In this document: positions 1 to 64,000 of the stretch, one piece after another
Layout: each line of letters begins with the position of its first letter
How positions within the stretch are numbered: position 1 is the stretch's first letter
DNA from: Sedimenticola selenatireducens DSM 17993
Lineage (GTDB): Bacteria; Pseudomonadota; Gammaproteobacteria; Chromatiales; Chromatiaceae
NCBI RefSeq assembly: GCF_000428045.1
Contig: NZ_ATZE01000021.1
Span: forward strand, 1 to 64,000
Length of the DNA: 64,000 bases
Reading direction: 5' to 3'
Position numbers and translations under genes: made by a program
The notes under the pieces: generated by a model
Database searches by the model: none
The model's input: only the letters and a program-made list of their open reading frames with translations
Told to the model about the DNA's origin: nothing

Positions 1-574
1 AACCGGAGGAGATGACAAACCTACCCAGAGTTGCGAAGGCAAGAGACCCTCGATGACAACACAGGTCAGACCGGCATACCGAAAACCTGGCGTGCCCACA
101 GTTTACGAGAACGATAGGGTGATAAGGACGGTATGTGCGCATGCTCATCAAGGCCAGAAGCCAAGAGTCGCTTCGATAACAGGCCGGATATATGGTAGCA
201 ACTTGTCCCTGCCATCGAGATCTAATGCCTTGCAAATGGGGAGGAGACCATATTTGGGTTAGCGTTTTTTGCGTAACCCACCACCAGGCGTTGCGCAGCA
301 ACACAACCCGTTTGTTTAAGGTGTGCCTGACGGCAAGCTTGGCGGGTTACGGCGCAAACAACGCGCCTAACCCACCCTACGTTGTACTGTGGCTGATGGG
401 AGAGTGATTACAAATAATCGCACCGATTCACACCACCCTTATGATCTTCTGGAGCTATCCATGGTCAGTAGTAATATAGGATATGATTCCAAAAGGGCGG
501 TTTGCGTCCTGTTCGGTACAGAATTGCACTAACAGGCGCTCAACCGGTTCCATCACATTCACGGGGGAACACAG
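1..574. other. Non-coding region at window start
   Basis: No convincing gene is seen in this stretch. Short open frames between 53 and 407 have no family resemblance and no ribosome binding site. Positions 256-385 hold a degenerate inverted arrangement of 'gtaacccacc' and 'cctaacccaccctacg' motifs, a dispersed non-coding repeat type common in gammaproteobacterial intergenic DNA. The last 70 bases would carry the promoter and leader of the lipoprotein gene at 575; I cannot assign -35/-10 boxes with confidence. Confidence 0.4.
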
Positions 575-1042
575 ATGAAAATATCGCTCAATCTATTGAT
601 TGCGCTGGCAATGACGGTTGCACTGGTCGGCTGTACCACCAGCGGCTTGACGGGGACCACCTATACTCGCGACGAAGCACGCAGAGTGCAGACGGTCAAG
701 TACGGAACGGTGGAATCCGTCACCCCGGTTGTGATCGAAGGCAGAACCGACGGTATTGTGGGTACCGGCTCCGGGGCCGTTATTGGCGGCATCGCCGGCA
801 GTACCGTGGGTGGCGGCAAGGGTCGCAGCATCGCCACGGTAGTCGGTGCCGTCGCCGGCGGCCTGGCCGGCCAGGCTGCGGAGAAAAACCTGACCACCAA
901 GCAGGGCCAGGAGATCACCATTCGCATGGAATCGGGGGAAATCCTGTCGGTTGTCCAGGAAGTCGAGAACGACCGCTATTTTCATGCCGGCGACAGAATC
1001 CGCCTGCTGAAACAGGGCGGCGTCACCCGGGTCGCCTATTGA
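575..1042 (+). CDS. slyB: SlyB/Pcp-type glycine-zipper outer-membrane lipoprotein
   Basis: The 155-residue protein begins with a lipoprotein signal peptide ending in a lipobox (VALVGC), so the mature protein starts at Cys20 and should be lipidated and sorted to the outer membrane. Residues 60-105 are a glycine-rich hydrophobic hairpin (GTGSGAVIGGIAGSTVGGG, then VVGAVAGGLAGQAAEK), the glycine-zipper 2TM domain of the SlyB/Pcp family, and the C-terminal part is a small beta domain. In enterobacteria SlyB stabilises outer-membrane proteins under envelope stress. A GGGGGAA ribosome binding site lies just upstream of the ATG. The size is normal for the family. The family call is firm, and orthology to slyB is likely. 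Confidence 0.85.
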   Translation: MKISLNLLIALAMTVALVGCTTSGLTGTTYTRDEARRVQTVKYGTVESVTPVVIEGRTDGIVGTGSGAVIGGIAGSTVGGGKGRSIATVVGAVAGGLAGQAAEKNLTTKQGQEITIRMESGEILSVVQEVENDRYFHAGDRIRLLKQGGVTRVAY

Positions 1043-1057
1043 TTGGTCTACAATCAA
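1039..1057 (+). other. Stem-loop at the slyB-like stop codon
   Basis: TTGATTG, loop GTCTA, CAATCAA forms a perfect 7-bp stem overlapping the stop codon. No T-run follows, so it is more likely an mRNA 3'-end stabiliser or partial attenuator than an intrinsic terminator. The next gene, 60 bases on, is also a lipoprotein and may be partly co-transcribed. Confidence 0.4.
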
Positions 1058-1115
1058 CCAGATAATTGCAAAAAGCTGGAACATTTACCAAACCTGTCAT
1101 CATCGAGGGAATACA

Positions 1116-1445
1116 ATGAAAAAAACAATCTCACTCTGCACGCTTGCGGGCATCCTGTTATCCAGCGGATGCGCCTGGGTAAAAACCACCCCGGAAGGCG
1201 AGAAAGTGCGGGTACTGGATGCCGATGAGGTTGCTACTTGCAAGGAACTCGGCAACACCACCGTCTCCCTGGTGGACAAGATTGCCGGCATCGACAGGAG
1301 CCGGCAAAAAGTGGAGGATGAGTTGCGCATACTGGCACGCAACAGCGCCGCAAAAATTGGCGGAGACACGGTAGTACCGATCTCCGAGGTGAGTGACGGA
1401 CAGCAGCGCTTTGCCGTCTACCGATGTATCGGTGTATCCCGCTAG
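1116..1445 (+). CDS. DUF4156 family lipoprotein
   Basis: This 109-residue protein has a lipoprotein signal peptide with lipobox LSSGC (Cys19). The mature part matches the DUF4156 pattern: an opening VRVLDADEVATCKELGNT stretch, a central helix, the conserved ARNSAAKIGGDTVV segment and a C-terminal FAVYRC strand. Two mature cysteines (in ATCKEL and YRCIG) could form a disulfide in the periplasm. The molecular role of the family is unknown; members are small envelope lipoproteins. GAGGGA lies 6-7 bases before the ATG. The gene follows the slyB-like gene on the same strand. Confidence 0.75.
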   Translation: MKKTISLCTLAGILLSSGCAWVKTTPEGEKVRVLDADEVATCKELGNTTVSLVDKIAGIDRSRQKVEDELRILARNSAAKIGGDTVVPISEVSDGQQRFAVYRCIGVSR

Positions 1446-1496
1446 CCAACGCGGATAAACCCGCGCCGGATTTTCAGCCCGGACGCACCCGGTTAT

Positions 1497-2132
1497 TCAG
1501 CTGACCAGGATTGGAAACAGCTGTTTGATTCCGTTACTGATTACCTCAACCGCTATGGCCGCGAGGATGAGGCCAAAAATACGATTGAGGATATTCAGCC
1601 CGATATCGCCCAGCCGCTTCCCGATAGGCACCGCCAGACTCAGCACCAGCCAGAGCACCACAGCAACCAGCAGAATACTGAGCACAATCATTATCTCATG
1701 GTAGGGCGCGGTTGAACGCTGCATGCCGATAACCACCGTACTCATGGCGCCTGGCCCGGCCAACAGGGGTATGGCCAGGGGCACCACGGCAATGGACGTA
1801 AGACCTGAGGCAATCTCCTCCTCATGAGGTGTGGTGCGTACCGGGTCGACCCGCGCCTGCAACATCGCCAGCGCCATGATAAACAGCACAATACCACCAC
1901 CGACACGGAACGATCCCAGACTGGTTCCCATGAATGCCAGCAACCCTTCACCGCTCAACGCCGATACAATCAGTGTGGCGGCCACGGTGAAAACGGCGAT
2001 CCGCACGACCCGTGCGCGATCCCGAGGGGTATAGCCTTTGGTCATGGTGAGGAAAATCGGGATCGCCATGAAAGGATCCATAATGACCACCAGAGATGTA
2101 ATAAAGCGCGTGTATTCTGTCCAGTGTTCCAT
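1497..2132 (-). CDS. MarC family integral membrane protein
   Basis: The 211-residue protein has six predicted transmembrane helices and the family hallmarks FITSLVVIMDPFMAIPIFLTMT near the N-terminus and VVPLAIPLLAGPGAMSTVVI in the second half, which form the inverted repeat typical of MarC/UPF0056 (NAAT) inner-membrane proteins. The original link of MarC to multiple antibiotic resistance was not upheld, and its transport substrate is unresolved. It is encoded alone on the minus strand, convergent with the lipoprotein gene at 1116, with only 51 bases between the stops. The length is normal for the family. Confidence 0.85.
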   Translation of the reverse strand: MEHWTEYTRFITSLVVIMDPFMAIPIFLTMTKGYTPRDRARVVRIAVFTVAATLIVSALSGEGLLAFMGTSLGSFRVGGGIVLFIMALAMLQARVDPVRTTPHEEEIASGLTSIAVVPLAIPLLAGPGAMSTVVIGMQRSTAPYHEIMIVLSILLVAVVLWLVLSLAVPIGKRLGDIGLNILNRIFGLILAAIAVEVISNGIKQLFPILVS

Positions 2133-2478
2133 GAGTTACCGATTGTTAGTCCAGTAGTGATCCGACGATGGGGTACGCCCAACAAGCCGGCGTTACCAAG
2201 GGTTTTGGTGACTATAACCCACCACCCTGGAGGCGGCACACAATGAGGCATCTCCTCGCCAGGTGGATACCGACAACCATCTGGTGATGGACAAGCTTTA
2301 CCTCTACGCATCGGCTCTGCGATGATAGCAGAAGGCTCCCGGAACTGATGAGATCGGAAAACGTTATGCCAGATAGTTTGTGTCTCGCTCAACATATGGC
2401 CAATACAATAGAAACGGCAAAACATTTGCCTGTCCGCATGGCGCCCGCTTCAAACGATACCATGGCGGTCGATAGACC
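2133..2478. other. Divergent intergenic region MarC/corA
   Basis: These 346 bases separate the divergent MarC-family gene and corA and must hold both promoters. Frames crossing the region on either strand lack ribosome binding sites and family resemblance. I see no convincing operator, riboswitch or RNA gene; in particular I could not fold an M-box magnesium riboswitch upstream of corA by eye. Confidence 0.35.
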
Positions 2479-3555
2479 ATGAGTTTCTTTACCAAACGCT
2501 ATCACCCTCCCGGCACCCGCCCCGGCACCCTGCGGATTTCGGACAAACCATACCCGACACCCCCACACATCACACTGATCGATTATTCCGACACGGAATT
2601 ACAGGAGACCCAGGACACACCCCCCGAGGCCTGTCGCGCTGCCCTCGATCGTCCCACAACCACCTGGATACATATGCAGGGGGATGCAGACCCGGACGCC
2701 CTGATGGAACTGGGAACAATCTTTGGACTCCATGAGCTGGCCCTTGAAGACATTGTCAATTCCGGTCAGCGCCCGAAAACCGAACTCTATGACGAGCAAC
2801 TGTTTATTATCCTGAGTCATCCACTTATGGAGGATGGCTATGCGGAGACGGAACAGGTCAGCCTGTTTCTAGGCGACCATGTCATTTTCAGCTTTCACGG
2901 TGGAGCCCACGATCCGTTTGAACCGGTGCGTAAACGGTTGCGCAAGCATACCGGCCGTTTGCGAACAAAGGGCCCCGACTATCTGCTTTATGCGCTGGTG
3001 GATCTGGTAATCGATCAATCCTTTCCCGTACTGGAACGCTTCGGTGCCGAACTGGAGGAGTTGGAGGGGCAACTGCTGGCAGCACCCACCAGGGAGACAC
3101 TGCGGCGACTACATGAACTGAAACGGGACGCCCTGTTGCTGCGTCGTATGCTCTGGCCACAGCGTGAAGTGTTGAACAATCTGATGCGCAACGAAGAGTA
3201 CCCTATTCAGGAGGAGATCCGGCTCTATTTTCGTGACTGTTACGACCACACCATACAGATCATGGACCTGCTGGAAACCTACCGGGATATGACCACGGGC
3301 CTGCTGGATCTCTATCTCTCCAGTGTCAGCAACCGGTTGAATGAAACCATGCGGGTACTTACCGTAATCGCCACAATCTTTATTCCACTCACCTTCATCG
3401 CCGGAGTCTATGGAATGAACTTCGGTAACAAATCCGACAGTCCCTGGGCCATGCCCGAGCTCAACTGGTATTACGGATATCCCTTGATCTGGGGAGTCAT
3501 GGTTGCGGTTGGGGCCGGTCTGCTCTATCTGTTTAAGCGCAAGGACTGGTTCTGA
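2479..3555 (+). CDS. corA: CorA family magnesium/divalent-cation channel
   Basis: The 358-residue protein has the full CorA layout: a long cytoplasmic alpha/beta N-domain (residues 1-about 230, with HELALEDIVN and the acidic FLGDHVIFSFH strand), a long stalk helix, and two C-terminal transmembrane helices. Helix TM1 ends in the signature YGMNF with the GMN filter at residues 312-314, and TM2 (about 336-352) is followed by a basic KRKDWF tail. It forms a homopentameric inner-membrane channel for Mg2+ (also Co2+/Ni2+ or, in the ZntB branch, Zn2+). The DEPVRTLH-like loop cannot be used to separate these subfamilies by eye. It appears to be monocistronic. Confidence 0.9.
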   Translation: MSFFTKRYHPPGTRPGTLRISDKPYPTPPHITLIDYSDTELQETQDTPPEACRAALDRPTTTWIHMQGDADPDALMELGTIFGLHELALEDIVNSGQRPKTELYDEQLFIILSHPLMEDGYAETEQVSLFLGDHVIFSFHGGAHDPFEPVRKRLRKHTGRLRTKGPDYLLYALVDLVIDQSFPVLERFGAELEELEGQLLAAPTRETLRRLHELKRDALLLRRMLWPQREVLNNLMRNEEYPIQEEIRLYFRDCYDHTIQIMDLLETYRDMTTGLLDLYLSSVSNRLNETMRVLTVIATIFIPLTFIAGVYGMNFGNKSDSPWAMPELNWYYGYPLIWGVMVAVGAGLLYLFKRKDWF

Positions 3556-3685
3556 AACTGAATCAGTTTGAACCGGCTCTCGACCGATCCGCGCTAAGTT
3601 TATATTACTCGCCCACCATGTAATCTCTACTTATCCTGCCCGATTGTGGGGTAACGAGTCTATCCCATGGGATATAATTGGTCCG

Positions 3686-5446
3686 ATGAACCCCTTTCGA
3701 ATCATGCTGCTTGCCAGTAGCCGTCAATGGCGAATTCTGCCGCGCTCCCTGCTTTGGCTGACCCTGGGCAACTCGGTGGCAGGAGCAGCAGAACCGTCAA
3801 TCGATCTTACCGGCGTCAGCGGCGATCTGCAGGAGAACCTGCGGGCTGGCCTCTCTTTGACCACAGAGCCATGCAGTGCCCCGGAATGGCGGATAAAGAG
3901 GCTGTTTCGGCGTGCCGATGAGGAGCTGGACAGGGCGGCAAGGGCCCTGGGGTATTACCGGATAAAACTGGAAAAGAACCTGCAATTCAAACAACCCTGC
4001 TGGCAGGCGAGCTTTAACATCGATCCGGGTGAGCCGACTCGCCTGAATCAGGTCACCATCCGGATCGAGGGTGATGCACAAGATGATCCCGCTTTTATCA
4101 AACTGCTCAAGGCGACCCCGGTACGCCCCGGCAGTCAGGTGCACCACGGGCACTACGAAACGCTGAAGGGGGAAATCGAAAGCCTGGCGGCAGAACGCGG
4201 CTATTTCGATGGACGCTTCCTGCGCCGGGAGCTGCGGGTTGAACCCGCCGCCAACCAGGCATCCATCCTGTTGCACTACCGGTCCGGTCCCCGTTACCGG
4301 ATCGGCACGCTGGAACTGGATCAACAGACCTACGAACCGGAACTGCTGGAGCGTTACCTGAAAATCAAGGCGGGCGACCCCTATGATTCGGGGGCCATTT
4401 CTTCACTGCACCGGGCATTGGCCGACAGCGGCTTTTTTGAACGGGTGTCGGTAAAACCCGACTACGAGGGGGCGATCGACGGCAAAATCAACGTACAGGT
4501 GGCGCTGGAGCCGATCAAACGCACTGCCTACCGGATCGGGATCGGCGCCGCCACGGACACCGGCCCGCGCCTCAGCCTGGCCTACGACAGAAGACGGATC
4601 AATCGCTTCGGTCACCGCCTGCAATCCAAGCTCACGCTCTCCAGCGTCGACAGCTCCCTTGGTATTGAATACCTGATTCCCATGCAGGAGCCGCATATCG
4701 ACCAACTCAGTATTCGCACCGGTTATCGCGAGCTCGACACCGACACCACGACCAGCGACACCGCCACCATCGGCCTGCGCACCCTGGGCATGCGCGGTGG
4801 CTGGAACGAGACCCGCTATATCGACTGGGTCTCGGAAGACTCCCTGATCGGTGACGAGGACACTTCCGCCACACTGCTGGTTCCCGGCGTCAGCTGGGCA
4901 CGCACGACGGCAGACCACCGCATGCAGCCGCGCCAGGGGTCACGACTCAATCTTGAACTGCGCGGCGCCCACGAGAGCCTGTTCTCGGATGCCAGTTTCG
5001 TACAACTGCTGGCGGCCGGAAAATGGATTCAGCCATTGGGCAAGGGGCGCCTGCTGCTGCGCGCCGACACGGGAGTAACTTTCGCATCTACATTTACCGA
5101 ACTACCGGCTTCCTACCGATTCTTTGCAGGTGGTGATCAGAGCGTGCGCGGCTACGGATACCAGTCCCTGGGTCCGCAAGACACCGACGGTACGGTGGTG
5201 GGGGGCCGCTACCTGCTCAGCTCCAGCCTCGAGTATGAATACCCGATCCAAGGCGCCTGGTCAGCGGCCCTGTTCGTAGATGCCGGCAACGCCTTTGACG
5301 GCTGGAATGACGGATTGAAGCGGTCCGCCGGTGTCGGGCTACGCTGGCGTTCACCGGTCGGCCCTATCCGGCTGGACCTGGCCATACCCAATGACCGGAG
5401 CCAGGACAGCTTCCGCATTCACTTCTCCATGGGACCGGATCTTTGA
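3686..5446 (+). CDS. tamA: Translocation and assembly module outer-membrane protein TamA
   Basis: The 586-residue protein starts with a signal peptide (cleavage near VAGAA-EPS), followed by about three POTRA domains and a C-terminal 16-stranded Omp85-type barrel ending in an aromatic-rich strand (FRIHFSMGPDL). The barrel hairpin FFAGGDQSVRGYGYQSLGP carries the conserved VRGY/F motif of Omp85 proteins. It inserts autotransporters and other outer-membrane proteins together with the inner-membrane protein TamB. I chose the ATG at 3686 because it places the signal peptide at the N-terminus; a TTG at 3644 would add 14 residues before it. The stop overlaps the tamB start, as in the classic tamAB operon. 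Confidence 0.93.
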   Translation: MNPFRIMLLASSRQWRILPRSLLWLTLGNSVAGAAEPSIDLTGVSGDLQENLRAGLSLTTEPCSAPEWRIKRLFRRADEELDRAARALGYYRIKLEKNLQFKQPCWQASFNIDPGEPTRLNQVTIRIEGDAQDDPAFIKLLKATPVRPGSQVHHGHYETLKGEIESLAAERGYFDGRFLRRELRVEPAANQASILLHYRSGPRYRIGTLELDQQTYEPELLERYLKIKAGDPYDSGAISSLHRALADSGFFERVSVKPDYEGAIDGKINVQVALEPIKRTAYRIGIGAATDTGPRLSLAYDRRRINRFGHRLQSKLTLSSVDSSLGIEYLIPMQEPHIDQLSIRTGYRELDTDTTTSDTATIGLRTLGMRGGWNETRYIDWVSEDSLIGDEDTSATLLVPGVSWARTTADHRMQPRQGSRLNLELRGAHESLFSDASFVQLLAAGKWIQPLGKGRLLLRADTGVTFASTFTELPASYRFFAGGDQSVRGYGYQSLGPQDTDGTVVGGRYLLSSSLEYEYPIQGAWSAALFVDAGNAFDGWNDGLKRSAGVGLRWRSPVGPIRLDLAIPNDRSQDSFRIHFSMGPDL

Positions 5447-8400
5447 AGCGCCCTCTTCTAACCATAATATTACTGACACTGGTTGGCGCCCTGGGCAGCG
5501 GTGCCTGGCTGCTGGGCACGGAACAGGGCAGCCAGCAGCTGCTTCGCTGGGTTCTGGGTGAGAAGCTTCGCATCGGTACGTTCCGCGGCTCCCTGCTGGC
5601 GGGAGTGGACCTGGAAGCGCTGGAGTACCGGGACGAGCAGCAACATTTAACCATTCAGACGCTGCATCTGGACTGGAAACCGGCCGCCCTGATCAGCGGT
5701 CTGCTGCATATCCAGCGGTTGCAGGCAGGGGGCGTTCACTATACCGCCATCGGCCCGTCCGAAACGACCGAGTCCACGGCCCCGCCCAGCCTGCCGCTGG
5801 CGCTGCGCCTGGACCAGCTTGAACTGGATGATATCCGGATACAGCAAGGAGACGACATTCAGTCGATCAGCCGTGTCACCCTCGGCGCCGGAACACAGGA
5901 TGCGACGATAGAGATCACCCACTTCCAGATTAACTACGACACCTACCAGGCCGAGGGTGAGGGTCACCTGGAGCTGACCGGGCACTACCCACTACAGATG
6001 ACCATCCGCTGGCAAGGAGAACTCCCGGAAATCGGAGCGGCCAGTGGTGCCGGGCAGATCGGCGGAGACCTGAACAGACTGAGCATCGAGCATGCTACCA
6101 AAACCCCGTTCAGGATCAGCACACAGGGCCACATAGATCTGTCCGGTGCGAGCCCGGTGGTCGATATCAACGGCGAGTGGCAGCCGCTGGCGTGGCCGCC
6201 ACAGGCGGCCGTGGTGCAAAGTGCCGGCGGTCACTACCGTCTGCGCGGACCGCTGGAGGGGTTACATCTGAGCAGCGAGGCTCAACTGCTTTTCCCCGAC
6301 ACCGAAACGCCCCCGGTCAATACCCGACTGGACACCCGTCTCTCCACCAGCCGGTTGGATGATCTGTCACTGAGCGTCCGGGAGATCAGTGACCGATCAG
6401 AACCGCTGGAGCTGCAGATCCGAGGCGCCGTCAGCTTTGATACGGACGAGCCGCAACTGGATCTGAGCGGCGAGTGGTCCCATGCCCGCTGGCCACTGCT
6501 GAGCGACCCCACCAGCGAGAGCCCCGCCGGTACATTCCGACTCAAGGGGCCGGCCCAACAGCCACGCCTGGAGAGTCAAGCCAGCCTGACCTTCCCGCAC
6601 GCCGACGTGCCGGATATACAGGCCCATCTGCAGGGCCTGGTAAGTGCCGGCGGTCTGTCCGACATAACCCTCGATAGCGAACTGTTGAATGGCAAAATCC
6701 GTACCACTGGCGACTTGACCTGGGCACCGGCTATTGACTGGAATCTGGTCATCCAAGGTGAGTCACTGGACCCCTCGACACAGTGGCCGGAGTGGCCGGG
6801 CAAGCTGGCCCTGCAGGCGGCCCTGCTGGGCGGGATAAGCGAACAGGGTCTCTGGCTGGCGGCCGATCTCCAGCAGTTGAGCGGCACCCTGCAGCAGCAG
6901 CCCATCAGCGCCACGGGGCGCGGACGCTATGATCCGACCGGGCTCAACCTGGAGACCCTGCAGCTGCAGAGCGGCCCCAACCGGCTCGACCTGCACGGCA
7001 TGCTGGGTGACCGGCTGGATCTTCAATATGCCTTGAAGGCCCCGGACCTGGCGGCGTTCTGGCCGGCACTGCAGGGAAACATCGAGGCCGATGGCCGCTT
7101 GGGCGGGGTGCGGGACAATCCTGAAATCAGCGCCCGCCTGAAGGGCGGCGGTCTGCGTTATGCCGGGCAGCGGATCGACCAGTTGGCAGCTGATCTCATC
7201 TGGGCGAAGGGTGAGGCCAAAGGTGAACTGACCGCCAAGGGACTGCAGAGCGGTGACTGGCAGGGGCGCAAGCTGTCACTGGCCATTAGCGGCACTCCGG
7301 AGGCACACAAGGCCCAATTGTCGCTGGCTGCCAGCGACCTGCAGCTGACCACGGCCGTGCAGGGGGGTTGGAGCGCGCCGCTCTGGAGCGGACAACTGGA
7401 ACGACTGAACATCGAGCACGCGCAGTTAGGAACCTGGCGCACGGAGGGACCGGCGGCGGTGCTGGTTGGCGGCGACCAGTTCAGCCTGGAGGCAACCTGC
7501 CTGGTGCAGCAGAGCGCCCGCCTGTGCGCCAATGGTGCCTGGACCCCGACCAGCAACCGCCTCGATGCCAGCCTCACCGCCATCCCCCTGGCACGCCTGC
7601 TGCCCTGGCTCCCCGAGGAGATAAGGGTCGAGGGAAGCTTCGACGGCAAGCTACAACTGGCCGGTCCTATCGAAGCATTGACGGGCGAGGCGCAGCTGAC
7701 CCTGCCCCGGGGCAGCCTGTTGCTGGAAGCAACAGAGGAGCAACCACTGCGCCTGGCGTTGCAGGACGGGATGCTGAATCTGCAGATGACCCCGCAGGGC
7801 AACCAGGCGGCGTTCAAGCTGATGGCTGGCGAAGGCAGCATTACCGCCCAGGCACGTACCGCCGCCTTCTCCGCCAAAGGACCCGTTGCCGTAAACGGCA
7901 CACTCAAGGCGGATATCCCCGACCTGCAACCCCTGGGCCTGCTGTTGCCGGGCCTGAGTGATATCCGGGGCAACCTGGCGGCGGAGGCAAACGTCGCCGG
8001 CGATCTCCAGCAGCCGGAGATTGACGGTTTTATCCGGCTCGACCAGGGCGCCGCCAACGTGCCCCAGCTCGGACTGGCCCTGGAAAACATAGCGCTCTCG
8101 GCCCGCAACCAGGGCAAAGAGAAACTGACCCTGGAAGGCCAGTTGACCTCCGGCGGCGGCACACTCCGGTTGCAGGGCGACTTGCAACTCGACGCCGAAC
8201 AGGCGTGGCCGCTGGCGCTGAAACTGCAGGGCAAGGACGTTCAGGTGGTGCGTCTGCCGGAGGCCGTGGCCTACGCCTCGCCCGACATGAATATCACCCT
8301 GCGCAAGCAACAACTGGGCATCGAGGGTGAGCTGAAACTGCCCCGGGCCGATATAGAGTTGCACGAACTGCCCAAAAGCGCCGTAAGCGTGAGCGAGGAT

Positions 8401-9153
8401 GAAGTCATTGTCGGTAAGACCGAATCCCAGCCGCCATCACCCCCACTGGCGATCAATGCACAAGTCGCCGTTCAGGTAGGCGAACAGGTGCGGTTCAGCG
8501 GCTTCGGGCTCGAAACCCGGCTGCAAGGCGATGTCGCCGTCAACAGCCGGGAAGGCCGAACCCTGGCCCAGGGGCAACTGGTCCTGAGAGAGGGGCGCTA
8601 CCGCGCCTATGGTCAGAATCTGACCATTGAACAGGGGCGCCTGATATTCAATGGATCGCCACAAAACCCGACCCTGGATATCAAGGCAACCCGGCTCTCC
8701 AAGGATCAGTCGGTGACGGCCATCCTGAATCTCAGTGGGAACCTGCGCGCGCCTCAGGTTGAGGTCTCCAGCGACCCGACCCTGCCCGAAGAGGAGGCCC
8801 TCGCCTACCTGGTCACCGGGCAATCGCTGGATACGGAGGGACCGGGCGGTGCCACCATGCTGCGCCAGGCCGTTGCCGCAAAGGGGCTGGAAAAGAGCCA
8901 GGAGATTCTCGACCGGTTGGCCACCGGCCTGGGGGTGGATGAAGTGCGTCTGGAAGAAGGCGGCTCCCTGGAAGAGACCGCCCTGTTACTGGGCAAATAC
9001 CTTTCACCCGATCTCTATGTCAGTTATGCCGTCGGACTGTTTGATAACCGCGGCGCACTGATCACACGCTATCGATTGAGCGAGAAATTGCGCCTGGAAG
9101 TACAGTCCGGCAGTAGTCAGAGCATGGACCTGATTTATGATGTCGAGCGTTAA
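5443..9153 (+). CDS. tamB: Translocation and assembly module inner-membrane protein TamB
   Basis: This 1236-residue AsmA/YhdP-like protein has an N-terminal transmembrane anchor (residues 4-22) and a very long repetitive beta-rich periplasmic body, rich in LxLxG/LxGxL repeats, predicted to form a hydrophobic groove (beta-taco). The C-terminal DUF490 domain is seen in VRFSGFGLETRLQGDV, GRYRAYGQNLTIEQGRLIFNG and TALLLGKYLSPDLYVSY. It partners TamA and, with related AsmA-like proteins, moves phospholipids to the outer membrane. The start codon is TTG, overlapping the tamA stop in TTGA, so translation is coupled. Length is close to E. coli TamB (1259 residues). Confidence 0.93.
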   Translation: MKRPLLTIILLTLVGALGSGAWLLGTEQGSQQLLRWVLGEKLRIGTFRGSLLAGVDLEALEYRDEQQHLTIQTLHLDWKPAALISGLLHIQRLQAGGVHYTAIGPSETTESTAPPSLPLALRLDQLELDDIRIQQGDDIQSISRVTLGAGTQDATIEITHFQINYDTYQAEGEGHLELTGHYPLQMTIRWQGELPEIGAASGAGQIGGDLNRLSIEHATKTPFRISTQGHIDLSGASPVVDINGEWQPLAWPPQAAVVQSAGGHYRLRGPLEGLHLSSEAQLLFPDTETPPVNTRLDTRLSTSRLDDLSLSVREISDRSEPLELQIRGAVSFDTDEPQLDLSGEWSHARWPLLSDPTSESPAGTFRLKGPAQQPRLESQASLTFPHADVPDIQAHLQGLVSAGGLSDITLDSELLNGKIRTTGDLTWAPAIDWNLVIQGESLDPSTQWPEWPGKLALQAALLGGISEQGLWLAADLQQLSGTLQQQPISATGRGRYDPTGLNLETLQLQSGPNRLDLHGMLGDRLDLQYALKAPDLAAFWPALQGNIEADGRLGGVRDNPEISARLKGGGLRYAGQRIDQLAADLIWAKGEAKGELTAKGLQSGDWQGRKLSLAISGTPEAHKAQLSLAASDLQLTTAVQGGWSAPLWSGQLERLNIEHAQLGTWRTEGPAAVLVGGDQFSLEATCLVQQSARLCANGAWTPTSNRLDASLTAIPLARLLPWLPEEIRVEGSFDGKLQLAGPIEALTGEAQLTLPRGSLLLEATEEQPLRLALQDGMLNLQMTPQGNQAAFKLMAGEGSITAQARTAAFSAKGPVAVNGTLKADIPDLQPLGLLLPGLSDIRGNLAAEANVAGDLQQPEIDGFIRLDQGAANVPQLGLALENIALSARNQGKEKLTLEGQLTSGGGTLRLQGDLQLDAEQAWPLALKLQGKDVQVVRLPEAVAYASPDMNITLRKQQLGIEGELKLPRADIELHELPKSAVSVSEDEVIVGKTESQPPSPPLAINAQVAVQVGEQVRFSGFGLETRLQGDVAVNSREGRTLAQGQLVLREGRYRAYGQNLTIEQGRLIFNGSPQNPTLDIKATRLSKDQSVTAILNLSGNLRAPQVEVSSDPTLPEEEALAYLVTGQSLDTEGPGGATMLRQAVAAKGLEKSQEILDRLATGLGVDEVRLEEGGSLEETALLLGKYLSPDLYVSYAVGLFDNRGALITRYRLSEKLRLEVQSGSSQSMDLIYDVER

Positions 9154-9526
9154 CCGGACAGTTTCAGACCGCTGACCAACATGCGTATCGGCTGCGGGCA
9201 CCGCTGTACGCGGTTAATGTGGCTTGGTTTTTCCTGAAGCCAATCCCGCTCCTCGCAGGTGCTCTGTTGGTCTCGCCGCCACACATATTGAACCCGCTCC
9301 ACTTCAGCGCGATGAGAATATCGCTCATTGCGCAATTGGCCACAGCGGTTAGTCATCTTGCCCCAGGGTGTCGAAAATTCGCACGACGTGCGATGTCGTG
9401 ATTTATCTATACTATGATAATAGTCACGATAAACTAAGATATTAGTCAATAAACAAAAAACATGTTGGGCTTGGATTTAAAGTGACCCGGGATCGTACCA
9501 ATCCCTAAAGGGATATAGGGGGACTC
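9154..9526. other. Promoter region of the heme-enzyme operon
   Basis: The 373 bases between tamB and the peroxidase operon contain no supported gene. G+C drops sharply after 9400 (an AT-rich stretch with ctatgataatagtcacg), as expected for a promoter. Dyad elements within it are listed separately. A further perfect inverted repeat, ATCCCTAAAGGGAT, lies at 9501-9514 in the likely leader, just upstream of the AGGGGGA ribosome binding site of the first gene. Confidence 0.5.
9379..9424. promoter_or_regulatory. Candidate operator: 15-bp palindrome and second dyad
   Basis: TCGCACGACGTGCGA (9379-9393) is a perfect 7-1-7 palindrome, followed by GTCGTG, which also pairs with CACGAC at 9382-9387. Eighteen bases downstream lies a second dyad, ACTATGATAATAGT (9411-9424). 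Size and symmetry fit a dimeric TetR/MarR/LysR-type repressor site. No regulator gene is adjacent, so the cognate protein is unknown. These lie 103-148 bases upstream of the first gene of the heme-enzyme operon. Confidence 0.45.
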
Positions 9527-12442
9527 ATGAAGAAGCGGCGGTCATACAGAAAACCAAACCCCATCACCTGTTCGTTGTTGTGTGGTCTCTCTCTCTTGAG
9601 CCCGGTGGTGGTGGCTGACAGTGACGCCAAGGCCTGCATTAAAATGGCGTCATCCGGTTTGCTGGAGATAGCCGATGACCCGACTCAACGATTTTTAGGC
9701 AAGGTTGAAGAAGACACGGCGCGCTGCCGCGGTGGTGAAAAAGCCGTAAAATACCGCAATACGCCCTGGGTGGACTGGCAGAATTATTACGCCAGCGGCG
9801 ATCAGCAGAGCAAACACCAGGGCGACCAGGCGATCACTCGCCTGGGTGAGCATCTGTATCCGGATGGACGCGGCGTCGATGGCGCCCTGATGGATCTGGA
9901 ATACCAGCGCATCGAACTGATCAAGTTCAATCTGTTCGACCAGGACACTTATCAGCGATTTGTCACCGATCCCACACGCGCCGCCACCACGGTGTGGGAT
10001 GAAATGCGACTGCCTCCGAATCATCCGAACTACACGGCGGTAGGCGGAGACGGCAAGCAGTTGTGCAGTGGCTCACTGATTACCCACCGTACTTTAAACG
10101 GCATTTGCAACGACCTGGCGAATCCACTGATGGGTGCGACCGGGATGCCGTTTGCACGCAATGCCCAGTTTGAAGAGACCTTCCCTCGCCTGGAAAAAAC
10201 TGATTTGGTGCGCAATCGTCACGCCGGACGTCTGGGCTTGATGAAACCCGACCCGCAACTACTCAGCCGCAAATTATTCACCCGCGAACAGACATCGGGC
10301 AACGGTTGCAACCAGGGGTTGGGCGATAGCAACTATTCCACCGATTCCAATTGCGATTACCTTAAAGCGCCCTTCTTCAATGTGCTGGCGGCGTTCTGGA
10401 TTCAGTTCATGACCCACGACTGGTTCTCGCATACGGTCGAGGGACTCAACGAAAACCAACTGGTTTCCGCGGGCTGTGATTCGGCCGAAGCCCAGGCCCT
10501 GGGGTGTCGCCCCGGCGACCGCGTCCAGCCTTCGCTGTATGCCGAAACAACCGATCCCGAAAGCTTTGAGTTTGCCGGAAAGCGATACCTGAAACGTGCC
10601 TACAGGACGACCGGTAACCATGTCACCGCCTGGTGGGACGCCTCGCAGATCTATGGTTATGACGAGGCGTCGCTGCGGCGGGTGCTGCGCGACCCGAACG
10701 ATAAGGCGAAACTGCTGATGCAGGACAACTATCTGCCCCTGCTGGCCGATTGCGCCGTCTACAGCGCTGACTGCCCGGTGCAACCTCAGTGGCTGGGGCA
10801 GGAGTCGGTGGCGTTTCCGGACAACTGGAATATCGGGCTCAGTTTCTATCACAATCTGTTTACCCGCGAGCACAACTATTTTGTCGACCATTTCCGCGAG
10901 CTACAGAAGCAAACCCCGGACGCCGACTCGGGGCTGCGTAACCCGGACCAGCCTGATCGGATCATTGCTTACAAGGACGTTGAAGATGAGCGGCTGTTTC
11001 AGGCAGCACGATTGGTGATAGCTGCCGAGATTGCAAAGATTCACACCATCGAATGGACCACTCAACTGCTCTATAACGAACCTCTGAATAAAGCGATGAA
11101 TTCAAACTGGTCCGGCCTGTTCAACCAGGAGGAGAGCCGGGTCTCACAAATCTTACGGCGCATCACCGGCAAGGACGAAAACTTCCTCAGCCGAACCGCA
11201 TCGAAAGTGGCGCAGTGGCTGGGGCAATCCGATAACCCCAAGGCATCCGGTGGCGCCTATTCGGTATTTGCATCCGGGGCCGGCATTTTCGGCCTGGGCA
11301 ACAGCCGCCCTGAAGGCCGTCTGTGGTGGAAGCACGATGCATGGAATCTGAACAACCTGGAGACGGATGTCAACGGCGGCACCAACCATTTCGGGTCGCC
11401 GTTCAACTTTCCCGAAGAGTTTCCGTCGGTTTACCGACTGCATGCACTGGTACCTGACCTGATCGAGTTCCGCAATGCCAGCGAACCCAACAGGATCACC
11501 CACAACATTCCTGTCGCCGCGACGGTACGCAAGGCGGCTACCGCACAGATGCATCAGCGTGGTCTGGAAAACTGGGGCCTGAGCATGGGCCGGCAACGAC
11601 TGGGCCTGCTGCAATTGCGTAATTCGCCACTGTTTTTACAAAACCTGCCGATGCCACACCTGGATTCCGAGAGCAAACAGCTCGATATTATCGCACTGGA
11701 TATTTTGCGCGATCGTGAGCGTGGCGTGCCGCGCTTCAACGAATTCCGGCGTCAGATCGGGCTGAAAACATTGACCAGTTTTGATGACTTTGTCGATCAT
11801 CGTCTGGATGAGAACGACCCCTGGCGTCGGCATCAACAGGAGACCGTGCAACGCCTGCGTGAGATTTACGGCACCCATGCCTGCGACGCCAGCAAAATCA
11901 TCTCCACGGCTCAGCTTAACGGGGATGGCAGCTTTATCAACGACTGCCATGGCCGTCCGGACGGCTCGGTGGTGGACAATATCGAAGACGTGGACAATAT
12001 CGTTGGCTGGATGGCGGAGTACACCCGTCCGCACGGCTTCGCCATTTCCGAGACCCAGTTCCATATCTTCATTATCAACGCCTCCCGCCGCCTGTTCAGC
12101 GACCGTTTTTTTACCTCCAGCTTCCGGCCCGAGTTTTATTCGCGCCTGGGCTACGACTGGGTCATGCATAACGGCCCGGTCCAGGAGTGCCCTTACCCGG
12201 TCAGCAAGTTGGCCGACGGTAGTCAGGCCTGCCTCGAGCCGGAAGCGGTAAACGGTCACGAAGTCGCTGTGTCGCCACTGAAGCGGTTGCTGATCCGCAA
12301 CATCCCCGAGATCAAGAATGAACTGATGCATGTGAAAAACGCCTTTGATCCCTGGGCCCGGGACCGGGGGAGTTATTACGACATCTCATGGAAGCCACGC
12401 CCGGGAGCGGAAACAGATCCGGCATTTTCCAACCAGCCATAG
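9527..12442 (+). CDS. Secreted animal-type heme peroxidase, fatty-acid oxygenase-like
   Basis: The 971-residue protein has a signal peptide (residues 1-about 30) and a peroxidase-cyclooxygenase superfamily domain. The distal motif WIQFMTHDWFSH supplies Gln293, distal His297 and Asp298, and LFTREHN (444-450) is the conserved helix. SVYRLHALVPD holds Tyr636-x-x-His639, which matches the catalytic tyrosine plus proximal histidine of cyclooxygenases and alpha-dioxygenases (Y-x-x-H) rather than the proximal region of simple peroxidases. I therefore infer a periplasmic or secreted fatty-acid dioxygenase. It is first in a tight operon with catalase-fold and DyP proteins, which could process its hydroperoxide products. 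It is larger than plant alpha-DOX (about 640 residues), mostly through a longer N-terminal region and C-terminal extension. Family is firm; substrate is inferred. Confidence 0.85.
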   Translation: MKKRRSYRKPNPITCSLLCGLSLLSPVVVADSDAKACIKMASSGLLEIADDPTQRFLGKVEEDTARCRGGEKAVKYRNTPWVDWQNYYASGDQQSKHQGDQAITRLGEHLYPDGRGVDGALMDLEYQRIELIKFNLFDQDTYQRFVTDPTRAATTVWDEMRLPPNHPNYTAVGGDGKQLCSGSLITHRTLNGICNDLANPLMGATGMPFARNAQFEETFPRLEKTDLVRNRHAGRLGLMKPDPQLLSRKLFTREQTSGNGCNQGLGDSNYSTDSNCDYLKAPFFNVLAAFWIQFMTHDWFSHTVEGLNENQLVSAGCDSAEAQALGCRPGDRVQPSLYAETTDPESFEFAGKRYLKRAYRTTGNHVTAWWDASQIYGYDEASLRRVLRDPNDKAKLLMQDNYLPLLADCAVYSADCPVQPQWLGQESVAFPDNWNIGLSFYHNLFTREHNYFVDHFRELQKQTPDADSGLRNPDQPDRIIAYKDVEDERLFQAARLVIAAEIAKIHTIEWTTQLLYNEPLNKAMNSNWSGLFNQEESRVSQILRRITGKDENFLSRTASKVAQWLGQSDNPKASGGAYSVFASGAGIFGLGNSRPEGRLWWKHDAWNLNNLETDVNGGTNHFGSPFNFPEEFPSVYRLHALVPDLIEFRNASEPNRITHNIPVAATVRKAATAQMHQRGLENWGLSMGRQRLGLLQLRNSPLFLQNLPMPHLDSESKQLDIIALDILRDRERGVPRFNEFRRQIGLKTLTSFDDFVDHRLDENDPWRRHQQETVQRLREIYGTHACDASKIISTAQLNGDGSFINDCHGRPDGSVVDNIEDVDNIVGWMAEYTRPHGFAISETQFHIFIINASRRLFSDRFFTSSFRPEFYSRLGYDWVMHNGPVQECPYPVSKLADGSQACLEPEAVNGHEVAVSPLKRLLIRNIPEIKNELMHVKNAFDPWARDRGSYYDISWKPRPGAETDPAFSNQP

Positions 12443-12451
12443 GGAGCACGG

Positions 12452-13501
12452 GTGAAAGGGACGAACACAGCAAACATCTGCCGATTAAAGCGTCCACTGA
12501 TGTTGGTAGCGACCCTGGTGGGATCTATCCTGACGGGGACGGCAACCGCGGATGAGCCCGTCAACACCGAACAGCTGGTGGCCGAAATGAATCAGCGCAT
12601 CGCGACCATCATGCGCTCCAGTCCGATCGATGGGGTCATCCCCCGCTTTAATCAGGCAAAAAGCCTGGGCTGTCTCGACGCCACATTTCGCGTTCACGAG
12701 TCAATCAATAATGAATTCAGACAGGGGCTGTTTGCCCAACCGGGAAGCTACCGGGCGCGGTTGCGTTTCGCCAACGCCAGCCAGCAGGATGATTCAGAAA
12801 AAGATATCCGTGGCCTCTCTATCAAGATATTCGGCGTCAAGGGAGAGACGCTTTGGGGCGAAAGCGGCATCCAGGATTTTTTGCTCAACAGCTATCCGGC
12901 TCTGTTTGTCGGCACCCCGGAAGATTTCCTCGACTTTATCCGGGCGCGCCAGGAAGACAAAATGGTGGGGTTTTTTATCAACCCGTTTGACTCGCATCTG
13001 AAGTCCCTGTGGATTCTGTTCAAGGCCCGCGCCGTGCACAGCAGTCCGTTCAGCATTCGTTACTGGAGCACCACCCCGTACCGGCTCGGAACAGATGACA
13101 GCATGGCGGTCAAATACTCGGTCACCCCTTGTAGCGGTACGTCGGAGCCACCGGCCGGGCAACCCGGCAAGGATCAGTTGAGTTCCGCGATGAAGGCGCA
13201 TCTGGACCGGGCACCGGTCTGTCTGGAATTCGGCATACAAAAAAGAACTCACCCGGGCGACATGCCGATCGAGGATGCGTCGGTGATCTGGGCAGAAGAT
13301 GTTTCTCCCTTCCATACGGTGGCCACCCTCACCATCCAGCCACAGGTATTTGACACCCCCGAGGCGTTGGCGGCATGTGAAAAGATCAGTTTCAACCCCT
13401 GGCAGAGCCTGCCCGAACATCAACCCCTGGGGCGGATGAACGAGGTGCGCCGGGAGACCTACTTCAGCGCATCCCAACTAAGAACAAAAGAGGCACCATG
13501 A
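12452..13501 (+). CDS. Secreted catalase-fold heme protein (cAOS-like)
   Basis: The 349-residue protein has an N-terminal signal peptide (to about ATA-DEP) and a minimal catalase core. Landmarks are DATFRVHESINNEF (candidate distal His82), DIRGLSIKIFG, LLNSYPALF (the Asn of the distal pocket) and, near the C-terminus, FNPWQSLPEHQPLGRMNEVRRETY, where RRETY supplies the R-x-x-x-Y proximal heme-tyrosine pattern (Arg333, Tyr337). This short form lacks the catalase N-terminal arm and C-terminal domains. It resembles the branch containing coral allene oxide synthase and bacterial proteins encoded near lipoxygenases. It probably acts on the hydroperoxides made by the upstream oxygenase in the periplasm. 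The GTG start has AGGGAG upstream and lies 9 bases after the peroxidase stop. Confidence 0.78.
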   Translation: MKGTNTANICRLKRPLMLVATLVGSILTGTATADEPVNTEQLVAEMNQRIATIMRSSPIDGVIPRFNQAKSLGCLDATFRVHESINNEFRQGLFAQPGSYRARLRFANASQQDDSEKDIRGLSIKIFGVKGETLWGESGIQDFLLNSYPALFVGTPEDFLDFIRARQEDKMVGFFINPFDSHLKSLWILFKARAVHSSPFSIRYWSTTPYRLGTDDSMAVKYSVTPCSGTSEPPAGQPGKDQLSSAMKAHLDRAPVCLEFGIQKRTHPGDMPIEDASVIWAEDVSPFHTVATLTIQPQVFDTPEALAACEKISFNPWQSLPEHQPLGRMNEVRRETYFSASQLRTKEAP

Positions 13502-13953
13502 ACCAACTGGTAATGCAGTGGCTGGACAGGTCACGGGATGAGCTGGATGACATCTATTGCAACGCGGATGCCGGCACAATCCCATCCGGTGATACCCGCG
13601 GCACCGCGATTGTCACCGGCTCGCTGTTCTCCAAAACCCTGGCGGGCATTGCACGGGCTTTTGCCTGGCAGGGCAAGCTCTTTGACCTGTTTCCCCCGGA
13701 CTACCAGTCAGGCGTCCTGATTAACAAGATCACTCCCTTCAGTCTGACCTTTGTGGTTGCCAAGGTGTACCGCGACAAGAGCTGGATGGACGGCAAAGAG
13801 ACCATTGTGATCGATTATTCAAAAACCTCATTTTTCGCCAAGGTGATACGTGATGAAATCCGCGAGATTGAACCCGGCGTTTATCTGGGCAAGGTCTGGT
13901 GGGGAAAAACCAGGGTGCTGGACTTTGCCTTAACCCGGCACGATACACCATAA
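13498..13953 (+). CDS. Conserved-looking hypothetical protein in heme-enzyme operon
   Basis: I do not recognise this 151-residue protein. It has no signal peptide, transmembrane segment or heme-binding motif. Residues 35-150 are mostly alternating beta strands: GTAIVTGSLFSK, WQGKLFDLFPPDY, FSLTFVVAKVYRD, KETIVIDYSKTS, GVYLGKVWWGKTRVLDFAL. That could be a small lipocalin-like barrel able to hold a hydrophobic ligand. Its ATG overlaps the TGA of the upstream catalase-fold gene (ATGA), so it is translationally coupled and almost certainly works with the operon. A lipid-carrier role would fit but is inference only. Confidence 0.6.
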   Translation: MNQLVMQWLDRSRDELDDIYCNADAGTIPSGDTRGTAIVTGSLFSKTLAGIARAFAWQGKLFDLFPPDYQSGVLINKITPFSLTFVVAKVYRDKSWMDGKETIVIDYSKTSFFAKVIRDEIREIEPGVYLGKVWWGKTRVLDFALTRHDTP

Positions 13954-13981
13954 ATCAGCTTGCCCGGACAGGTCGCACTGC

Positions 13982-15283
13982 ATGACGCCGCAATCCACTT
14001 TCATGATTATTGCGAACATTGCCGAGGATCGACTGGATCCGTTGCGGACACTGCTGGAGGCCATGAACCGCGAGCCGGGCGTGGTAGACCCGCACAATAC
14101 AATGTTTCCGTTTGGCCGATTCGATCGCCTGCATGTCGCCCGGTTTTTGATCCTGCAGACACTGGTGGCGGAAGATAAGGTATCAACCTTGCCGGCCGCA
14201 CCACCGCGACTGGTTTTTCTGGGTGACTGTGATGGACCGTCCGACACCTTTATCGCCGAGATGGCTGTACTGGCCGGGCCTCAACTAAGGCACATTTTCG
14301 GCCACTGCGACGCCTTCATCGACGAGCGCGACAGTCTGGTCAACTGGATGCAGGCACACAATACTGAACCGGCCGCCAACTACATTAACTGGCGTGGCCG
14401 CACCGTCCTGCAGATTCGTGAGGAGACAGCACTGCACGAGGCGTTGTCCGGGGAGCTTCGGCGGATTGTGCGGGAGATCGGGCGTGATAACCCGCGTGCG
14501 ATTCGCCAACGGCTGCTCTCCTTTGTGGAGCGGGAAAAGGACGCCGCAAGACTGACCCTGACGCCAGCCGCCCCGACACCGGTAGACTGGTGGATGAAGA
14601 ACCTGCTGCACAAGCTGGGAGTACCGCTGCTGCTGTTGCTCCTGTCACCGCTGTTTCTGCTGGTGTCGCCCTACCTCGTTTGGCGACTGCGCCAATTGGA
14701 GCGTAGCGATCCGGAGTCGATCGATCGCCCGCCCCGGGAGTATATGCGGCAGCTGGCCGCCCTGGAAGATCACGATGTCACCAATCCCTTCAGCGCATTC
14801 GGCGAGGTCAAGCCGCAGCCGTTTCGACGCCATGCGGTTCGGTTTTTTCTCTGGCTGCTCGATTACGCGGCACGGCACGTCTACAACCGTGGTTATCTGA
14901 CCCGGGTGCAGACGATCCACTTCGCCCGCTGGGTCATGCTGGATGACAACAGACGTCTGCTGTTCGCCAGCAATTACGACGGCAGCCTGGAGAGTTATAT
15001 GGATGATTTTATCAACAAGGTCGCCTGGGGCCTGAACCTGGTATTCAGCAATGGCGCGGGTTACCCCTCAACCCGTTGGCTGATCAAGGATGGCGCGGAA
15101 CAGGAGCAGAAATTCAAGCATTTCCTGAAGCGTCGGGCGTTGCCGACCCAGGTCTGGTACAAGGCGTACCCCGGCCTGACGGCCTTTGACCTGGCCCGCA
15201 ACAGTCGCATACGGGAAGGCGTGGAGGTTCGTCAGGAGAGCGATGAGGAGATTCGCCAGTGGCTGGCACAGATTCAGACATGA
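13982..15283 (+). CDS. Membrane-anchored protein with duplicated alpha/beta domain
   Basis: This 433-residue protein has one strong transmembrane segment (about 212-235). The two sides are related: LHVARFLIL followed by RLVFLGDCDG (about 50-85) and IHFARWVML followed by RLLFASNYDGS (about 313-335) share the pattern (L/I)H(V/F)AR(F/W)...RL(V/L)F....DG. That suggests two copies of a ferredoxin-like dimeric alpha/beta-barrel domain, the fold also used by DyP peroxidases and chlorite dismutases, but no heme ligand motif is evident. It lies 14 bases before the DyP gene, so a role with the peroxidase, perhaps membrane docking, is plausible. No function can be assigned. Confidence 0.6.
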   Translation: MTPQSTFMIIANIAEDRLDPLRTLLEAMNREPGVVDPHNTMFPFGRFDRLHVARFLILQTLVAEDKVSTLPAAPPRLVFLGDCDGPSDTFIAEMAVLAGPQLRHIFGHCDAFIDERDSLVNWMQAHNTEPAANYINWRGRTVLQIREETALHEALSGELRRIVREIGRDNPRAIRQRLLSFVEREKDAARLTLTPAAPTPVDWWMKNLLHKLGVPLLLLLLSPLFLLVSPYLVWRLRQLERSDPESIDRPPREYMRQLAALEDHDVTNPFSAFGEVKPQPFRRHAVRFFLWLLDYAARHVYNRGYLTRVQTIHFARWVMLDDNRRLLFASNYDGSLESYMDDFINKVAWGLNLVFSNGAGYPSTRWLIKDGAEQEQKFKHFLKRRALPTQVWYKAYPGLTAFDLARNSRIREGVEVRQESDEEIRQWLAQIQT

Positions 15284-15296
15284 CCCGGAAGCGACC

Positions 15297-16835
15297 ATGA
15301 GCAGACCCGGCAACCCGGAATACAGCGATATCCAGGCACTGGCCCGTTTCGGGCATGGTGGTCTGCGGGAGGCGCTGTTTTTATTACTCGACATTACCGA
15401 TGCCGCAAAAGCGGGTGAATGGCTGGAGACGGCTCCCGTCAGCAGCGCCGAGTGGAGTAACCCACCCCCGGAAACGGCACTGCAAGTGGCCGTCACTGCC
15501 AGCGGCCTGCGCGCCCTGTGTCTGGACGAAGCGGTGCTTGAAGGCTTCTCCGAGGCGTTTCTCTCCGGCATGGCCGCTGATGACAGCCGGTCACGGCGCC
15601 TAGGTGATGTGGCCGACAACGCTCCGCAACATTGGACCTGGGGCGGCACACCGGACAGCGTGCCGCACCTGCTGTTGATGCTGTATGCCAAACCCGGCCA
15701 ACTGGCGGCATGGAAGGAGACGACCATCCAGGACCCGTTGTTCGGTCAGGCGTTTCGGATAGTTGCGGAATTACCCACGGTCGACAGCGGCAATATCGAA
15801 CCCTTCGGTTTTACCGATGGCATCAGCCAGCCCGCTATCGACTGGGAACGCCGACAAACCACCGATCTGCACCAACGGGACCGATATTCCAACCTGCTCT
15901 CCCTGGGTGAACTGTTACTGGGCTACCCGAACGAATACGGCCAATATACCCACCGTCCGCTGGTTGATCCCAAGGCTGACAAACGGGCGTCGCTATTGCC
16001 CGTAGCGGAAGAACAGCCACAGTTGCAGGATCTGGGACGCAACGGCAGCTATCTGGTCATGCGGCAACTGCATCAGGATGTGCCCGGGTTCTGGCAGTTC
16101 CTGGACCAGCAGGCCAATGGAGACCCGCAGCAGCGGGAGCAACTGGCCAGCCGCATGGTGGGCCGTCAGCGCGACGGCACGCCGCTGGTTGACCGCACCG
16201 GGCAACCAATCGAGGGGATTGAAAACAGCGGTCCAGCGGTCGCCTTGAATCAGTTTGATTTTGCCCGGGACCCGCATGGCCAACAGTGCCCGGTCGGTGC
16301 GCATATTCGCCGTTCCAATCCCAGGACGGGTGATTTTCCTCCAGGCGTGACCGGCATGCTGTCACGCCTGGTGCGGATATTTGGCTTTGGCCGCCAACAC
16401 CCCGGCGATGACCTGATCGCCTCGACCCGCTTTCATCGACTGTTGCGACGCGGCCGCGTCTACGGTGAACAGCTGTCGCCGGCACAGGCATTGGAAACAG
16501 GTGCCGCGCAGGCACAACGGGGCCTGCACTTCATCTGCCTGGTCGCCAATATCTCGCGCCAGTTTGAGTTTGTGCAGAACGCCTGGTCGATGGGCAGCAA
16601 GTTTGGCGGGGTACAGAACGAGGCCGACCCATTGCTGGGTAACCGACAACCGCTCGCCAATGGCCGGTCGACCAATCACTTCAGCCAACCCGATCCCCAG
16701 GGCCCGGCCCACTGCATTCACACGATGCCCCAATTCATCACCGTGCAGGGCGGCGCTTATTTCTTCATGCCCGGTATTCGGGCCTTGCGCTACCTGGCCA
16801 ATGCTGCGATGACAAAGGACGAGGCCACATCATGA
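15297..16835 (+). CDS. DyP-type heme peroxidase
   Basis: The 512-residue protein has the DyP hallmarks: IEPFGFTDGISQPA with the GxxDG motif (catalytic Asp174) and CPVGAHIRRSNPR with the proximal heme ligand His336, followed by the conserved LHFICLVANISRQFEFVQ strand-helix. DyP enzymes use H2O2 or other hydroperoxides to oxidise dyes, phenols or organic substrates. It lacks a signal peptide, so it is cytoplasmic unless exported with a partner; it has no obvious encapsulin-targeting tail and no encapsulin gene is nearby. I chose the ATG at 15297 (GGAAG upstream, 14 bases after the preceding stop); a start at 15186 would overlap the upstream gene by about 100 bases. Its TGA overlaps the next ATG. 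Confidence 0.9.
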   Translation: MSRPGNPEYSDIQALARFGHGGLREALFLLLDITDAAKAGEWLETAPVSSAEWSNPPPETALQVAVTASGLRALCLDEAVLEGFSEAFLSGMAADDSRSRRLGDVADNAPQHWTWGGTPDSVPHLLLMLYAKPGQLAAWKETTIQDPLFGQAFRIVAELPTVDSGNIEPFGFTDGISQPAIDWERRQTTDLHQRDRYSNLLSLGELLLGYPNEYGQYTHRPLVDPKADKRASLLPVAEEQPQLQDLGRNGSYLVMRQLHQDVPGFWQFLDQQANGDPQQREQLASRMVGRQRDGTPLVDRTGQPIEGIENSGPAVALNQFDFARDPHGQQCPVGAHIRRSNPRTGDFPPGVTGMLSRLVRIFGFGRQHPGDDLIASTRFHRLLRRGRVYGEQLSPAQALETGAAQAQRGLHFICLVANISRQFEFVQNAWSMGSKFGGVQNEADPLLGNRQPLANGRSTNHFSQPDPQGPAHCIHTMPQFITVQGGAYFFMPGIRALRYLANAAMTKDEATS

Positions 16836-18052
16836 ACAAGGCGCTGCGCAGACGGCTTTATCCTGTATTAGATGTCTTGCATCGGCTATTGGTCGCGGGG
16901 CTGAACATAGAACGTCGCCTGGAGCCCTACTTCAGACCGACGCTGAATCGCCTGACCCGCGAGCCGGTCGCCAGACTGTTGCAGTACCTGATCAACCGCA
17001 ACCGCCTCGATTACGGACTGGGATCGGCGGAGGAAAAGATATTTCCCTGGGAGGAACAGGCGCTTGACGACATTATCGATTTGATGGCCGATCAGATGCG
17101 AGGCCACTTCAAACCCGGCGGCTACGAGCGTGGTGGCAACACCAAGACCCACGGCATCGTCCGGGCCACGGTGACTATTCGCGATGATCTGCCGGAGCAT
17201 CTGCGGCAGGGGATTTTTGCCAGCCAGCGCAGTTATCCCGCCTACGTACGCTTTTCCGGTCCCGGTCCGGACGTACCGGCGGATATCCGCGACGTGGGAT
17301 TCTCCAGCATGGCGATCAAAATCATGGATGTGCCGGGCGAGAAGCTGATGGATGAGGAGAAGTTCACCCAGGACATGATGGGAGTCTGCACCCCCACCTT
17401 CGTCACCCCGGACGTGCGGGAAAATGCCAAGCTGCAGTACTGGAGCCTGGTGGACATGCCGATCTACTATTTTATCAACCCGTTCGATTCACATATCCTG
17501 GATTTCATCATGCAGGCATTGTGGAACGAAACCCAGCTCAACCCCCTGGGCCACCGCTACTACAGTTGCGTGCCCTATCTGCTCGGCGAGGGCCAGGCGA
17601 TGATGTACTCGTTTGCCCCCAAAACCGGGGTACCCAAAGATATTCCCGGCCTGCCGTTCGGCTCGCCGCCGTTCAACTACCTACGCGACAACATGGTGAA
17701 AACGCTGGATGAAAAGGATGTGACCTTTGATCTGCAGATCCAGCTGCAGACCGATCCGCACCGCATGCCGATTGAGAATGCCGCGGTGCGCTGGCCGGAA
17801 AAACTGTCACCCTACATTCCGGCGGCAACCATCCATATTCCCCGGCAGAAATTCGATTCGGCGGCACAGTTCGAGTTTGCCAAGCGCCTGAAAATCAACC
17901 CCTGGCACTGCATCCCGGAACACCGTCCGCTTGGCAACCAGAGTCGTGCGCGCCGACGCATGTATTATGAGCTTTCAAAATTTCGTCAGGAAATGAATGA
18001 CGTCTCACATCTGGAGCCGACCGGCGACGAGGTTTTCGCCGATCCCGAGTAA
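16832..18052 (+). CDS. Second catalase-fold protein, distal His replaced
   Basis: The 406-residue protein is a paralogue of the catalase-fold protein at 12452: IRDVGFSSMAIKIMDVPGEKL, YYFINPFDSH, RMPIENAAVRWPEKLSPY and INPWHCIPEHRPLGNQSRARRRMYY all align. The R-x-x-x-Y proximal tyrosine pattern is kept (RRRMY). Where the first paralogue has RVHES, this one reads TIRDD, so the distal histidine appears to be Arg. It has no clear signal peptide but an extra about 80-residue N-terminal segment with a weakly hydrophobic start. Its ATG overlaps the DyP stop (ATGA), making it the last gene of the operon; a terminator follows at 18189. It may be a heme enzyme with altered chemistry, or a non-catalytic partner. 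Confidence 0.78.
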   Translation: MNKALRRRLYPVLDVLHRLLVAGLNIERRLEPYFRPTLNRLTREPVARLLQYLINRNRLDYGLGSAEEKIFPWEEQALDDIIDLMADQMRGHFKPGGYERGGNTKTHGIVRATVTIRDDLPEHLRQGIFASQRSYPAYVRFSGPGPDVPADIRDVGFSSMAIKIMDVPGEKLMDEEKFTQDMMGVCTPTFVTPDVRENAKLQYWSLVDMPIYYFINPFDSHILDFIMQALWNETQLNPLGHRYYSCVPYLLGEGQAMMYSFAPKTGVPKDIPGLPFGSPPFNYLRDNMVKTLDEKDVTFDLQIQLQTDPHRMPIENAAVRWPEKLSPYIPAATIHIPRQKFDSAAQFEFAKRLKINPWHCIPEHRPLGNQSRARRRMYYELSKFRQEMNDVSHLEPTGDEVFADPE

Positions 18053-18188
18053 CCCTGGACAAACCGGCAGGTTTTATGTGGCGTGATGTTGGGATTCGTT
18101 CCGACTAGCCCCAGCTGCATGAAAAGATTAACCGCCCATTCCAACTTCACTTCGCTGAGAGGAATAATCGAGTTTGATGAACAACGAC

Positions 18189-18216
18189 AGCCGGAAAAGC
18201 CTTCCGGCTAGTTTTT
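18189..18216 (+). terminator. Intrinsic terminator of heme-enzyme operon
   Basis: AGCCGGAA, loop AAGCC... and TTCCGGCT make an 8-bp G+C-rich stem (18189-18209) followed by AGTTTTTAAT. It sits 137 bases after the last operon gene and overlaps the stop codon of the convergent asparagine synthetase gene. Confidence 0.75.
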
Positions 18217-20085
18217 AATCAGGCTCTGCTCCAGCCCGGCAATACAGAGGGTACGCTTGCCCAGGGAAGATCTCAGGATATTGGGATACTTCCGGGCCAG
18301 GGAAAGCAGTCTTTTCGTATTGACCACATCGGACAGGCATTCCGTCGCCTCTATCAACTCCATAATCCTGGTCCGATTATTATTGATGAAATGTTTTCCA
18401 TCCCACCGAAATCCCTGTTTTTGACTGCGCCACTGGGTCGGCAGGGGTTGTAAGGCGTCAAACGCCTTCCGCAACTCGTGCTTGTTCCAGCAATCGGCAT
18501 ATTTCTTTCGGTACCCGGAAAAAACAAATGGATGCAGACGCATGTCCAGCAAGGGGCTACGGTTCTCCACACTGGCCATCATGGCATTGCGGTCATTGTG
18601 CCATATCCATTCACCCAGGCGCCCTCCCGGCGCGATGTCATTGCACAGGACATCGGTAAAACCAAGACCCAGATCATTCAGGGGATCCGGATTTTTCGCC
18701 GACCAGATCTCCGGCGCTGGTATATTGAGCAACGGATGCAGTTGCGCCGACACGCGGGTCTTGAGGGACTGTTTGGCATTCAAATACCGGGCTGGCCAGA
18801 AGGCATCCCGAATATGTCTGCGGACATTATTGACCTTGCCGTCACAGGCATAACTCTGCTTGATCCAGGCCCAGTCACGCCGCCTCATTGCATCGCGGAC
18901 TGCCGCCTGAAACTGCCGGCCCCAATACCCGCCGAACAATTCGTCGCCACCGGTTCCGTCAAGTACTACCGGAATCCCCTGCTGGGCTATGGCCTCGTAC
19001 ATCTGCGGCATCGCCATGGCATTGCCATTGAAGGGAAACGCCTTTTCATGGTGCCGGCATACCTGCAAAAACTGTTCAAACGAATTGCTGTCGTAATCCA
19101 GTACCACGGTTTCCGCAGCCACGCCAAGCTCCTGAACACATTTTTGGGCATATTTGTAATCATCGGAGCGGCCGGTATCGCCCATGAAAATTTTCACCTG
19201 GTCCTGTAATTTCTCGCTGTAGAGCACCGACAGCAATAGCGAGCTGTCGATCCCACCCGACAACAGCAGTGCCACAGGGCGATCCGACACCAGCCGCGAA
19301 GCGACGCTGTCCCGAAGCACCTCGACCAGGTCTTGCTGCTGGTAATCTCCCGTTGAACCTGCGGGTGGATGGTGCCAGTCAAAATAGGGAGCGCCTGTCA
19401 TCTCCCACCGGCTGAAATCAAAGGTGCAGTAGTGGCCAGGCAGGATTTGAGAGATTTTCTGGAAGTGCGTCTCAGCCGAGGCGGAGGGATGCATGGACCC
19501 AAAGAGAAAATAGTCCAGCAGCGCGCTACGACGAAATTCCAGATTCAGCCCAAGATATGTCTTGATGGCGCCGATGCTGGAGGAGACGCAGAGCACCTCA
19601 TCATCGAGATAATAGAAAAGCGGCTTTTTGCCATACCGGTCGCGTGACAGGAAAAGAGCATTTCTGCCTGCATCAAACAGGCTGAATGCCCACATACCGT
19701 TAAAATCGGCCAGCGCCCCGGCGCCTCCGGAGACGACGGATCTGAGGAAAACTTCGGTATCACCCGTGGTGCGAAAATCAACACCCTGCTTTTTCAGCTC
19801 CGCCCCGATCTGCCGGTAGTTATACAGTTCTCCGTTATACAGGAACACCTTGTCCTGACTAAGGAACGGCTGATGCGAACGATCACTGAGATCGAGGATT
19901 GAAAGCCGCTGATGCCCGAAAGCGGCGTGACAGACCACCTCCCCATCGGCCGTCGGTGTGTTGAAATCCAGATAATGAACGCCTTGATCATCGGGTCCCC
20001 GATGATGAAGCGTATTCAGAGCAGCAGTGAATTTCTCTCTTGATATAGGAACCGTCTTCTGTATTACCTGAAAAAAACCACACAT
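18208..20085 (-). CDS. asnB: Asparagine synthetase, glutamine-hydrolysing
   Basis: The 625-residue protein begins Met-Cys-Gly-Phe-Phe, giving the N-terminal nucleophile Cys after Met removal. I therefore place the start at 20085, not at the upstream Met at 20157. The glutaminase domain (1-about 200) shows HHRGPDDQG and FLYNGELYNY. The synthetase domain has the PP-loop LSGGIDSS (276-282) and the conserved GTGGDELFGGY. It converts Asp, Gln and ATP to Asn, Glu, AMP and PPi. Many AsnB-type proteins in Gram-negative bacteria instead amidate surface polysaccharides or peptides, but no such genes are adjacent. Transcribed alone on the minus strand, convergent with the heme-enzyme operon. Confidence 0.9.
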   Translation of the reverse strand: MCGFFQVIQKTVPISREKFTAALNTLHHRGPDDQGVHYLDFNTPTADGEVVCHAAFGHQRLSILDLSDRSHQPFLSQDKVFLYNGELYNYRQIGAELKKQGVDFRTTGDTEVFLRSVVSGGAGALADFNGMWAFSLFDAGRNALFLSRDRYGKKPLFYYLDDEVLCVSSSIGAIKTYLGLNLEFRRSALLDYFLFGSMHPSASAETHFQKISQILPGHYCTFDFSRWEMTGAPYFDWHHPPAGSTGDYQQQDLVEVLRDSVASRLVSDRPVALLLSGGIDSSLLLSVLYSEKLQDQVKIFMGDTGRSDDYKYAQKCVQELGVAAETVVLDYDSNSFEQFLQVCRHHEKAFPFNGNAMAMPQMYEAIAQQGIPVVLDGTGGDELFGGYWGRQFQAAVRDAMRRRDWAWIKQSYACDGKVNNVRRHIRDAFWPARYLNAKQSLKTRVSAQLHPLLNIPAPEIWSAKNPDPLNDLGLGFTDVLCNDIAPGGRLGEWIWHNDRNAMMASVENRSPLLDMRLHPFVFSGYRKKYADCWNKHELRKAFDALQPLPTQWRSQKQGFRWDGKHFINNNRTRIMELIEATECLSDVVNTKRLLSLARKYPNILRSSLGKRTLCIAGLEQSLIKN

Positions 20086-20316
20086 ATCGCCAAATCCATT
20101 CCCATCACAAACGCCACCAAGGGCTGCTCGCCGATAACAAACCGGACATATTCCCACAACGTTTCTGGCAAAGCCATATCCACCACCCTACTTTCGGACC
20201 AATTGCGCACACTTTTCCCTGGATCAGGTTGATCCAGCGGAGGCACAACGCGCACCGCCTCAGCTCAACGGGGAGTTATTCTGGATCGCCGGCCCAAGCA
20301 GTGCCACTATGGACGC

Positions 20317-21132
20317 ATGATTATTTACGGCATTGATTTCACCAGCCGCCCGCAACGCAGCAAACCCATCACCTGCCTGGAATCCGTGCTTGAAGACACT
20401 CATCTCCGCGCGGGTAATCTGACCGAGTGGCGGGACTTCGCGGCATTCGAGGCCGCCCTGAGAAAGCCTGGCCCATGGGTCGCCGGGATCGACTTCCCAT
20501 TCGGGCAGTCCAGGCGATTCATCGAGACCATCGGCTGGCCGGATACCTGGCAGGGCTATGTCGATCATGCCAAACAGCTCGGACGCCAGGGCTTTCGCTC
20601 CGCACTGGATGACTACCGCAAAGACCGCCCCGCAGGAGACAAGGAGCATCGCCGCGCAACCGATATCGCCGCCGGATCCATCAGCCCGCAAAAGCTTTAT
20701 GGAACACCGGTCGGCCTGATGTTCTTTGAAGGCGCGCCACGCATCAAAGAAGCCGGTGTCACGATACACGGCCTGCAACAAGGTGACCCGCGACGGATCG
20801 TCGTCGAAGCGTATCCCGGCATTCTGGCCCGAAGCCTGATCGGTCGCCAAAGCTACAAGCAGGACAGCAAAGCCAAACAGACCCGGGAGCAATACAAAGC
20901 GAGAATGGAAATACTTAACCTCGTCAACAAAAACGGTGTCCAGCCATCCCATGGCCTGACAGTGGAAGCGCCAAACAGCCTGGCCGATGACCCCGGCGCG
21001 GATCATCTCGACGCCCTGCTCTGCGCCATCCAGGCCGCATGGGCGTGGACGAGGCGTCACAGCAACTATGGCCTGCCAACCACCATTGATCCGCTGGAAG
21101 GGTGGATCACCCATCCGACCACCAGTCCATGA
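20317..21132 (+). CDS. DUF429 domain protein
   Basis: The 271-residue protein fits the DUF429 family. It opens with an RNase H-fold-like strand containing an acidic residue (MIIYGIDFTSRP) and continues with WVAGIDFPFGQ, a conserved central EAYPGILAR and a C-terminal DDPGADHLDALLCAIQAAWAW, where the aspartates resemble a metal-binding set. The biochemical function of DUF429 is unknown; the fold suggests a nuclease or phosphotransferase. It has no operon partner: asnB is divergent and 231 bases away, and the spondin gene begins 202 bases downstream. The ATG has only a weak ribosome binding site. Confidence 0.75.
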   Translation: MIIYGIDFTSRPQRSKPITCLESVLEDTHLRAGNLTEWRDFAAFEAALRKPGPWVAGIDFPFGQSRRFIETIGWPDTWQGYVDHAKQLGRQGFRSALDDYRKDRPAGDKEHRRATDIAAGSISPQKLYGTPVGLMFFEGAPRIKEAGVTIHGLQQGDPRRIVVEAYPGILARSLIGRQSYKQDSKAKQTREQYKARMEILNLVNKNGVQPSHGLTVEAPNSLADDPGADHLDALLCAIQAAWAWTRRHSNYGLPTTIDPLEGWITHPTTSP

Positions 21133-21334
21133 TGCACCAGGCTCGGGAATATGGGCCATTCGGTCAGTGGTAACCGGAGGTCTCTACGTGACACATTTGT
21201 GATGGCAGCGTAACTCCGATGAAAAATTATACGCCCACACTCCTCTGTGCAGCATGGAAACAACCGATACCAGTGCCTTCAAACATGGAGCATACGGTCG
21301 GTGACTGAATCACCATACCGACAAGGAGACCATC

Positions 21335-22052
21335 ATGAAAAAAGTCTGACGGCCTTACTGATTTCCGCAAGCATATTAACCTCTGCGAATGTCATCGCAA
21401 GAGACCGCGAGATCAGTGTTGAAATCACCAATATAACCAATGCCACCTACTTTACCGAACTACTGGTGGCCGCTCATGACCGTAACACCCGCCTTTTTGA
21501 ACTCAGTACGGCGGCATCACCCCATCTTCAGGCCATGGCCGAGGGTGGCAATATTAATGGACTGATCGATGACCTTGAAGCGGTCGGCAGCGAATACATT
21601 GCCAATCCGGCGGCCGGACTCCTGGCGCCAGGCGCGAGCACCGAGGCAGTGTTCAACCTACCGGGAAACAACCACCGGTTCCTTTCAATTGTCGCCATGC
21701 TGCTACCCACGAATGACGGCTTCGTTGGCCTTAATGGTTTGCCAGTCCCGAAAAAAAAGGGTACCTACATCTATTACCTGCGCGGCTATGACGCCGGCAC
21801 CGAGGCAAATGATGAGATCATCACCGGTGGCGATGCACCCGGTGTCCCTGGAATCCCCGCCGATCCCGGAGGCAACACCGGGACGGGGGGCGTAGCCACT
21901 GTGGGCCCGGACCACAATCCAACCATCCATATTCACAGGGTGTGACGGGAGATAACGACCCACTGAGCGGAGACAGTGATCTCGACGCCAGAGTCCACAC
22001 TTGGCAGGGACCCGTGGCCAAGCTGGTGCTTCGGGTAGGTAATGACGACTAG
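21335..22052 (+). pseudogene. Spondin-domain secreted protein, two frameshifts
   Basis: The main open frame (about 21340-21945) encodes a signal-peptide hydrophobic core and a Spondin_N-like domain (SVEITNITNATYFTELLVAAHD, LLAPGASTEAVFNLPG, YIYYLRGYDAGTEANDEI). The strongest start, AAGGAG plus ATG at 21335, reads only Met-Lys-Lys-Val then stop; a seventh A in the A6 run (21338-21343) would join it to Ser-Leu-Thr-Ala-Leu-Leu of the signal peptide. At the other end the frame stops at 21945, but shifting one base at GGG (21938-21940) continues into the expected family C-terminus (SDLDARVHTWQGPVAKLVLRV) and ends at 22052. Both breaks are one missing base in a homopolymer. Either this is a decaying gene or the assembly has indel errors here. 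Confidence 0.7.
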
Positions 22053-22079
22053 CCCGGGATAAAACGATGCTCTTGCGAC

Positions 22080-22105
22080 AGTGCCTCGGCAATCTCCGAG
22101 GCACT
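22080..22105. terminator. Strong hairpin between convergent genes
   Basis: AGTGCCTCGG, loop CAATCT, CCGAGGCACT makes a perfect 10-bp stem between the spondin gene and the convergent phosphodiesterase gene. There is no long T-run on either side, so it may act as an RNA 3'-end stabiliser or a weak bidirectional terminator. Confidence 0.5.
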
Positions 22106-22215
22106 AAATGTTGTTCCGTTAAACGCAAATTCGGATCTTTGGCCGACAGTTATGGAGAGCCTGACCATATAGGCATCTCTCAGGGTTCAGCTGTGGGCGA
22201 GAAAATACAGCACCA

Positions 22216-23163
22216 TCATATTTCAAACTCTGCCCACAAGGGTCTGTGGTCCGCGATATGATACTTCACTGCGTTATTGAAATAGTCAGGGCCAATAGTC
22301 CAGGCGTCGGTAAAGAAAGGATCATGATCAAAATCAAAGACCCCTGAATGCCCCCGATAGGCCTCCTGCATGCCACCGGCATGGAATGCCACCTGATCAT
22401 AATCCTTGTCGCCCGCGAGATTGCTGCCCATGGACGTGGAGTGTTGCGGCAGTATCAGACGCTTGGCTTTCAACGCCTTGTAGACATTGCTGGAGTTGCC
22501 CCGAATCGGCAGGTTCAAATCGCCTAACACCAGGATGTTCTGAGAGTAGGCTCCTGCCGCCTTGTGGCGTTGATCGGCCCAACGAGCGAGCGCATAGGCC
22601 TCAAGCGCGCGCCGGTCCTGATCATAATAGGCGTGACTGCCAAAGAACAGATGGGCGCAAACCGCGGTAAACTCCAGCGCACCTGCCCGAAATGCCACCG
22701 CATAAGGGTTACGATCAAAACCCTCGAACGCACCAGAGACCCCCTTCAAACGAATATAGCGCCGATCACTCGGCGGCACCGCCACCTCCGCGGCAAGTTC
22801 CAGTCGGGTGAGCTTATCACTGTCATAGAGGAACCCCGCCCGTTCATCATTGCCGCCGATATCGGAAAGAATGACCCGATAACTGGCGGGCAGATGACTC
22901 AGTAGCAGACGCAAGTGGATCAGCGAATCAGCGATTTCCTGGATCGCCACAAGATCAAACCAGGAAATTATCTCAGCCATGAGCGCGAGATCACCATCCG
23001 TACGCTTCTGAAGACCAAAGTTCGTTAAATTCCATGTGGCCGTCAATAGCCGGTTACTGGCCTTCGGTGGGACGCCGCGCAGCGCTTTTGTTGACACCAG
23101 CGCCTGTCGTTCTGTTTCCACCGCGTAGATAAACGCGGGGTGTTCCTGTTTGTGAGGTACCAT
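22216..23163 (-). CDS. Endonuclease/exonuclease/phosphatase (EEP) fold protein
   Basis: The 315-residue protein shows the EEP superfamily motifs in order: TWNLTNFG (strand 1 with Asn), DLVAIQEI (metal-binding Glu), AVCAHLFFG (His), LVLGDLNLP (catalytic GDxN) and YHIADHRPLWAEF (the terminal DHxP motif). Such metal-dependent phosphodiesterases include DNase I-like nucleases, sphingomyelinases and inositol phosphatases; the substrate cannot be told here. There is no signal peptide, so it is likely cytoplasmic. The N-terminal about 40 residues are not part of the fold. No operon partner is evident. Confidence 0.8.
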   Translation of the reverse strand: MVPHKQEHPAFIYAVETERQALVSTKALRGVPPKASNRLLTATWNLTNFGLQKRTDGDLALMAEIISWFDLVAIQEIADSLIHLRLLLSHLPASYRVILSDIGGNDERAGFLYDSDKLTRLELAAEVAVPPSDRRYIRLKGVSGAFEGFDRNPYAVAFRAGALEFTAVCAHLFFGSHAYYDQDRRALEAYALARWADQRHKAAGAYSQNILVLGDLNLPIRGNSSNVYKALKAKRLILPQHSTSMGSNLAGDKDYDQVAFHAGGMQEAYRGHSGVFDFDHDPFFTDAWTIGPDYFNNAVKYHIADHRPLWAEFEI

Positions 23164-23799
23164 CGCTACGCCTCGAATGGATTCAATAGTCAGACACCGG
23201 GTTTAGAGAAATCCTTGCACTTCCATCATGACAGCCCGGTAATAAATCGGTGTTGTTATGGACTTTGCTTTCCAGGGCATTTTTCGAATAAAACACCCGG
23301 GATCGGCCCTGGGTCTGTGCAATGGCCCGGTTGATATAAAGAATATAGCCGTTATAGCCAACCGGTAACGCTTCCAGTCATATCTGCAACTGAATTGAAA
23401 AGCTCGCGTCCTTCACCATTGATGGGGTTACCCGGATCATTGAAGGTGTGTGATTCAAGAAATACCGGAGACATGGGTTACACATTTCCGCATTTGGGGA
23501 GACCCTGATGCACTGGAATGAGTGTAACCGGATGGAAGAGCGCCTCAGACTTGAGGCTCGATTACCCCATCCCGAACATTAAGAAAGCGCAACCTGGCGG
23601 GGCATCAAAAAGACTTCTAATGGAATTTCTCCCACTCACCAACAAAGAAACCGGACGGTAAATTTCAGATCCAAAGCAGGAGATAGCCGTTCAGACACTC
23701 CAGTAATCGATAAAAGAAAGGACCCATGAATAAACCAAGCATACGCAGATAAAGGGCGCTATCCCGGTCACCTGTTGCATGAGGGACAATCCTTTTGCA
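23164..23799. other. Non-coding stretch
   Basis: No supported gene is found in about 640 bases between the EEP-fold gene and the chemoreceptor gene. Frames are short and stop-rich on both strands. The right end holds the REP-like palindrome listed next. I see no tRNA, sRNA terminator or insertion-sequence end here. Confidence 0.4.
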
Positions 23800-23840
23800 G
23801 GAGCAGATTTATCCGCGAATTTCGCGGCTGACGCTGCTCC
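23800..23840. repeat. REP-like extragenic palindrome
   Basis: The outer arms GGAGCAG (23800-23806) and CTGCTCC (23834-23840) enclose a perfect inner palindrome CCGCGAATTTCGCGG (23813-23827). The pattern 'aGGAGCAgatttatCCGCGAA...' closely resembles the REP elements spread through Pseudomonas and related genomes, which are mobilised by TnpA-REP (RAYT) transposases. It lies 16 bases after the chemoreceptor stop and could also act in mRNA 3'-end formation. Confidence 0.65.
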
Positions 23841-23855
23841 CACGAGCCGGCTCTC

Positions 23856-25658
23856 TCAGGTTGTCAGTACAGCACCAGTTTTGAACTTGGAAGTCTCACT
23901 CTCCACCTCATTCACCGACTGAACCAATTGCTCCGCAAGTGTCAACAGGCTTTGCGATACTTCATGGGTCTTATTCGCTTCACTGCTTGCCTTGAGAATG
24001 TTATCGGCAATACGATCGGCAATCTCGTCCTGCTCATGGGCAGCGGCATTCACCTCGGTGAACTCGTTTTTCAGACTGTCGACCTGATCAACTGCAGCTG
24101 AGAGATCCTGCTCGGTAGCACGTGAAGTTTCGGTAACCTCGTTGACCATATCCTTAGTGGCCATTACCTCCTGTTCCGCCATTTCGATCTCCTTCACAAA
24201 AACACCGAGAGATTGGTTGATTGAACTGGTCAGCACCGCTGTTTCATCAGAAAGGCTACGCACTTCACTGGCGACCACTGCAAACCCACTCCCATATTCA
24301 CCTGCACGGGCGGCTTCAATAGCGGCGTTGAGGGATATGAGGTTGGTCTGCTTCGCAATTTTGTCAATCATTTCAAGTTGTGTCGCCACTTGACGTGAGT
24401 TATCGATAATGGCCTGCATACGTGCCGAAACCTTTTCGACTCGTTGAACCACCTGATCAGTGCACTCTCGGTTGTGCTGTGAACTGGTCCGTGACTGTTG
24501 CATGGCACGAACTATGTCATTTAATCCTGAATCAATGTGATTGATCGCCGCCAGCACCCGCTGCGATGAATTCTTCATCGAATCAGTCTGTCCAGCAATA
24601 TCACTGAGCTCCGCAGCAATATCTCGATTGTTGGCACTAATGGTCAGGCTTTTTTCGCCCAGTGTGGTTGCGGCAAGTTGTACACCGTGCATCCGCATCT
24701 TGATCTGTGACACGATAATATGGATCTTGTCAATAAAACGGTTGAAAAGCCGAGAGAGCAGACCCATTTCATCCTGCTTCCTGTCATTCAGTTTAAGCGT
24801 CAGGTCTCCCTCCCCCTGGGTCAGGTCATTGATGCTGTGAATCAGGGAGTAGATCGGCCGATAGATGATAAGGCGAAAGACTAACAGTACGATAATGAGT
24901 GCAGGCAACAGCACCGCAGTTATGATTATTAGAACACCAATGAGGTTTTCGTTTTTCTGCGCCACCGCGTAGCTGTTGTCCATACTGACCCGAAGGTAAC
25001 CACCCGTCTCACCTTCACGCCAGTTGGTGTGGCAGACCACACATTCTGAAGTCGCCGTCAGTCGCTGGAAAAAATGCGCTTTGTCATCTTCCATAAAGTG
25101 AGCACGTCCGGTTTCATCGAAGTCAATCGCAGGATCGATCGTATAATGACAGTCGACACAGTCATGCCCGCTTGAACGCACCGTCTCTATATGCTGTTTT
25201 GTAGATGGCGTTTCACTCGAGTCACGGACGCTCCAGTCTTCTCTCTGGTGACGGCCACGTGTCGCGTCAAAGAGCTCTCGGTTGGGATTGGACAAAACCC
25301 CATCCTTGTGGTTAAACGGCTTGCCAACGGTAACTTCACCCGACTTATAGGTCATTAATCCAGAGCGGGCGTAGAGCGCAGCGTTATCAACCTCGTCAAT
25401 TTTCGAGAAGTTATCAATTACGTGCTGGAAGGATTGTCGCTGCCCTTTGTTTATTGATTCGCTGGAATCAGCAACCAGTGTTGATAACAGCCCGTGCCCG
25501 GTTTCGACAATACGTTGCTCAAGGAGCATGTTCTGACGCTGATAGTAAATTGCAATGGACAATAGTGAGACAATACAGACACTTACACCAAGGTAGAGCA
25601 GGGCCCGAAAGAGTAGCGAGTTTGTAAGGTGAATACGTAATTCCTGGCGGGTACTCAT
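23856..25658 (-). CDS. Di-heme methyl-accepting chemotaxis protein
   Basis: The 600-residue chemoreceptor has TM1 (about 17-38), a periplasmic domain of about 200 residues, TM2 (about 239-262), a HAMP domain and a long signalling coiled coil. The CheA/CheW-binding hairpin tip is [21 protein letters not shown] (434-454 region). The periplasmic domain carries two c-type heme attachment motifs, CVDCH (167-171) and CVVCH (206-210), so it should bind two covalent hemes, as in Desulfovibrio DcrA and Geobacter heme-PAS receptors that respond to redox or O2. The gene starts 21 bases after the hydrogenase small-subunit stop on the same strand, which ties its signal to H2 oxidation. No CheR-tethering pentapeptide is visible at the C-terminus. 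Confidence 0.9.
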
Positions 25659-25679
25659 ATTTAATCTCCGCTACGCATC

Positions 25680-26606
25680 TTAAAACTTGCGTTTAATGAC
25701 CCGCGGGTCATCATGACGATGCAACATTATCTGCCGTGGAAAATGCTCACTCGCACACCCTACACAGGGATGACCGGCCTTAATGCAGGTACTCGTATTA
25801 TTGTTGTGGCCGTTTATCATGCAGTCACTACGGGTAACCACGCCCTGGCAACCAAGATTGATGAGACAGCCACTATCTCCAATGTATCTGGCGTAATGCT
25901 TCTCCTGAAAATCTGCGTAGTAATTGCAGCGTTCATGAATCGTACGCCCAAAAAAATGAATCGGTCGATGCTGCAAGTCAAGCTCAGGCAGCGTCCCTTT
26001 CATCGCATAATGCAACAAGGTGTAGACGAGATGCTCAGGTTTCATTGGGCAGCCCGGCAGGCTCACCAGAGGCTTGGCTATATTCTGCGCTGCAAGCAGT
26101 TCAGGTAAAGTCTGTACCCCGGTCTGCATACCATTCATACGCGTGACGCCACCGAACACCGAGCAAGTACCGGCAGCAACACACGCTGTTGCACGTTTCG
26201 CCATGGGTACCACCCACTCAACAAAAGGCTTGTGCCCCATCAGGCAGGCATGTGGCATCCCGACTGGAGTTGATCCCTCTACCACTAGCAGGTAGTCAAG
26301 ATCAGAATCGACAACCTGATCCAATATCCCGGTCACCTGATCACCGGTGGCCAATGAGAGATCGGGATGAAAGATGACATTGGCAAAACGGCTCAGAATA
26401 TCGAGCACTGGAACATACTCAATATCGAGAAAACTACAGGAGCAACCGGAGCAGGAGCTACCGTGCAACCAGACCAGGTTTAGTCTTTTATCAACATATT
26501 TATCGGCTGCCAGGAGATCATCAAAACTTAGAAATGAGGCCGCACCAGTGGCAATAATCGCACCATAAACCTTCTTTAATGCTTCACGCCGTGTGATTTT
26601 TTCCAT
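25680..26606 (-). CDS. [NiFe] hydrogenase small subunit, Tat-exported
   Basis: The 308-residue protein begins with a twin-arginine signal (ITRREALKK) and a hydrophobic stretch to about residue 33. The proximal cluster region is SSCSGCSCS (Cys52, Cys55, plus an extra Cys57). Other cluster ligands are seen in VAAGTCSVFGG, SLPGCPMKP, IHERCNYY, GDSGCLINLGC and CIKAGHPCVGC, so three Fe-S clusters are expected. There is no C-terminal membrane anchor, unlike HyaA/HupS, so it should be a soluble or peripherally bound periplasmic electron-transfer subunit. I chose the ATG at 26606 (GGGA 8 bases upstream); an in-frame ATG at 26615 is possible. Its gene follows the large-subunit gene, the reverse of the usual order, and precedes the heme chemoreceptor, a plausible electron acceptor. 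Confidence 0.9.
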   Translation of the reverse strand: MEKITRREALKKVYGAIIATGAASFLSFDDLLAADKYVDKRLNLVWLHGSSCSGCSCSFLDIEYVPVLDILSRFANVIFHPDLSLATGDQVTGILDQVVDSDLDYLLVVEGSTPVGMPHACLMGHKPFVEWVVPMAKRATACVAAGTCSVFGGVTRMNGMQTGVQTLPELLAAQNIAKPLVSLPGCPMKPEHLVYTLLHYAMKGTLPELDLQHRPIHFFGRTIHERCNYYADFQEKHYARYIGDSGCLINLGCQGVVTRSDCMINGHNNNTSTCIKAGHPCVGCASEHFPRQIMLHRHDDPRVIKRKF

Positions 26607-26622
26607 CGTATTCATCCCACTT

Positions 26623-28170
26623 CTAATGAACAGAACATGCCATGCACGGGTCTGTTGAACGCACAATGCGCGCCAGTTCCAGCGGTTGCTCTGGATCGGC
26701 GACCTGGGTACCAATCAACATCTGTTCAACCGCCCCCGGCCGTCCTGCCGCATCGCGCGGCGACATATTCCAGGTGGTCGGGACGATCATTTCATAATTA
26801 CTGATATAGCCCTTATCATGCGTTTCAATCCAATGCCCGAGTGCACCACGCGTCGCTTCTGTGAGACCATAACCGCGCATGTTTTTCGGCATATCCTGCT
26901 CGATAAAAGCACTCTTGTCCGGTTGCACCTCGTGCAATTGCGCCTCTAAGCGCTCAAGGATCTGCAACGAGCAGATCAGCCGTGACAGATGGCGACCCAT
27001 CACAGAATCATACTCACCCAGTCCAATATTCAATTCCCTATTGATGCCATCAATCTGACGGTTAAAATCATCATGCTGACCGCTTCGATAGGTATTGATC
27101 ACTCGCGCCGCCGGTCCAACTTCCATTACCTCACCACCATAGCGGGGGGCACGTGTCCAACTGTACTTACCATCCTTGCGCGCAATTTCCTGTTGGTATT
27201 CATCCCAATCAAGCGGTTGCAGTGTTGTCGACTGCAACGGTTTAAGGCCCGAAGAGGGTTCATTCCGATACCAACTGTGAGTGTGGTCTTCTGTAATGCG
27301 TGATAGATCCAGCGCCTGATAGTTTCCGCCGAGTGTGGCACCACCGACAAAGGCGTGGTTCTCGCCTGACGAATCGGGGAAATAGGGGAAGGTCAGAAAG
27401 TTGCCTGGGCCCTTGCCTTCATTAAAGTAGGTGGGAAATACGCTGGCCACCCCAAGCAGGTCGTTACGATACTGATTCCGAATAAAGTGCCCCACCCCAG
27501 CCAGCCAGGTCTTGTACTTATTTATCCGGTCAATGGTCGGAAGGGTAGTCACGCCACCCGCCTCAATGGCAACCGGGTGAGGTGCCTTGGCACCAAATAC
27601 TGCCACCATCTTGTGCAGATCGGCCATTATCGGAATAGCATCAAGATAACCTTTAATAGCAGAGATATTGAGCTCCTGGTCCTTCGCGTAGACACCCTCG
27701 TAACGCGGCAGAAAAGGGGCAGCCGGGAAGATCTTGCCACTATCCAGTTCACTGCGCACCCAATCCCTTAAGGTATTCAGCCCCGCGTCATTCCCGTGGT
27801 ACTTGAGAATGGCAGTGATATCGACAAAGTCCAAGGCAGAAAGGACATAGAAATGAAGCAGATGATCCTGAAGCTGATAGGCGCCAACAATCAGGTTTCG
27901 CAGCAACTGGCCATTCTCATTGGGTCGCAACCCCATGGCCTGTTCCAATGCCAGAGCGGCCGCCTCGGCATGGGCGTACGGGCAAACCCCACAGACTCGC
28001 TGGGTGACCTGTTGTGCGACACGGGCATCATAGCCAATCAGCGCCTTTTCGATACCACGAAACATGTCACCGGAGCAACGGGCGTCGGTCACGATTCGAC
28101 CATCCATGTGCGTTTCCACCCTTAGGTGGCCTTCTATGCGCGTTACCGGATCAATGACTACACGCCTCAT
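26623..28170 (-). CDS. [NiFe] hydrogenase large subunit without C-terminal extension
   Basis: The 515-residue catalytic subunit has the L1 motif RVCGVCPYAHAEAA (Cys60, Cys63) and the L2 motif DPCMACSVH (Cys509, Cys512), which supply the four Ni-Fe cysteines. The protein ends exactly at the His where maturation proteases normally cut, so no cleavable C-terminal peptide exists and no specific endopeptidase should be needed; that trait is known in regulatory HupV/HoxC hydrogenases. The small subunit, however, carries a Tat signal, as in respiratory group 1 enzymes. The start at 28170 has GAGAGGAA six bases upstream. No hyp or protease genes lie nearby. First gene of the unit large subunit-small subunit-heme MCP. 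Confidence 0.92.
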   Translation of the reverse strand: MRRVVIDPVTRIEGHLRVETHMDGRIVTDARCSGDMFRGIEKALIGYDARVAQQVTQRVCGVCPYAHAEAAALALEQAMGLRPNENGQLLRNLIVGAYQLQDHLLHFYVLSALDFVDITAILKYHGNDAGLNTLRDWVRSELDSGKIFPAAPFLPRYEGVYAKDQELNISAIKGYLDAIPIMADLHKMVAVFGAKAPHPVAIEAGGVTTLPTIDRINKYKTWLAGVGHFIRNQYRNDLLGVASVFPTYFNEGKGPGNFLTFPYFPDSSGENHAFVGGATLGGNYQALDLSRITEDHTHSWYRNEPSSGLKPLQSTTLQPLDWDEYQQEIARKDGKYSWTRAPRYGGEVMEVGPAARVINTYRSGQHDDFNRQIDGINRELNIGLGEYDSVMGRHLSRLICSLQILERLEAQLHEVQPDKSAFIEQDMPKNMRGYGLTEATRGALGHWIETHDKGYISNYEMIVPTTWNMSPRDAAGRPGAVEQMLIGTQVADPEQPLELARIVRSTDPCMACSVH

Positions 28171-28754
28171 ACATTCCTCTCTTATTATTTTTAACAATAT
28201 TTGATCAGTGTCAGGCTGTAGTGAAACAAGCATTCCTGACATTGCGAGTCTTTAGCGGTAGAACCGCGAGCGGGTGTCCATACGGAGCCGCCATTTTTTT
28301 AAACCACCAGGGGGTAAACCAACTCAATTGGATTCAGCTGATCCATTTAACAAATTCCATTACACCATCCCGGCCATTTGTATTATTTGCGATCCAAATT
28401 GCCCTTTCAGGACAATACTCGCGATCCGCCTCATGAAGGCGAATCATCGACAACCAGCATCGCTTTGCTCGTAAGGTTGACTCTTTAATAACACTGATTC
28501 ACGTTCCAAAAGAACGTATTACTCATTTCTTATTTATTCTTTATCTCATCATCGCAGGAACGATGTCGCTCAATCATTGCGTAGCGCCCTACGGATACCA
28601 ACCCATCATTTAATGACGATAACTCACCTGTTTCACTTTGGATGGGAGCAGTTGCCTTAACCATGCTTTTCAGTTCATTAATTGTCATACAGCCTTGCGA
28701 CAATGTGTGTTATGGCCTGATCCGTTACTAATAGCGAGTTCAAGATGAGCGCCG
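28171..28754. other. Upstream region of the hydrogenase-chemoreceptor unit
   Basis: No supported gene is seen. The sequence next to the large-subunit start (minus strand) must contain its promoter. A partial FNR-type half site (TTGAT at 28200-28204) lies about 30 bases upstream of the start codon, but the second half is poor. ACGTTC-CAAAA-GAACGT (28502-28518) is a perfect 6-bp inverted repeat. GCGGT-AGA-ACCGC (28253-28265) is another short hairpin. No GG-N10-GC sigma-54 promoter was found on the minus strand here. Confidence 0.35.
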
Positions 28755-29045
28755 TCATACAGGCGAAGAGTTAGGTGAAAGCCCACCGAACCGGAGGTTG
28801 GAACAATCAGTTTGGATATGACACAGAGTAGTTTTTATTAGTTGTTCACTTTTGAATGTAACCGCTGGTGATTGCGCTAAATGCGTACAAAGCCACGACA
28901 ACCCAACAACAAGAGACAAAGACACGAACAACAATTGGAAATAATTTGTCGCGTCACTTGCTGGCAGACCGCCGACAAGACTGACGATGAGCAGCAACAA
29001 AATAACCAAGAATGACTTATTACGCTCCCGCGTCCTTGTACTCAT
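28755..29045 (-). CDS. Small two-helix membrane protein
   Basis: I do not recognise this 96-residue protein. It has a basic N-terminus (MSTRTRERNK) and two hydrophobic segments, about 11-27 and 33-52, separated by GLPASDATN, followed by a polar C-terminal tail with two cysteines. AGGA lies 7-8 bases before the ATG at 29045. It is a plausible hairpin inner-membrane protein, about 585 bases upstream of the hydrogenase genes on the same strand, so co-transcription is doubtful. It could also be a recently formed orphan gene near the island junction. Confidence 0.4.
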   Translation of the reverse strand: MSTRTRERNKSFLVILLLLIVSLVGGLPASDATNYFQLLFVSLSLVVGLSWLCTHLAQSPAVTFKSEQLIKTTLCHIQTDCSNLRFGGLSPNSSPV

Positions 29046-29594
29046 TATATTTTCCTGCCTACTACCACAACATTTATTATTTTTCTGTACCCAGCTTAAA
29101 ACCAGGTTTACTTCCCATGCATTGATTACATGTTCAATTTTACTTTCATATGTAACGGCCAATCAACACGATTACTTTAGTAAAAATTATCATAGTAACG
29201 AAACCATATATGTACATGGCGAAAATTAGGTAACAAGCCGGTTTTCCGAGCATTGAACATCCCCACTAAAACAGACAGTGCATCTGAAATTAAGCACAGG
29301 TGTTTAGCTACTGTGCGGGTCTATGATCTGAAACACACACAGACAGCATCAAGGTACAATAGGCATGAGTTATGAGAAATATCAGAAATCATCAGAACAA
29401 AAGTCGGGCATATCACGACGCACTACTCTGTGGCCGAACGAGGCAATCTGATGCAGGCAACAAACGGTATGTACCGAGAAAACTCCCGCTCCCACACATG
29501 GGTGCTAAAACGAAAAAACCGTTGGTGTTTTCACACTAACCGCTTTTTGTCAGCTTTATGCAATATGACTTAGGATTTTTTGATGAAAACGAAC
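29046..29594. other. AT-rich non-coding stretch before the island junction
   Basis: No gene is supported. The sequence is AT-rich and stop-dense on both strands. At 29508-29537, CCGTTGGTGT-TTTC-ACACTAACCG followed by CTTTTTG is a terminator-like hairpin on the plus strand, with one G-T wobble. Its gene of origin is not identifiable. Confidence 0.35.
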
Positions 29595-29622
29595 AAAGGG
29601 TTGAGCCTGCGCCCAACCCTTT
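29595..29622. terminator. Terminator-like hairpin
   Basis: AAAGGGTTG (29595-29603) pairs perfectly with CAACCCTTT (29614-29622) around a 10-base loop. On the minus strand the stem is followed by GTTCGTTTTC, a moderate T-rich tail. It may end transcripts coming from the tRNA-Arg/IS remnant side. Confidence 0.5.
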
Positions 29623-29631
29623 CTTGACCGA

Positions 29632-29681
29632 AGTGTTACCTATCTCTCCGGTATAAAGTGTGACCTATGTGCTCGGTACAC
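29632..29681. mobile_element. Tandem 25-bp repeats like an IS21-type end
   Basis: Two adjacent 25-base units (29632-29656 and 29657-29681) share 18 of 25 positions, both beginning AGTGT-(T/G)-ACCTAT and containing CGGTA. Multiple short direct repeats of this ACCTAT...CCGGT type are typical of the termini of IS21-like and some IS481-like elements. No transposase gene is present, so this would be a solo end left by an excision or recombination event at the island junction. Confidence 0.45.
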
Positions 29682-29692
29682 ACCTGTTTTAG

Positions 29693-29711
29693 ATGGCGCG
29701 CCCGGAAGGAT
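29693..29711. repeat. Copy 1 of 19-bp direct repeat (tRNA-Arg 3' end)
   Basis: ATGGCGCGCCCGGAAGGAT is repeated exactly at 29839-29857, where it forms the 3' end of the tRNA-Arg fragment. This outer copy is followed by unrelated sequence. It looks like a second, shorter attachment-site scar, as if an element once integrated at the tRNA 3' end and was lost, or as if the true crossover core is these 19 bases. Confidence 0.65.
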
Positions 29712-29802
29712 GACTCGCGCTTCACGCTCTTGCTTCGGCCCTGCGGGCCTCGTCGAACCGTCCGTTTGAAGTAGGAGTTTCGAATCTGCTTTACATGCAA
29801 TA

Positions 29803-29830
29803 TAAAAAAAGCCCACCCGAAGGTGAGCTT
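29803..29830 (-). terminator. Intrinsic terminator of the tRNA-Arg locus
   Basis: On the minus strand AGCTCACC-TTCG-GGTGGGCT (one T-G pair) is followed by seven Ts. It lies just downstream of the tRNA-Arg 3' fragment and would have ended the original tRNA transcript. This shows that the chromosome-side flank of the integration is the low-coordinate side. Confidence 0.8.
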
Positions 29831-29840
29831 TAGTTTATAT

Positions 29841-29890
29841 GGCGCGCCCGGAAGGATTCGAACCTCCGACCACCTGGTTCGTAGCCAGTA
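29841..29890 (-). tRNA. 3' half of tRNA-Arg(ACG): island attachment site
   Basis: Read on the minus strand the sequence gives an anticodon stem-loop CTGG-CTACGAA-CCAG (anticodon ACG), variable loop, a complete T arm (GGTTCGAATCC) and the 3' acceptor strand GGGCGCGCC. The 5' acceptor strand, D arm and start of the anticodon stem are absent; the sequence upstream is unrelated and AT-rich. This is the standard scar of a tyrosine-recombinase element inserted in a tRNA gene: one end keeps a duplicated 3' half, the other keeps the whole gene. The full tRNA-Arg and probably the integrase should lie beyond the right edge of the window. Confidence 0.85.
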
Positions 29891-30259
29891 CATCAAAGTA
29901 GTATTTATTTATTAATCAGTCACTTGCGTCGCTTGCCCTTTTTATACCGCAGTAGACTTATCAATAACTTACAATTGAGTGTGCCTGTGATTTAGCACAA
30001 TAATAGCACAGTCCGATTGCCATCCAGATTCATCCGTTTTCCTCATTCCGCTGTTGGATCGGTGATCTGGAGCGTTAAGCCGACTGGCAGCGCTAGCTCG
30101 GCCACCCACCATTCCGGGCTTTGACTTCCAGCTGTATCCCCTCTTGCTCCTGCAGGTAATGGATCACCGCAAACAGGTTGCTCGCCTGGGGATTCCCTTG
30201 TGGACGGCGGTCTTCTCCACCCTACTCGTATATCTAGGCCCTTTGTAGTACAACCCGCT
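29891..30259. other. Element left end, non-coding or degraded
   Basis: This runs between the tRNA fragment and the druE stop. A minus-strand frame (30043-30315) has no family resemblance, and a different minus frame gives a stretch resembling coding sequence (SNLFAVIHYLQEQEGIQLE) with no start. I read this as remnants of a broken gene, not identified. No integrase or excisionase gene is present at this end. Confidence 0.35.
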
Positions 30260-33200
30260 TTATCTGTCAGGGGCTTGTGGCAAAATGGTAAGCACGGTTG
30301 GCCATGCTCCTGCATTCAACATATCGAGTACTTTATATTTCTCAATCATTCTCTCTATCTGCTGATCGTTCTTCAGATTGAAGTCAAAGCTTCTATCGCT
30401 CCTGTATGGGCCGCGCGGTTGCCAATATCCCATACCCTGATCTAAAATCATTTTACTCTTGGCACCCGATTCCCATTGAATAATTAACTCACGGCTATGT
30501 TGCATCTCGTATGGTCGTTCAATGAGTTTGACATCAACATCTACACGCAACACTCTACCTACCCACTCCCTTAGGATTGAATCTTGAACATTCCAGTCGA
30601 TCCAGTCATGTTTAATCTCGGAGCCAAACCTAGATGATGAAGAACGCAATGTCTTGAGCTCAATGGCTTTTAGCTTGTCATTGGCAAAAACAGCCAAGAA
30701 GTTACCTAGTAACAAAATCGACCATGGTGATTTTAAGAATCTGTCTGAGTAGCTAATTGATACCGCTCTATCCGACTCAACCATCTTGTGCAGCTCTGGG
30801 GCTTGTGTTCGAAGCAGCTCACTCATCCTATTGGGTAGAGTACGAAGAGGTCCGTTCAGCTCATTCGTAACCTCAACGACCTTAGCTCCAGCCTCTACAA
30901 CATCCCACGAAGAGATATCTAAAGACTCTATTGATAATGGCTCGACACCATCCGATGAGACCCAAACTGTAGTACTACCTGACTTAAGCCAATGATCCCC
31001 AGGATTCGAGGAACTACTGTCATTGGAAAACAGCGACTGTGAAGAGGAGCCTTTATTGATTTGCACTGTGACTGGAACTCCAAATGAATCCCATTTTTTA
31101 TCAAATTCTAATACTTGAACACCAAGACGCCAAAGTGTGACCAGAGCCCTCTTAACATCCTCCGGAAGTGATTCTGCCGAATCAACCCCCAATGCCACAC
31201 GGAGTTTGTCGACAATTGCCCAGGTCAATACATTGTCACGGAACTGTGTGGAGCCCAAATCCCACTCAAGAGGGTCGCCACGGAGAGCTATCAATATGGA
31301 ATCCGCCCCTTTATTTATAGCAGAACGGACAAATCGGATTGGCTCATAGGAGCAGTAGGTGGCATTCGGGACCGCTTCAAATATGTGCGGCAACACAAGA
31401 TAAGAAAGTAAATCACTTTCTGAAAGCCACCGAAGAGCATTTTTCCGGTCGAGCTCCTCTAGCTCAACTCTACTATCCTGACTCGCAAGACAATGCGAGC
31501 AAACGTTCTCACAATTTACCGGGCAAGAGAGCTTGCTAGATGCCTTTCGAATTAGCTGAACCACATCTGAAAGCCCTGCAAGCACAAATCCGGCCCCACC
31601 ACTTACCTGATCGTAGAGCTGAATTACCGTCCTTCCTGCGCCAGTATCAATATCCTTATCAAGACGAACGCTAAAGCCCATTTCTGTACTGGCCACACCG
31701 AGAACTTCTGCAATAACATCGCGGATAGCAACAGCCAGCGTCATTGCGATTATCTGATGTTCCGGGCTATCAGAAAGCCACGTCCCTGTTTTTGGACTAC
31801 GTAGGCATAGCTCAAGAACATCTGTACGTGTGTGATAACCTAGATATACATTTGCCTTCACGTTTGAGCCAGAACAGTCCTTTTCCTTCTTACTACCGGA
31901 TGCGCCACCTACAGGACGATGATATTTATCTGGCAAAAGTGCTGGTGGTGCATCACCGTTACTCAACATCGACTCAGCGCGTCCGCATTTTAGGCAAACC
32001 GCATAACCTCTCTCATTCTCCCCTGATGAGTGATAAAAAACACTCCCTTCGTGCCCAAACCGAACAAACCCGCATCGCTCATCTGGTAGTGCGATCATTT
32101 CACCATCCAGATGGATCCGCGGACGTTCTACGCGAATATACTTTTGTGATGAAACGTCATTAGTGGTTGACTCATAAAAATCTGTGAGAAAGCCAGAAGG
32201 TCGCAACACATCTTTCTTTTCACTTAATGGGATTTCATATGCACAATGTGTACACGTCAAATCGGAGCTGTTCGAATAGGCATTTTCTACGATGCCGGAA
32301 GCACCACAATTCGGGCATCGCCATGCCACATCAAACTTTTGTGCTTCATTAATTGCACCGCCAGAGTGCCAATGCAGACTCACCCCAGCCGATCGGTACA
32401 CACGCCCATCGATCACGACCTGTGCTCCTGGGGCATACTCCCTTATTGCAATATCAAGACCACGAGTTGGTTGCTCTTTCGAAGTGAAGATATTGTCCTC
32501 ACGCAGCAAACCGTCCTTATGACGTGTCTTGTTTATAAAGTCTTCAATATTGTAGGTATTGAGGTTAACGACATTTGTTGGGAACCCATATCCTGGCAAG
32601 AATGCCTTGGCCGCCAAGTCACGAAGTAGATACTCGTTTTCATGGCGTTCAAGCTCTAATTCCAACGCCCTCTTATAGGGTTCATCTTTTGCTGATGACA
32701 TCTTGCTTCTAAGGTTATTCAATTCAGTAACCCAGCGTTCCTGAAGCTCTACCAGGTAGAGTAATGACTCTTCAGCAATTGATAAAACAGACCGACCAGC
32801 AAGCCCCGTGCCTCGGACAAGCGTTCTCACAACAACCTCCACTTCCTCTGCGCAGTTACCCAGCCAGCCCACAAACCTAGTGCATACTGAGTCTTCCCCA
32901 CCATAGAACCAGCTTACAGTCAGCTTGGTATTATCAGACGAGTCTGTTTCTTTGTTTAGGTAGATAGCCAGCAACAGTGAATTAACATGTCTCTGGACAA
33001 TACGATCCGAGCTAAGGGTAATACTCGGAGCTGGTATTGCCGTTACAAAGGACCAATCTGGCTGTGAGAAAACTCTCTGATTATGCGGATCTGCCTTACA
33101 CAGCGTATAGGCAATCGCGCGCGCCTCACTTCTCCGACCTGCCCGTCCTGCGCGCTGCAGATAGTTCGCCGGGTGAGGTGGCACATTATTCATTACTACT

Positions 33201-36200
33201 GCAGAAACTCCTCCGATATCGACCCCCATTTCCATGGTCGTCGAACAATTAAGAACATTTATTCGACCTTTCTTAAAAAGATCTTCATAAGTGTCGAGCT
33301 TTTCTGCTGACTGCTGAGCCGAGTGCTCAGCCGTACGGTAATAAAATCCACCTTCAACAGTCCTATCACAGAGATCCGTCCATAGATTCTCGTTTCTCAA
33401 GCGAATAACATCCTTGTCTTCAGCAACCTGAGTGCGGATCTGTCTGAGCTTTGACACGCCACTACCATCTGGTCTGAATGAGAATAGGGCTGGAAGATCA
33501 ACTTTAGTACACCGATAGTCTCTGGATAACAGTTTACTGGGCAGATAAGGAGTCAGGCCCCTAAAGGTTGTGTCGAACAACCTGTGTGTTAGCGGGCATA
33601 CCCATCCAGTCCCTGGGAGTGAGAAGGTCAAAGTAGTCAAATTCAGCGAATACCCTGCATCCATCGGTTCTAGGATGTGCACCTTGATTAAATCCTGCCA
33701 TGCTTCCTTGAGCCAAAGATTAATCTTATCCCGATCTGTACTGATTATTCGATTAAGGCTACAGCCAAGCTCGAGTAGTTTTACAGGGCGACTGGGGGTG
33801 CCAGACCTGATCTGCGGCCAAACCCTTACTGTTGTACTCTCAACGACATCACTTTCTGGGGGATATAGCGTCTTAGAAGTAAATCGGCTCCCCATCCACC
33901 TTTGCATAGTTGGATCCAAGCGGAGGAAGGTGTTTTCCCTAATATAGAAGTCAAGGACGACCTTAAGAAAATCCCTCCAATCCTGGAGGGTGAGATTTGT
34001 TTTCTCAGATAAATAAGAACCCTCCGTAGGTATGGCTGTTGTTTCTTGCCAGTACATAGGGGGCTTAATAACCTTATCGAGGCCTGCATAACCGATGCCA
34101 ACCAGGCCTAGTGTTTCGGTACTATTCTGATTCTTCGGACGGCGTGCATATTCTCTGGCAAGTAATAATCTTGCCATCGCTGCACCTGCTTCATTACCAG
34201 AAAACAGTTCAGGATTAGAATATTTATTGTAATCTAGGATGGACTGAGAGATATCTTTTGTTGTTGCAAGAGCAGAAACCATATCTGACCATGGTATTTC
34301 TGCGCGATCGATTTCAGTTGAACCATCCCTTCCTGCCTCTGCTGTTTTTCTTACACTCTCAGCCTCTTTGGCCAAACCCATGGCTTTGAGGGTTTCTGCC
34401 TGCTTCAACAACTCCTCATAACTTACTGTTGGAGTATTTTTTGGTTCAAGATCACGTTTTGACTGTTCATTTCTGAGAACTTCAAACACCAATCCACGCA
34501 ATCTTGAGCGTTCTGCTTCTTGCTGCATGCGCACAGCCATGCGGGCCGTGCCTTGGCGGCTGTCGGTGAAGGTAATTAGCTTCCTTCCTCGCCCGGGAAG
34601 CTCCTCTGGTGACTTACCGTCACTATCCGACTTAACTGGGTCAGGGCAAAACTCCAATACAGTCGGTACTGCATTAGCCACATAGAAGGGTGCTCCCAGG
34701 TAACACTTCCTGAGAAAATCCTTCCCTCTCACACCAGTATTTTCACAACATCCACATTGTGAGGTTGTCTCTGACGAGATATGGATAGATATACTACGCC
34801 CTTGGTTAACCCTACCTAACCCAAGGGAGTCGACATCAAGGGCGATTTCTTGATACTCGTCATGATTACAGGTGGATGGCGCCAAAACCACCTTCTGAGC
34901 CCCATACCTTCCTCCTATATGACCAACCTCCTCAAGAAGCTGACTATCTTCTTCATTAAGATCATATGTAAGAGCGAATTCATCTCCGGCATAGGGGCTA
35001 CGTTGTTGCAATTCACCGCCAATATCCTCAGCAACTAAATGAGGTGTCTGACACTCCGTGCAGAACCCTACCTCATAGACAGGTGAGTGGCATTCACATC
35101 TGGAACGTTGTGTGACATAGACATTGCCAAAAGGCCAGTTTTCAAACGAATCTGATTTTGCGGTGCAGTCTGGGTCTACACAAGACCAGATCCCATGCAG
35201 CATCCTTTGAAACATATGGATACGTAACTTAAGGAATGGTACTGTATTTTCAGAGACCTGGGTTCCAGTCATGACATCCAGCCACTCTAGGACTTCTCGT
35301 TGCCTCTGGGCTCGTGTTTCCCCCTTCAACCCATCCCTAGCTATCTCTACCAACGCATTAAGGCCTTGTGGTGTAGCACTGTTAACAACAGCATGCCTGA
35401 GTTTTTGTGCTACTGGATTTGACGCCAGAGCTGCAAACCTTTGAGTTGAAACGACCTCATTGGGATCAATACCCCGAATTTCATCTAATCCCAGGTTGTT
35501 AGTACTGCTGTTAGCCTCTATGTCAGGGATGACCCTGCTTCCACTGATAACCACAACTTGATCAACAGTCACCCCAGCGAGGTCTGCAAGATACCGTCTT
35601 AGTCTTTCATCCGCCTTGTCGTCGGCTATGGTTGCCGACGTTGCAATAAAGCGTATTTCACTGGGGTCTTTACCAAAGGCTTGGACGACTCTTCGCAACA
35701 GTAGGGACATCTCAGCTGCCTGGGAACCGATATAGGTATGCGCCTCATCGAGCACAATCCAGCGCAGCGACCTGGAGTCACGTGATTTTTGGATAATTGG
35801 GCTATCTACCTGCCTAACCAGCATATACTCCAGCATGGTGGCATTAGTCATCAGAATTGGGGCTGGCTCAGCCCGCAGCAGTTCACGCGAAAGAATCTGG
35901 TTTGGACAGGTTTTCTGCTGCTTCCTTACTTTACTTTCGCGCTCTTCAGTTTTGCCGTTATATAAGCAGAACCTTACTCCATCACCGAACCGTTTTGTCC
36001 AAGCGTCTAGGCGTTCCTGCTGAGAGTTTATAAGGGCATTTAACGGATAGAGAAACAGTGCTCGAACCCCAATCAGTGGCGACTGAATCTGCTCATACTC
36101 CCGGATCAAGTCATCCAGAATGGGCACCATAAAACACTCAGTCTTACCAGAGCCCGTGCCCGTGGTTATTACGGTTGACTTTGGTTTCTCATCTAACAGT

Positions 36201-36520
36201 GTTCGCCAAGCCTTGACCTGGTGTATGTAAGGATGAATGTCGGATGTGAATTTGTAGTTATCCGCATTCGCTAGCGCTGAAATTAAGCCCTTAGAGAGAA
36301 GACCACCTGCCAGGCTGCCAAACAACTCATCCGATTGATGCCACCCAAAGGTATGCTCAAAGACCGGAGGCGCAAGAAAGCACCCCTCCTTCCCAAGCTC
36401 ATCACTCATCTGGGCACTCAGGTGCCCCCGCAAACCAGCATTACTAATACCCAGAACACTAAGTGTGGCTTCGCGCGCACGACTCAGACTCTGCTCAACA
36501 AGATCCTTGAAGTAATTCAT
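30260..36520 (-). CDS. druE: Druantia helicase DruE (type III)
   Basis: This 2086-residue superfamily 2 helicase has Walker A TGTGSGKTE (120-128), the DEAH box VLDEAHTYIG (258-261), motif III FIATSATI, and a motif VI region NYLQRAGRAGRRSEARAIAY. The C-terminal half contains zinc-binding clusters (CPNCGASG with CTHCAYE; CPVNCENVCSHCLAS), as in DUF1998 helicases, and ends with a PLD-unrelated alpha/beta region. Size, DUF1998 part and the adjacent 1106-residue gene match DruE of Druantia, an antiphage system of unknown mechanism. DISARM DrmA also has DUF1998 but is smaller and comes with drmB/drmC/methylase genes, absent here. G+C is clearly lower than in the chromosomal genes. The gene starts 13 bases after the upstream stop. 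Confidence 0.85.
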   Translation of the reverse strand: MNYFKDLVEQSLSRAREATLSVLGISNAGLRGHLSAQMSDELGKEGCFLAPPVFEHTFGWHQSDELFGSLAGGLLSKGLISALANADNYKFTSDIHPYIHQVKAWRTLLDEKPKSTVITTGTGSGKTECFMVPILDDLIREYEQIQSPLIGVRALFLYPLNALINSQQERLDAWTKRFGDGVRFCLYNGKTEERESKVRKQQKTCPNQILSRELLRAEPAPILMTNATMLEYMLVRQVDSPIIQKSRDSRSLRWIVLDEAHTYIGSQAAEMSLLLRRVVQAFGKDPSEIRFIATSATIADDKADERLRRYLADLAGVTVDQVVVISGSRVIPDIEANSSTNNLGLDEIRGIDPNEVVSTQRFAALASNPVAQKLRHAVVNSATPQGLNALVEIARDGLKGETRAQRQREVLEWLDVMTGTQVSENTVPFLKLRIHMFQRMLHGIWSCVDPDCTAKSDSFENWPFGNVYVTQRSRCECHSPVYEVGFCTECQTPHLVAEDIGGELQQRSPYAGDEFALTYDLNEEDSQLLEEVGHIGGRYGAQKVVLAPSTCNHDEYQEIALDVDSLGLGRVNQGRSISIHISSETTSQCGCCENTGVRGKDFLRKCYLGAPFYVANAVPTVLEFCPDPVKSDSDGKSPEELPGRGRKLITFTDSRQGTARMAVRMQQEAERSRLRGLVFEVLRNEQSKRDLEPKNTPTVSYEELLKQAETLKAMGLAKEAESVRKTAEAGRDGSTEIDRAEIPWSDMVSALATTKDISQSILDYNKYSNPELFSGNEAGAAMARLLLAREYARRPKNQNSTETLGLVGIGYAGLDKVIKPPMYWQETTAIPTEGSYLSEKTNLTLQDWRDFLKVVLDFYIRENTFLRLDPTMQRWMGSRFTSKTLYPPESDVVESTTVRVWPQIRSGTPSRPVKLLELGCSLNRIISTDRDKINLWLKEAWQDLIKVHILEPMDAGYSLNLTTLTFSLPGTGWVCPLTHRLFDTTFRGLTPYLPSKLLSRDYRCTKVDLPALFSFRPDGSGVSKLRQIRTQVAEDKDVIRLRNENLWTDLCDRTVEGGFYYRTAEHSAQQSAEKLDTYEDLFKKGRINVLNCSTTMEMGVDIGGVSAVVMNNVPPHPANYLQRAGRAGRRSEARAIAYTLCKADPHNQRVFSQPDWSFVTAIPAPSITLSSDRIVQRHVNSLLLAIYLNKETDSSDNTKLTVSWFYGGEDSVCTRFVGWLGNCAEEVEVVVRTLVRGTGLAGRSVLSIAEESLLYLVELQERWVTELNNLRSKMSSAKDEPYKRALELELERHENEYLLRDLAAKAFLPGYGFPTNVVNLNTYNIEDFINKTRHKDGLLREDNIFTSKEQPTRGLDIAIREYAPGAQVVIDGRVYRSAGVSLHWHSGGAINEAQKFDVAWRCPNCGASGIVENAYSNSSDLTCTHCAYEIPLSEKKDVLRPSGFLTDFYESTTNDVSSQKYIRVERPRIHLDGEMIALPDERCGFVRFGHEGSVFYHSSGENERGYAVCLKCGRAESMLSNGDAPPALLPDKYHRPVGGASGSKKEKDCSGSNVKANVYLGYHTRTDVLELCLRSPKTGTWLSDSPEHQIIAMTLAVAIRDVIAEVLGVASTEMGFSVRLDKDIDTGAGRTVIQLYDQVSGGAGFVLAGLSDVVQLIRKASSKLSCPVNCENVCSHCLASQDSRVELEELDRKNALRWLSESDLLSYLVLPHIFEAVPNATYCSYEPIRFVRSAINKGADSILIALRGDPLEWDLGSTQFRDNVLTWAIVDKLRVALGVDSAESLPEDVKRALVTLWRLGVQVLEFDKKWDSFGVPVTVQINKGSSSQSLFSNDSSSSNPGDHWLKSGSTTVWVSSDGVEPLSIESLDISSWDVVEAGAKVVEVTNELNGPLRTLPNRMSELLRTQAPELHKMVESDRAVSISYSDRFLKSPWSILLLGNFLAVFANDKLKAIELKTLRSSSSRFGSEIKHDWIDWNVQDSILREWVGRVLRVDVDVKLIERPYEMQHSRELIIQWESGAKSKMILDQGMGYWQPRGPYRSDRSFDFNLKNDQQIERMIEKYKVLDMLNAGAWPTVLTILPQAPDR

Positions 36521-36533
36521 CGTCTACATCTAC

Positions 36534-39500
36534 TTAGTTATTAGTGATAACAAATGAAAGAACCGCTGCATGCACTGCGCGATACCATGATTCACGATCA
36601 AAATCCGAGATCATTTTTATGGCAAATTTTACGTATTCTTTACTGTGAGATAGTTCTTCTATCGACGCCTTACCAGCTGATACATGTGCCATGAATATGG
36701 GCAGGTATGTTACCGCATCAGAGAAATGTACCGAAGACAGGCTACCCAGCACATCAGGAAGTACCTGCCGATGAACCCAGGTTGTGAGATCTTCTCTAAG
36801 ATCTGTGGGCCAGTGGCGATTTGACTCATGCGTACGACGCAACTCCTGGTACCAACCAGGTAGGAATACCTCCAACGGTAAGGATTTACATCCTCTGGCG
36901 TCACCATGCTCCAAGTAGCTATCTATACAATCGTAACCTGAGGTGATGCTTTTAAGTACCGACTTTCGACTCTCGATAACAGATGCCAATACTTCGTCTG
37001 ATATATTCTTTGACATAAGCCAATTCCGCATTCGTTGATTGGCAGAAGCCCACACAGTGATTGGTATGCAGTCCCAAATAACAGCCAACTCATCCTGCAA
37101 TCGTTCACAAAACACCTCATCGGCGGCCAGCCGGAAAACTACTGCAGCCAGGGCTTCCTTATTACGCGAGACTGACAGCCAGCTTTCGAATGTGGAAAGA
37201 GGCAAGTGTGAATAGTTCTGTTTAAGATCAGAGAGATATTGCCATCCTGAATGATCAAAGTCTGTCACCATTTCAGTGATTACCTCATCGATCATTGTCG
37301 GCCTATGAATGGGGTGAAAATATTTCGCCGCACTATGTAGCGTCCTCACGGGCTCATCTGGGGGCGCAATAGTGTCGCCAGGTGGCACATAGATATGTGG
37401 GCGAAATTTAGAAGGTGAGTCATTGGCGGGGTAAATAACCCAAGGCCCATCCCGGTCCATTTCCGCTGGGATATTGTGCCAACCGGTACCTACACCTTCG
37501 CTAACAGCCTCGGGTATCCTCACCGGCTCTCTTTGCGGGTTAGAGACGAGCATAGCGACAGGGCGAGCCTCAAGTACATCATCATCCAAACGGTCTGTAG
37601 TTACTTTTAGTATTCCAATACTATCGATGTACACGCGCCCACGGTAGCGCTTGATATTCATATCAAGCAGCCTACGCTCACTTTCAACTATAAGCCTTAT
37701 GTAGGCATCCTGAGAACTGACCGCCCCCATCAACTGCAGCATATCCGGTTGGTAACTAAAAAGGTCAATTACCTGAGGTACTTGACCAATCTTTATCTCG
37801 TAATGCCGTTTCGGTCTCTGACCTGTATTCGCTACCAATTCAAGCGTAATAAAATATCTCTTTCCCTGGGTTGAATCTGAGACAAGCAATAGCTGAGTTC
37901 CAAGCAGCTCATCAAGAATCAAATCCTTCCTCTCCAGAGGCATGCCATCAGAGCCCAACAAGCGTGCCCCGTTATACGGATAAGGAAGTCTTAGTCGAAC
38001 AGGCTCTGAGCGATCACTGCTACTCACATCGAGCAACAAATGGCTAGGCGTATCTGCTCCTAGATGTTCAATGCTTATAACCGTATCGCCAGATGACTTT
38101 TTAGATTCTGACTGGATATCGTCATTAACAACATGTGCCGTCAAAGACTCCGAATTGATCACAATCCGTGCATGATTATTTGCAGTTGCTGAAAACAGCG
38201 AAACTCTAAATCCTTCTGGCAGCACCCCAAAGCGACGGCGTAGTAAGGTCTCACCAGATTCATCTTTTAGTGCATAGCTGACTACGCCAGCAAAACCCTC
38301 CAATTTCTTTGCAGATACTAGTTCACCATTAGCATATTGCCGGGTATTCGTATGATTATTTTCACTGCCGTCATGGAATTCCACTCGAGGGAATCCCATA
38401 TAAACCGTATTGGGAAGGGAGTTGTATATGGCGGTATGCCCTGACAGGTACGGTCTAAATTCATCCGTTACGCTTTGATTGAGACGCACGGAAACAACAT
38501 CTGTTCCATTACCAAGGCGGACATCATCTGTCACCTCAATCCATTGCCCACCATGGCGATCTACTCCAACAGTTACGCCTTCCGATCCTTCAAGCAAGTC
38601 GTAATCACTAGGTATCCTAATATAGGCCCTTTCACTCTCCAGAAGGCACGATGCACTAGCCACAAAATATCGCGCATCTCCACAGTCTTTAAAAATCAGT
38701 GGAGAGTCGTTGTACTCGAGGCCACCATCCTCAAAATAGAAGGTCTGCACAGGTTGGCCATTGGCAAGTAGACGTAGATTTAGTGGTTCTTCTGGCTTGC
38801 GACGTTCCAATGTCATTTGTGTCTTCGGGAACTGAACACCGACGCGCTCTTCCGCCACATGTCCATAGGTCACAGATCCCTTGGCTAATAGACTCTCACC
38901 CTCATAGAAAGCTATCTGAAAGCGAGTTGTAGAGAGTTCATGGGACGTTATGTCTAGTATTGCTTTATCTGGGAGCGACAAACTCGTTCTGATACGCCAA
39001 TCTGGTAAATCCCCCAGTAACTGATGTGTACAGGTAAAGGGATGGAGACTATCGACCTTGTCTTTGCGCTCCTGGCGGCGCCTTCCAGCATCCCGCAGCC
39101 AATCATTTATCAATCCCCTAGCATTGGCCTCATCCAGGGGTATAGGGAATGACTTTCGCCAGGCTTGAGCATGTGCATCCAGGTATTTGGCAGAATCATC
39201 GACATCCCTGAGAGGGTATTTGGTTACCAGATTCATCAACTGTTCGACGATACCTGCAAGAAGCTGACGTGTTTCGACATTTCTGAAGGTCTGCGGCAGG
39301 TAATGCTCACACTCAGCCATCGTATCAAATGTGGAGCGACGATTGCCGCGTGTCTCATAGAAGTGTTTAAGGCCAAAACGCACAGCGCGGGCAAAACCGT
39401 GCGTGTCACTTTGCACCAACAGCCAGGGTAAGCCCCCTTCAGAAAACAGCGAACCTAACAGATCCCTACCGTTCTCACGATAGTGTACGGGACGTTGCCA

Positions 39501-39854
39501 ATACCCCTCCAAACCTGCAGTTACAAGGTTAGCGCGCTGATTGGGGTTGAAACTGACATCGATCCTGTCTTCAATGCCGTTCCAGGACCACCCCCCTTCA
39601 CTAGCGTCGTATTCTCTGCGGAACCACTCAGCCGTAAACAAGCAAAATAGCGCAGCCCACTTTCCTCCGTGAACCGGGTCAAATGCTTTTCCAGCTGTTG
39701 AGGCAAGCAGACCGCGTAATTGCCGATACTCATCACTGGTTACCTGATAAGCATAAAGTGGCTGCCCGGTGGGTCCTTTGAACAGACTGCGAACAAGCAG
39801 AAACTCGCTAAGCCATGCCTTTAATGAATTTACTACAACCATTTGTGCGCTCAT
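36534..39854 (-). CDS. druH: Druantia protein DruH (type III)
   Basis: The 1106-residue protein has no catalytic motif I can see. It is predicted to be soluble, with a helical N-terminal third, a beta-rich middle (about 290-760; many short strands such as VGVQFPKTQMTLE and VVSVRLNQSV) and a helical C-terminal quarter. I call it DruH from its size and position directly upstream of a DruE helicase with only 13 bases between; DruH plus DruE alone define Druantia type III. Sequence recognition is by context rather than by motif. The start at 39854 lacks a clear ribosome binding site; Met at 39842 is an alternative. Confidence 0.72.
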   Translation of the reverse strand: MSAQMVVVNSLKAWLSEFLLVRSLFKGPTGQPLYAYQVTSDEYRQLRGLLASTAGKAFDPVHGGKWAALFCLFTAEWFRREYDASEGGWSWNGIEDRIDVSFNPNQRANLVTAGLEGYWQRPVHYRENGRDLLGSLFSEGGLPWLLVQSDTHGFARAVRFGLKHFYETRGNRRSTFDTMAECEHYLPQTFRNVETRQLLAGIVEQLMNLVTKYPLRDVDDSAKYLDAHAQAWRKSFPIPLDEANARGLINDWLRDAGRRRQERKDKVDSLHPFTCTHQLLGDLPDWRIRTSLSLPDKAILDITSHELSTTRFQIAFYEGESLLAKGSVTYGHVAEERVGVQFPKTQMTLERRKPEEPLNLRLLANGQPVQTFYFEDGGLEYNDSPLIFKDCGDARYFVASASCLLESERAYIRIPSDYDLLEGSEGVTVGVDRHGGQWIEVTDDVRLGNGTDVVSVRLNQSVTDEFRPYLSGHTAIYNSLPNTVYMGFPRVEFHDGSENNHTNTRQYANGELVSAKKLEGFAGVVSYALKDESGETLLRRRFGVLPEGFRVSLFSATANNHARIVINSESLTAHVVNDDIQSESKKSSGDTVISIEHLGADTPSHLLLDVSSSDRSEPVRLRLPYPYNGARLLGSDGMPLERKDLILDELLGTQLLLVSDSTQGKRYFITLELVANTGQRPKRHYEIKIGQVPQVIDLFSYQPDMLQLMGAVSSQDAYIRLIVESERRLLDMNIKRYRGRVYIDSIGILKVTTDRLDDDVLEARPVAMLVSNPQREPVRIPEAVSEGVGTGWHNIPAEMDRDGPWVIYPANDSPSKFRPHIYVPPGDTIAPPDEPVRTLHSAAKYFHPIHRPTMIDEVITEMVTDFDHSGWQYLSDLKQNYSHLPLSTFESWLSVSRNKEALAAVVFRLAADEVFCERLQDELAVIWDCIPITVWASANQRMRNWLMSKNISDEVLASVIESRKSVLKSITSGYDCIDSYLEHGDARGCKSLPLEVFLPGWYQELRRTHESNRHWPTDLREDLTTWVHRQVLPDVLGSLSSVHFSDAVTYLPIFMAHVSAGKASIEELSHSKEYVKFAIKMISDFDRESWYRAVHAAVLSFVITNN

Positions 39855-39971
39855 TTCATATATCCCGGTCTACAGACTCACCAAATAATGCTGAGGCTAA
39901 ATGTCTTGTCACCCACATGGGCTCTTGTCCGTTACACATACCACTCAACAGCTGAAAGCGACTGTGCCGTG

Positions 39972-40310
39972 TCAAAAGCGTACACAAAGATCAGCAGCGA
40001 TAGCTCCACCAGAAAAAAAGGGGCGCAACCCCAGAGATTCAAGTAGATTCCATAATTGCTTCAACTCCTCATCGAGAATGGCGTCTTTCCCCGCTTTGGT
40101 GTTTACAAAGTACCAACGCCCATTGAAACCTTGGGAGTTAGGTTCACTAGTCAGTAGTATCGTCTTTACACACTGATAGCCTTCAATCTCGGTTGTTGTT
40201 TTGAAGAAAGGAGGACTGATAGACACAAGCCTGCTAATAACCGTATATTCGCTCTTCCCTTGCGACGCGGCGGCTTTAATACCTTCTTTGATTTCTTCAA
40301 GGCTATTCAC
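39972..40310 (-). CDS. Small protein upstream of Druantia genes
   Basis: This 112-residue protein is not recognised. It has a helical N-terminus (SLEEIKEGIKAAASQGKSEYTVISRLV), a beta region (YQCVKTILLTSE, GRWYFVNTKAG) and a helical C-terminus (DEELKQLWNLLESLGLRPFF). The layout could suit a small DNA- or protein-binding regulator. It starts with GTG three bases after the stop of the 38-residue ORF, so the two are translationally coupled, and druH begins 117 bases downstream on the same strand. It may be an accessory or regulatory part of this Druantia locus. Confidence 0.6.
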   Translation of the reverse strand: MNSLEEIKEGIKAAASQGKSEYTVISRLVSISPPFFKTTTEIEGYQCVKTILLTSEPNSQGFNGRWYFVNTKAGKDAILDEELKQLWNLLESLGLRPFFSGGAIAADLCVRF

Positions 40311-40313
40311 CGC

Positions 40314-40430
40314 CTATTGAATTCTATTTCTAAAATCTTGCTTTATTTGTCCCTGTTTGCGCACTCGCTCATTCGCCAGGCGCCGCTGTCGTTCCTGTTT
40401 GATTTCATTTACGTCATCCAGAAAACCCAT
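40314..40430 (-). CDS. 38-residue basic helical peptide, first ORF of Druantia unit
   Basis: An ATG at 40430 is preceded by a perfect ribosome binding site (TTAGGAGGAATT) and opens a 38-codon frame starting MGFLDDVNEIKQERQRRL and ending FRNRIQ. It is highly charged and basic, with an even helical pattern. The stop TAG is followed after 3 bases by the GTG of the next gene. The strength of the ribosome binding site and the tight spacing make it a probable real small protein or a coupling leader. It has no known family. Confidence 0.6.
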   Translation of the reverse strand: MGFLDDVNEIKQERQRRLANERVRKQGQIKQDFRNRIQ

Positions 40431-40549
40431 AATTCCTCCTAACTGCTCCTGCACGTCTTTTACCCGGACGGGTGTTTCCCTTTATTAATGGCAATGGGCG
40501 TGCCAATATTACGAAACCGTTATCTTATTGATTCTATGTGAGTATTTTT

Positions 40550-40578
40550 TCTAAAACGCATCCCAGCTCATAAGTCAA
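40550..40578 (-). promoter_or_regulatory. Candidate sigma-70 promoter for the Druantia unit
   Basis: On the minus strand TTGACT (40578-40573) is followed after 17 bases by TTTAGA (40555-40550). The -35 box matches 5 of 6 and the -10 box only 3 of 6. Position, about 120 bases upstream of the 38-codon ORF and after the end of the defence operon on the same strand, is suitable. Confidence 0.35.
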
Positions 40579-40613
40579 TAACTTTTATTAAGATGGCGTA
40601 ATATAATTTACCC

Positions 40614-41555
40614 TCATAGCTCAGTTACGTTACCCTGTGAGTCGACTTCAAGCACCGGCGTTACCATTTCGTAGACCTGAGATGCCAGGTCATATTCCTC
40701 CCACCTTTTAGCATGGTGCTCTCTATCCAGGAGAGAAACATCTGTGGTTTGATCCGCCCCAGTTGACGTATCCAATCCCCCCTCATAGTTCAGCCCAGCA
40801 CTTTCCGTCAGCAAATAGCGTCGATGGAAGCGTTCGCCACCTGGATTTTCCTTCCAACGGATAATTCTCAAAACACCTCCAACTGGGATAACTCCGCAAA
40901 GATTTTGCAGACGACGGACTAATTCAGCGGTTGACGGCGAGCCGATCTTGTTCCTCGTGCCTTCTCGTTCCACAATGTGGAATTCACATTCCACCCTGTT
41001 TATATCCGGTATTAGGGCAAGGATTGCAGCCAGAGAATTCAGCCATCTTCGTTCAGTAGGATCAAAATAGGGATCAACAAGGCGTAGCGTGCGGCAGTTT
41101 TGTAGAAGTGGCTCAGCAACCATTGAGAGCGCTTCAGCAGTGCGTTTAACCGCATCCATGGTCTTTGCGGAGAACAGTGGATCAAGATCACAGTTTTCAG
41201 CGCTAATCAATTGACCTGCAGACTCATCCCGCTCACAGACAATGGCGGCAAAGGGTTCCTTGGCATGGGCTGCAATTGCATTTGGGAGCCAGTCGCCACC
41301 AGGAGCTTCATAGGGCCGGCTTGATGAAATGAGTGTAAGCCACTCACTATTGATACTGCTCAAGTACTCAACCACCCTCTCCTTATTGATGCCATCTGGC
41401 AATTGTTCTGCCGCTTCTATAGCACGCCGCTTCCAGTTCTTGGGAAATCTTGAAATCAGGCGCCCCTTGTCGACACCAAACTGGTTAACAAGGAACCTAC
41501 AGGTTTCAAAGCTTGAGGCAATAACGCCAGGATCGACAGCAAACTCCTTTAGCAC
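40614..41555 (-). CDS. Putative effector paired with AAA ATPase (possible PLD-like)
   Basis: The 313-residue protein has no firm family by eye. The middle and C-terminal parts contain LRLVDPYFDPTERRWL and GERFHRRYLLTESAGLNYEGGLD; an H-x-R-Y-L-L-T strand after an (I/V)DPYF strand recalls degenerate single-motif phospholipase D-like nucleases (HxK family with Lys replaced). Its GTG start shares one base with the stop of the ATPase gene (TAGTG), so the two are made together. By analogy with ATPase-plus-nuclease defence pairs such as Septu, it may be the toxic effector gated by the ATPase. This is an inference; it has no HNH motif, so it is not PtuB. It is the last gene of the eight-gene operon. 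Confidence 0.5.
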   Translation of the reverse strand: MLKEFAVDPGVIASSFETCRFLVNQFGVDKGRLISRFPKNWKRRAIEAAEQLPDGINKERVVEYLSSINSEWLTLISSSRPYEAPGGDWLPNAIAAHAKEPFAAIVCERDESAGQLISAENCDLDPLFSAKTMDAVKRTAEALSMVAEPLLQNCRTLRLVDPYFDPTERRWLNSLAAILALIPDINRVECEFHIVEREGTRNKIGSPSTAELVRRLQNLCGVIPVGGVLRIIRWKENPGGERFHRRYLLTESAGLNYEGGLDTSTGADQTTDVSLLDREHHAKRWEEYDLASQVYEMVTPVLEVDSQGNVTEL

Positions 41556-43156
41556 TAAAACAGCTCCTTCTTTCTCTCCGGGAAGAATCCATTTGGCCAG
41601 CGGTCCAGAAACTCGCCCTCCTCCGTCAGGCGCAGATGGGTAATCTCTGTCTTGTCTTCGATGGGGTTGACGTAGTAGACCGCTAACTCATCAGGAGTTA
41701 AGGCATGAGCATCCGGATCCAGCTCGTCATTGGCCGTCTCATAGAGACGCCGCAGAAAACGCAGCATCATGTATTCACTATGCGTTTCAAGGATGAATAC
41801 GGTTTCCGCTTCACGCCCATCACCCTTAATCGCATGAAGAAATAATTCACCGAGCGCGACCTGGAATTTCGGATGAACATGCAACTCTGGCTGCTCGACG
41901 GCAACGATGTTCTTATTGTGCCCAAGCGCGGCCACCAATACAGGAAGTACCTGAGATATCCCTGTACCCAAGTCCTCTGGATAGAGATCAATGTCGGAGC
42001 GCAGGTCGTGTAAGGTAACCTGCCTGCGGGTATCGACACTGCCAAGCTGCTCCTTGATCCAGTCAGGCGATTCAAGCAACTCGCTACCTCCTTGAAGCGC
42101 GACCATAAGTGGCGAATCCAATGCCAGCGGCTTATATTCGGTGTAATTGACGGCATAACCTGCATCCAGTCGCTCATCATTGGCCAACCAGTCATTCACC
42201 TTATCGGCCAGATCTTCACCCTCATTGTAAAGCTGGTCCCAAGCTCCCAGTCCGGATGACCAGCGATCAAGTCCGGGTGAACGCTCCGGCATAAAGTGTC
42301 GTCCAGGAATTTCACGAAGCGGACCGAGGTAGAGAAACTGCCTTAAACACTTAAGCACCAGTTCACCGGTCCCGACCATGACACGGGAAATATAGTGAAC
42401 AAAGCGTGAAAATGATTCCGCATTCTCAGGCTCAAAGGCCCCCGCAGGCATTAGCCCTAATAGCTCTCCGAACCTGGGCATCGCACCACGCCCAGAATCT
42501 ATTTGGAGGGGAAGCCTTTTGCTCAATTCGTTGAAATGGTCGAGCAGCCGTGCACCCACTGTATCGTCACTTTCACCTTCCTCCGCAGGCACATCAAACA
42601 TCGTATGCTCGCTGTTTAGCGCCTTCAGGCTCGCCTGACGGGAATCATCATAGCAATGAAGAAAGGCAAATGGCTCATCATCGATTTGCACCGAATAATG
42701 AGAAACGAAGGCCTTTTTCTCTAATTCGCTCCACTTGATATCTATGGTAACATCAGCACTCTTCACCCCGGCCAAGTCGAAAACCTGGTCAGTACTCAAG
42801 GACTCCCCCAGAGCAGTATGCTCCTCTTCCTCTGCGATATATTCCGTACTACCGTAAGTCGGTAATAGAGAATTTCCAAGTTCGATTCCTATTCCAAGGC
42901 GTATCGTGGCATCGAGGTCGTGTCCATGAACCAGGTTTCTAAAACCGCCTAAATCAAGATCACCACCTATTTGTGTGTGCCCTGGATCGCAGTTATCACG
43001 CTCAAAGATTTCATACAGATAGTGCAGAGCCTGTATGAGACTGCTCTTCCCCGCGCTATTGGGCCCGAATAGCAAGGTGATAGGCTTAAACTCGATTACC
43101 TGTGTGGCCGAGCCTATAGCCTTGAAATTTGCAAGTGAAAGTGAAGTGACGCGCAT
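41555..43156 (-). CDS. AAA/ABC-type ATPase, DUF3696-like, of a defence pair
   Basis: The 533-residue protein is an SMC/OLD-like ATPase: LSLANFKAIG at the N-terminus, Walker A GPNSAGKSS (31-39), a signature-like DLGTGISQVLPVL, Walker B IVAVEQPELHVHPKFQ, and FILETHSEYMMLRFLRRL containing the switch His. The C-terminal DUF3696-like end (DELAVYYVNP...) has no TOPRIM acidic residues, so unlike GajA/OLD it is not itself a nuclease. Such ATPases sense infection and gate an effector. The start lies 15 bases after the pAgo stop and the gene is joined to the 313-residue partner, so it is the seventh gene of the operon from hsdR. Confidence 0.75.
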   Translation of the reverse strand: MRVTSLSLANFKAIGSATQVIEFKPITLLFGPNSAGKSSLIQALHYLYEIFERDNCDPGHTQIGGDLDLGGFRNLVHGHDLDATIRLGIGIELGNSLLPTYGSTEYIAEEEEHTALGESLSTDQVFDLAGVKSADVTIDIKWSELEKKAFVSHYSVQIDDEPFAFLHCYDDSRQASLKALNSEHTMFDVPAEEGESDDTVGARLLDHFNELSKRLPLQIDSGRGAMPRFGELLGLMPAGAFEPENAESFSRFVHYISRVMVGTGELVLKCLRQFLYLGPLREIPGRHFMPERSPGLDRWSSGLGAWDQLYNEGEDLADKVNDWLANDERLDAGYAVNYTEYKPLALDSPLMVALQGGSELLESPDWIKEQLGSVDTRRQVTLHDLRSDIDLYPEDLGTGISQVLPVLVAALGHNKNIVAVEQPELHVHPKFQVALGELFLHAIKGDGREAETVFILETHSEYMMLRFLRRLYETANDELDPDAHALTPDELAVYYVNPIEDKTEITHLRLTEEGEFLDRWPNGFFPERKKELF

Positions 43157-43171
43157 AACGTAATTCCGAAG

Positions 43172-44695
43172 CTATATATAATGTTTAAACGGAAGTGGCG
43201 GCAACTCATGCGCCATTGGTGTCGCGGTTAATATTTCCCCAACCTGATCTGCAAACCGTAATGTCACCGGCTCACCATCTGCGTATATGCACGCATTAAA
43301 ATTAATCTTTGTCAGACTTATAATGTCTTCCATCACTTGCGCCAGATCAGCATCCCCATAACAAATCTCGATATTCAAAGGATTAGGCACTTCCCTGCCA
43401 GGGTAAGTCTTCAATCGTGGTATATAGCCCTTAGTCCACAAGTAACCCCTTCGCTTAGTCACAAGTAATGCCATCCCTCTCGCCACCGGCCGGGTTCCTG
43501 AGCTATAAAGCTTAAATTGATTTTCTTTTCTAATTCTTATACTTACGATATTCGTCTCAGCTGGCACACCCGCCTGAAAACCTTCCCACTCTTCCTGGTT
43601 AATTCGTGTCTTACCGTGAACAAATAACTCACTTGGCGGATAACCATGTAATCGCTCATAGGCTGAAACGATTTTCTCTGAAAGCTTCTTTGCATCATCA
43701 AACTTCAGATGGTATTCACCTGTGGCCTCGGAATACCATGGACCCATAGCCCCCTTAAAAACAAGTCCATCTCCTGAATCGAGAAACATCTGTGCACCAC
43801 AGCAAGCATTTGCTGGATCTTTTGATGTCATATCCTGTTTAAACACTAGACCGACATAGCAAACCCTTTCTCTAACCTGAGCCAATTTCCATGGACGACC
43901 TGACGACTTGAAATAAGCTGTTGTACACAAGTTCCAAGCAACTGAAGCTGGATCCTGAAGCCGCCTAGATTGCCGACCACCCTCCATGAAGTCATCCGGG
44001 GCAAGCGTTGTTTCTCTAACAACCTGCAACACTTGCTTACTATCCAGCAGTCTAGCTTTAAGCTGGTTGTGAAAGTTCAATTCATACTTATAGACTTCAG
44101 CATTTTCATGATCTTCCTTAAACAATGACTGTTGACTATCCAGCACACGCGCCTGTTTCGCTGTCATTAAAATCGGGGAAGATTGCGCAATGTCATTTGG
44201 TACCTTTGATTTAGGCCTACCATATTTGTGGACCTCTTCAGGTATTACTACAAACCACACCTCTACCTGCGCTTCTTCCTCTACGATATGACGCCTAATC
44301 TCAGCATCAAATAAGCTTACTGTATTATAAATAGCCTGGTGCCGGTCTTTAATCCGGATGCTGTTTAGTATTTTTATTTCCGGAATGCTGATTTCACAAA
44401 CAGGCTCAGTTGGCCACTTGGCGCCAAACACCGTTTCAAAACCCGGAAACGCGGTATGATGTGCAGCGGTCTCGTCACCCGCAGGAATATAGCCGTTTAT
44501 GTGTTTAACCCATCTTTTATAACGTTCTATCCCTTTTGGTGAGCCGACCACGCCCACGCGAATTCCAACAGGCCTCTCAGGCCCATCCAGCGGCCCGAAC
44601 AGCATTAATCCATCCTTCGAAAAATCGAGATGTTGCTCAAAACCAAAACAAAGTTCCGGCTCATCAATATAAATTAATTGGTTAGAGGGATTCAT
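43172..44695 (-). CDS. Short prokaryotic Argonaute (SPARTA, MID-PIWI)
   Basis: The 507-residue protein has the size and layout of short pAgo proteins: an N-terminal region leading to VGIRVGVVGSPKGIERY, a MID domain (VWFVVIPEEV, with nearby basic residues for guide 5' phosphate) and a catalytically inactive PIWI domain (CYVGLVFKQD, ELFVHGKTRINQEEW, GTRPVARGMALLV). It has no PAZ or N domain and the DEDX catalytic tetrad is not visible. It overlaps by 14 bases with the upstream TIR-APAZ gene, and such pairs form the SPARTA complex: a guide RNA directs the complex to invading DNA and triggers TIR NAD+ hydrolysis, killing the cell. The length equals that of characterised SPARTA pAgos. Confidence 0.85.
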   Translation of the reverse strand: MNPSNQLIYIDEPELCFGFEQHLDFSKDGLMLFGPLDGPERPVGIRVGVVGSPKGIERYKRWVKHINGYIPAGDETAAHHTAFPGFETVFGAKWPTEPVCEISIPEIKILNSIRIKDRHQAIYNTVSLFDAEIRRHIVEEEAQVEVWFVVIPEEVHKYGRPKSKVPNDIAQSSPILMTAKQARVLDSQQSLFKEDHENAEVYKYELNFHNQLKARLLDSKQVLQVVRETTLAPDDFMEGGRQSRRLQDPASVAWNLCTTAYFKSSGRPWKLAQVRERVCYVGLVFKQDMTSKDPANACCGAQMFLDSGDGLVFKGAMGPWYSEATGEYHLKFDDAKKLSEKIVSAYERLHGYPPSELFVHGKTRINQEEWEGFQAGVPAETNIVSIRIRKENQFKLYSSGTRPVARGMALLVTKRRGYLWTKGYIPRLKTYPGREVPNPLNIEICYGDADLAQVMEDIISLTKINFNACIYADGEPVTLRFADQVGEILTATPMAHELPPLPFKHYI

Positions 44696-46082
44696 CCATG
44701 CACTCCTCTTCTTCTATATCAAGATCGACTACTATTAGATCGTCATTCTCATCATCCTGAACTTCATCAGGCTGCTGTTCTAACTCAATGCTGACAGGTG
44801 AATCCAACATGATAGGCCTAGCTGAAATAACGATATTATTATTAGAGGCAACTGGTAGTAGTATCTGCTGTTCAGCATTGGAAATTGTATGTAGATACGC
44901 CAGCAACATATCTCGCCATCGATCATTCCACCAGTTCCTGCAAAAACCTCGTCGCAAACCATGCATCTTATTCTTATCAGCTAACTGATTTTTCCCATCC
45001 TCAGTAAAGACGATATGAGGAATAAGGCATATCTTGGGCTGATAACCAAACAGCGCTTTTGCTTCGACAGCAAAATGCCAGAAAACATTGTTCTTTCCAC
45101 TAAAACCGATAATGCTGCGACGCCGTTCAACTCCATGCATATCCGGGAATTTCAGCATACCTGAAAATTTTTCATCATCAGAAAAAAAGAAGGCCTCCTT
45201 ACCATTTGCAAGGGTGTAACAATGCAAACCCATGTTACGCATTGCTTTTGACCAGGCGTCCGCCACCATGTAATTTAACTTATTAAGTACATCGCCTCGT
45301 TTGAAAGCAGGATACTTTGTTGGCTGATTGGTTAATACTGCATTGATATCCAGCTGAGGATCCGCTCCTGGAGCCTCCCAATTAAACAGCCCCTTCTGCA
45401 TATCACTAATATTGCAAAACGAAGCCAGGTTTGTAGCATATTCAAACCAGGGGTAAGGAAAGTCTGAAAATCGTTTGCGGAAATTATCTGGTTTCACCGG
45501 TATCCGATAAAAGTTTAGATTCTTAGGGTATTGCTCGATACTCAACCAGTTGGTGACGGCAATATCTTCTTTTTTTACTAGCGTCACCTGCGGGTTTATC
45601 TGCGCACCGATAAAGCCACCAATATTAATGGGCTCCTCCACATTCACAGGCACATGATCACGCGAGAAACGTTCAGTCAGCCGCGAAAACCCTTCAGCCC
45701 AACCGTTTCGAAAGGGGATGATGTTTCTCGTTGACAGGTCATAAGGCTGACCGCCGAATGATGAGTCATCTATTATGATTGGCACAACAAAGTTTTTAAG
45801 GCCATGCTTCACTTCAGCAGCGAGCGCATATTCAATCTCGCGCTGCACGCCGGGCTTTGAAAGAGATGTACGTGTAATGACAAGAATGAATTTACAGGTA
45901 TATTCTGAAATCGCTTCTTCAATATCCTGCCAGAATACCTCACCACCAAAAAGCTGAGTCACATCTGACCACACCTGATAACCCGTTAACTTTAGACGGG
46001 TCGAAAGCCAGAGCGCAAACTCATTGTCATCCGGCGTCGCATGACTGATAAAAACGAGTTTCTTTTGTGTTTTATCAGTCAT
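44682..46082 (-). CDS. TIR-APAZ NADase subunit of SPARTA
   Basis: The 466-residue protein starts with a TIR domain (about 1-150): KLVFISHATPDDNEFALWLS, GYQVWSDV, a helix with FWQDIEEAI, and VQREIEYALA, which should hold the catalytic Glu for NAD(P)+ hydrolysis. The rest (about 180-450) is the APAZ (analogue of PAZ) region that binds the short Argonaute, and an acidic tail (DDENDDLIVVDLDIEEEE) ends the protein, as seen in other SPARTA TIR-APAZ subunits, where the tail hinders oligomerisation until activation. It begins 8 bases after the hsdS stop, joining SPARTA to the restriction operon. Confidence 0.87.
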   Translation of the reverse strand: MTDKTQKKLVFISHATPDDNEFALWLSTRLKLTGYQVWSDVTQLFGGEVFWQDIEEAISEYTCKFILVITRTSLSKPGVQREIEYALAAEVKHGLKNFVVPIIIDDSSFGGQPYDLSTRNIIPFRNGWAEGFSRLTERFSRDHVPVNVEEPINIGGFIGAQINPQVTLVKKEDIAVTNWLSIEQYPKNLNFYRIPVKPDNFRKRFSDFPYPWFEYATNLASFCNISDMQKGLFNWEAPGADPQLDINAVLTNQPTKYPAFKRGDVLNKLNYMVADAWSKAMRNMGLHCYTLANGKEAFFFSDDEKFSGMLKFPDMHGVERRRSIIGFSGKNNVFWHFAVEAKALFGYQPKICLIPHIVFTEDGKNQLADKNKMHGLRRGFCRNWWNDRWRDMLLAYLHTISNAEQQILLPVASNNNIVISARPIMLDSPVSIELEQQPDEVQDDENDDLIVVDLDIEEEECMDESL

Positions 46083-46090
46083 AATAAAAT

Positions 46091-47221
46091 TTAGAGTTCG
46101 CCCGCAAAGGCTTTTTGGCTTAATGAGTCAAACAACCCAATATTTGTCGACCCCTGGAGAGATTTAACAGTCCGCACACTGTTAACAACTTTGATATACC
46201 GCATTTGTAAAGCATAGGGTGGAATTATTGGAACAAACTCGCTCAATACAGTTTTGTTGATTGTTGCAATACCAGTAGTTTGTTTCCCTACTTTGAGAAA
46301 GTATCGTTTGCCTCTTTGAGAACCAATAACCGCACTTAGAAACAAAGGATTAATTCGCTTAATATCATTCACGCGCACAGAAAAAATGTGGTTCTGATGA
46401 ATACAATTGTCTATCTCACCATGCCATACGTAACCACGCCCAAGTTTGTCAGGATCACCCCCTTCAGTAAGAAGGATGTCGCCTTCCATCAGTTTGCATT
46501 TTTCTGCATCGGCAGGTGAAACGGTAATTTCTTGAATATCTGACAGATCAAGATAACCGTCCTGGACATTGGCTACTCGCATATAAGGCAATGTCACGGC
46601 GGTAGATGTATCAATTTTCTTCCCTTTCGTTACACCGGAGCGAATATCCGAGATGTCTTTGAGAATAATTTCATCCCACCCTATCGAATTGGTTACCGGA
46701 TCACCGAACATATCGAGGAAAACAGAGCGCAGGAACTGGTCGGCGAGCTGGATGGCCTGCTGGCGTTTGCGGCGCAGGCTGTCGGCCTTGTCGAGAATGG
46801 CGGCGATGCGTTTTTGTTCTTTTAGTGGTGGAAGAGGAATTAGTTCGCCATGCACCAAATTACGATTTAATGTCGGAACTCCAGCCCCTTCAGAAAACCT
46901 TTCAAGACGAAATGCACGAAGCATGTAATACACCCACTTAGGATGATTCCCCTTAAAGTCAGTAACATATAGAGCAGTATTAAGCGGCCAATAACCACCT
47001 TCAACGTAGTGTACTTTCCCTATCGTTCCACTTCGCCCAGTAATGACGCCAGGCCCATTAATTTTAATTTCATTATGTGTGCCATTCTGACCATTCGCTG
47101 CATATATTGGTACGTCACCTTCCTCTCTACTTTTTACAGGAAGATCGTAGCCCCTTTTCAATGGAGCTATCTCACACAATGGTACTTCAGGCCATTTCTG
47201 AGGATTCACGAAGTAACTCAC
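46091..47221 (-). CDS. hsdS: Type I restriction-modification specificity subunit HsdS
   Basis: The 376-residue protein has two target-recognition domains. The first (about 1-130: WPEVPLCEIAPLKRG, GVITGRSGTIGKVHYVEGGYWPLN) ends in the conserved helix PLPPLKEQKRIAAILDKADSLRRKRQQAI, and the second (about 175-375: WDEIILKDISDIRSG...) ends in a shorter distal helix near LFDSLSQKAF. It sets the two-part DNA target sequence, which cannot be read from the protein alone. Its start overlaps the hsdM stop by 4 bases. Confidence 0.92.
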   Translation of the reverse strand: MSYFVNPQKWPEVPLCEIAPLKRGYDLPVKSREEGDVPIYAANGQNGTHNEIKINGPGVITGRSGTIGKVHYVEGGYWPLNTALYVTDFKGNHPKWVYYMLRAFRLERFSEGAGVPTLNRNLVHGELIPLPPLKEQKRIAAILDKADSLRRKRQQAIQLADQFLRSVFLDMFGDPVTNSIGWDEIILKDISDIRSGVTKGKKIDTSTAVTLPYMRVANVQDGYLDLSDIQEITVSPADAEKCKLMEGDILLTEGGDPDKLGRGYVWHGEIDNCIHQNHIFSVRVNDIKRINPLFLSAVIGSQRGKRYFLKVGKQTTGIATINKTVLSEFVPIIPPYALQMRYIKVVNSVRTVKSLQGSTNIGLFDSLSQKAFAGEL

Positions 47222-48774
47222 AACATCCTCTCCAGCTCATCCATCTCCTTCATGATCTCGGCTTCCAGCTTCTTCATACGAGCCAGGATCTTCTTGGGTG
47301 GGTCGTACTGCTCCTCCTCATAGACCACCTCCTTGTAGCGGTTGACGGAGAGGTCATATTTGTTATCGGCAATATCCTCCCGACTAACCCAGAAGCAGGC
47401 GGCTGTACGGTCATTCTTTTTACCAGTGGCGGTCTTCTTGTCGCGCCCTTTCCATGCCTCCAGCACCTTGGGTAGGTCTCCGGCAAAGTCGCTGTCATAG
47501 AGGCGGTCGCGCTTGTCATCCAGGGAGAAACCGTCGTCCTGCAGGTCGTAGAACCAGACGTGATCGGTACTGCCCCCCTTGGTGAAGATGAGGATGGCGG
47601 TGGCGACACCGGCATAGGGGCGGAACACCCCGCTGGGGAGGTTAATCACCGCCTCAAGCTGGTTCTGCTCGATGAGCAACTCCCGCAGGGCCTGGTGCGC
47701 AGTTGAGGAGCCGAACAGCACGCCCTGGGGGACGATGGTGGCAGAACGGCCACCGGTCTTCAGCATGCGCAGGATCTGCGCAACGAAGAGCAGCTCGGTC
47801 TTCTTGGTCTTGACCAGGCGCAGGATGGCGGGGTTGATGGTGTCCTCGTCGAGGCTGCCCTTGAAGGGGGGGTTGGCCAGGACGACATCGAAACCATCAC
47901 GCTCGGCCTTGGGGAACTTCTCGGCAAAGCTCTGCGCCAGGGTATCCTGATAGTGGATATCCGGGTCTTCGGCACCGTGCATATAGAGGTTCATGGCGGC
48001 GATGCGCAGCATGGTGGCATCGAAGTCGAAGCCGTGGAACATCTTGCCCTTGATATGGGCCCACTGCTCCTGATCGAGCAGGTCACCGGTATAGATGGCC
48101 TGTTCTTCGGTCTTGCCGTTTTCCAGGGTAACGGTTTCGCGGATCACCCCATCCGGTGAGGTATAGGTCTCCAGCAGGTACTCCAGGACCGCGACCAGAA
48201 AGCCTGCCGTACCACAGGCGGGATCGGACACTACCTCGTTGGGCTTGGGCTCCAGCATACGCACCATCAGCTTGATGATATGGCGCGGGGTACGGAACTG
48301 GCCGTTGATGCCTGCGGTGGTGAGCTTGCCGAGCAGGTACTCGTAAAGGTCGCCCTTGGTATCACCCGCTTCGAGGGGAAGTTTGTCGATCATCCGCACC
48401 GCCTTTTGCAGCAGACTTGGCTTGTCGATGGCGAGGCGGGCATCCTTCATGTAGTCGCCAAAGCGGGTATCGCTATTGTGCTCACGGATGTGCTTGAAGA
48501 CCTCATCACGCACCAGGGTGTGCAGGCGCTCGGCATCTTCGATGTGAATGAAGTCAGACCAGCGTATGTGCTGCTGGTCGTCATTGAAGCGACGGCGGAA
48601 GCTCTGGCCGGTGCGCTTGCTGCGCTTTTCATCGCGGGTTTCGTTGATGTCGAGTAGGCGGCAGAACATGAGGAAGGTGATTTGCTCGATCACCGTGAGC
48701 GGATTGGCAATACCGCCCTGCCAGAATTCCAGCCAGAGTTTATCGATTTGGTTTTTCAGTTCACCGGTGATCAT
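47218..48774 (-). CDS. hsdM: Type I DNA N6-adenine methyltransferase HsdM
   Basis: The 518-residue protein has the HsdM N-terminal helical domain (1-about 150), the AdoMet-binding motif I DPACGTAGF (184-192) and the catalytic motif IV NPPF (301-304). It methylates adenine in the HsdS-defined target and, with HsdR, makes the restriction complex. G+C is higher than that of the SPARTA genes next door, so the R-M genes and SPARTA probably have different origins. The ATG lies 15 bases after the stop of the uracil-DNA glycosylase gene. Confidence 0.95.
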   Translation of the reverse strand: MITGELKNQIDKLWLEFWQGGIANPLTVIEQITFLMFCRLLDINETRDEKRSKRTGQSFRRRFNDDQQHIRWSDFIHIEDAERLHTLVRDEVFKHIREHNSDTRFGDYMKDARLAIDKPSLLQKAVRMIDKLPLEAGDTKGDLYEYLLGKLTTAGINGQFRTPRHIIKLMVRMLEPKPNEVVSDPACGTAGFLVAVLEYLLETYTSPDGVIRETVTLENGKTEEQAIYTGDLLDQEQWAHIKGKMFHGFDFDATMLRIAAMNLYMHGAEDPDIHYQDTLAQSFAEKFPKAERDGFDVVLANPPFKGSLDEDTINPAILRLVKTKKTELLFVAQILRMLKTGGRSATIVPQGVLFGSSTAHQALRELLIEQNQLEAVINLPSGVFRPYAGVATAILIFTKGGSTDHVWFYDLQDDGFSLDDKRDRLYDSDFAGDLPKVLEAWKGRDKKTATGKKNDRTAACFWVSREDIADNKYDLSVNRYKEVVYEEEQYDPPKKILARMKKLEAEIMKEMDELERML

Positions 48775-48789
48775 ACTTTTACGTTCTAC

Positions 48790-49470
48790 CTAGATTGCTG
48801 TCAGTTCTGCTTCGATAAGTGCCTTGCGCAGGTGCTGCTTCGCCTGCTCAAAGCGTTGTTTGTTGGCGTAATCATTGAGCCAGCGTGAGCTGCCCGAGGT
48901 ATGAGGGAAGAATACGATGGTCTTTTCACCCCACTGCTCAGTCTTTCCTACAAAGGCATCCAGTCTTCCCTCTGATGGTTTGCGGCCACGTAAGCGGAGA
49001 TAGGCCTTTAGCGGGAAGCCGCCAAGGGTGACTATTACCTTTGGTTCCACCCCAGCGATCTGCTGCTCCAGGAAAGGCTTACAGTTGTTAACCATGCGTG
49101 TCGGAGGAACCTCGTCCTCCACGCGATAGCCACCTTTTCGACTATTCTTGACCAGTTTCCTACCGGGGTAACATTTGACGACCGCCGTAGACCATACCTG
49201 TTCATCAAAATCAGTCACTCCGATCTCTGAAAATATCCTGCGGATATCCTGACCGGCCTGCCCCTGAAAGGGTTTACCAGACTCATACTCCTTGATACCA
49301 GGCGCCTGGCCAACCAGCATAATCGGCCTTTGCTTGATACCGTTGACTATCGGTTTTGGAATAACCGTTTCGTCATTCACCGAGGGGTCAACACGCTTCT
49401 GTGCCAGCAAATCCTTACACTTTGCGCAGCTGAGCAGTTGCTCACTGTAGTCAATTACTGCATTCATCAA
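48790..49470 (-). CDS. Family 4-like uracil-DNA glycosylase inside R-M operon
   Basis: The 226-residue protein has the UDG superfamily motif A VGQAPGIKEYESGKPFQGQAG (53-73) and a motif B-like FFPHTSGSSRW. Cys15, Cys18, Cys100 and Cys130 match the [4Fe-4S] ligand order of family 4/5 enzymes. It should remove uracil (or another damaged base) from DNA. The chromosome normally has its own ung or family-4 gene; this one lies between hsdR and hsdM, with ATGA overlap to hsdR, so it is part of the defence operon. It may attack phage DNA containing uracil or modified pyrimidines, or repair cytosine-deamination damage; no experimental basis is visible. Confidence 0.85.
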   Translation of the reverse strand: MMNAVIDYSEQLLSCAKCKDLLAQKRVDPSVNDETVIPKPIVNGIKQRPIMLVGQAPGIKEYESGKPFQGQAGQDIRRIFSEIGVTDFDEQVWSTAVVKCYPGRKLVKNSRKGGYRVEDEVPPTRMVNNCKPFLEQQIAGVEPKVIVTLGGFPLKAYLRLRGRKPSEGRLDAFVGKTEQWGEKTIVFFPHTSGSSRWLNDYANKQRFEQAKQHLRKALIEAELTAI

Positions 49471-52400
49471 TGCTCACCCTGATTCGCATCGCCATGAGCT
49501 GAGGGCTGACGACCAAAGCTCTGCACGATCGCGATGAGCTGCTCAATCTGCTGTTCACTATCAAACAGTTCGTCGAGGTCTCCCACGGCGGCAAAGGGCA
49601 TCTCATAAAGGTTCTTGATTTCAATAGCACCGCTTTGGGCGATTTGCCGTTTAAGCATGCCGAGGAACTGCACCTGCTTGGCAGTGAGTGACGGATAGGC
49701 CTGGATAAAGGCCGCAAAGCGTGCATTCACCGCCTCGGCATCCATGCCTACGATGCTGCGCAGAATCTGATCCAGCGGTGCCGCCGAGCCATAGAAGCCC
49801 TGCAGGGTGTGCAGGTCGATACCAGGGTGGCGAGTGTGAATCAGGGCATTGAGGCTATCCAGCTCTTGCTCAGTAACCGGCTCGCCGTTACGGATCTTCT
49901 TTAGGGTGGCATCGGTTTCGAAGAGGTCCAGAAGTGCCTGCTCCACCTTGATGCGATAAGCACGCATGTCCACTGAATTAAGATAGGTAGTCTGCTGCTC
50001 ACGCACCTCACCGTTGTCGGTGATATCGATGATCGGCGGCTCATACTCAGGGCCAGTGCCCTTATCACGGTGCCTGATGATGTCGCGCAGTGACTCGCGC
50101 ATGACCTCGATCTCTTCGAGTGAAGCGTTGTCCCAATATTGTGGGTCGCGTGCCTGCTTGATCTCGGTAGCCTTTGCTTTGACCTGGTTCAGGTTCATTT
50201 GCAGGCTGGAGAGCAGGTTCAGTACATCGCCCTTAAGATCTTCATAACGAGTGCTCTTCTTTAGCTTTTCTTGCTGGAGTTGGGTGATAAGCAGATCCCA
50301 CTGGTAGGCATCGGCGTAGCCACGGATGTCCACCCACTGCATGAGCGGGGCAATATCGGTCTCCAGCAGGGTGACGGTGGTGGCGGCAAACTGGCGGATC
50401 ACATCCACCTCGCCCAGCTGACGCTTGAGCTTCCACTTATCTCGCACGGCGATGGTCTTCTCATTCAGGCCATTGATAGCCTTGGCGAGCCACTGCGCCA
50501 GGGTATCAAAGTGATCGACCTCACCCTTGTTGAGTGACTCCTTGGCCAGGACCAGGCGGGCCTCAAACAGACGCTGCATCAGTGGTTTGCTCTGGCTAAC
50601 GGTAATATCGCGCTGTTTCATGCCGTGGTATTCGACTACACCCCAGTGGTCGAAGATCTGGAAGCGCGTCTTGTGCTTTCCCGGACCAAACAGATCTTTG
50701 CAGAGGCGGGTACCGCGACCGACCATCTGCCAAAACTTGATGGGCGATTTAACGGGACGTGCGAAGACCAGATTGACGACCTCGGGGACATCGATGCCGG
50801 TGTCGAGCATATCCACAGAGATGGCAATGGTGAGCTGGTCGTTACTGCCCTCCCCTTTGAGGTCATCGATGAGCGCTTCGGCACGAGGATCGTAGTTGTC
50901 GATAACCTGGCAGAACTTGCCGGCATACTGGGGATACATCTCATTGAAGAGTTCTTCCAGCAGCTTGGCGTGACGGTGGTTGCGGGCAAAGACGATGGTT
51001 TTACCCAGGGTCTGACTATCCGCCTGGCGGATACCGTTATCCATAAGGTTCTGCAGGATCTTCCGGTTGGTGTCCTTGTTGTAGATGGCTCGGTCGATCT
51101 CCCCGCTATCAAAATCGAGTGCGTTGGGGTCGATACCCTGGTCTTCCAGTTGCGCCAATTCTTCCGCTGTGAGGGCATGACCTTTAATGCCTTCGCGGAG
51201 AAACTTGGTGGTGTGTTTTACCACCTCGTAAGGGACCAGGTAGCCCTCCTCCACAGCGCGATCCAGGGTGTAGTTGGCGGTAGGCTCCTTGAAGTCGCAG
51301 CCGAACAGGCGGCAGGTAGAGCGGCTGACCATCTCTACCGGCGTAGCGGTGAGGCCAAGCTCCAGTGCATCGAAATAGCGGAAGAGATCGCCATAGACGT
51401 TGTAGATACTGCGGTGCGACTCGTCCGCGATGATGAGGTCGAAGAAGCCGGGGTCGAACCGCTGGTAAACCTTTTCGATCGCCGGATAGGTGGCGAGGAA
51501 GATGCTATTGACGTCGTCATGCACACTCTTGGAATTGAGGACGGTCACCGGGGCCGAGAGAAATTCGCTATAGGCATTTTTCGCTTGTTTGCGCAGCTCA
51601 CGCCGGTCACAGAGGAACAGTACGCGCTTGACCCAGCCAGCCTGCATCGCTACATCACTAATAGAAATGGCCAAACGGGTTTTACCGGTACCCGTTGCCT
51701 GCACGACGAGCGCCTTGCGCTGTTTATCCTCGAAACGTTCACAGACACGTTTCAGGGCCTCGTGCTGGTAGAGACGCTCACCAAGGATCTCCGGGCGTGG
51801 AGAAACACTATTGAGCGGCTTTCGCTCACGTCGTTGGCGGATGAGGTACTGCAAGCTGCTCTTGGAATAGAAACCATAGAGCCGACGTGGTGGATAGCCC
51901 TGTTCAGGGTGATCATCCCAAATCCAGATGTCATGGCCATTGGTATAGAAGACCACCGGACGCTGGCCGTGCATCTTTTCCAGGCCATCGGCATAATGAC
52001 GTGCCTGATGACGGCCCTTCTCGGCATCAACTGCGCTCTTTTTTGCCTCAATCACTGCCAGTGGCTTGCCGTTGGCATCCCACAAGACGTAGTCAGCGTA
52101 GCCCTCGCCTGTTGCGGTTGGTTGATGGAGGACCTTCTCCTCCTGTGTGACCTCTTCGGTATCCGCACCGTCCGCACCAACATCCCAGCCATGTTCAGCC
52201 AGTTGCATGTCGATAAGGCGCTTGCGGGTGGTGGCCTCATCAAAGTGGAGATCGTTGGCCACACGCTGAGCCTTGTCCTGGAACTTGGCTAACTCCTCGG
52301 CCGTTTTCTCAAGTTGTGAGGCCCTCTGGCGCTCAGACTCCAGTTCGGCCAGCAGTGCCTGCATGCGTGCTTCTTGCTTGGCGTATTGCTCCAGCAGGGC

Positions 52401-52868
52401 CTTGCGCTCATTTTTGTATTCACCCTTGGCTGATTTGGGTGGCTCTGACTGAGAAAACTCAGCGACTGCATCGACCTCCCCCTGACCATAGGTAATGAAT
52501 AACCAACGCCCCAGGTCCCATGCCTCGCGCACCAGCCACAATGCGCTGTTGACGGAAGCCTTATCGCCATGCGCAGCCTTGTTGCCATGAATACGGAGAG
52601 CATGCAATTTATCGATGACAACTTTGGGAGTGACTGCTTCAAGTGCATCGTTAGTCAGAAGCTCCATGAAGCCAGACATGGGGAGGCGCGGAAGCGAAAG
52701 CTCCTGATAGACGATAGCAACCGTCCGCTCACCAAAGGTGCGCAGTTTCACCAGTGCGCTTTCCGGGTCGCGATGGGCATACTGCTCAGCAAAGCCACCG
52801 AGTGATGCCAACTCGGGCCAGCGCTTCCGTAGAAACTCGAAATTCTGTGATTGCATAATCTCGTCCAT
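49467..52868 (-). CDS. hsdR: Type I restriction endonuclease subunit HsdR
   Basis: The 1133-residue protein has an N-terminal DUF4145-like helical domain (with LRIHGNKAAHGD, 91-102), a coiled coil (about 150-205), the nuclease core with Asp259 and EAKK (274-277), the motor domain with Walker A ATGTGKT (391-397), ADESHRSIY, LGLTATPV and KFWQMVGRGTRL, and a C-terminal domain like that of EcoEI HsdR. It translocates DNA and cleaves at unmodified targets. ATG at 52868 is used; another Met lies four codons on. The gene begins 32 bases after the sigma-54 activator gene, with a sigma-54 promoter in between. It is the first gene of the eight-gene operon. Confidence 0.93.
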   Translation of the reverse strand: MDEIMQSQNFEFLRKRWPELASLGGFAEQYAHRDPESALVKLRTFGERTVAIVYQELSLPRLPMSGFMELLTNDALEAVTPKVVIDKLHALRIHGNKAAHGDKASVNSALWLVREAWDLGRWLFITYGQGEVDAVAEFSQSEPPKSAKGEYKNERKALLEQYAKQEARMQALLAELESERQRASQLEKTAEELAKFQDKAQRVANDLHFDEATTRKRLIDMQLAEHGWDVGADGADTEEVTQEEKVLHQPTATGEGYADYVLWDANGKPLAVIEAKKSAVDAEKGRHQARHYADGLEKMHGQRPVVFYTNGHDIWIWDDHPEQGYPPRRLYGFYSKSSLQYLIRQRRERKPLNSVSPRPEILGERLYQHEALKRVCERFEDKQRKALVVQATGTGKTRLAISISDVAMQAGWVKRVLFLCDRRELRKQAKNAYSEFLSAPVTVLNSKSVHDDVNSIFLATYPAIEKVYQRFDPGFFDLIIADESHRSIYNVYGDLFRYFDALELGLTATPVEMVSRSTCRLFGCDFKEPTANYTLDRAVEEGYLVPYEVVKHTTKFLREGIKGHALTAEELAQLEDQGIDPNALDFDSGEIDRAIYNKDTNRKILQNLMDNGIRQADSQTLGKTIVFARNHRHAKLLEELFNEMYPQYAGKFCQVIDNYDPRAEALIDDLKGEGSNDQLTIAISVDMLDTGIDVPEVVNLVFARPVKSPIKFWQMVGRGTRLCKDLFGPGKHKTRFQIFDHWGVVEYHGMKQRDITVSQSKPLMQRLFEARLVLAKESLNKGEVDHFDTLAQWLAKAINGLNEKTIAVRDKWKLKRQLGEVDVIRQFAATTVTLLETDIAPLMQWVDIRGYADAYQWDLLITQLQQEKLKKSTRYEDLKGDVLNLLSSLQMNLNQVKAKATEIKQARDPQYWDNASLEEIEVMRESLRDIIRHRDKGTGPEYEPPIIDITDNGEVREQQTTYLNSVDMRAYRIKVEQALLDLFETDATLKKIRNGEPVTEQELDSLNALIHTRHPGIDLHTLQGFYGSAAPLDQILRSIVGMDAEAVNARFAAFIQAYPSLTAKQVQFLGMLKRQIAQSGAIEIKNLYEMPFAAVGDLDELFDSEQQIEQLIAIVQSFGRQPSAHGDANQGEH

Positions 52869-52879
52869 ACCCTCCTTAG

Positions 52880-52896
52880 TGCAGGGGGTGTGCCAA
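52880..52896 (-). promoter_or_regulatory. Sigma-54 (-24/-12) promoter upstream of hsdR
   Basis: On the minus strand TTGGCACACCCCCTGCA matches the consensus TGGCACRNNNNTTGCW at all but one defined position; the invariant GG and GC are exactly 10 bases apart. The adjacent gene encodes a sigma-54 activator. The predicted transcription start (about 52869) is next to the first hsdR ATG, so the transcript would have almost no leader. Confidence 0.75.
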
Positions 52897-52900
52897 CTTC

Positions 52901-54421
52901 CTACTCGATCCCAAGTTTTTCCATCTTATTCGTCAGCACCTGCTGGCTTTTCAGCCCCAAAAGCTTTGCCGCCTGGGTCTTATTACCGCCCGTTTGCTTC
53001 AGTGCCAAGGGGATATAATGCCTGACTACATCATCCATTAGCTCATTGATATCAATAGGTTGCGTAATTGTATCTACTAACAATTGCTTATCTTTGGCTG
53101 GAAGTATTAGCATCGCTTCCTGAAACGCTTCAGCAGACAGGCGAGGACCCTCTGTCCAGACCATAGCCCTTAACAAGGTCGCTCGCAGCTCTCGGATATT
53201 ACCGGGCCAGGGATGTGATTTGATAATATCTATTACTGATTGATCTATTTTCTTACGCTGATGACCGATCTGGTCAGCAAGCTCATCGTTGATCTGGGCC
53301 ATCAGGGCATCGACGAGCACATCCATATCTTCTACACGCGCTCGGAGCGCCGGCAGCTTGATTACCCCAACGGCCAGGCGGTAAAAAAGGTCTTCTCGGA
53401 ATTGCCCATCGGCAACCCGCTGCATAAGGTTGCGGTGAGTAGCTGCAATGATACGAAAGTCACTCTGCTTTGCCTCGGTTCCACCAACCGGGGTATAGAT
53501 CTTTTCCTGCAGCACTCTGAGGAGCTTTACCTGAAGGTCGAGACTCAGCTCACCAATCTCATCAAGAAAGAGCGTACCGCCATCAGCTTGGGCGAAGAAT
53601 CCGGAATGGTCCTTGTGTGCTCCGGTGAAGGCCCCTTTTTTGTGGCCAAACAGTAGCGACTCAGCCAACTCGCGCGGTAAAGCCCCGCAGTTAACCGCTA
53701 CGAACGCCCCATCAGATCGCCGACTGCCCTGGTGGATAGCTTGGGCAAATACCTCTTTACCTGTTCCAGTCTCTCCCATGAGCAGAACAGGTACTTCCCG
53801 GATGGCCATCTTTTGTGCTTTCTGTAGCGCGTCACCTAGCCCCCCCACAGTGATAATGCCCTTGAAGGCCTCTCGTATCTGAGTTTCGCTCTGATAGAGC
53901 TGCATAAGCCTCGCATCTGAACGATCTAGCGCCTCTTTCGTGAAACGAGCATCTATCTCGAAGGGCAATTCCACGGTATTGACGTGCTGCTGACCAGTTT
54001 TCTTGTCATACCAGGACTCAATACAGATAGAGGGGAAACGGGTTTTGACCAAGAGGATCCACACAGCGGTCATCGCTGGTGTGCCAGGGCTCAAATGAAC
54101 TGTGCGCTGCAGTTCAGAGAATCTCTCATCCAGTGAGAGCAATATTTGCTCTACAGCGGGGTATATCTCTTTATATGCCGATGGGGACGATAGCTGAACG
54201 GCGCTATATGAAACCGTTGAATCGGGTGGAAGTTGAATGGACAGCCACTCCCGATAAGGGCGCACCTCCTCTTCACTGTAGTTGTAGAGGAAGTGAAGTA
54301 CTTTATATGGACGCCCACAGCTATTGGCATCCTGAATGGCTGCGTAAACTGGGCCAGGACTATCACCATCGACAGCAGCGAGGTCGTGGCTGCCTAGCCA
54401 AGTTATTAGTATGCGTTCCAT
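52901..54421 (-). CDS. Sigma-54 activator with RtcR/CARF-like sensor domain
   Basis: The 506-residue bacterial enhancer-binding protein has an N-terminal sensor (1-about 155) of RtcR/CARF type: MERILITWLG strand, YNYSEEEVRPY, and HLSPGTPAMTAVWILL, where SPGT (111-114) is in the position of the CARF nucleotide-binding loop. Next is the AAA+ domain with Walker A GETGTGKE (216-223), the sigma-54 contact loop GAFTGA (263-268) and Walker B LDEIGEL, then a C-terminal FIS-type helix-turn-helix (475-500: GGNKTQAAKLLGLKSQQVL). RtcR responds to RNA termini or fragments and CARF domains to cyclic oligonucleotides. Its place next to a sigma-54 promoter of the defence operon implies that it switches the operon on after an RNA or nucleotide alarm signal. 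Confidence 0.88.
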   Translation of the reverse strand: MERILITWLGSHDLAAVDGDSPGPVYAAIQDANSCGRPYKVLHFLYNYSEEEVRPYREWLSIQLPPDSTVSYSAVQLSSPSAYKEIYPAVEQILLSLDERFSELQRTVHLSPGTPAMTAVWILLVKTRFPSICIESWYDKKTGQQHVNTVELPFEIDARFTKEALDRSDARLMQLYQSETQIREAFKGIITVGGLGDALQKAQKMAIREVPVLLMGETGTGKEVFAQAIHQGSRRSDGAFVAVNCGALPRELAESLLFGHKKGAFTGAHKDHSGFFAQADGGTLFLDEIGELSLDLQVKLLRVLQEKIYTPVGGTEAKQSDFRIIAATHRNLMQRVADGQFREDLFYRLAVGVIKLPALRARVEDMDVLVDALMAQINDELADQIGHQRKKIDQSVIDIIKSHPWPGNIRELRATLLRAMVWTEGPRLSAEAFQEAMLILPAKDKQLLVDTITQPIDINELMDDVVRHYIPLALKQTGGNKTQAAKLLGLKSQQVLTNKMEKLGIE

Positions 54422-54491
54422 TGGTTATCCTCCATTTCCATGAACGGTTCAGTTAAGTTCGCTGTTCACGGTTAGGCACAACCCAGTAGAA

Positions 54492-54689
54492 TCACAGTTG
54501 TCCCTGCTTGTCCGGCAAATACTCCGCCAATCGATCCAGGCGGCACTCAAAACACTCACATAGCCGGTGCAGAATACCGGTAGTTGTCGAATACCCCTTC
54601 ACGTTCGCTATACGATTATGCGCTGGCCGGTTAACGCCAGTCCGCTCGGCGTCATCCAGTGTGATCCTGCGACCTTCCATTCCAGTCAT
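54492..54689 (-). CDS. Small XRE/Cro-type helix-turn-helix regulator
   Basis: The 65-residue protein matches minimal Cro/C1-type regulators: RRITLDDAERTGVNRPAHNRIANVKGYSTTTGIL contains the helix-turn-helix, followed by HRLCECFECRLDRLAEYLPD, a typical C-terminal helix and strand seen in restriction-modification control and element-borne regulators. It lies 70 bases upstream of the sigma-54 activator on the same strand and may control its expression. The nearby dyad at 54821 (TACGGT-TTTTT-ACCGTA) is a candidate operator. Confidence 0.75.
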   Translation of the reverse strand: MTGMEGRRITLDDAERTGVNRPAHNRIANVKGYSTTTGILHRLCECFECRLDRLAEYLPDKQGQL

Positions 54690-55022
54690 ATCTCGATTTC
54701 CTCACAGGCGATCCGTGTTACGCGCAACCCATCCACTAAACCAATGAGGATGTAAATTGTCTATGCATTTCTGGCAACTTAAAAAAATGGTCGAATATAT
54801 TAATGTAAATACTGATTGTCTACGGTTTTTTACCGTACATACAGGCATTATCATAGGGTATTTATGAATCCCTAAAAAATAACAGGGATTTCAGTTGCTT
54901 GACAGACCGTTCAATTATCAGATTTACCCAGCCGGGGTCTTCAGCTTGGCGTGATTACCGAATATCGGCAGTTTTCGAATAGAAGCTGTTCCGATATGGC
55001 ACCATCATCTATCATTTGGGAT
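54690..55022. promoter_or_regulatory. Divergent control region between XRE regulator and ICE gene
   Basis: This AT-rich 333-base region has no gene. It holds a perfect inverted repeat TACGGT-TTTTT-ACCGTA (54821-54837) and a second, AATCCCT...AGGGATT (54867-54890). On the plus strand TTGACA (54899-54904) is followed after 17 bases by ATTTAC, a promoter with strong -35 and weak -10 for the ICE gene at 55023. The first dyad, upstream of the minus-strand XRE gene, is a candidate autoregulatory operator. Confidence 0.4.
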
Positions 55023-55277
55023 ATGAAAAAGCATACAACCATCACCCAAGAGCAGCGTACAGGCGTAGGAACCATCCTTCGCAAAGCTGGCGTGTTCACG
55101 ATCGGGCTACTGGTAGCCTTGACGGGTGTCCTGCGTGAGCTTTTTGTCTCAATGGAAATTCAGCATGACGAGGAGCGCAGACCCCACGATTCAGATCTGA
55201 CTGGTGAATTGAATCATCGCACCGGGCGTTTGGACGCAGGTACCGACCCAGATGGTTGGTATGAAGAAGACATGTAG
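55023..55277 (+). CDS. Small ICE-associated membrane protein
   Basis: The 84-residue protein has one hydrophobic segment (GVFTIGLLVALTGVLREL, about 22-39) and an acidic C-terminal tail (LDAGTDPDGWYEEDM). Small proteins with this kind of tail, encoded convergent to traG, occur in PFGI-1-type integrative elements, by recollection. I chose the ATG at 55023; an upstream start at 54951 has no ribosome binding site. Its stop is 8 bases from the convergent traG stop. The exact role is unknown. Confidence 0.6.
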   Translation: MKKHTTITQEQRTGVGTILRKAGVFTIGLLVALTGVLRELFVSMEIQHDEERRPHDSDLTGELNHRTGRLDAGTDPDGWYEEDM

Positions 55278-55284
55278 TCAAGGT

Positions 55285-56850
55285 TTATCTCTTCATCCCC
55301 TTTGAGATTGCCGCCTTACCAATACTCCCTCCTTGCCTCCCCGCATCCTCTCCCGGACGTGCCAACGGTGTAGATGCCGCAGTGATGGAACGCCCAATGC
55401 TCACCCCCGCCCACGCCATCATGCCACTCCACAGCAACGGCAACCCCAGATAGAAGCTGGTGGTGATCATGTTGAGCAGCAGGCGTTTGGTGTCGTGTTC
55501 TCCGGGGTTGGCGAAGATCTGCAGGAAGACATTGACGTCCGGGTACATCGACTGGATGAGGTTCTGATCCACCCACAGCGCCAAGTACCAGAGCACACTC
55601 CAGAACTTGACGGTGAAGATCGCCATGGCGCCGATCACCATCATGGCGATGGAGTAACGCGACAGCACCAGGACCAGGGGCAGCAAGGCGTAGATACCGA
55701 GCAGGAGTACCGCCTGCACCATCGGCAGGGCTTGCAGGATTGCGGTCATGGTCACCGAGAACAGGGCCGATGCGGTGACCACGCCACCGGATGCCAGTCC
55801 GCCCTTGATCCAGTTCTCCGCGGTACTCACCAGGCCCGTACTGCCGGAATTATTGGCCACCAGGTCGTTGTTCGACCAGCTGGGTGGGGAGCTGGTGAGT
55901 ACGGTGCGGGCCACGGCATCCTGTTGCTTTTCGCTTGCCAGTATCGGCGCCACGGCGGCGACCAGGCTTGAGAAGCCGGCGGATGTCGCATCGGCCTCAT
56001 CGATCAGCTTCTCCCGCAGCCCGATCACACCGTCTTCCCACCACTGTTTGCAGTAGGGCTTGCCCCAGGCGGGCGGCGCGGCCGGATCATATTCGGTGTC
56101 GCGCGCCGCGCTGTAGGCCCAGCCCGGAATCTGCAGGGTTGGCCGCAGGGTGTCGTAATAGCCGGGCGTGTCGCGATAGAGATGGGAGCCCATCCAGTCG
56201 GGATCATCCGGTCCGTAGGTGCTCAACAGGGTGTTGACCGCAGCCGTGGCTGGCCGTTCGGCCTGGTATTTCGATCGCGCCGGTGTATAGCACTGGCTGA
56301 AGAAGTCACTGGTTTCCTGCCGCAGGCGCGGGTCGGCGATGGTGGCCAGGCGGGCCTGCTGCTCGTAGGTGCGCATATCGGTGGCCGAGGGCAGACCTTC
56401 GATCACGGCATGATTCAACCCCGATGTCATGGCCAATACCGCATACCACCACACTGGAACGTTTACTGTGGCCGGCGAGCCGGTGAACCCGACTGAGCCG
56501 TAGGTGCTCTGGGGTGCACCGACCGTCGCCGTGGTAGGCGTGGGATCGATCAGGGTCGGCGGTGGTGTGTAGCTGAGGGTGCCGGCGTTCAACGGGGTCA
56601 GGGCGGCCGGCTGTCCGGCAAGGACCACGACCAGCAGGGCGATGAACAGCTCGATCTCCATGCGCCGCAGGGATAACCCGGTGACGGTGCCGAACTCGCC
56701 GCCTTGGGCGGGCTCCCGCCAGTTGTCGATGAGGATGCCGAAAAACGGCAGGAACACGATACCCGTCTCCACCAGCACATCCCAGAGGATGCCATAGAAA
56801 GCCCAGCCGAACAGGGTGGTGAACAGTTCGAGATAGCTGTCGACGGTCAT
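55285..56850 (-). CDS. traG: ICE TraG-like conjugal transfer protein
   Basis: The 521-residue protein is an inner-membrane TraG N-terminal-domain protein of the ICE type. It opens MTVDSYLELFTTLFGWAFYG, has several transmembrane segments (near 10-40, 65-80, and a cluster at about 340-430) and ends in a polar tail (ARPGEDAGRQGGSIGKAAISKGM). It belongs to the mating-pair channel used to move the element between cells. The start at 56850 has GGGAG upstream and overlaps the stop of the preceding gene by 4 bases; a longer frame from 57132 would run over that gene. Confidence 0.82.
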   Translation of the reverse strand: MTVDSYLELFTTLFGWAFYGILWDVLVETGIVFLPFFGILIDNWREPAQGGEFGTVTGLSLRRMEIELFIALLVVVLAGQPAALTPLNAGTLSYTPPPTLIDPTPTTATVGAPQSTYGSVGFTGSPATVNVPVWWYAVLAMTSGLNHAVIEGLPSATDMRTYEQQARLATIADPRLRQETSDFFSQCYTPARSKYQAERPATAAVNTLLSTYGPDDPDWMGSHLYRDTPGYYDTLRPTLQIPGWAYSAARDTEYDPAAPPAWGKPYCKQWWEDGVIGLREKLIDEADATSAGFSSLVAAVAPILASEKQQDAVARTVLTSSPPSWSNNDLVANNSGSTGLVSTAENWIKGGLASGGVVTASALFSVTMTAILQALPMVQAVLLLGIYALLPLVLVLSRYSIAMMVIGAMAIFTVKFWSVLWYLALWVDQNLIQSMYPDVNVFLQIFANPGEHDTKRLLLNMITTSFYLGLPLLWSGMMAWAGVSIGRSITAASTPLARPGEDAGRQGGSIGKAAISKGMKR

Positions 56851-57230
56851 ACGGCGGCTCCCTGCAGGGCGATCAGGAAACGGCCCAGGAGGTTCTGCCC
56901 GAGCAGCAGCTCGATTATCAGGAGCCAGGTAACGATCCGCCAACGCAGCGACAGCAGTCGCCCTGCCCCGCCCTCGTCGATGCGCCCCCGTCGATGGAGC
57001 CATCGCGTAACTGCTGGCCATGCCAACGCCACCAGGCCGATCAGCAGCAGTCGAATTGTGGTGAAGAGCGGCTTCATCAGCTCGATCCGGGACTGGATCG
57101 CGACGAGGGATGCGGTCTGTAGCGAGTGCCACAGGAAGGCGCCGATGCCCAACGCCAGCCCGAACGCCAGCAGGGTCAACAGCACGAACCAGCGCCGGCG
57201 CCTGGCCAAACCGTTACGGAACACGGCCAT
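56847..57230 (-). CDS. ICE membrane protein between PFL_4711 and TraG genes
   Basis: The 127-residue protein has three hydrophobic segments (about 13-33, 57-75, 97-120) joined by basic loops (ARRRRWF, LHRRGRID), as in a small inner-membrane component. It overlaps the PFL_4711-family gene by 17 bases and traG by 4. Genes of this size and place occur in the same transfer module of related integrative elements, but its function is not known. Confidence 0.65.
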   Translation of the reverse strand: MAVFRNGLARRRRWFVLLTLLAFGLALGIGAFLWHSLQTASLVAIQSRIELMKPLFTTIRLLLIGLVALAWPAVTRWLHRRGRIDEGGAGRLLSLRWRIVTWLLIIELLLGQNLLGRFLIALQGAAV

Positions 57231-58569
57231 TACGTACAGGCCGGGGATCGACCGTCGGCACCGCGGGTGTGTCCAGGGAGGCCTGGCGGCGCGCCGCCGC
57301 CCGCTGGAGCAACAGGCTCACCGTGTCCGAGACGACCTCCTTGCGCACCCGGGTCTCGAACAGCAGGTTCTCGATCTCCTTATCCAGCTCGGTGATGGAG
57401 GCATCGGCATGCTCGCGGGCCACCTCGGTGGCATACACCTCCGGCACCTGCCGGCCGGTGAGCAGCAGTCGGCGGGCGAACAGGGCCTTCTCCACCGTGC
57501 GCGCGGTACTAATCTCCGACACCAGGCGCCCCATGATCAGGCCCTGCTCGGAGGCCGGCATCGCCCGGATCGCCTCGATGACCTGACGGGTGATGGCCAC
57601 CCCAGGGGCGGTGATGTTCTCCAGGTTGGCCAGTGTCGGTGGCGTGGCGCCACTGACCAGGCTCTGGAGTTGCCCTGTCACCGTGCTCGCCTCCTGGTAG
57701 AGTTTCGGCAACAGGCCAGTGCCGGGAATGCTGTCCTTGCGGCAGGTATCGCAGGTGGTCACGATGTTCTCCCCCACCACGTCCACCACCCAGTCCCTGG
57801 CCACGGCGGGCGTGGCCCACACCTCGGACAGCCGGGTCATCGTGGCCGGTGGCCCCGTCGCCGTGACGGACCGGTTCATATTGATGTTGTAACCGGCCTT
57901 GACGAGATCGCCGGTGAACTCCAATAGCGGCTGACCCGAGCCGCCGGCCGGGCCACCGATCCAGGGCACGCCATTGTCGCCATTGGCGGTTTCGACCGCA
58001 TCCTTGGCGGTCACAGCATCGTTGCCCCCGACCCCCATCTGGAGCTTCCAGTCGTTGCCCTTGGACAGGGTGATGAGGTCGGCATAGGGGTTCTTGCCCT
58101 GGGCGATCTCGGCCTCCATCTGTTCACAGGACTTGGTGGCGAGCTGCATGGTCTCCTCGGCCTTCAACAGCGCGTTCTGGAACATGTCGTAGAGACCGGG
58201 GTTGGCCCGTTGCAGGATGAGCGCCGGTAGGGAGGCGATGGCGGCACTCGCCGCGGCGGTCATGGCGTTCATCATGTTGTCGACACCGCTACCGATGTTG
58301 TTCAGCGTGTTGGTGACCGCCGCCACCGGGTCGAACTTGCCGCAACTGTAACCGAGACCCAACTGCGCCGAACCGCCCAGGGTAACCGAGACCACCGAGG
58401 GATTGGCCGGTACCGAGACTGGCTCTGCACCACCGATCTCGTAATACCACAGGCTATCCTCCGTCGGCGCCTTGGCGGCATGGGCGCTGTTCCATGCAGA
58501 CAGGGCGATCAATAGCGATGCGGCTGCGTTTATTGAGATGATCCGTCTGCACCGGTGTCTCGTAGTCAT
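57214..58569 (-). CDS. ICE protein, PFL_4711 family
   Basis: The protein (451 residues from this start) has a signal peptide (RRIISINAAASLLIALSAWNSAHA) and a periplasmic body matching the integrating conjugative element PFL_4711 family: EDSLWYYEIGGAEPVSVP, GYSCGKFDPVAAV, LPALILQRANPGLYDMFQNALL, and a paired-cysteine stretch VVTTCDTCRKDSIPG. It is likely the TraH-like member of the mating-pair apparatus. The ATG at 58569 has AAGGA 7 bases upstream; the alternative at 58593 overlaps the stop of the upstream gene (ATGA). Confidence 0.8.
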   Translation of the reverse strand: MTTRHRCRRIISINAAASLLIALSAWNSAHAAKAPTEDSLWYYEIGGAEPVSVPANPSVVSVTLGGSAQLGLGYSCGKFDPVAAVTNTLNNIGSGVDNMMNAMTAAASAAIASLPALILQRANPGLYDMFQNALLKAEETMQLATKSCEQMEAEIAQGKNPYADLITLSKGNDWKLQMGVGGNDAVTAKDAVETANGDNGVPWIGGPAGGSGQPLLEFTGDLVKAGYNINMNRSVTATGPPATMTRLSEVWATPAVARDWVVDVVGENIVTTCDTCRKDSIPGTGLLPKLYQEASTVTGQLQSLVSGATPPTLANLENITAPGVAITRQVIEAIRAMPASEQGLIMGRLVSEISTARTVEKALFARRLLLTGRQVPEVYATEVAREHADASITELDKEIENLLFETRVRKEVVSDTVSLLLQRAAARRQASLDTPAVPTVDPRPVRNGRVP

Positions 58570-58589
58570 TGGGTATCCTTGTTTGCTTC

Positions 58590-59618
58590 TCATGGGGGGT
58601 AGGAGGTCCAGTCGATGTCAAACAGGAACCACTGACCGCGCCGTTGACAACACTTGTAGGGTCGCCAGAGGTTCCAGGCATAATCGCCCGCGCGGTCGAC
58701 CCGGCCGCCACTCCAGCCGGTCAGGGTTGCCAGGTCATTGGTGCCAAAGACACCGCAGCTCGACTCGCTACGCGGCACCAGCATCTGCCAGGTACCGGTA
58801 CGACGGTCCTTCTCCAGCAGGGGCCCCGGCGGCCAGACCCGCTGGCCGGAACCAGATGGCCCGGTGACGGGTAGGTAGATATGGGGCTGCGCCGTGCGGG
58901 TGACGATATCGCCGGCCCGCTGGGCGTTGATGGCCGCGGCCTTGGGCTCTTCGGCTTGTGTGGTCCAGCCGGTACGTGGATATACCCCGCCCCAGGTCTG
59001 CAGCGGCCAGCTGCCGATCTCGCGCAGCCCGGGGATGAGACTCGCGGGATAGAAGATCTCCGGCACCTCCTGGCGCCAGGCGAGTGCATCGAGCCCGGAC
59101 TGGAAATAGGGAACCAAGGGTGTCGTCTGTGACGAACACAACAACCCCACGGCGGCGGGAATGGCGGAGAGTGAGTTGAGCGGATGGCCGATGGCATCGG
59201 CCTCGCGGAAAACCAAGTTCTTGTGATCTCGATTTCCGGAGGTGCCTTCCGTGCGGTTACCCGCACTGTCGATGGGCACCGGCAACAGTGAACCGAGCAA
59301 CCCTGTGGCCGCCGTCTTCTGAGCCAGACCCAATGTGGCGCGGATTTCCACCCAGGGGTTACCACCCAGCTCGTTATAGCTGCTGACCACCAGATCCGGA
59401 TTGTAGTGCCCGACCTTGAGTGAGGACCGGACACGGCAGCCGCGCCAGGAACATCGCAACCAGAAACACATGCCGATCGGCATCCACCGCACGCAGGAAA
59501 AGGCCGCCGCCGTGGTCTTGGCCACGATCTCCGGGGTCGTGATGGAACCCGCGGTTCCGGCAAGCGGCATCACAAGCAGCATTGCCAGGCCAAGAGAGAG
59601 GATCTTCTGCCGGCTCAT
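58590..59618 (-). CDS. ICE TraU-like protein, PFL_4710 family
   Basis: The 342-residue protein has a signal peptide (KILSLGLAMLLVMPLAGTAG) and a periplasmic, cysteine-containing body of TraU type: SCVRWMPIGMCFWLRCS, VRSSLKVGHYNPDLVVSSYNELGGNPW, and a C-terminal WNLWRPYKCCQRRGQWFLFD. TraU-like proteins are required for DNA transfer in F-type and ICE systems. The start at 59618 overlaps the stop of the upstream gene in ATGA, which decides it. Confidence 0.83.
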   Translation of the reverse strand: MSRQKILSLGLAMLLVMPLAGTAGSITTPEIVAKTTAAAFSCVRWMPIGMCFWLRCSWRGCRVRSSLKVGHYNPDLVVSSYNELGGNPWVEIRATLGLAQKTAATGLLGSLLPVPIDSAGNRTEGTSGNRDHKNLVFREADAIGHPLNSLSAIPAAVGLLCSSQTTPLVPYFQSGLDALAWRQEVPEIFYPASLIPGLREIGSWPLQTWGGVYPRTGWTTQAEEPKAAAINAQRAGDIVTRTAQPHIYLPVTGPSGSGQRVWPPGPLLEKDRRTGTWQMLVPRSESSCGVFGTNDLATLTGWSGGRVDRAGDYAWNLWRPYKCCQRRGQWFLFDIDWTSYPP

Positions 59619-60106
59619 GGTTGCCGGCCCTCCCGCCACTGTTGATACCGAAGCAGGGCTTCGTGAATATCGGTCACGCCATAGATCACGGCCCCACCAT
59701 CGAACACCATGGCGGGATAGCGGTCGACACCGTATTGCACCGCCTTCGCCAAGCCGATCGCGGCCTGTTGCATCCGTGCGCGATCGTCCTCATTCAGTTG
59801 CTGGAAACGGTGCAGTACGACTTGCTTGGATTGTTTGGGATCGGCCGTGAGTCCTTCGGATAGTTGGGTCTCGATGCGCTGGATGCTGTCCAGATTGTAG
59901 GTTTGTAGATAGGGTGTCGGGCGACCTGGAGCCGAGCTTATGACAGCCATTCCAGTGATGGGCATATCGGACGAGATAAACAGCTCAATGAGGCGGGGAT
60001 GCCCTGCTGCTAACTGACTCGCCGCTTGTGCAACGCTACCGGCGAAGAGCATGAAAACAAGTAACGCCGCCAAATAAATGAGAATTAAATGTTTATTTCT
60101 TGTCAT
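59615..60106 (-). CDS. ICE TrbC-like protein, PFL_4709 family
   Basis: The 163-residue protein has a signal peptide (LILIYLAALLVFMLFAGSVAQA) and a short periplasmic domain of PFL_4709 type (RLIELFISSDMPITG, YNLDSIQRIETQLSEGL, YGVDRYPAMVFDGGAVIYGVTDIHEALLRYQQW). The YPAMVFDGG segment recalls the thioredoxin-fold strand of TrbC/TraW-like conjugation proteins, without the redox cysteines. I chose the ATG at 60106. It is the first gene of the minus-strand transfer unit in the window; upstream transfer genes expected in this ICE type are replaced here by the plus-strand defence genes. Confidence 0.78.
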   Translation of the reverse strand: MTRNKHLILIYLAALLVFMLFAGSVAQAASQLAAGHPRLIELFISSDMPITGMAVISSAPGRPTPYLQTYNLDSIQRIETQLSEGLTADPKQSKQVVLHRFQQLNEDDRARMQQAAIGLAKAVQYGVDRYPAMVFDGGAVIYGVTDIHEALLRYQQWREGRQP

Positions 60107-60605
60107 TTGCACGATTGGCCCACTGACAATACGATGGGCTATCGTGGCTCCCCGGGAGGAGTTCACGGAACCGAAAATCAATTCAAGGTGCTGCGTAGTT
60201 TTGCTTCAGCTAAATCATTGTGTGGTGGGAATTATTGGGAACGGCAGCAGGAGTCGGTCACTGAACGCCGGGGAACAACTGTTTGACTAAAAACGGTCAG
60301 TTGTCTCCATATAATGATATGGCTGGTGCCGACATAAACCAGCCGTTCATCGTCCATTAACGAAGGAGCACTACCGGCCAGAGTCGGGTATTGAGATGAG
60401 CCGTGGATAACGGCCACTATATGGATTAAAGCAGTCGCTCTGCCAAGCATGAAATAGCTATACTGTCCCGGGAACTCGCCCGGGGCATATCAGAGTAGCA
60501 ACTCAATAGTAAGGCTGCGAGTTGTGGTTCTTAGAATTGTTGTCTGACCTCGAACTCAAGTAATAATAGAGCAAATATACGAAAAAATGCTAGGGAGGTT
60601 GTGTA
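60107..60605. other. Junction between transfer genes and Gabija-like cargo
   Basis: No gene is supported. It should hold the divergent promoters of the PFL_4709 and Gabija-like units. TATAAT occurs at 60310-60315, but the nearest TTGACT is 21 bases upstream of it, too far for a standard sigma-70 promoter. No integrase or insertion-sequence end is visible at this cargo boundary. Confidence 0.35.
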
Positions 60606-62174
60606 TTGGCCAAGGTAATAACCAAGGTTAAGCTCAGGAATTTTAAGCGATTTCAAGAATTTGAACTACATCTTCAACCTGAGCGAAACCTGCTTCTTGG
60701 AGATAATGAATCTGGAAAGTCCTCGATTCTTCAAGCTATCGATCTTGTGTTGGCTGGCAGCCGTAGTAAGGTTGAAACATTAGGTATAGAAAGCCTTTTC
60801 AACGTCGATGCGGTGTTGGAATTCCTGGCTGGCGCTAGGGAGTATGGCAACTTACCAGAGCTGAAGGTCGAGCTATACCTCAACGAACAGCACAATCCAG
60901 ATCTGAATGGTAATAATAATTTAGATGGAACGATGTGCGATGGACTTGCCTTAATTTGCTCTCCTATGGAAGAGTATTCAGAAGAGATTGCAGCTATTTT
61001 GAAAGACGAAGACGTATCTTTTCCTTTCGAATATTACTCAATCAAGTTTCGTACATTTGCTGGTGAACCATACGGCGGTCCCAGGAAGTATTTACGACAC
61101 CTTCTACTTGATAGCACACAAATCAACAACGAATACGCGACGCGGGAATACGTGAAGAGTGTTTACCGCACCAATTCTGAAGATGGCGAGCGACATAAAC
61201 ATCAGAATGAGTACAGAAAGCACAAGGCCAAATTTAGGGACGCAGTCTTAAGTGATGTGAATGCAAAACTGGATACATATCAGTTTTCGATTGCCACGAG
61301 CAAAAAGTCTAATCTGGAATCAGATCTGACTATTACTGAGGACGACATATCTATTGATAACAAAGGCAGGGGAAAGCAGTGCTTCATAAAGACTGAGTTC
61401 GCCTTACAAAAAAAGAAGTCAACCCATCCCCTCGACGTATTGCTGCTCGAAGAGCCTGAGAATCACCTCAGTCACACGAGCATGAAGCGCCTTGTCACGA
61501 CGATCGCTCATGCTGAAGAGCAACAGATGGTTGTGACGACACACAATAGTCTGATTAGCACCAGGTTAGACCTACGGAACGCGGTATTGCTGAATAGCAC
61601 TAGTACGGTTTCCGCTGCTTTGTCCGATTTGTCACCTGAGACAGCTGATTTCTTTATGAAGGCACCAGACAACAATGTACTGGAGTTTGTGTTGTCTGGC
61701 CGGGTAATACTTGTTGAAGGTGATGCTGAATACATCCTCATGCAAGCATTGTTTAAGCAACTGGTTGGAACTGAGATTGACACAACAGATATCCATGTCA
61801 TCTCTGTTGGGGGAACAAGCTTTAAACGGTATCTTGAGGTTGCGAGGTTGCTCGGTGTTCGCACAGCAGTGCTGCGTGACAACGACGGTGACTTCGAAAA
61901 GAACTGCCAAAAAGCATTTGAAAGCTATTTGTCAGATAGTGTCCGAGTGTTTTCAGAGACCGATAATGATATCAGGACGTTCGAAATTTCCATCTATCAA
62001 AACAACGCCGCTCTCTGTGATGAGATGTTCTCCGGTGGACGGATTCGGCTTCCTCCACAGGAATACATGCTAAGCAACAAGACCACAGTAGCTCTCCGCT
62101 TGTTGGAAGAGAAAGCAGAGAATCTGGTTGTTCCTGGGTACATTGGGGAAGCGATAACGTGGATCAACGAGTAA
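60606..62174 (+). CDS. gajA: OLD-family ATPase-TOPRIM nuclease (GajA-like)
   Basis: The 522-residue protein has an ATPase domain with Walker A GDNESGKSS (32-40), Walker B LLLEEPENHLSH and the His switch VVTTHNSLIS, then a C-terminal TOPRIM domain with VILVEGDAEYI and VLRDNDGDFEKN acidic residues. This is the OLD/GajA layout: a DNA nickase held inactive by nucleotides until phage replication lowers NTP levels. The TTG start is fixed by a strong AGGGAGG ribosome binding site 7 bases upstream. It overlaps the helicase gene by 16 bases, the gajA-gajB arrangement, though a retron- or RecF-like OLD/UvrD pair cannot be ruled out. Confidence 0.8.
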   Translation: MAKVITKVKLRNFKRFQEFELHLQPERNLLLGDNESGKSSILQAIDLVLAGSRSKVETLGIESLFNVDAVLEFLAGAREYGNLPELKVELYLNEQHNPDLNGNNNLDGTMCDGLALICSPMEEYSEEIAAILKDEDVSFPFEYYSIKFRTFAGEPYGGPRKYLRHLLLDSTQINNEYATREYVKSVYRTNSEDGERHKHQNEYRKHKAKFRDAVLSDVNAKLDTYQFSIATSKKSNLESDLTITEDDISIDNKGRGKQCFIKTEFALQKKKSTHPLDVLLLEEPENHLSHTSMKRLVTTIAHAEEQQMVVTTHNSLISTRLDLRNAVLLNSTSTVSAALSDLSPETADFFMKAPDNNVLEFVLSGRVILVEGDAEYILMQALFKQLVGTEIDTTDIHVISVGGTSFKRYLEVARLLGVRTAVLRDNDGDFEKNCQKAFESYLSDSVRVFSETDNDIRTFEISIYQNNAALCDEMFSGGRIRLPPQEYMLSNKTTVALRLLEEKAENLVVPGYIGEAITWINE

Positions 62175-63190
62175 TCCAGGCGGTTGCTGGATCAGGGAAA
62201 ACCTCTCTCATTGTTGATTCCATCGACCCGAATAGGTCCCACCTAGTGGTTACCTACACGGATAACAACTACCGGAATTTGACAAATCGGATCATTCGTC
62301 AGTATGGCGGCATTCCCGTAGGTACAAGGATTTACACGTACTTCTCTTTTCTGTACTCATTCTGTCTGAGACCACTAGTGGGCGACAAATATGGCCTGAG
62401 AGGAATCAACTTTGATACGCCCCCTGATTTTACTCGTCGTCTCAAGCGCGATGACCTGCGCCATTATATTGACTCGAATGGGCGTATATATGCATCGCGA
62501 ATGGCAAGTTTCATCATCAAGACCGGAATGGTCGAGGATGTGCGGAATAGGATCGCTAAATATTGTGATGTCGTGTTTGTAGATGAAGTTCAGGACTTCG
62601 CAGGATACGATTTTAGCTTGTTACTAGACTTATGCGCAGGCAACACAGACGCTGTTTTTGTAGGGGATTTCTTCCAGCACACGTACGACACGAGTCGTGA
62701 TGGTAACGTGAATAAAGGTCTTCACGACGACTACGACAAATACAAGAAATCCTTCGAAGATCGTGGCTTCGAGATAGACGAAACAACATTAAGAAAGAGT
62801 TATCGGTGTAGCCAGACGACGTGTGAGTTTGTGTCGGACGAACTGGATATAGACATTGATAGTCATCACGAAAACAAAAGTCTGTTGGAATTCGTGGATA
62901 ATGAAGGCTGGGCAGAGGCGATTTTTCACCAACCGCATACCGTAAAGTTGTTTTATCGGCTGCATAGGAGTTATGACTGTCTTTCAGATAACTGGGGTGC
63001 TTCCAAAGGGGTGGATGACTATGATTCTGTGTGTGTAGTCCTAAATATGAAAACGGAGAAGCTGTTGCGGAATGGACAGCTGGAGAAATTGCCCCCGATG
63101 ACAAGAAATAAACTATACGTTGCATGCACTCGCGCCCGGTCTGAGTTGTTTCTTGTGCCAGAGCGCTATTTCAAGAAGTTCAAGCGGTAG
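62159..63190 (+). CDS. gajB: UvrD/Rep-like helicase (GajB-like)
   Basis: The 343-residue superfamily 1 helicase has Walker A AVAGSGKTS (9-16), motif II VVFVDEVQDFAGYD, motif III VFVGDFFQHTY, motif IV-like LRKSYRC, and motif VI NKLYVACTRARSELFLV. It is shorter than typical GajB (about 490 residues), chiefly by lacking some 2B-type insertions. In Gabija, GajB senses DNA termini and hydrolyses (d)ATP/(d)GTP to release GajA. It starts with GTG inside the end of gajA. Another gene begins 14 bases after its stop. Confidence 0.78.
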   Translation: MDQRVIQAVAGSGKTSLIVDSIDPNRSHLVVTYTDNNYRNLTNRIIRQYGGIPVGTRIYTYFSFLYSFCLRPLVGDKYGLRGINFDTPPDFTRRLKRDDLRHYIDSNGRIYASRMASFIIKTGMVEDVRNRIAKYCDVVFVDEVQDFAGYDFSLLLDLCAGNTDAVFVGDFFQHTYDTSRDGNVNKGLHDDYDKYKKSFEDRGFEIDETTLRKSYRCSQTTCEFVSDELDIDIDSHHENKSLLEFVDNEGWAEAIFHQPHTVKLFYRLHRSYDCLSDNWGASKGVDDYDSVCVVLNMKTEKLLRNGQLEKLPPMTRNKLYVACTRARSELFLVPERYFKKFKR

Positions 63191-63204
63191 GGGTGGAGAG
63201 GTAA

Positions 63205-64000
63205 ATGAGTGGCGCAGCTGGTTACGTACTTCTGCTTACATCGGAGAGGTTGGAGGCGTTAGAGGATAATAGATACTGGAATAACAGTTTTGCTGAGCCG
63301 GTCGATGAATTTTCGCATTGTCGTAGCCTGCCACTTATCTGTTTTATAGGTGATTCGGAAGGGAAGACAAAATACATCGGAGTAGGACGAAGAGGTGTTC
63401 GAGCAGGCACAGATCTTCGCAGGTTGAACGTTTATGACCTTCAAGAGTTTGAACCCAGCATCGACTTGTTTCCATTTATTGAACAAGTCTCACCGCAGCT
63501 TAAGTGGCGGCTAAGAAGCACGATTAAAAATGGGGGCTATGTAACTCAGAAACAATTTGCAGCGTTAATTGATGCAATCCTTGCCACAGATCATGCCCTT
63601 GGACAGTTGTTTAAGAAGTATTCGTCAGAACGCGAGAATAGGATAAGAAGCTTACCGGATAGAAGCAAACGGCAACTTGCCTTCCAGAAAGAGACACTTT
63701 CAACAGCACTAGCTTGTGCCAAAATTGATAGGAGCAGTTTGCAGGAGTGGGAACCGCCGGAAGAGGGGGGTGACCAGCCATCAAGTTTCCTCGATGGTCT
63801 TCCACAATCACGTCTTCGTGAAGATCAAATGGTAGTCAACGATATGAACAACGTACCTGGATTCTCTCGGGTGAGAGATATGGTCCAGGGAGCTGCGATT
63901 TTTGAGGGGGTAGATAGGACTAGGCTCACTGTTATACTGGCAAACCGACTACCATTAGAGCAGCTGACAGGTGCAGACTTAATTTATTTCAATGAAACAT
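63205..64000 (+). CDS. Unassigned gene downstream of Gabija-like pair, cut by window end
   Basis: An ATG at 63205 follows GGAGAGGT and stays open to the window edge (265 codons so far). The protein begins MSGAAGYVLLLTSERLEALE, contains LICFIGDSEGKTKYIGVGRRG, a helical centre, and near the cut end RLTVILANRLPLEQLTGADLIYFNE. The E-x(5)-D-L-I-Y spacing before the cut resembles the first part of a PD-(D/E)xK nuclease core, but the following (E/Q)xK strand is outside the window. Tight spacing (14 bases) makes it a likely third member of this defence operon. Confidence 0.7.
   Translation, partial: MSGAAGYVLLLTSERLEALEDNRYWNNSFAEPVDEFSHCRSLPLICFIGDSEGKTKYIGVGRRGVRAGTDLRRLNVYDLQEFEPSIDLFPFIEQVSPQLKWRLRSTIKNGGYVTQKQFAALIDAILATDHALGQLFKKYSSERENRIRSLPDRSKRQLAFQKETLSTALACAKIDRSSLQEWEPPEEGGDQPSSFLDGLPQSRLREDQMVVNDMNNVPGFSRVRDMVQGAAIFEGVDRTRLTVILANRLPLEQLTGADLIYFNET

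Follow-up and report, generated by a model that had tools for sequence, protein, structure and literature searches.

Why should the two subunits of a [NiFe] hydrogenase and a chemoreceptor be encoded side by side? The question is raised by a stretch of 64,000 nucleotides from Sedimenticola selenatireducens DSM 17993 (GCF_000428045.1, contig NZ_ATZE01000021.1, positions 1-64,000), which is called the window in the following. A set of three genes at 23856-28170 encodes, in order of reading, the large subunit, the small subunit and a chemoreceptor (MCP); these genes and all features described below are on the minus strand. A sequence-only reading had described the set as "fused", with spacings of 8-21 bases. 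The spacing is indeed tight, but the actual gaps are 7 bases (or 16) between the two subunit genes and 21 bases between the small subunit gene and the MCP gene, and the genes are co-operonic but separate and do not form a single polypeptide. Ahead of the ATG of the large subunit gene, GAGAGGAATGT resembles a ribosome-binding site. Pattern scans revealed no convincing promoter upstream: the best sigma-54 and sigma-28 patterns had three mismatches each, in a scan without chance control, and 8 sigma-70-like sites were found versus 5.9 expected. Terminator-like sites numbered 2 versus 4.4 expected, and there was no Rfam match within 22000-31000.

The large subunit (515 aa, 26623..28170) matched the Pfam family PF00374 (NiFeSe_Hases) at 8.8e-136. 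Its first ligand motif is RVCGVC (27982..27999), and its second ligand motif, placed by alignment and frame, is DPCMACSVH (26626..26652). The four Ni-ligating cysteines of these motifs (RxCGxC, Cys60 and Cys63; DPCxxC, Cys509 and Cys512) were invariant in all 11 aligned large subunits. An identity as [NiFeSe] hydrogenase was ruled out because the second motif has Cys codons; the frame is open through DPCMAC, and there is no selenocysteine. The closest PDB sequences were periplasmic [NiFeSe]/[NiFe] hydrogenases, which we take to be HydDB groups 1a/1b, and the best NCBIfam match, NF033181, was below its cut-off. The stop codon follows DPCMACSVH directly, and thus the window large subunit is without the C-terminal extension that is cleaved during the maturation of group 1 uptake hydrogenases. 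The extension was also absent from all 24 intact large subunits of the clade that were checked, which end with the last ligand motif. The uptake-type large subunits of the same genome (L001-L003) have 15 extra C-terminal residues, and the genome also encodes a separate HoxC-like large subunit.

The small subunit gene (25680..26615, start at ATG 26615 or 26606) matched the Pfam families Oxidored_q6 and NiFe_hyd_SSU_C. Its translation contains the twin-arginine motif RREAL (26577..26591) of a Tat-type signal peptide, and the C-terminus has no hydrophobic stretch or helix and thus no membrane anchor. The tail of the small subunit is conserved around FPR. An RR motif was present in 40 of 40 small subunit frames listed. 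These include upstream sequence, and in some of them, e.g., L009, L013, L082, L161 and L162, the RR matched first may lie outside the signal. As the sequence-only reading had claimed, no cytochrome b was found next to the operon when the larger neighbor frames (between 12452 and 23163, and 28758-29162) were scanned with Pfam; several of them, e.g., 22219-23163 and 28758-29162, had no Pfam match at all. The further claim that no electron acceptor other than the haems of the MCP is encoded is valid for the operon and is to be limited to it, not extended to the genome. Group 1 uptake hydrogenases are recognized by a membrane anchor or a cytochrome b partner, and neither was found for the window hydrogenase and the neighbors scanned. 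Soluble group 1 enzymes are likewise without both.

The third gene (23856..25658) encodes an MCP of 600 aa with a periplasmic diheme sensor domain, as judged from Pfam and CxxCH motifs. Hydrophobic stretches are located at residues about 14-39 and 237-273, and the sensor domain between them (residues about 41-237, 24948..25538; alignment A1) contains the two haem-binding motifs CVDCH (residues 167-171, 25146..25160) and CVVCH (residues 206-210, 25029..25043). A chance occurrence of the pair was ruled out because both motifs are kept in 27 of 27 aligned diheme homologues (type A). When these were aligned with 16 one-haem sensors (type B), the latter were seen to lack an extra segment that carries motif 1 (approximately 25089..25259, borders by eye), while motif 2 has the form CxRCH in all 16 of them. 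A HAMP-like stretch (residues 267-313, 24720..24860) scored 24.3 bits at a Pfam cut-off of 25, and the MCP signalling domain (residues 395-556, 23991..24476) matched PF00015 (MCPsignal) at 2.2e-31 with 109.5 bits (cut-off 34.6). Pfam, motif and hydrophobicity analyses thus bore out that a large subunit and an anchorless small subunit with a Tat-type signal are encoded together with an MCP that contains two CxxCH motifs.

A PDB profile search with the sensor domain yielded weak matches only, to MtrC multihaem cytochromes (E 0.006-0.009) and, further down, to transketolase (0.19), Tll0287 (0.43) and cytochrome c3 (3). A gas (NO, CO or O2) might be bound by the receptor haem, with the hydrogenase only keeping the haem reduced; the signal would then be that gas when H2 is present. 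We regard this as very unlikely. Other haem MCPs, presumably including DcrA, are regarded as redox or gas sensors. Such a description has been given for Geobacter haem MCPs (PMC2577667, in part), and haem-Cache domains (DUF3365/Tll0287) linked to signalling modules show NO-sensor properties (PMC12889525, in part), both of which would fit a gas-binding receptor. However, the Tll0287-like Pfam model (PF11845) did not match the window MCP at E 1, and among nine type B receptors one match was seen at E 0.047, below the cut-off. In addition, a Met that is invariant among the one-haem receptors (16/16) and a His in 22 of the 27 diheme ones are putative sixth ligands, which, if they do bind the haem, would disfavor gas binding.

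The diheme sensor profile A1 was built from the alignment and run over five genome sets, each containing at least one genome already known to carry the sensor. Matches were found in 4 of 369 genomes of the window's class and in 7/298, 4/345, 4/52 and 7/146 genomes of the other sets. The diheme sensor domain is present in 28 genes in 27 genomes. A search for the conserved triad in other genomes, as proposed by the sequence-only reading, was successful: 24 of the 28 sensor genes adjoin small and/or large subunit genes that belong to the clade or are remnants of such genes, and in 21 cases both are intact. Also when only sensors found solely via the sensor search were considered, 13 of 16 adjoined clade hydrogenase genes. 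The pairing was found across several bacterial phyla, and cultivated carriers are Thiocystis violacea DSM 208 and T. minor DSM 178. There was no sign of plasmid carriage in PLSDB, where tblastn with the window sensor domain gave no match and all large subunit matches were below 60% identity.

Co-occurrence was analyzed in 770 genomes of three sets. Both sensor and large subunit were found in 16 genomes, the sensor only in 2, the large subunit only in 1 and neither in 751 (Fisher p 4e-30); after removal of the seven genomes to which the large subunit scan had led, the numbers were 10, 1, 1 and 751 (p 7e-21), both tests taking genomes as independent and ignoring relatedness. The large subunit cut was set at the score gap, i.e., at least 690 bits for Campylobacterota and at least 830 bits for the deltaproteobacterial phylum. 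For the T. minor family it was at least 940 bits plus the fragment of genome G1125 (549 bits over 304 positions), and G1210 (487 bits), which is type B at a contig edge, was excluded from the count.

An association through mere proximity was ruled out because the set survives rearrangement and one unlinked co-occurrence. Gene order and orientation differ among loci (L013, L015, L018), and in Thiospirillum the large subunit, small subunit and sensor genes are on three different contigs and all retained. No intact family hydrogenase lies next to four of the sensors (L084, L091, L094 and the relic L090); L084 is near a contig end, and no clade large subunit was found elsewhere in that genome. In Thiorhodococcus an intact receptor is located beside hydrogenase remnants only. 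The locus L117 (G439) contains a clade hydrogenase but no sensor; genes for a molybdopterin oxidoreductase, for a 4Fe-4S protein and for a chaperone of the NarJ/TorD type line up with it like an operon, and thus a clade hydrogenase can have another partner.

This locus favors a different explanation, namely that a soluble periplasmic uptake hydrogenase feeds the cytochrome c pool, and that the MCP is a general redox/energy-taxis receptor in the same operon, maybe with several donors. The periplasmic enzymes among the best PDB matches point in the same direction, as does an excerpt of the Nautilia genome paper, in which probably the same enzyme is treated as a soluble uptake hydrogenase. We nevertheless hold this explanation to be unlikely, because the occurrence of the sensor matches that of the hydrogenase almost genome for genome, because the two are kept together despite rearrangement and output swapping, and because the large subunit is without the extension found on the uptake enzymes examined.

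The relationship between the end of the large subunit and the receptor was also seen outside the diheme set. In a related set of 16 loci similar hydrogenases are paired with receptors that have one haem motif. In 30 related loci (43 large subunit places were listed, of which 30 were taken as loci, 5 more were fetched and 8 were left out), a sensor-like receptor accompanied 14 of 14 large subunits without the extension and none of the 16 with it, for which the receptor was sought in flanks of up to 1.5 kb. The extension-bearing relatives, periplasmic [NiFeSe]/[NiFe] enzymes, thus differ from the window operon in having no haem receptor within these flanks, and their small subunit gene precedes the large subunit gene in 13 of the 15 loci with a small subunit seen. 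A sequence rule for finding such sensors would be a large subunit without extension, a large subunit gene ahead of the small subunit gene and a haem receptor nearby.

The outputs of the 28 diheme sensors are an MCP in 20 cases, a CheA-like kinase in five, and other or cut in three, MCPs and kinases having been checked by Pfam. A CheX-like gene follows each of the five kinase sensors, a CheY-like frame was seen after four of the five, and a SAR324 sensor has neither an MCP nor a CheA domain in Pfam. The kinase sensors with their own Che-like genes and the SAR324 sensor would fit an H2 sensor with a mainly non-flagellar output, i.e., gene regulation, pili or biofilm via a Che-like pathway. Its chances are slim at best, given the predominance of MCP outputs and the nine CheW-domain matches in the window genome. 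Taken together, a dedicated hydrogenase/haem-receptor unit with Che-type output is strongly supported by linkage, co-occurrence, swapped outputs, the sensor-like end of the large subunit and the conserved haem motifs.

Several components of such a unit are known already: hydrogenases that sense H2, [FeFe] enzymes with a putative role in chemotaxis, periplasmic sensor domains with one or two haems, and hydrogenotaxis itself. HupUV/HoxBC (HydDB group 2b) resemble the window set in that a hydrogenase serves as H2 sensor, and HoxC ends with DPCMVCTVH, again without a C-terminal extension, as reported for a regulatory hydrogenase large subunit (PMC8229454, in part). In contrast to the window set, their partner is a histidine kinase, the start of HoxB has no twin-arginine motif, no haem receptor is adjacent to HoxBC, and these enzymes are cytoplasmic (PMC6978683, in part). 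Membership of the window enzyme in this group was ruled out because its large subunit is on a separate 100/100 branch in the large subunit trees, which exclude L093 (large subunit in two frames) and L019 (a remnant); among the 23 tree members labelled sensor-linked, L011 and L017 have the sensor on another contig. The earlier statement that known H2 sensors act via a histidine kinase and not via an MCP is correct for HupUV/HoxBC, but too sharp, because HydDB lists putative others. The [FeFe] enzymes of group C2, which we take to be cytoplasmic, belong to a different metalloenzyme family from the window [NiFe] enzyme, and an MCP link has been proposed for both. HydDB lists a putative function in sensing H2 by way of MCPs for group C2, leaving its role undetermined, and a putative link to diguanylate cyclases for [NiFe] group 2c (PMC5037454, in part).

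Known periplasmic haem sensor domains sit on MCPs and kinases, like those of the diheme set. Geobacter GSU0582/GSU0935 have c-type haem sensor domains (PMC3460858 and PMC2577667, both in part), and a second haem motif is present in the sensor domains of Gsu0591/Gsu0599 and Adeh_2011/Adeh_3383 (PMC3831638, in part). Term searches found no mention of hydrogenase in the main texts of PMC12889525, PMC2577667, PMC3831638 and PMC8396549. Movement towards H2 was reported or suspected earlier (PMC4266047, in part, among the sources), and hydrogenotaxis of Methanococcus maripaludis, cited there, is H2 gas chemotaxis as proposed here, but in an archaeon. In the literature searched, no bacterial H2 chemoreceptor beyond the putative [FeFe] group C2 and no pairing of a [NiFe] hydrogenase with a haem receptor were found described.

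The likely answer to the opening question is that the operon encodes a hydrogen chemoreceptor, in which hydrogenase electrons would reduce the receptor haems, alter CheA and steer swimming. The absence of an adjacent cytochrome b, of an anchor and of a cleavable extension argues for a hydrogenase that would have a sensing and not a respiratory role. The group-1-like enzyme would be exported to the periplasm by the Tat system and split H2 there. Electrons would leave via the FeS chain of the small subunit and pass to the c-type haems in the adjacent receptor's periplasmic domain, and the haem redox state would change the receptor across HAMP and alter the activity of CheA, so that cells would swim by H2 or by the H2/oxidant balance. 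From the sequences we infer covalent haem, enzyme activity, export, haem reduction by the hydrogenase and H2 taxis.

The pairing in the operon thus probably serves to guide cells by H2, which is a central currency of sediments, vents and guts as well as of the underground hydrogen stores now planned. It offers a candidate that is widespread and genetically simple, with an enzyme as sensor and electrons as ligand. We see an even chance that it represents a new class of periplasmic sensory [NiFe] hydrogenases, which would report H2 by reducing c-type haems carried by a separate transmembrane receptor, would have exchangeable Che outputs (either an MCP or a kinase that joins receptor and CheA and has CheX- and CheY-like proteins of its own) and a one-haem ancestor, and would be a molecular basis of bacterial hydrogenotaxis. 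If this is true, some of the enzymes annotated as 'uptake hydrogenase' would be sensors.

The window operon lies on the minus strand and encodes, in this order, the large subunit of a [NiFe] hydrogenase (26623-28170; Pfam NiFeSe_Hases, 8.8e-136), its small subunit (25680-26615; both small-subunit Pfam domains and a twin-arginine motif) and a chemoreceptor of 600 amino acids (23856-25658; Pfam MCPsignal, 2.2e-31). The gaps are 7 (or 16, if translation starts at 26606, another in-frame ATG) and 21 bases; thus the close packing described in the sequence-only reading stands, with a correction to its 8-21 bases, and the word "fused" holds for the operon, the gene products being separate. The receptor has CxxCH motifs at residues 167 and 206, flanked by hydrophobic segments around residues 14-39 and 237-273, and a HAMP-like stretch that scores slightly under the Pfam cut-off. 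A Pfam search of this receptor gave no Cache match, and a PDB search of the sensor gave weak multihaem cytochrome matches. A hydrophobic C-terminus was looked for in the window small subunit on the Kyte-Doolittle scale, and none was present; the membrane-anchored control HoxK reached 1.53, versus at most 1.16 in 40 listed small-subunit frames of the family. Pfam detected no cytochrome b in those neighbouring frames that were scanned; some of these frames matched nothing in Pfam. The Pfam domains, the motifs, the anchorless small subunit and the lack of a cytochrome b among the frames scanned show that the triad had been read correctly from the sequence.

A defence island begins upstream of the hydrogenase operon, at a distance of about 2 kb. 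A Druantia type III-like pair (30260-39854, minus strand) is matched almost over the full length by the PADLOC models DruE3 and DruH3. Genes for a short prokaryotic Argonaute and a TIR-type partner (41555-52868, minus strand) have an AAA-ATPase gene on one side and a type I restriction set (HsdS, HsdM, HsdR-like) on the other, and an RtcR-like CARF-AAA-HTH regulator (52901-54421, minus strand) is next to the restriction genes. A TraG_N conjugation-type protein (55285-57132, minus strand) and an OLD-like ATPase/TOPRIM gene (60606-62174, plus strand) could belong to an integrative element; the window contains no tRNA. The plus-strand region 9527-16835 encodes an animal-haem-peroxidase-like protein (971 aa), followed by weak catalase-family and weak Dyp-peroxidase matches.

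A scan with the large subunit yielded 11 loci from named genomes, i.e., five Chromatiaceae (Thiocystis violacea, T. minor, an uncultured Chromatium, Thiospirillum jenense and Thiorhodococcus mannitoliphagus), a gammaproteobacterial and a Methylococcaceae MAG, a SAR324 bacterium, a Campylobacterales bacterium, a deltaproteobacterium and an unclassified bacterium (L018). In nine of them the hydrogenase, or what remains of it, is next to a gene for a protein that shares the periplasmic domain. An alignment of ten domains contained 31 invariant columns (including the start methionine), both haem motifs among them, and a profile made from it (A1) was searched across genome sets. Counting the source genomes of the profile or of the search centre, it matched 4 of 369 genomes in the window's class, 7/298 in the phylum of the Campylobacterales locus, 4/345 in that of the deltaproteobacterial locus, 4/52 in the phylum containing both the SAR324 locus and L018, and 7/146 in the T. 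minor family. The window's own genome has a single copy of the domain.

In total, 28 diheme sensor genes were found in 27 genomes. Of these, 24 adjoin the small and/or large subunit gene, or remnants, of hydrogenases grouping with that of the window (the clade), 21 of them both intact genes, and the same linkage, remnants included, was seen for 13 of the 16 sensors reached solely by the sensor search. There are four exceptions. A contig ends 358 bases from the start of L084, whose genome (G503) contains no clade large subunit elsewhere. L090 is a relic; its open frame, as we read it, opens with a large-subunit-like stretch. L091 belongs to Thiospirillum jenense, which retains large subunit, small subunit and sensor on three separate contigs (L077, L091, L119). 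L094 is the second sensor of a genome that also carries a linked one (G1125), and no family hydrogenase was found within its 17-kb locus; this sensor (6176-9241) is a CheA-like kinase and has CheX- and CheY-like frames behind it. In the uncultured Chromatium the small subunit adjoins the sensor and the large subunit is on another contig. In Thiorhodococcus an in-frame deletion (L019, 5929-6372) fused about 96 N-terminal residues of the large subunit to the last approximately 28 of the small subunit, and the receptor is intact. Gene order and orientation vary, the sensor being on the opposite strand in L013 and L015 and upstream in L018.

Co-occurrence was counted in 770 genomes, with the large-subunit cut placed at a gap in the scores. 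Both profiles matched in 16 genomes, the sensor alone in two (G503, G377), the large subunit alone in one (G439) and neither in 751 (Fisher p 4e-30, relatedness ignored). Without the seven genomes reached via the large-subunit scan the numbers were 10, 1, 1 and 751 (p 7e-21, relatedness likewise ignored). The G439 hydrogenase (L117) is preceded by genes for a molybdopterin oxidoreductase, a 4Fe-4S protein and a NarJ/TorD-type chaperone. Large-subunit trees place it inside the sensor clade, and because it is next to the oxidoreductase and without a sensor, the clade enzyme seems to have switched its partner at least once. The row (L117, 2751-8800) could possibly encode an H2-linked reductase.

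The output of the 28 sensors was analyzed by Pfam. It is an MCP domain in 20 cases and a CheA-like kinase in five, all with HATPase, and with Hpt above or near the cut-off in L087 and L088. Two sensors (L095, L090) are cut or decayed, and the output of the SAR324 sensor has no Pfam name; this protein (L013, 3567-5933) has the same diheme domain. A CheX-like gene follows all five kinases (L016, L086, L088 and L094 by Pfam, L087 by close likeness), and a CheY-like regulator follows four (Pfam identified those of L016 and L088, sequence those of L087 and L094); the L086 locus extends to the contig end. From these predicted domains, the periplasmic haem domain is constant and the output is variable, mostly inside the chemosensory machinery.

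The C-terminus of the large subunit was a further common feature. In all 24 intact clade members checked, including L117, the last residue is the histidine of the second ligand motif. HoxC, the Ralstonia H2 sensor, ends likewise, and a HoxC-like large subunit elsewhere in the window's genome also has no tail. Tails of 15-20 extra residues are present in the uptake-type large subunits of that genome (L001-L003), in HoxG and in five Campylobacterota uptake enzymes; according to a paper on HoxBC (PMC8229454), a few [NiFe] hydrogenases are by nature without such an extension. A HoxC-like identity of the clade was rejected, since its 24 members form a single 100/100 branch in the trees, separate from HoxC.

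The next score band in the deltaproteobacterial phylum (433-564 bits) divides by the same extension. Among the 30 loci returned (four of the diheme type), all 14 with a tail-less large subunit have a receptor whose periplasmic domain matches A1, in two cases seen after widening the locus, and 0 of the 16 with a tail have an A1-type receptor within the flanks. One CxxCH each, as CxRCH, was found in fifteen widened loci and in L118, which is cut by a contig edge. MCPsignal is present in 13/13 one-haem receptors scanned, and the MCP hairpin of L164 and L165 was seen by eye; a one-haem receptor had weak Pfam matches to Tll0287 and Mcp40H-20. Compared with the diheme domains, the one-haem domains lack about 55 residues carrying haem motif 1, and motif 2 is common to both. 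Outside CxxCH, a methionine is invariant in 16/16 one-haem sensors and a histidine is found in 22/27 diheme sensors; these could be the sixth haem ligands. In the large-subunit tree the diheme clade is nested among the one-haem members, and the AU test did not reject a single clade of all sensor-linked large subunits (p 0.437), a result that does not prove it. The simplest reading is an ancestral one-haem receptor and a second haem gained later. Three genomes (G870, G915, G976) have both types.

In the proposed mechanism, the exported hydrogenase would oxidize H2, the receptor's haem domain, as the sole likely redox partner in the operon, would take the electrons, and haem reduction would be passed via HAMP to CheA; we infer that electron transfer is direct, that the haem is covalently bound and that taxis results. 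The small-subunit tail starts with a conserved FPR (9/9), followed by residues that vary in more distant members, and could be the docking site for the receptor. The window's genome has nine CheW-domain matches.

In HydDB, [FeFe] group C2 is entered as sensing H2, putatively, via MCPs, C1 and C3 via kinases and phosphatases, [NiFe] 2b via histidine kinases and 2c putatively via diguanylate cyclases (PMC5037454). Other papers describe periplasmic haem sensor domains in Geobacter MCPs (PMC3460858, PMC2577667), NO-sensor properties of haem-Cache domains (PMC12889525) and an additional haem motif in some Geobacter and Anaeromyxobacter sensors (PMC3831638); therefore, the presence of two motifs alone does not make such a domain new. 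Term searches revealed no mention of hydrogenase in texts on haem sensors (PMC12889525, PMC2577667, PMC3831638, PMC8396549). In G417, probably Nautilia profundicola, the clade enzyme adjoins a diheme MCP; according to the genome paper, N. profundicola has a second uptake hydrogenase, a soluble "NiFeSe" enzyme of the periplasm that resembles those of Desulfotalea, and such a neighbor goes unmentioned in the available text. A table of a 2025 neighbourhood study groups 87 MCP genes located near [NiFe] hydrogenases into one cluster, and no discussion of it was found in the accessible text. The present [NiFe]/haem-receptor pair was not found described in the literature searched, mostly without subscription papers, and its absence from print is thus unproven. 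Chemotaxis to H2 is suspected for Oleidesulfovibrio and, in PMC4266047, cited for Methanococcus maripaludis.

The hydrogenase/haem-receptor unit is real and conserved in several phyla, and, judged from its genes, it is probably a hydrogen chemoreceptor. H2-sensing hydrogenases as a kind were already known; here one would be joined to a haem MCP, and both location and wiring would be new. The separate HoxC-like large subunit of S. selenatireducens points to a device of its own for transcriptional H2 sensing.
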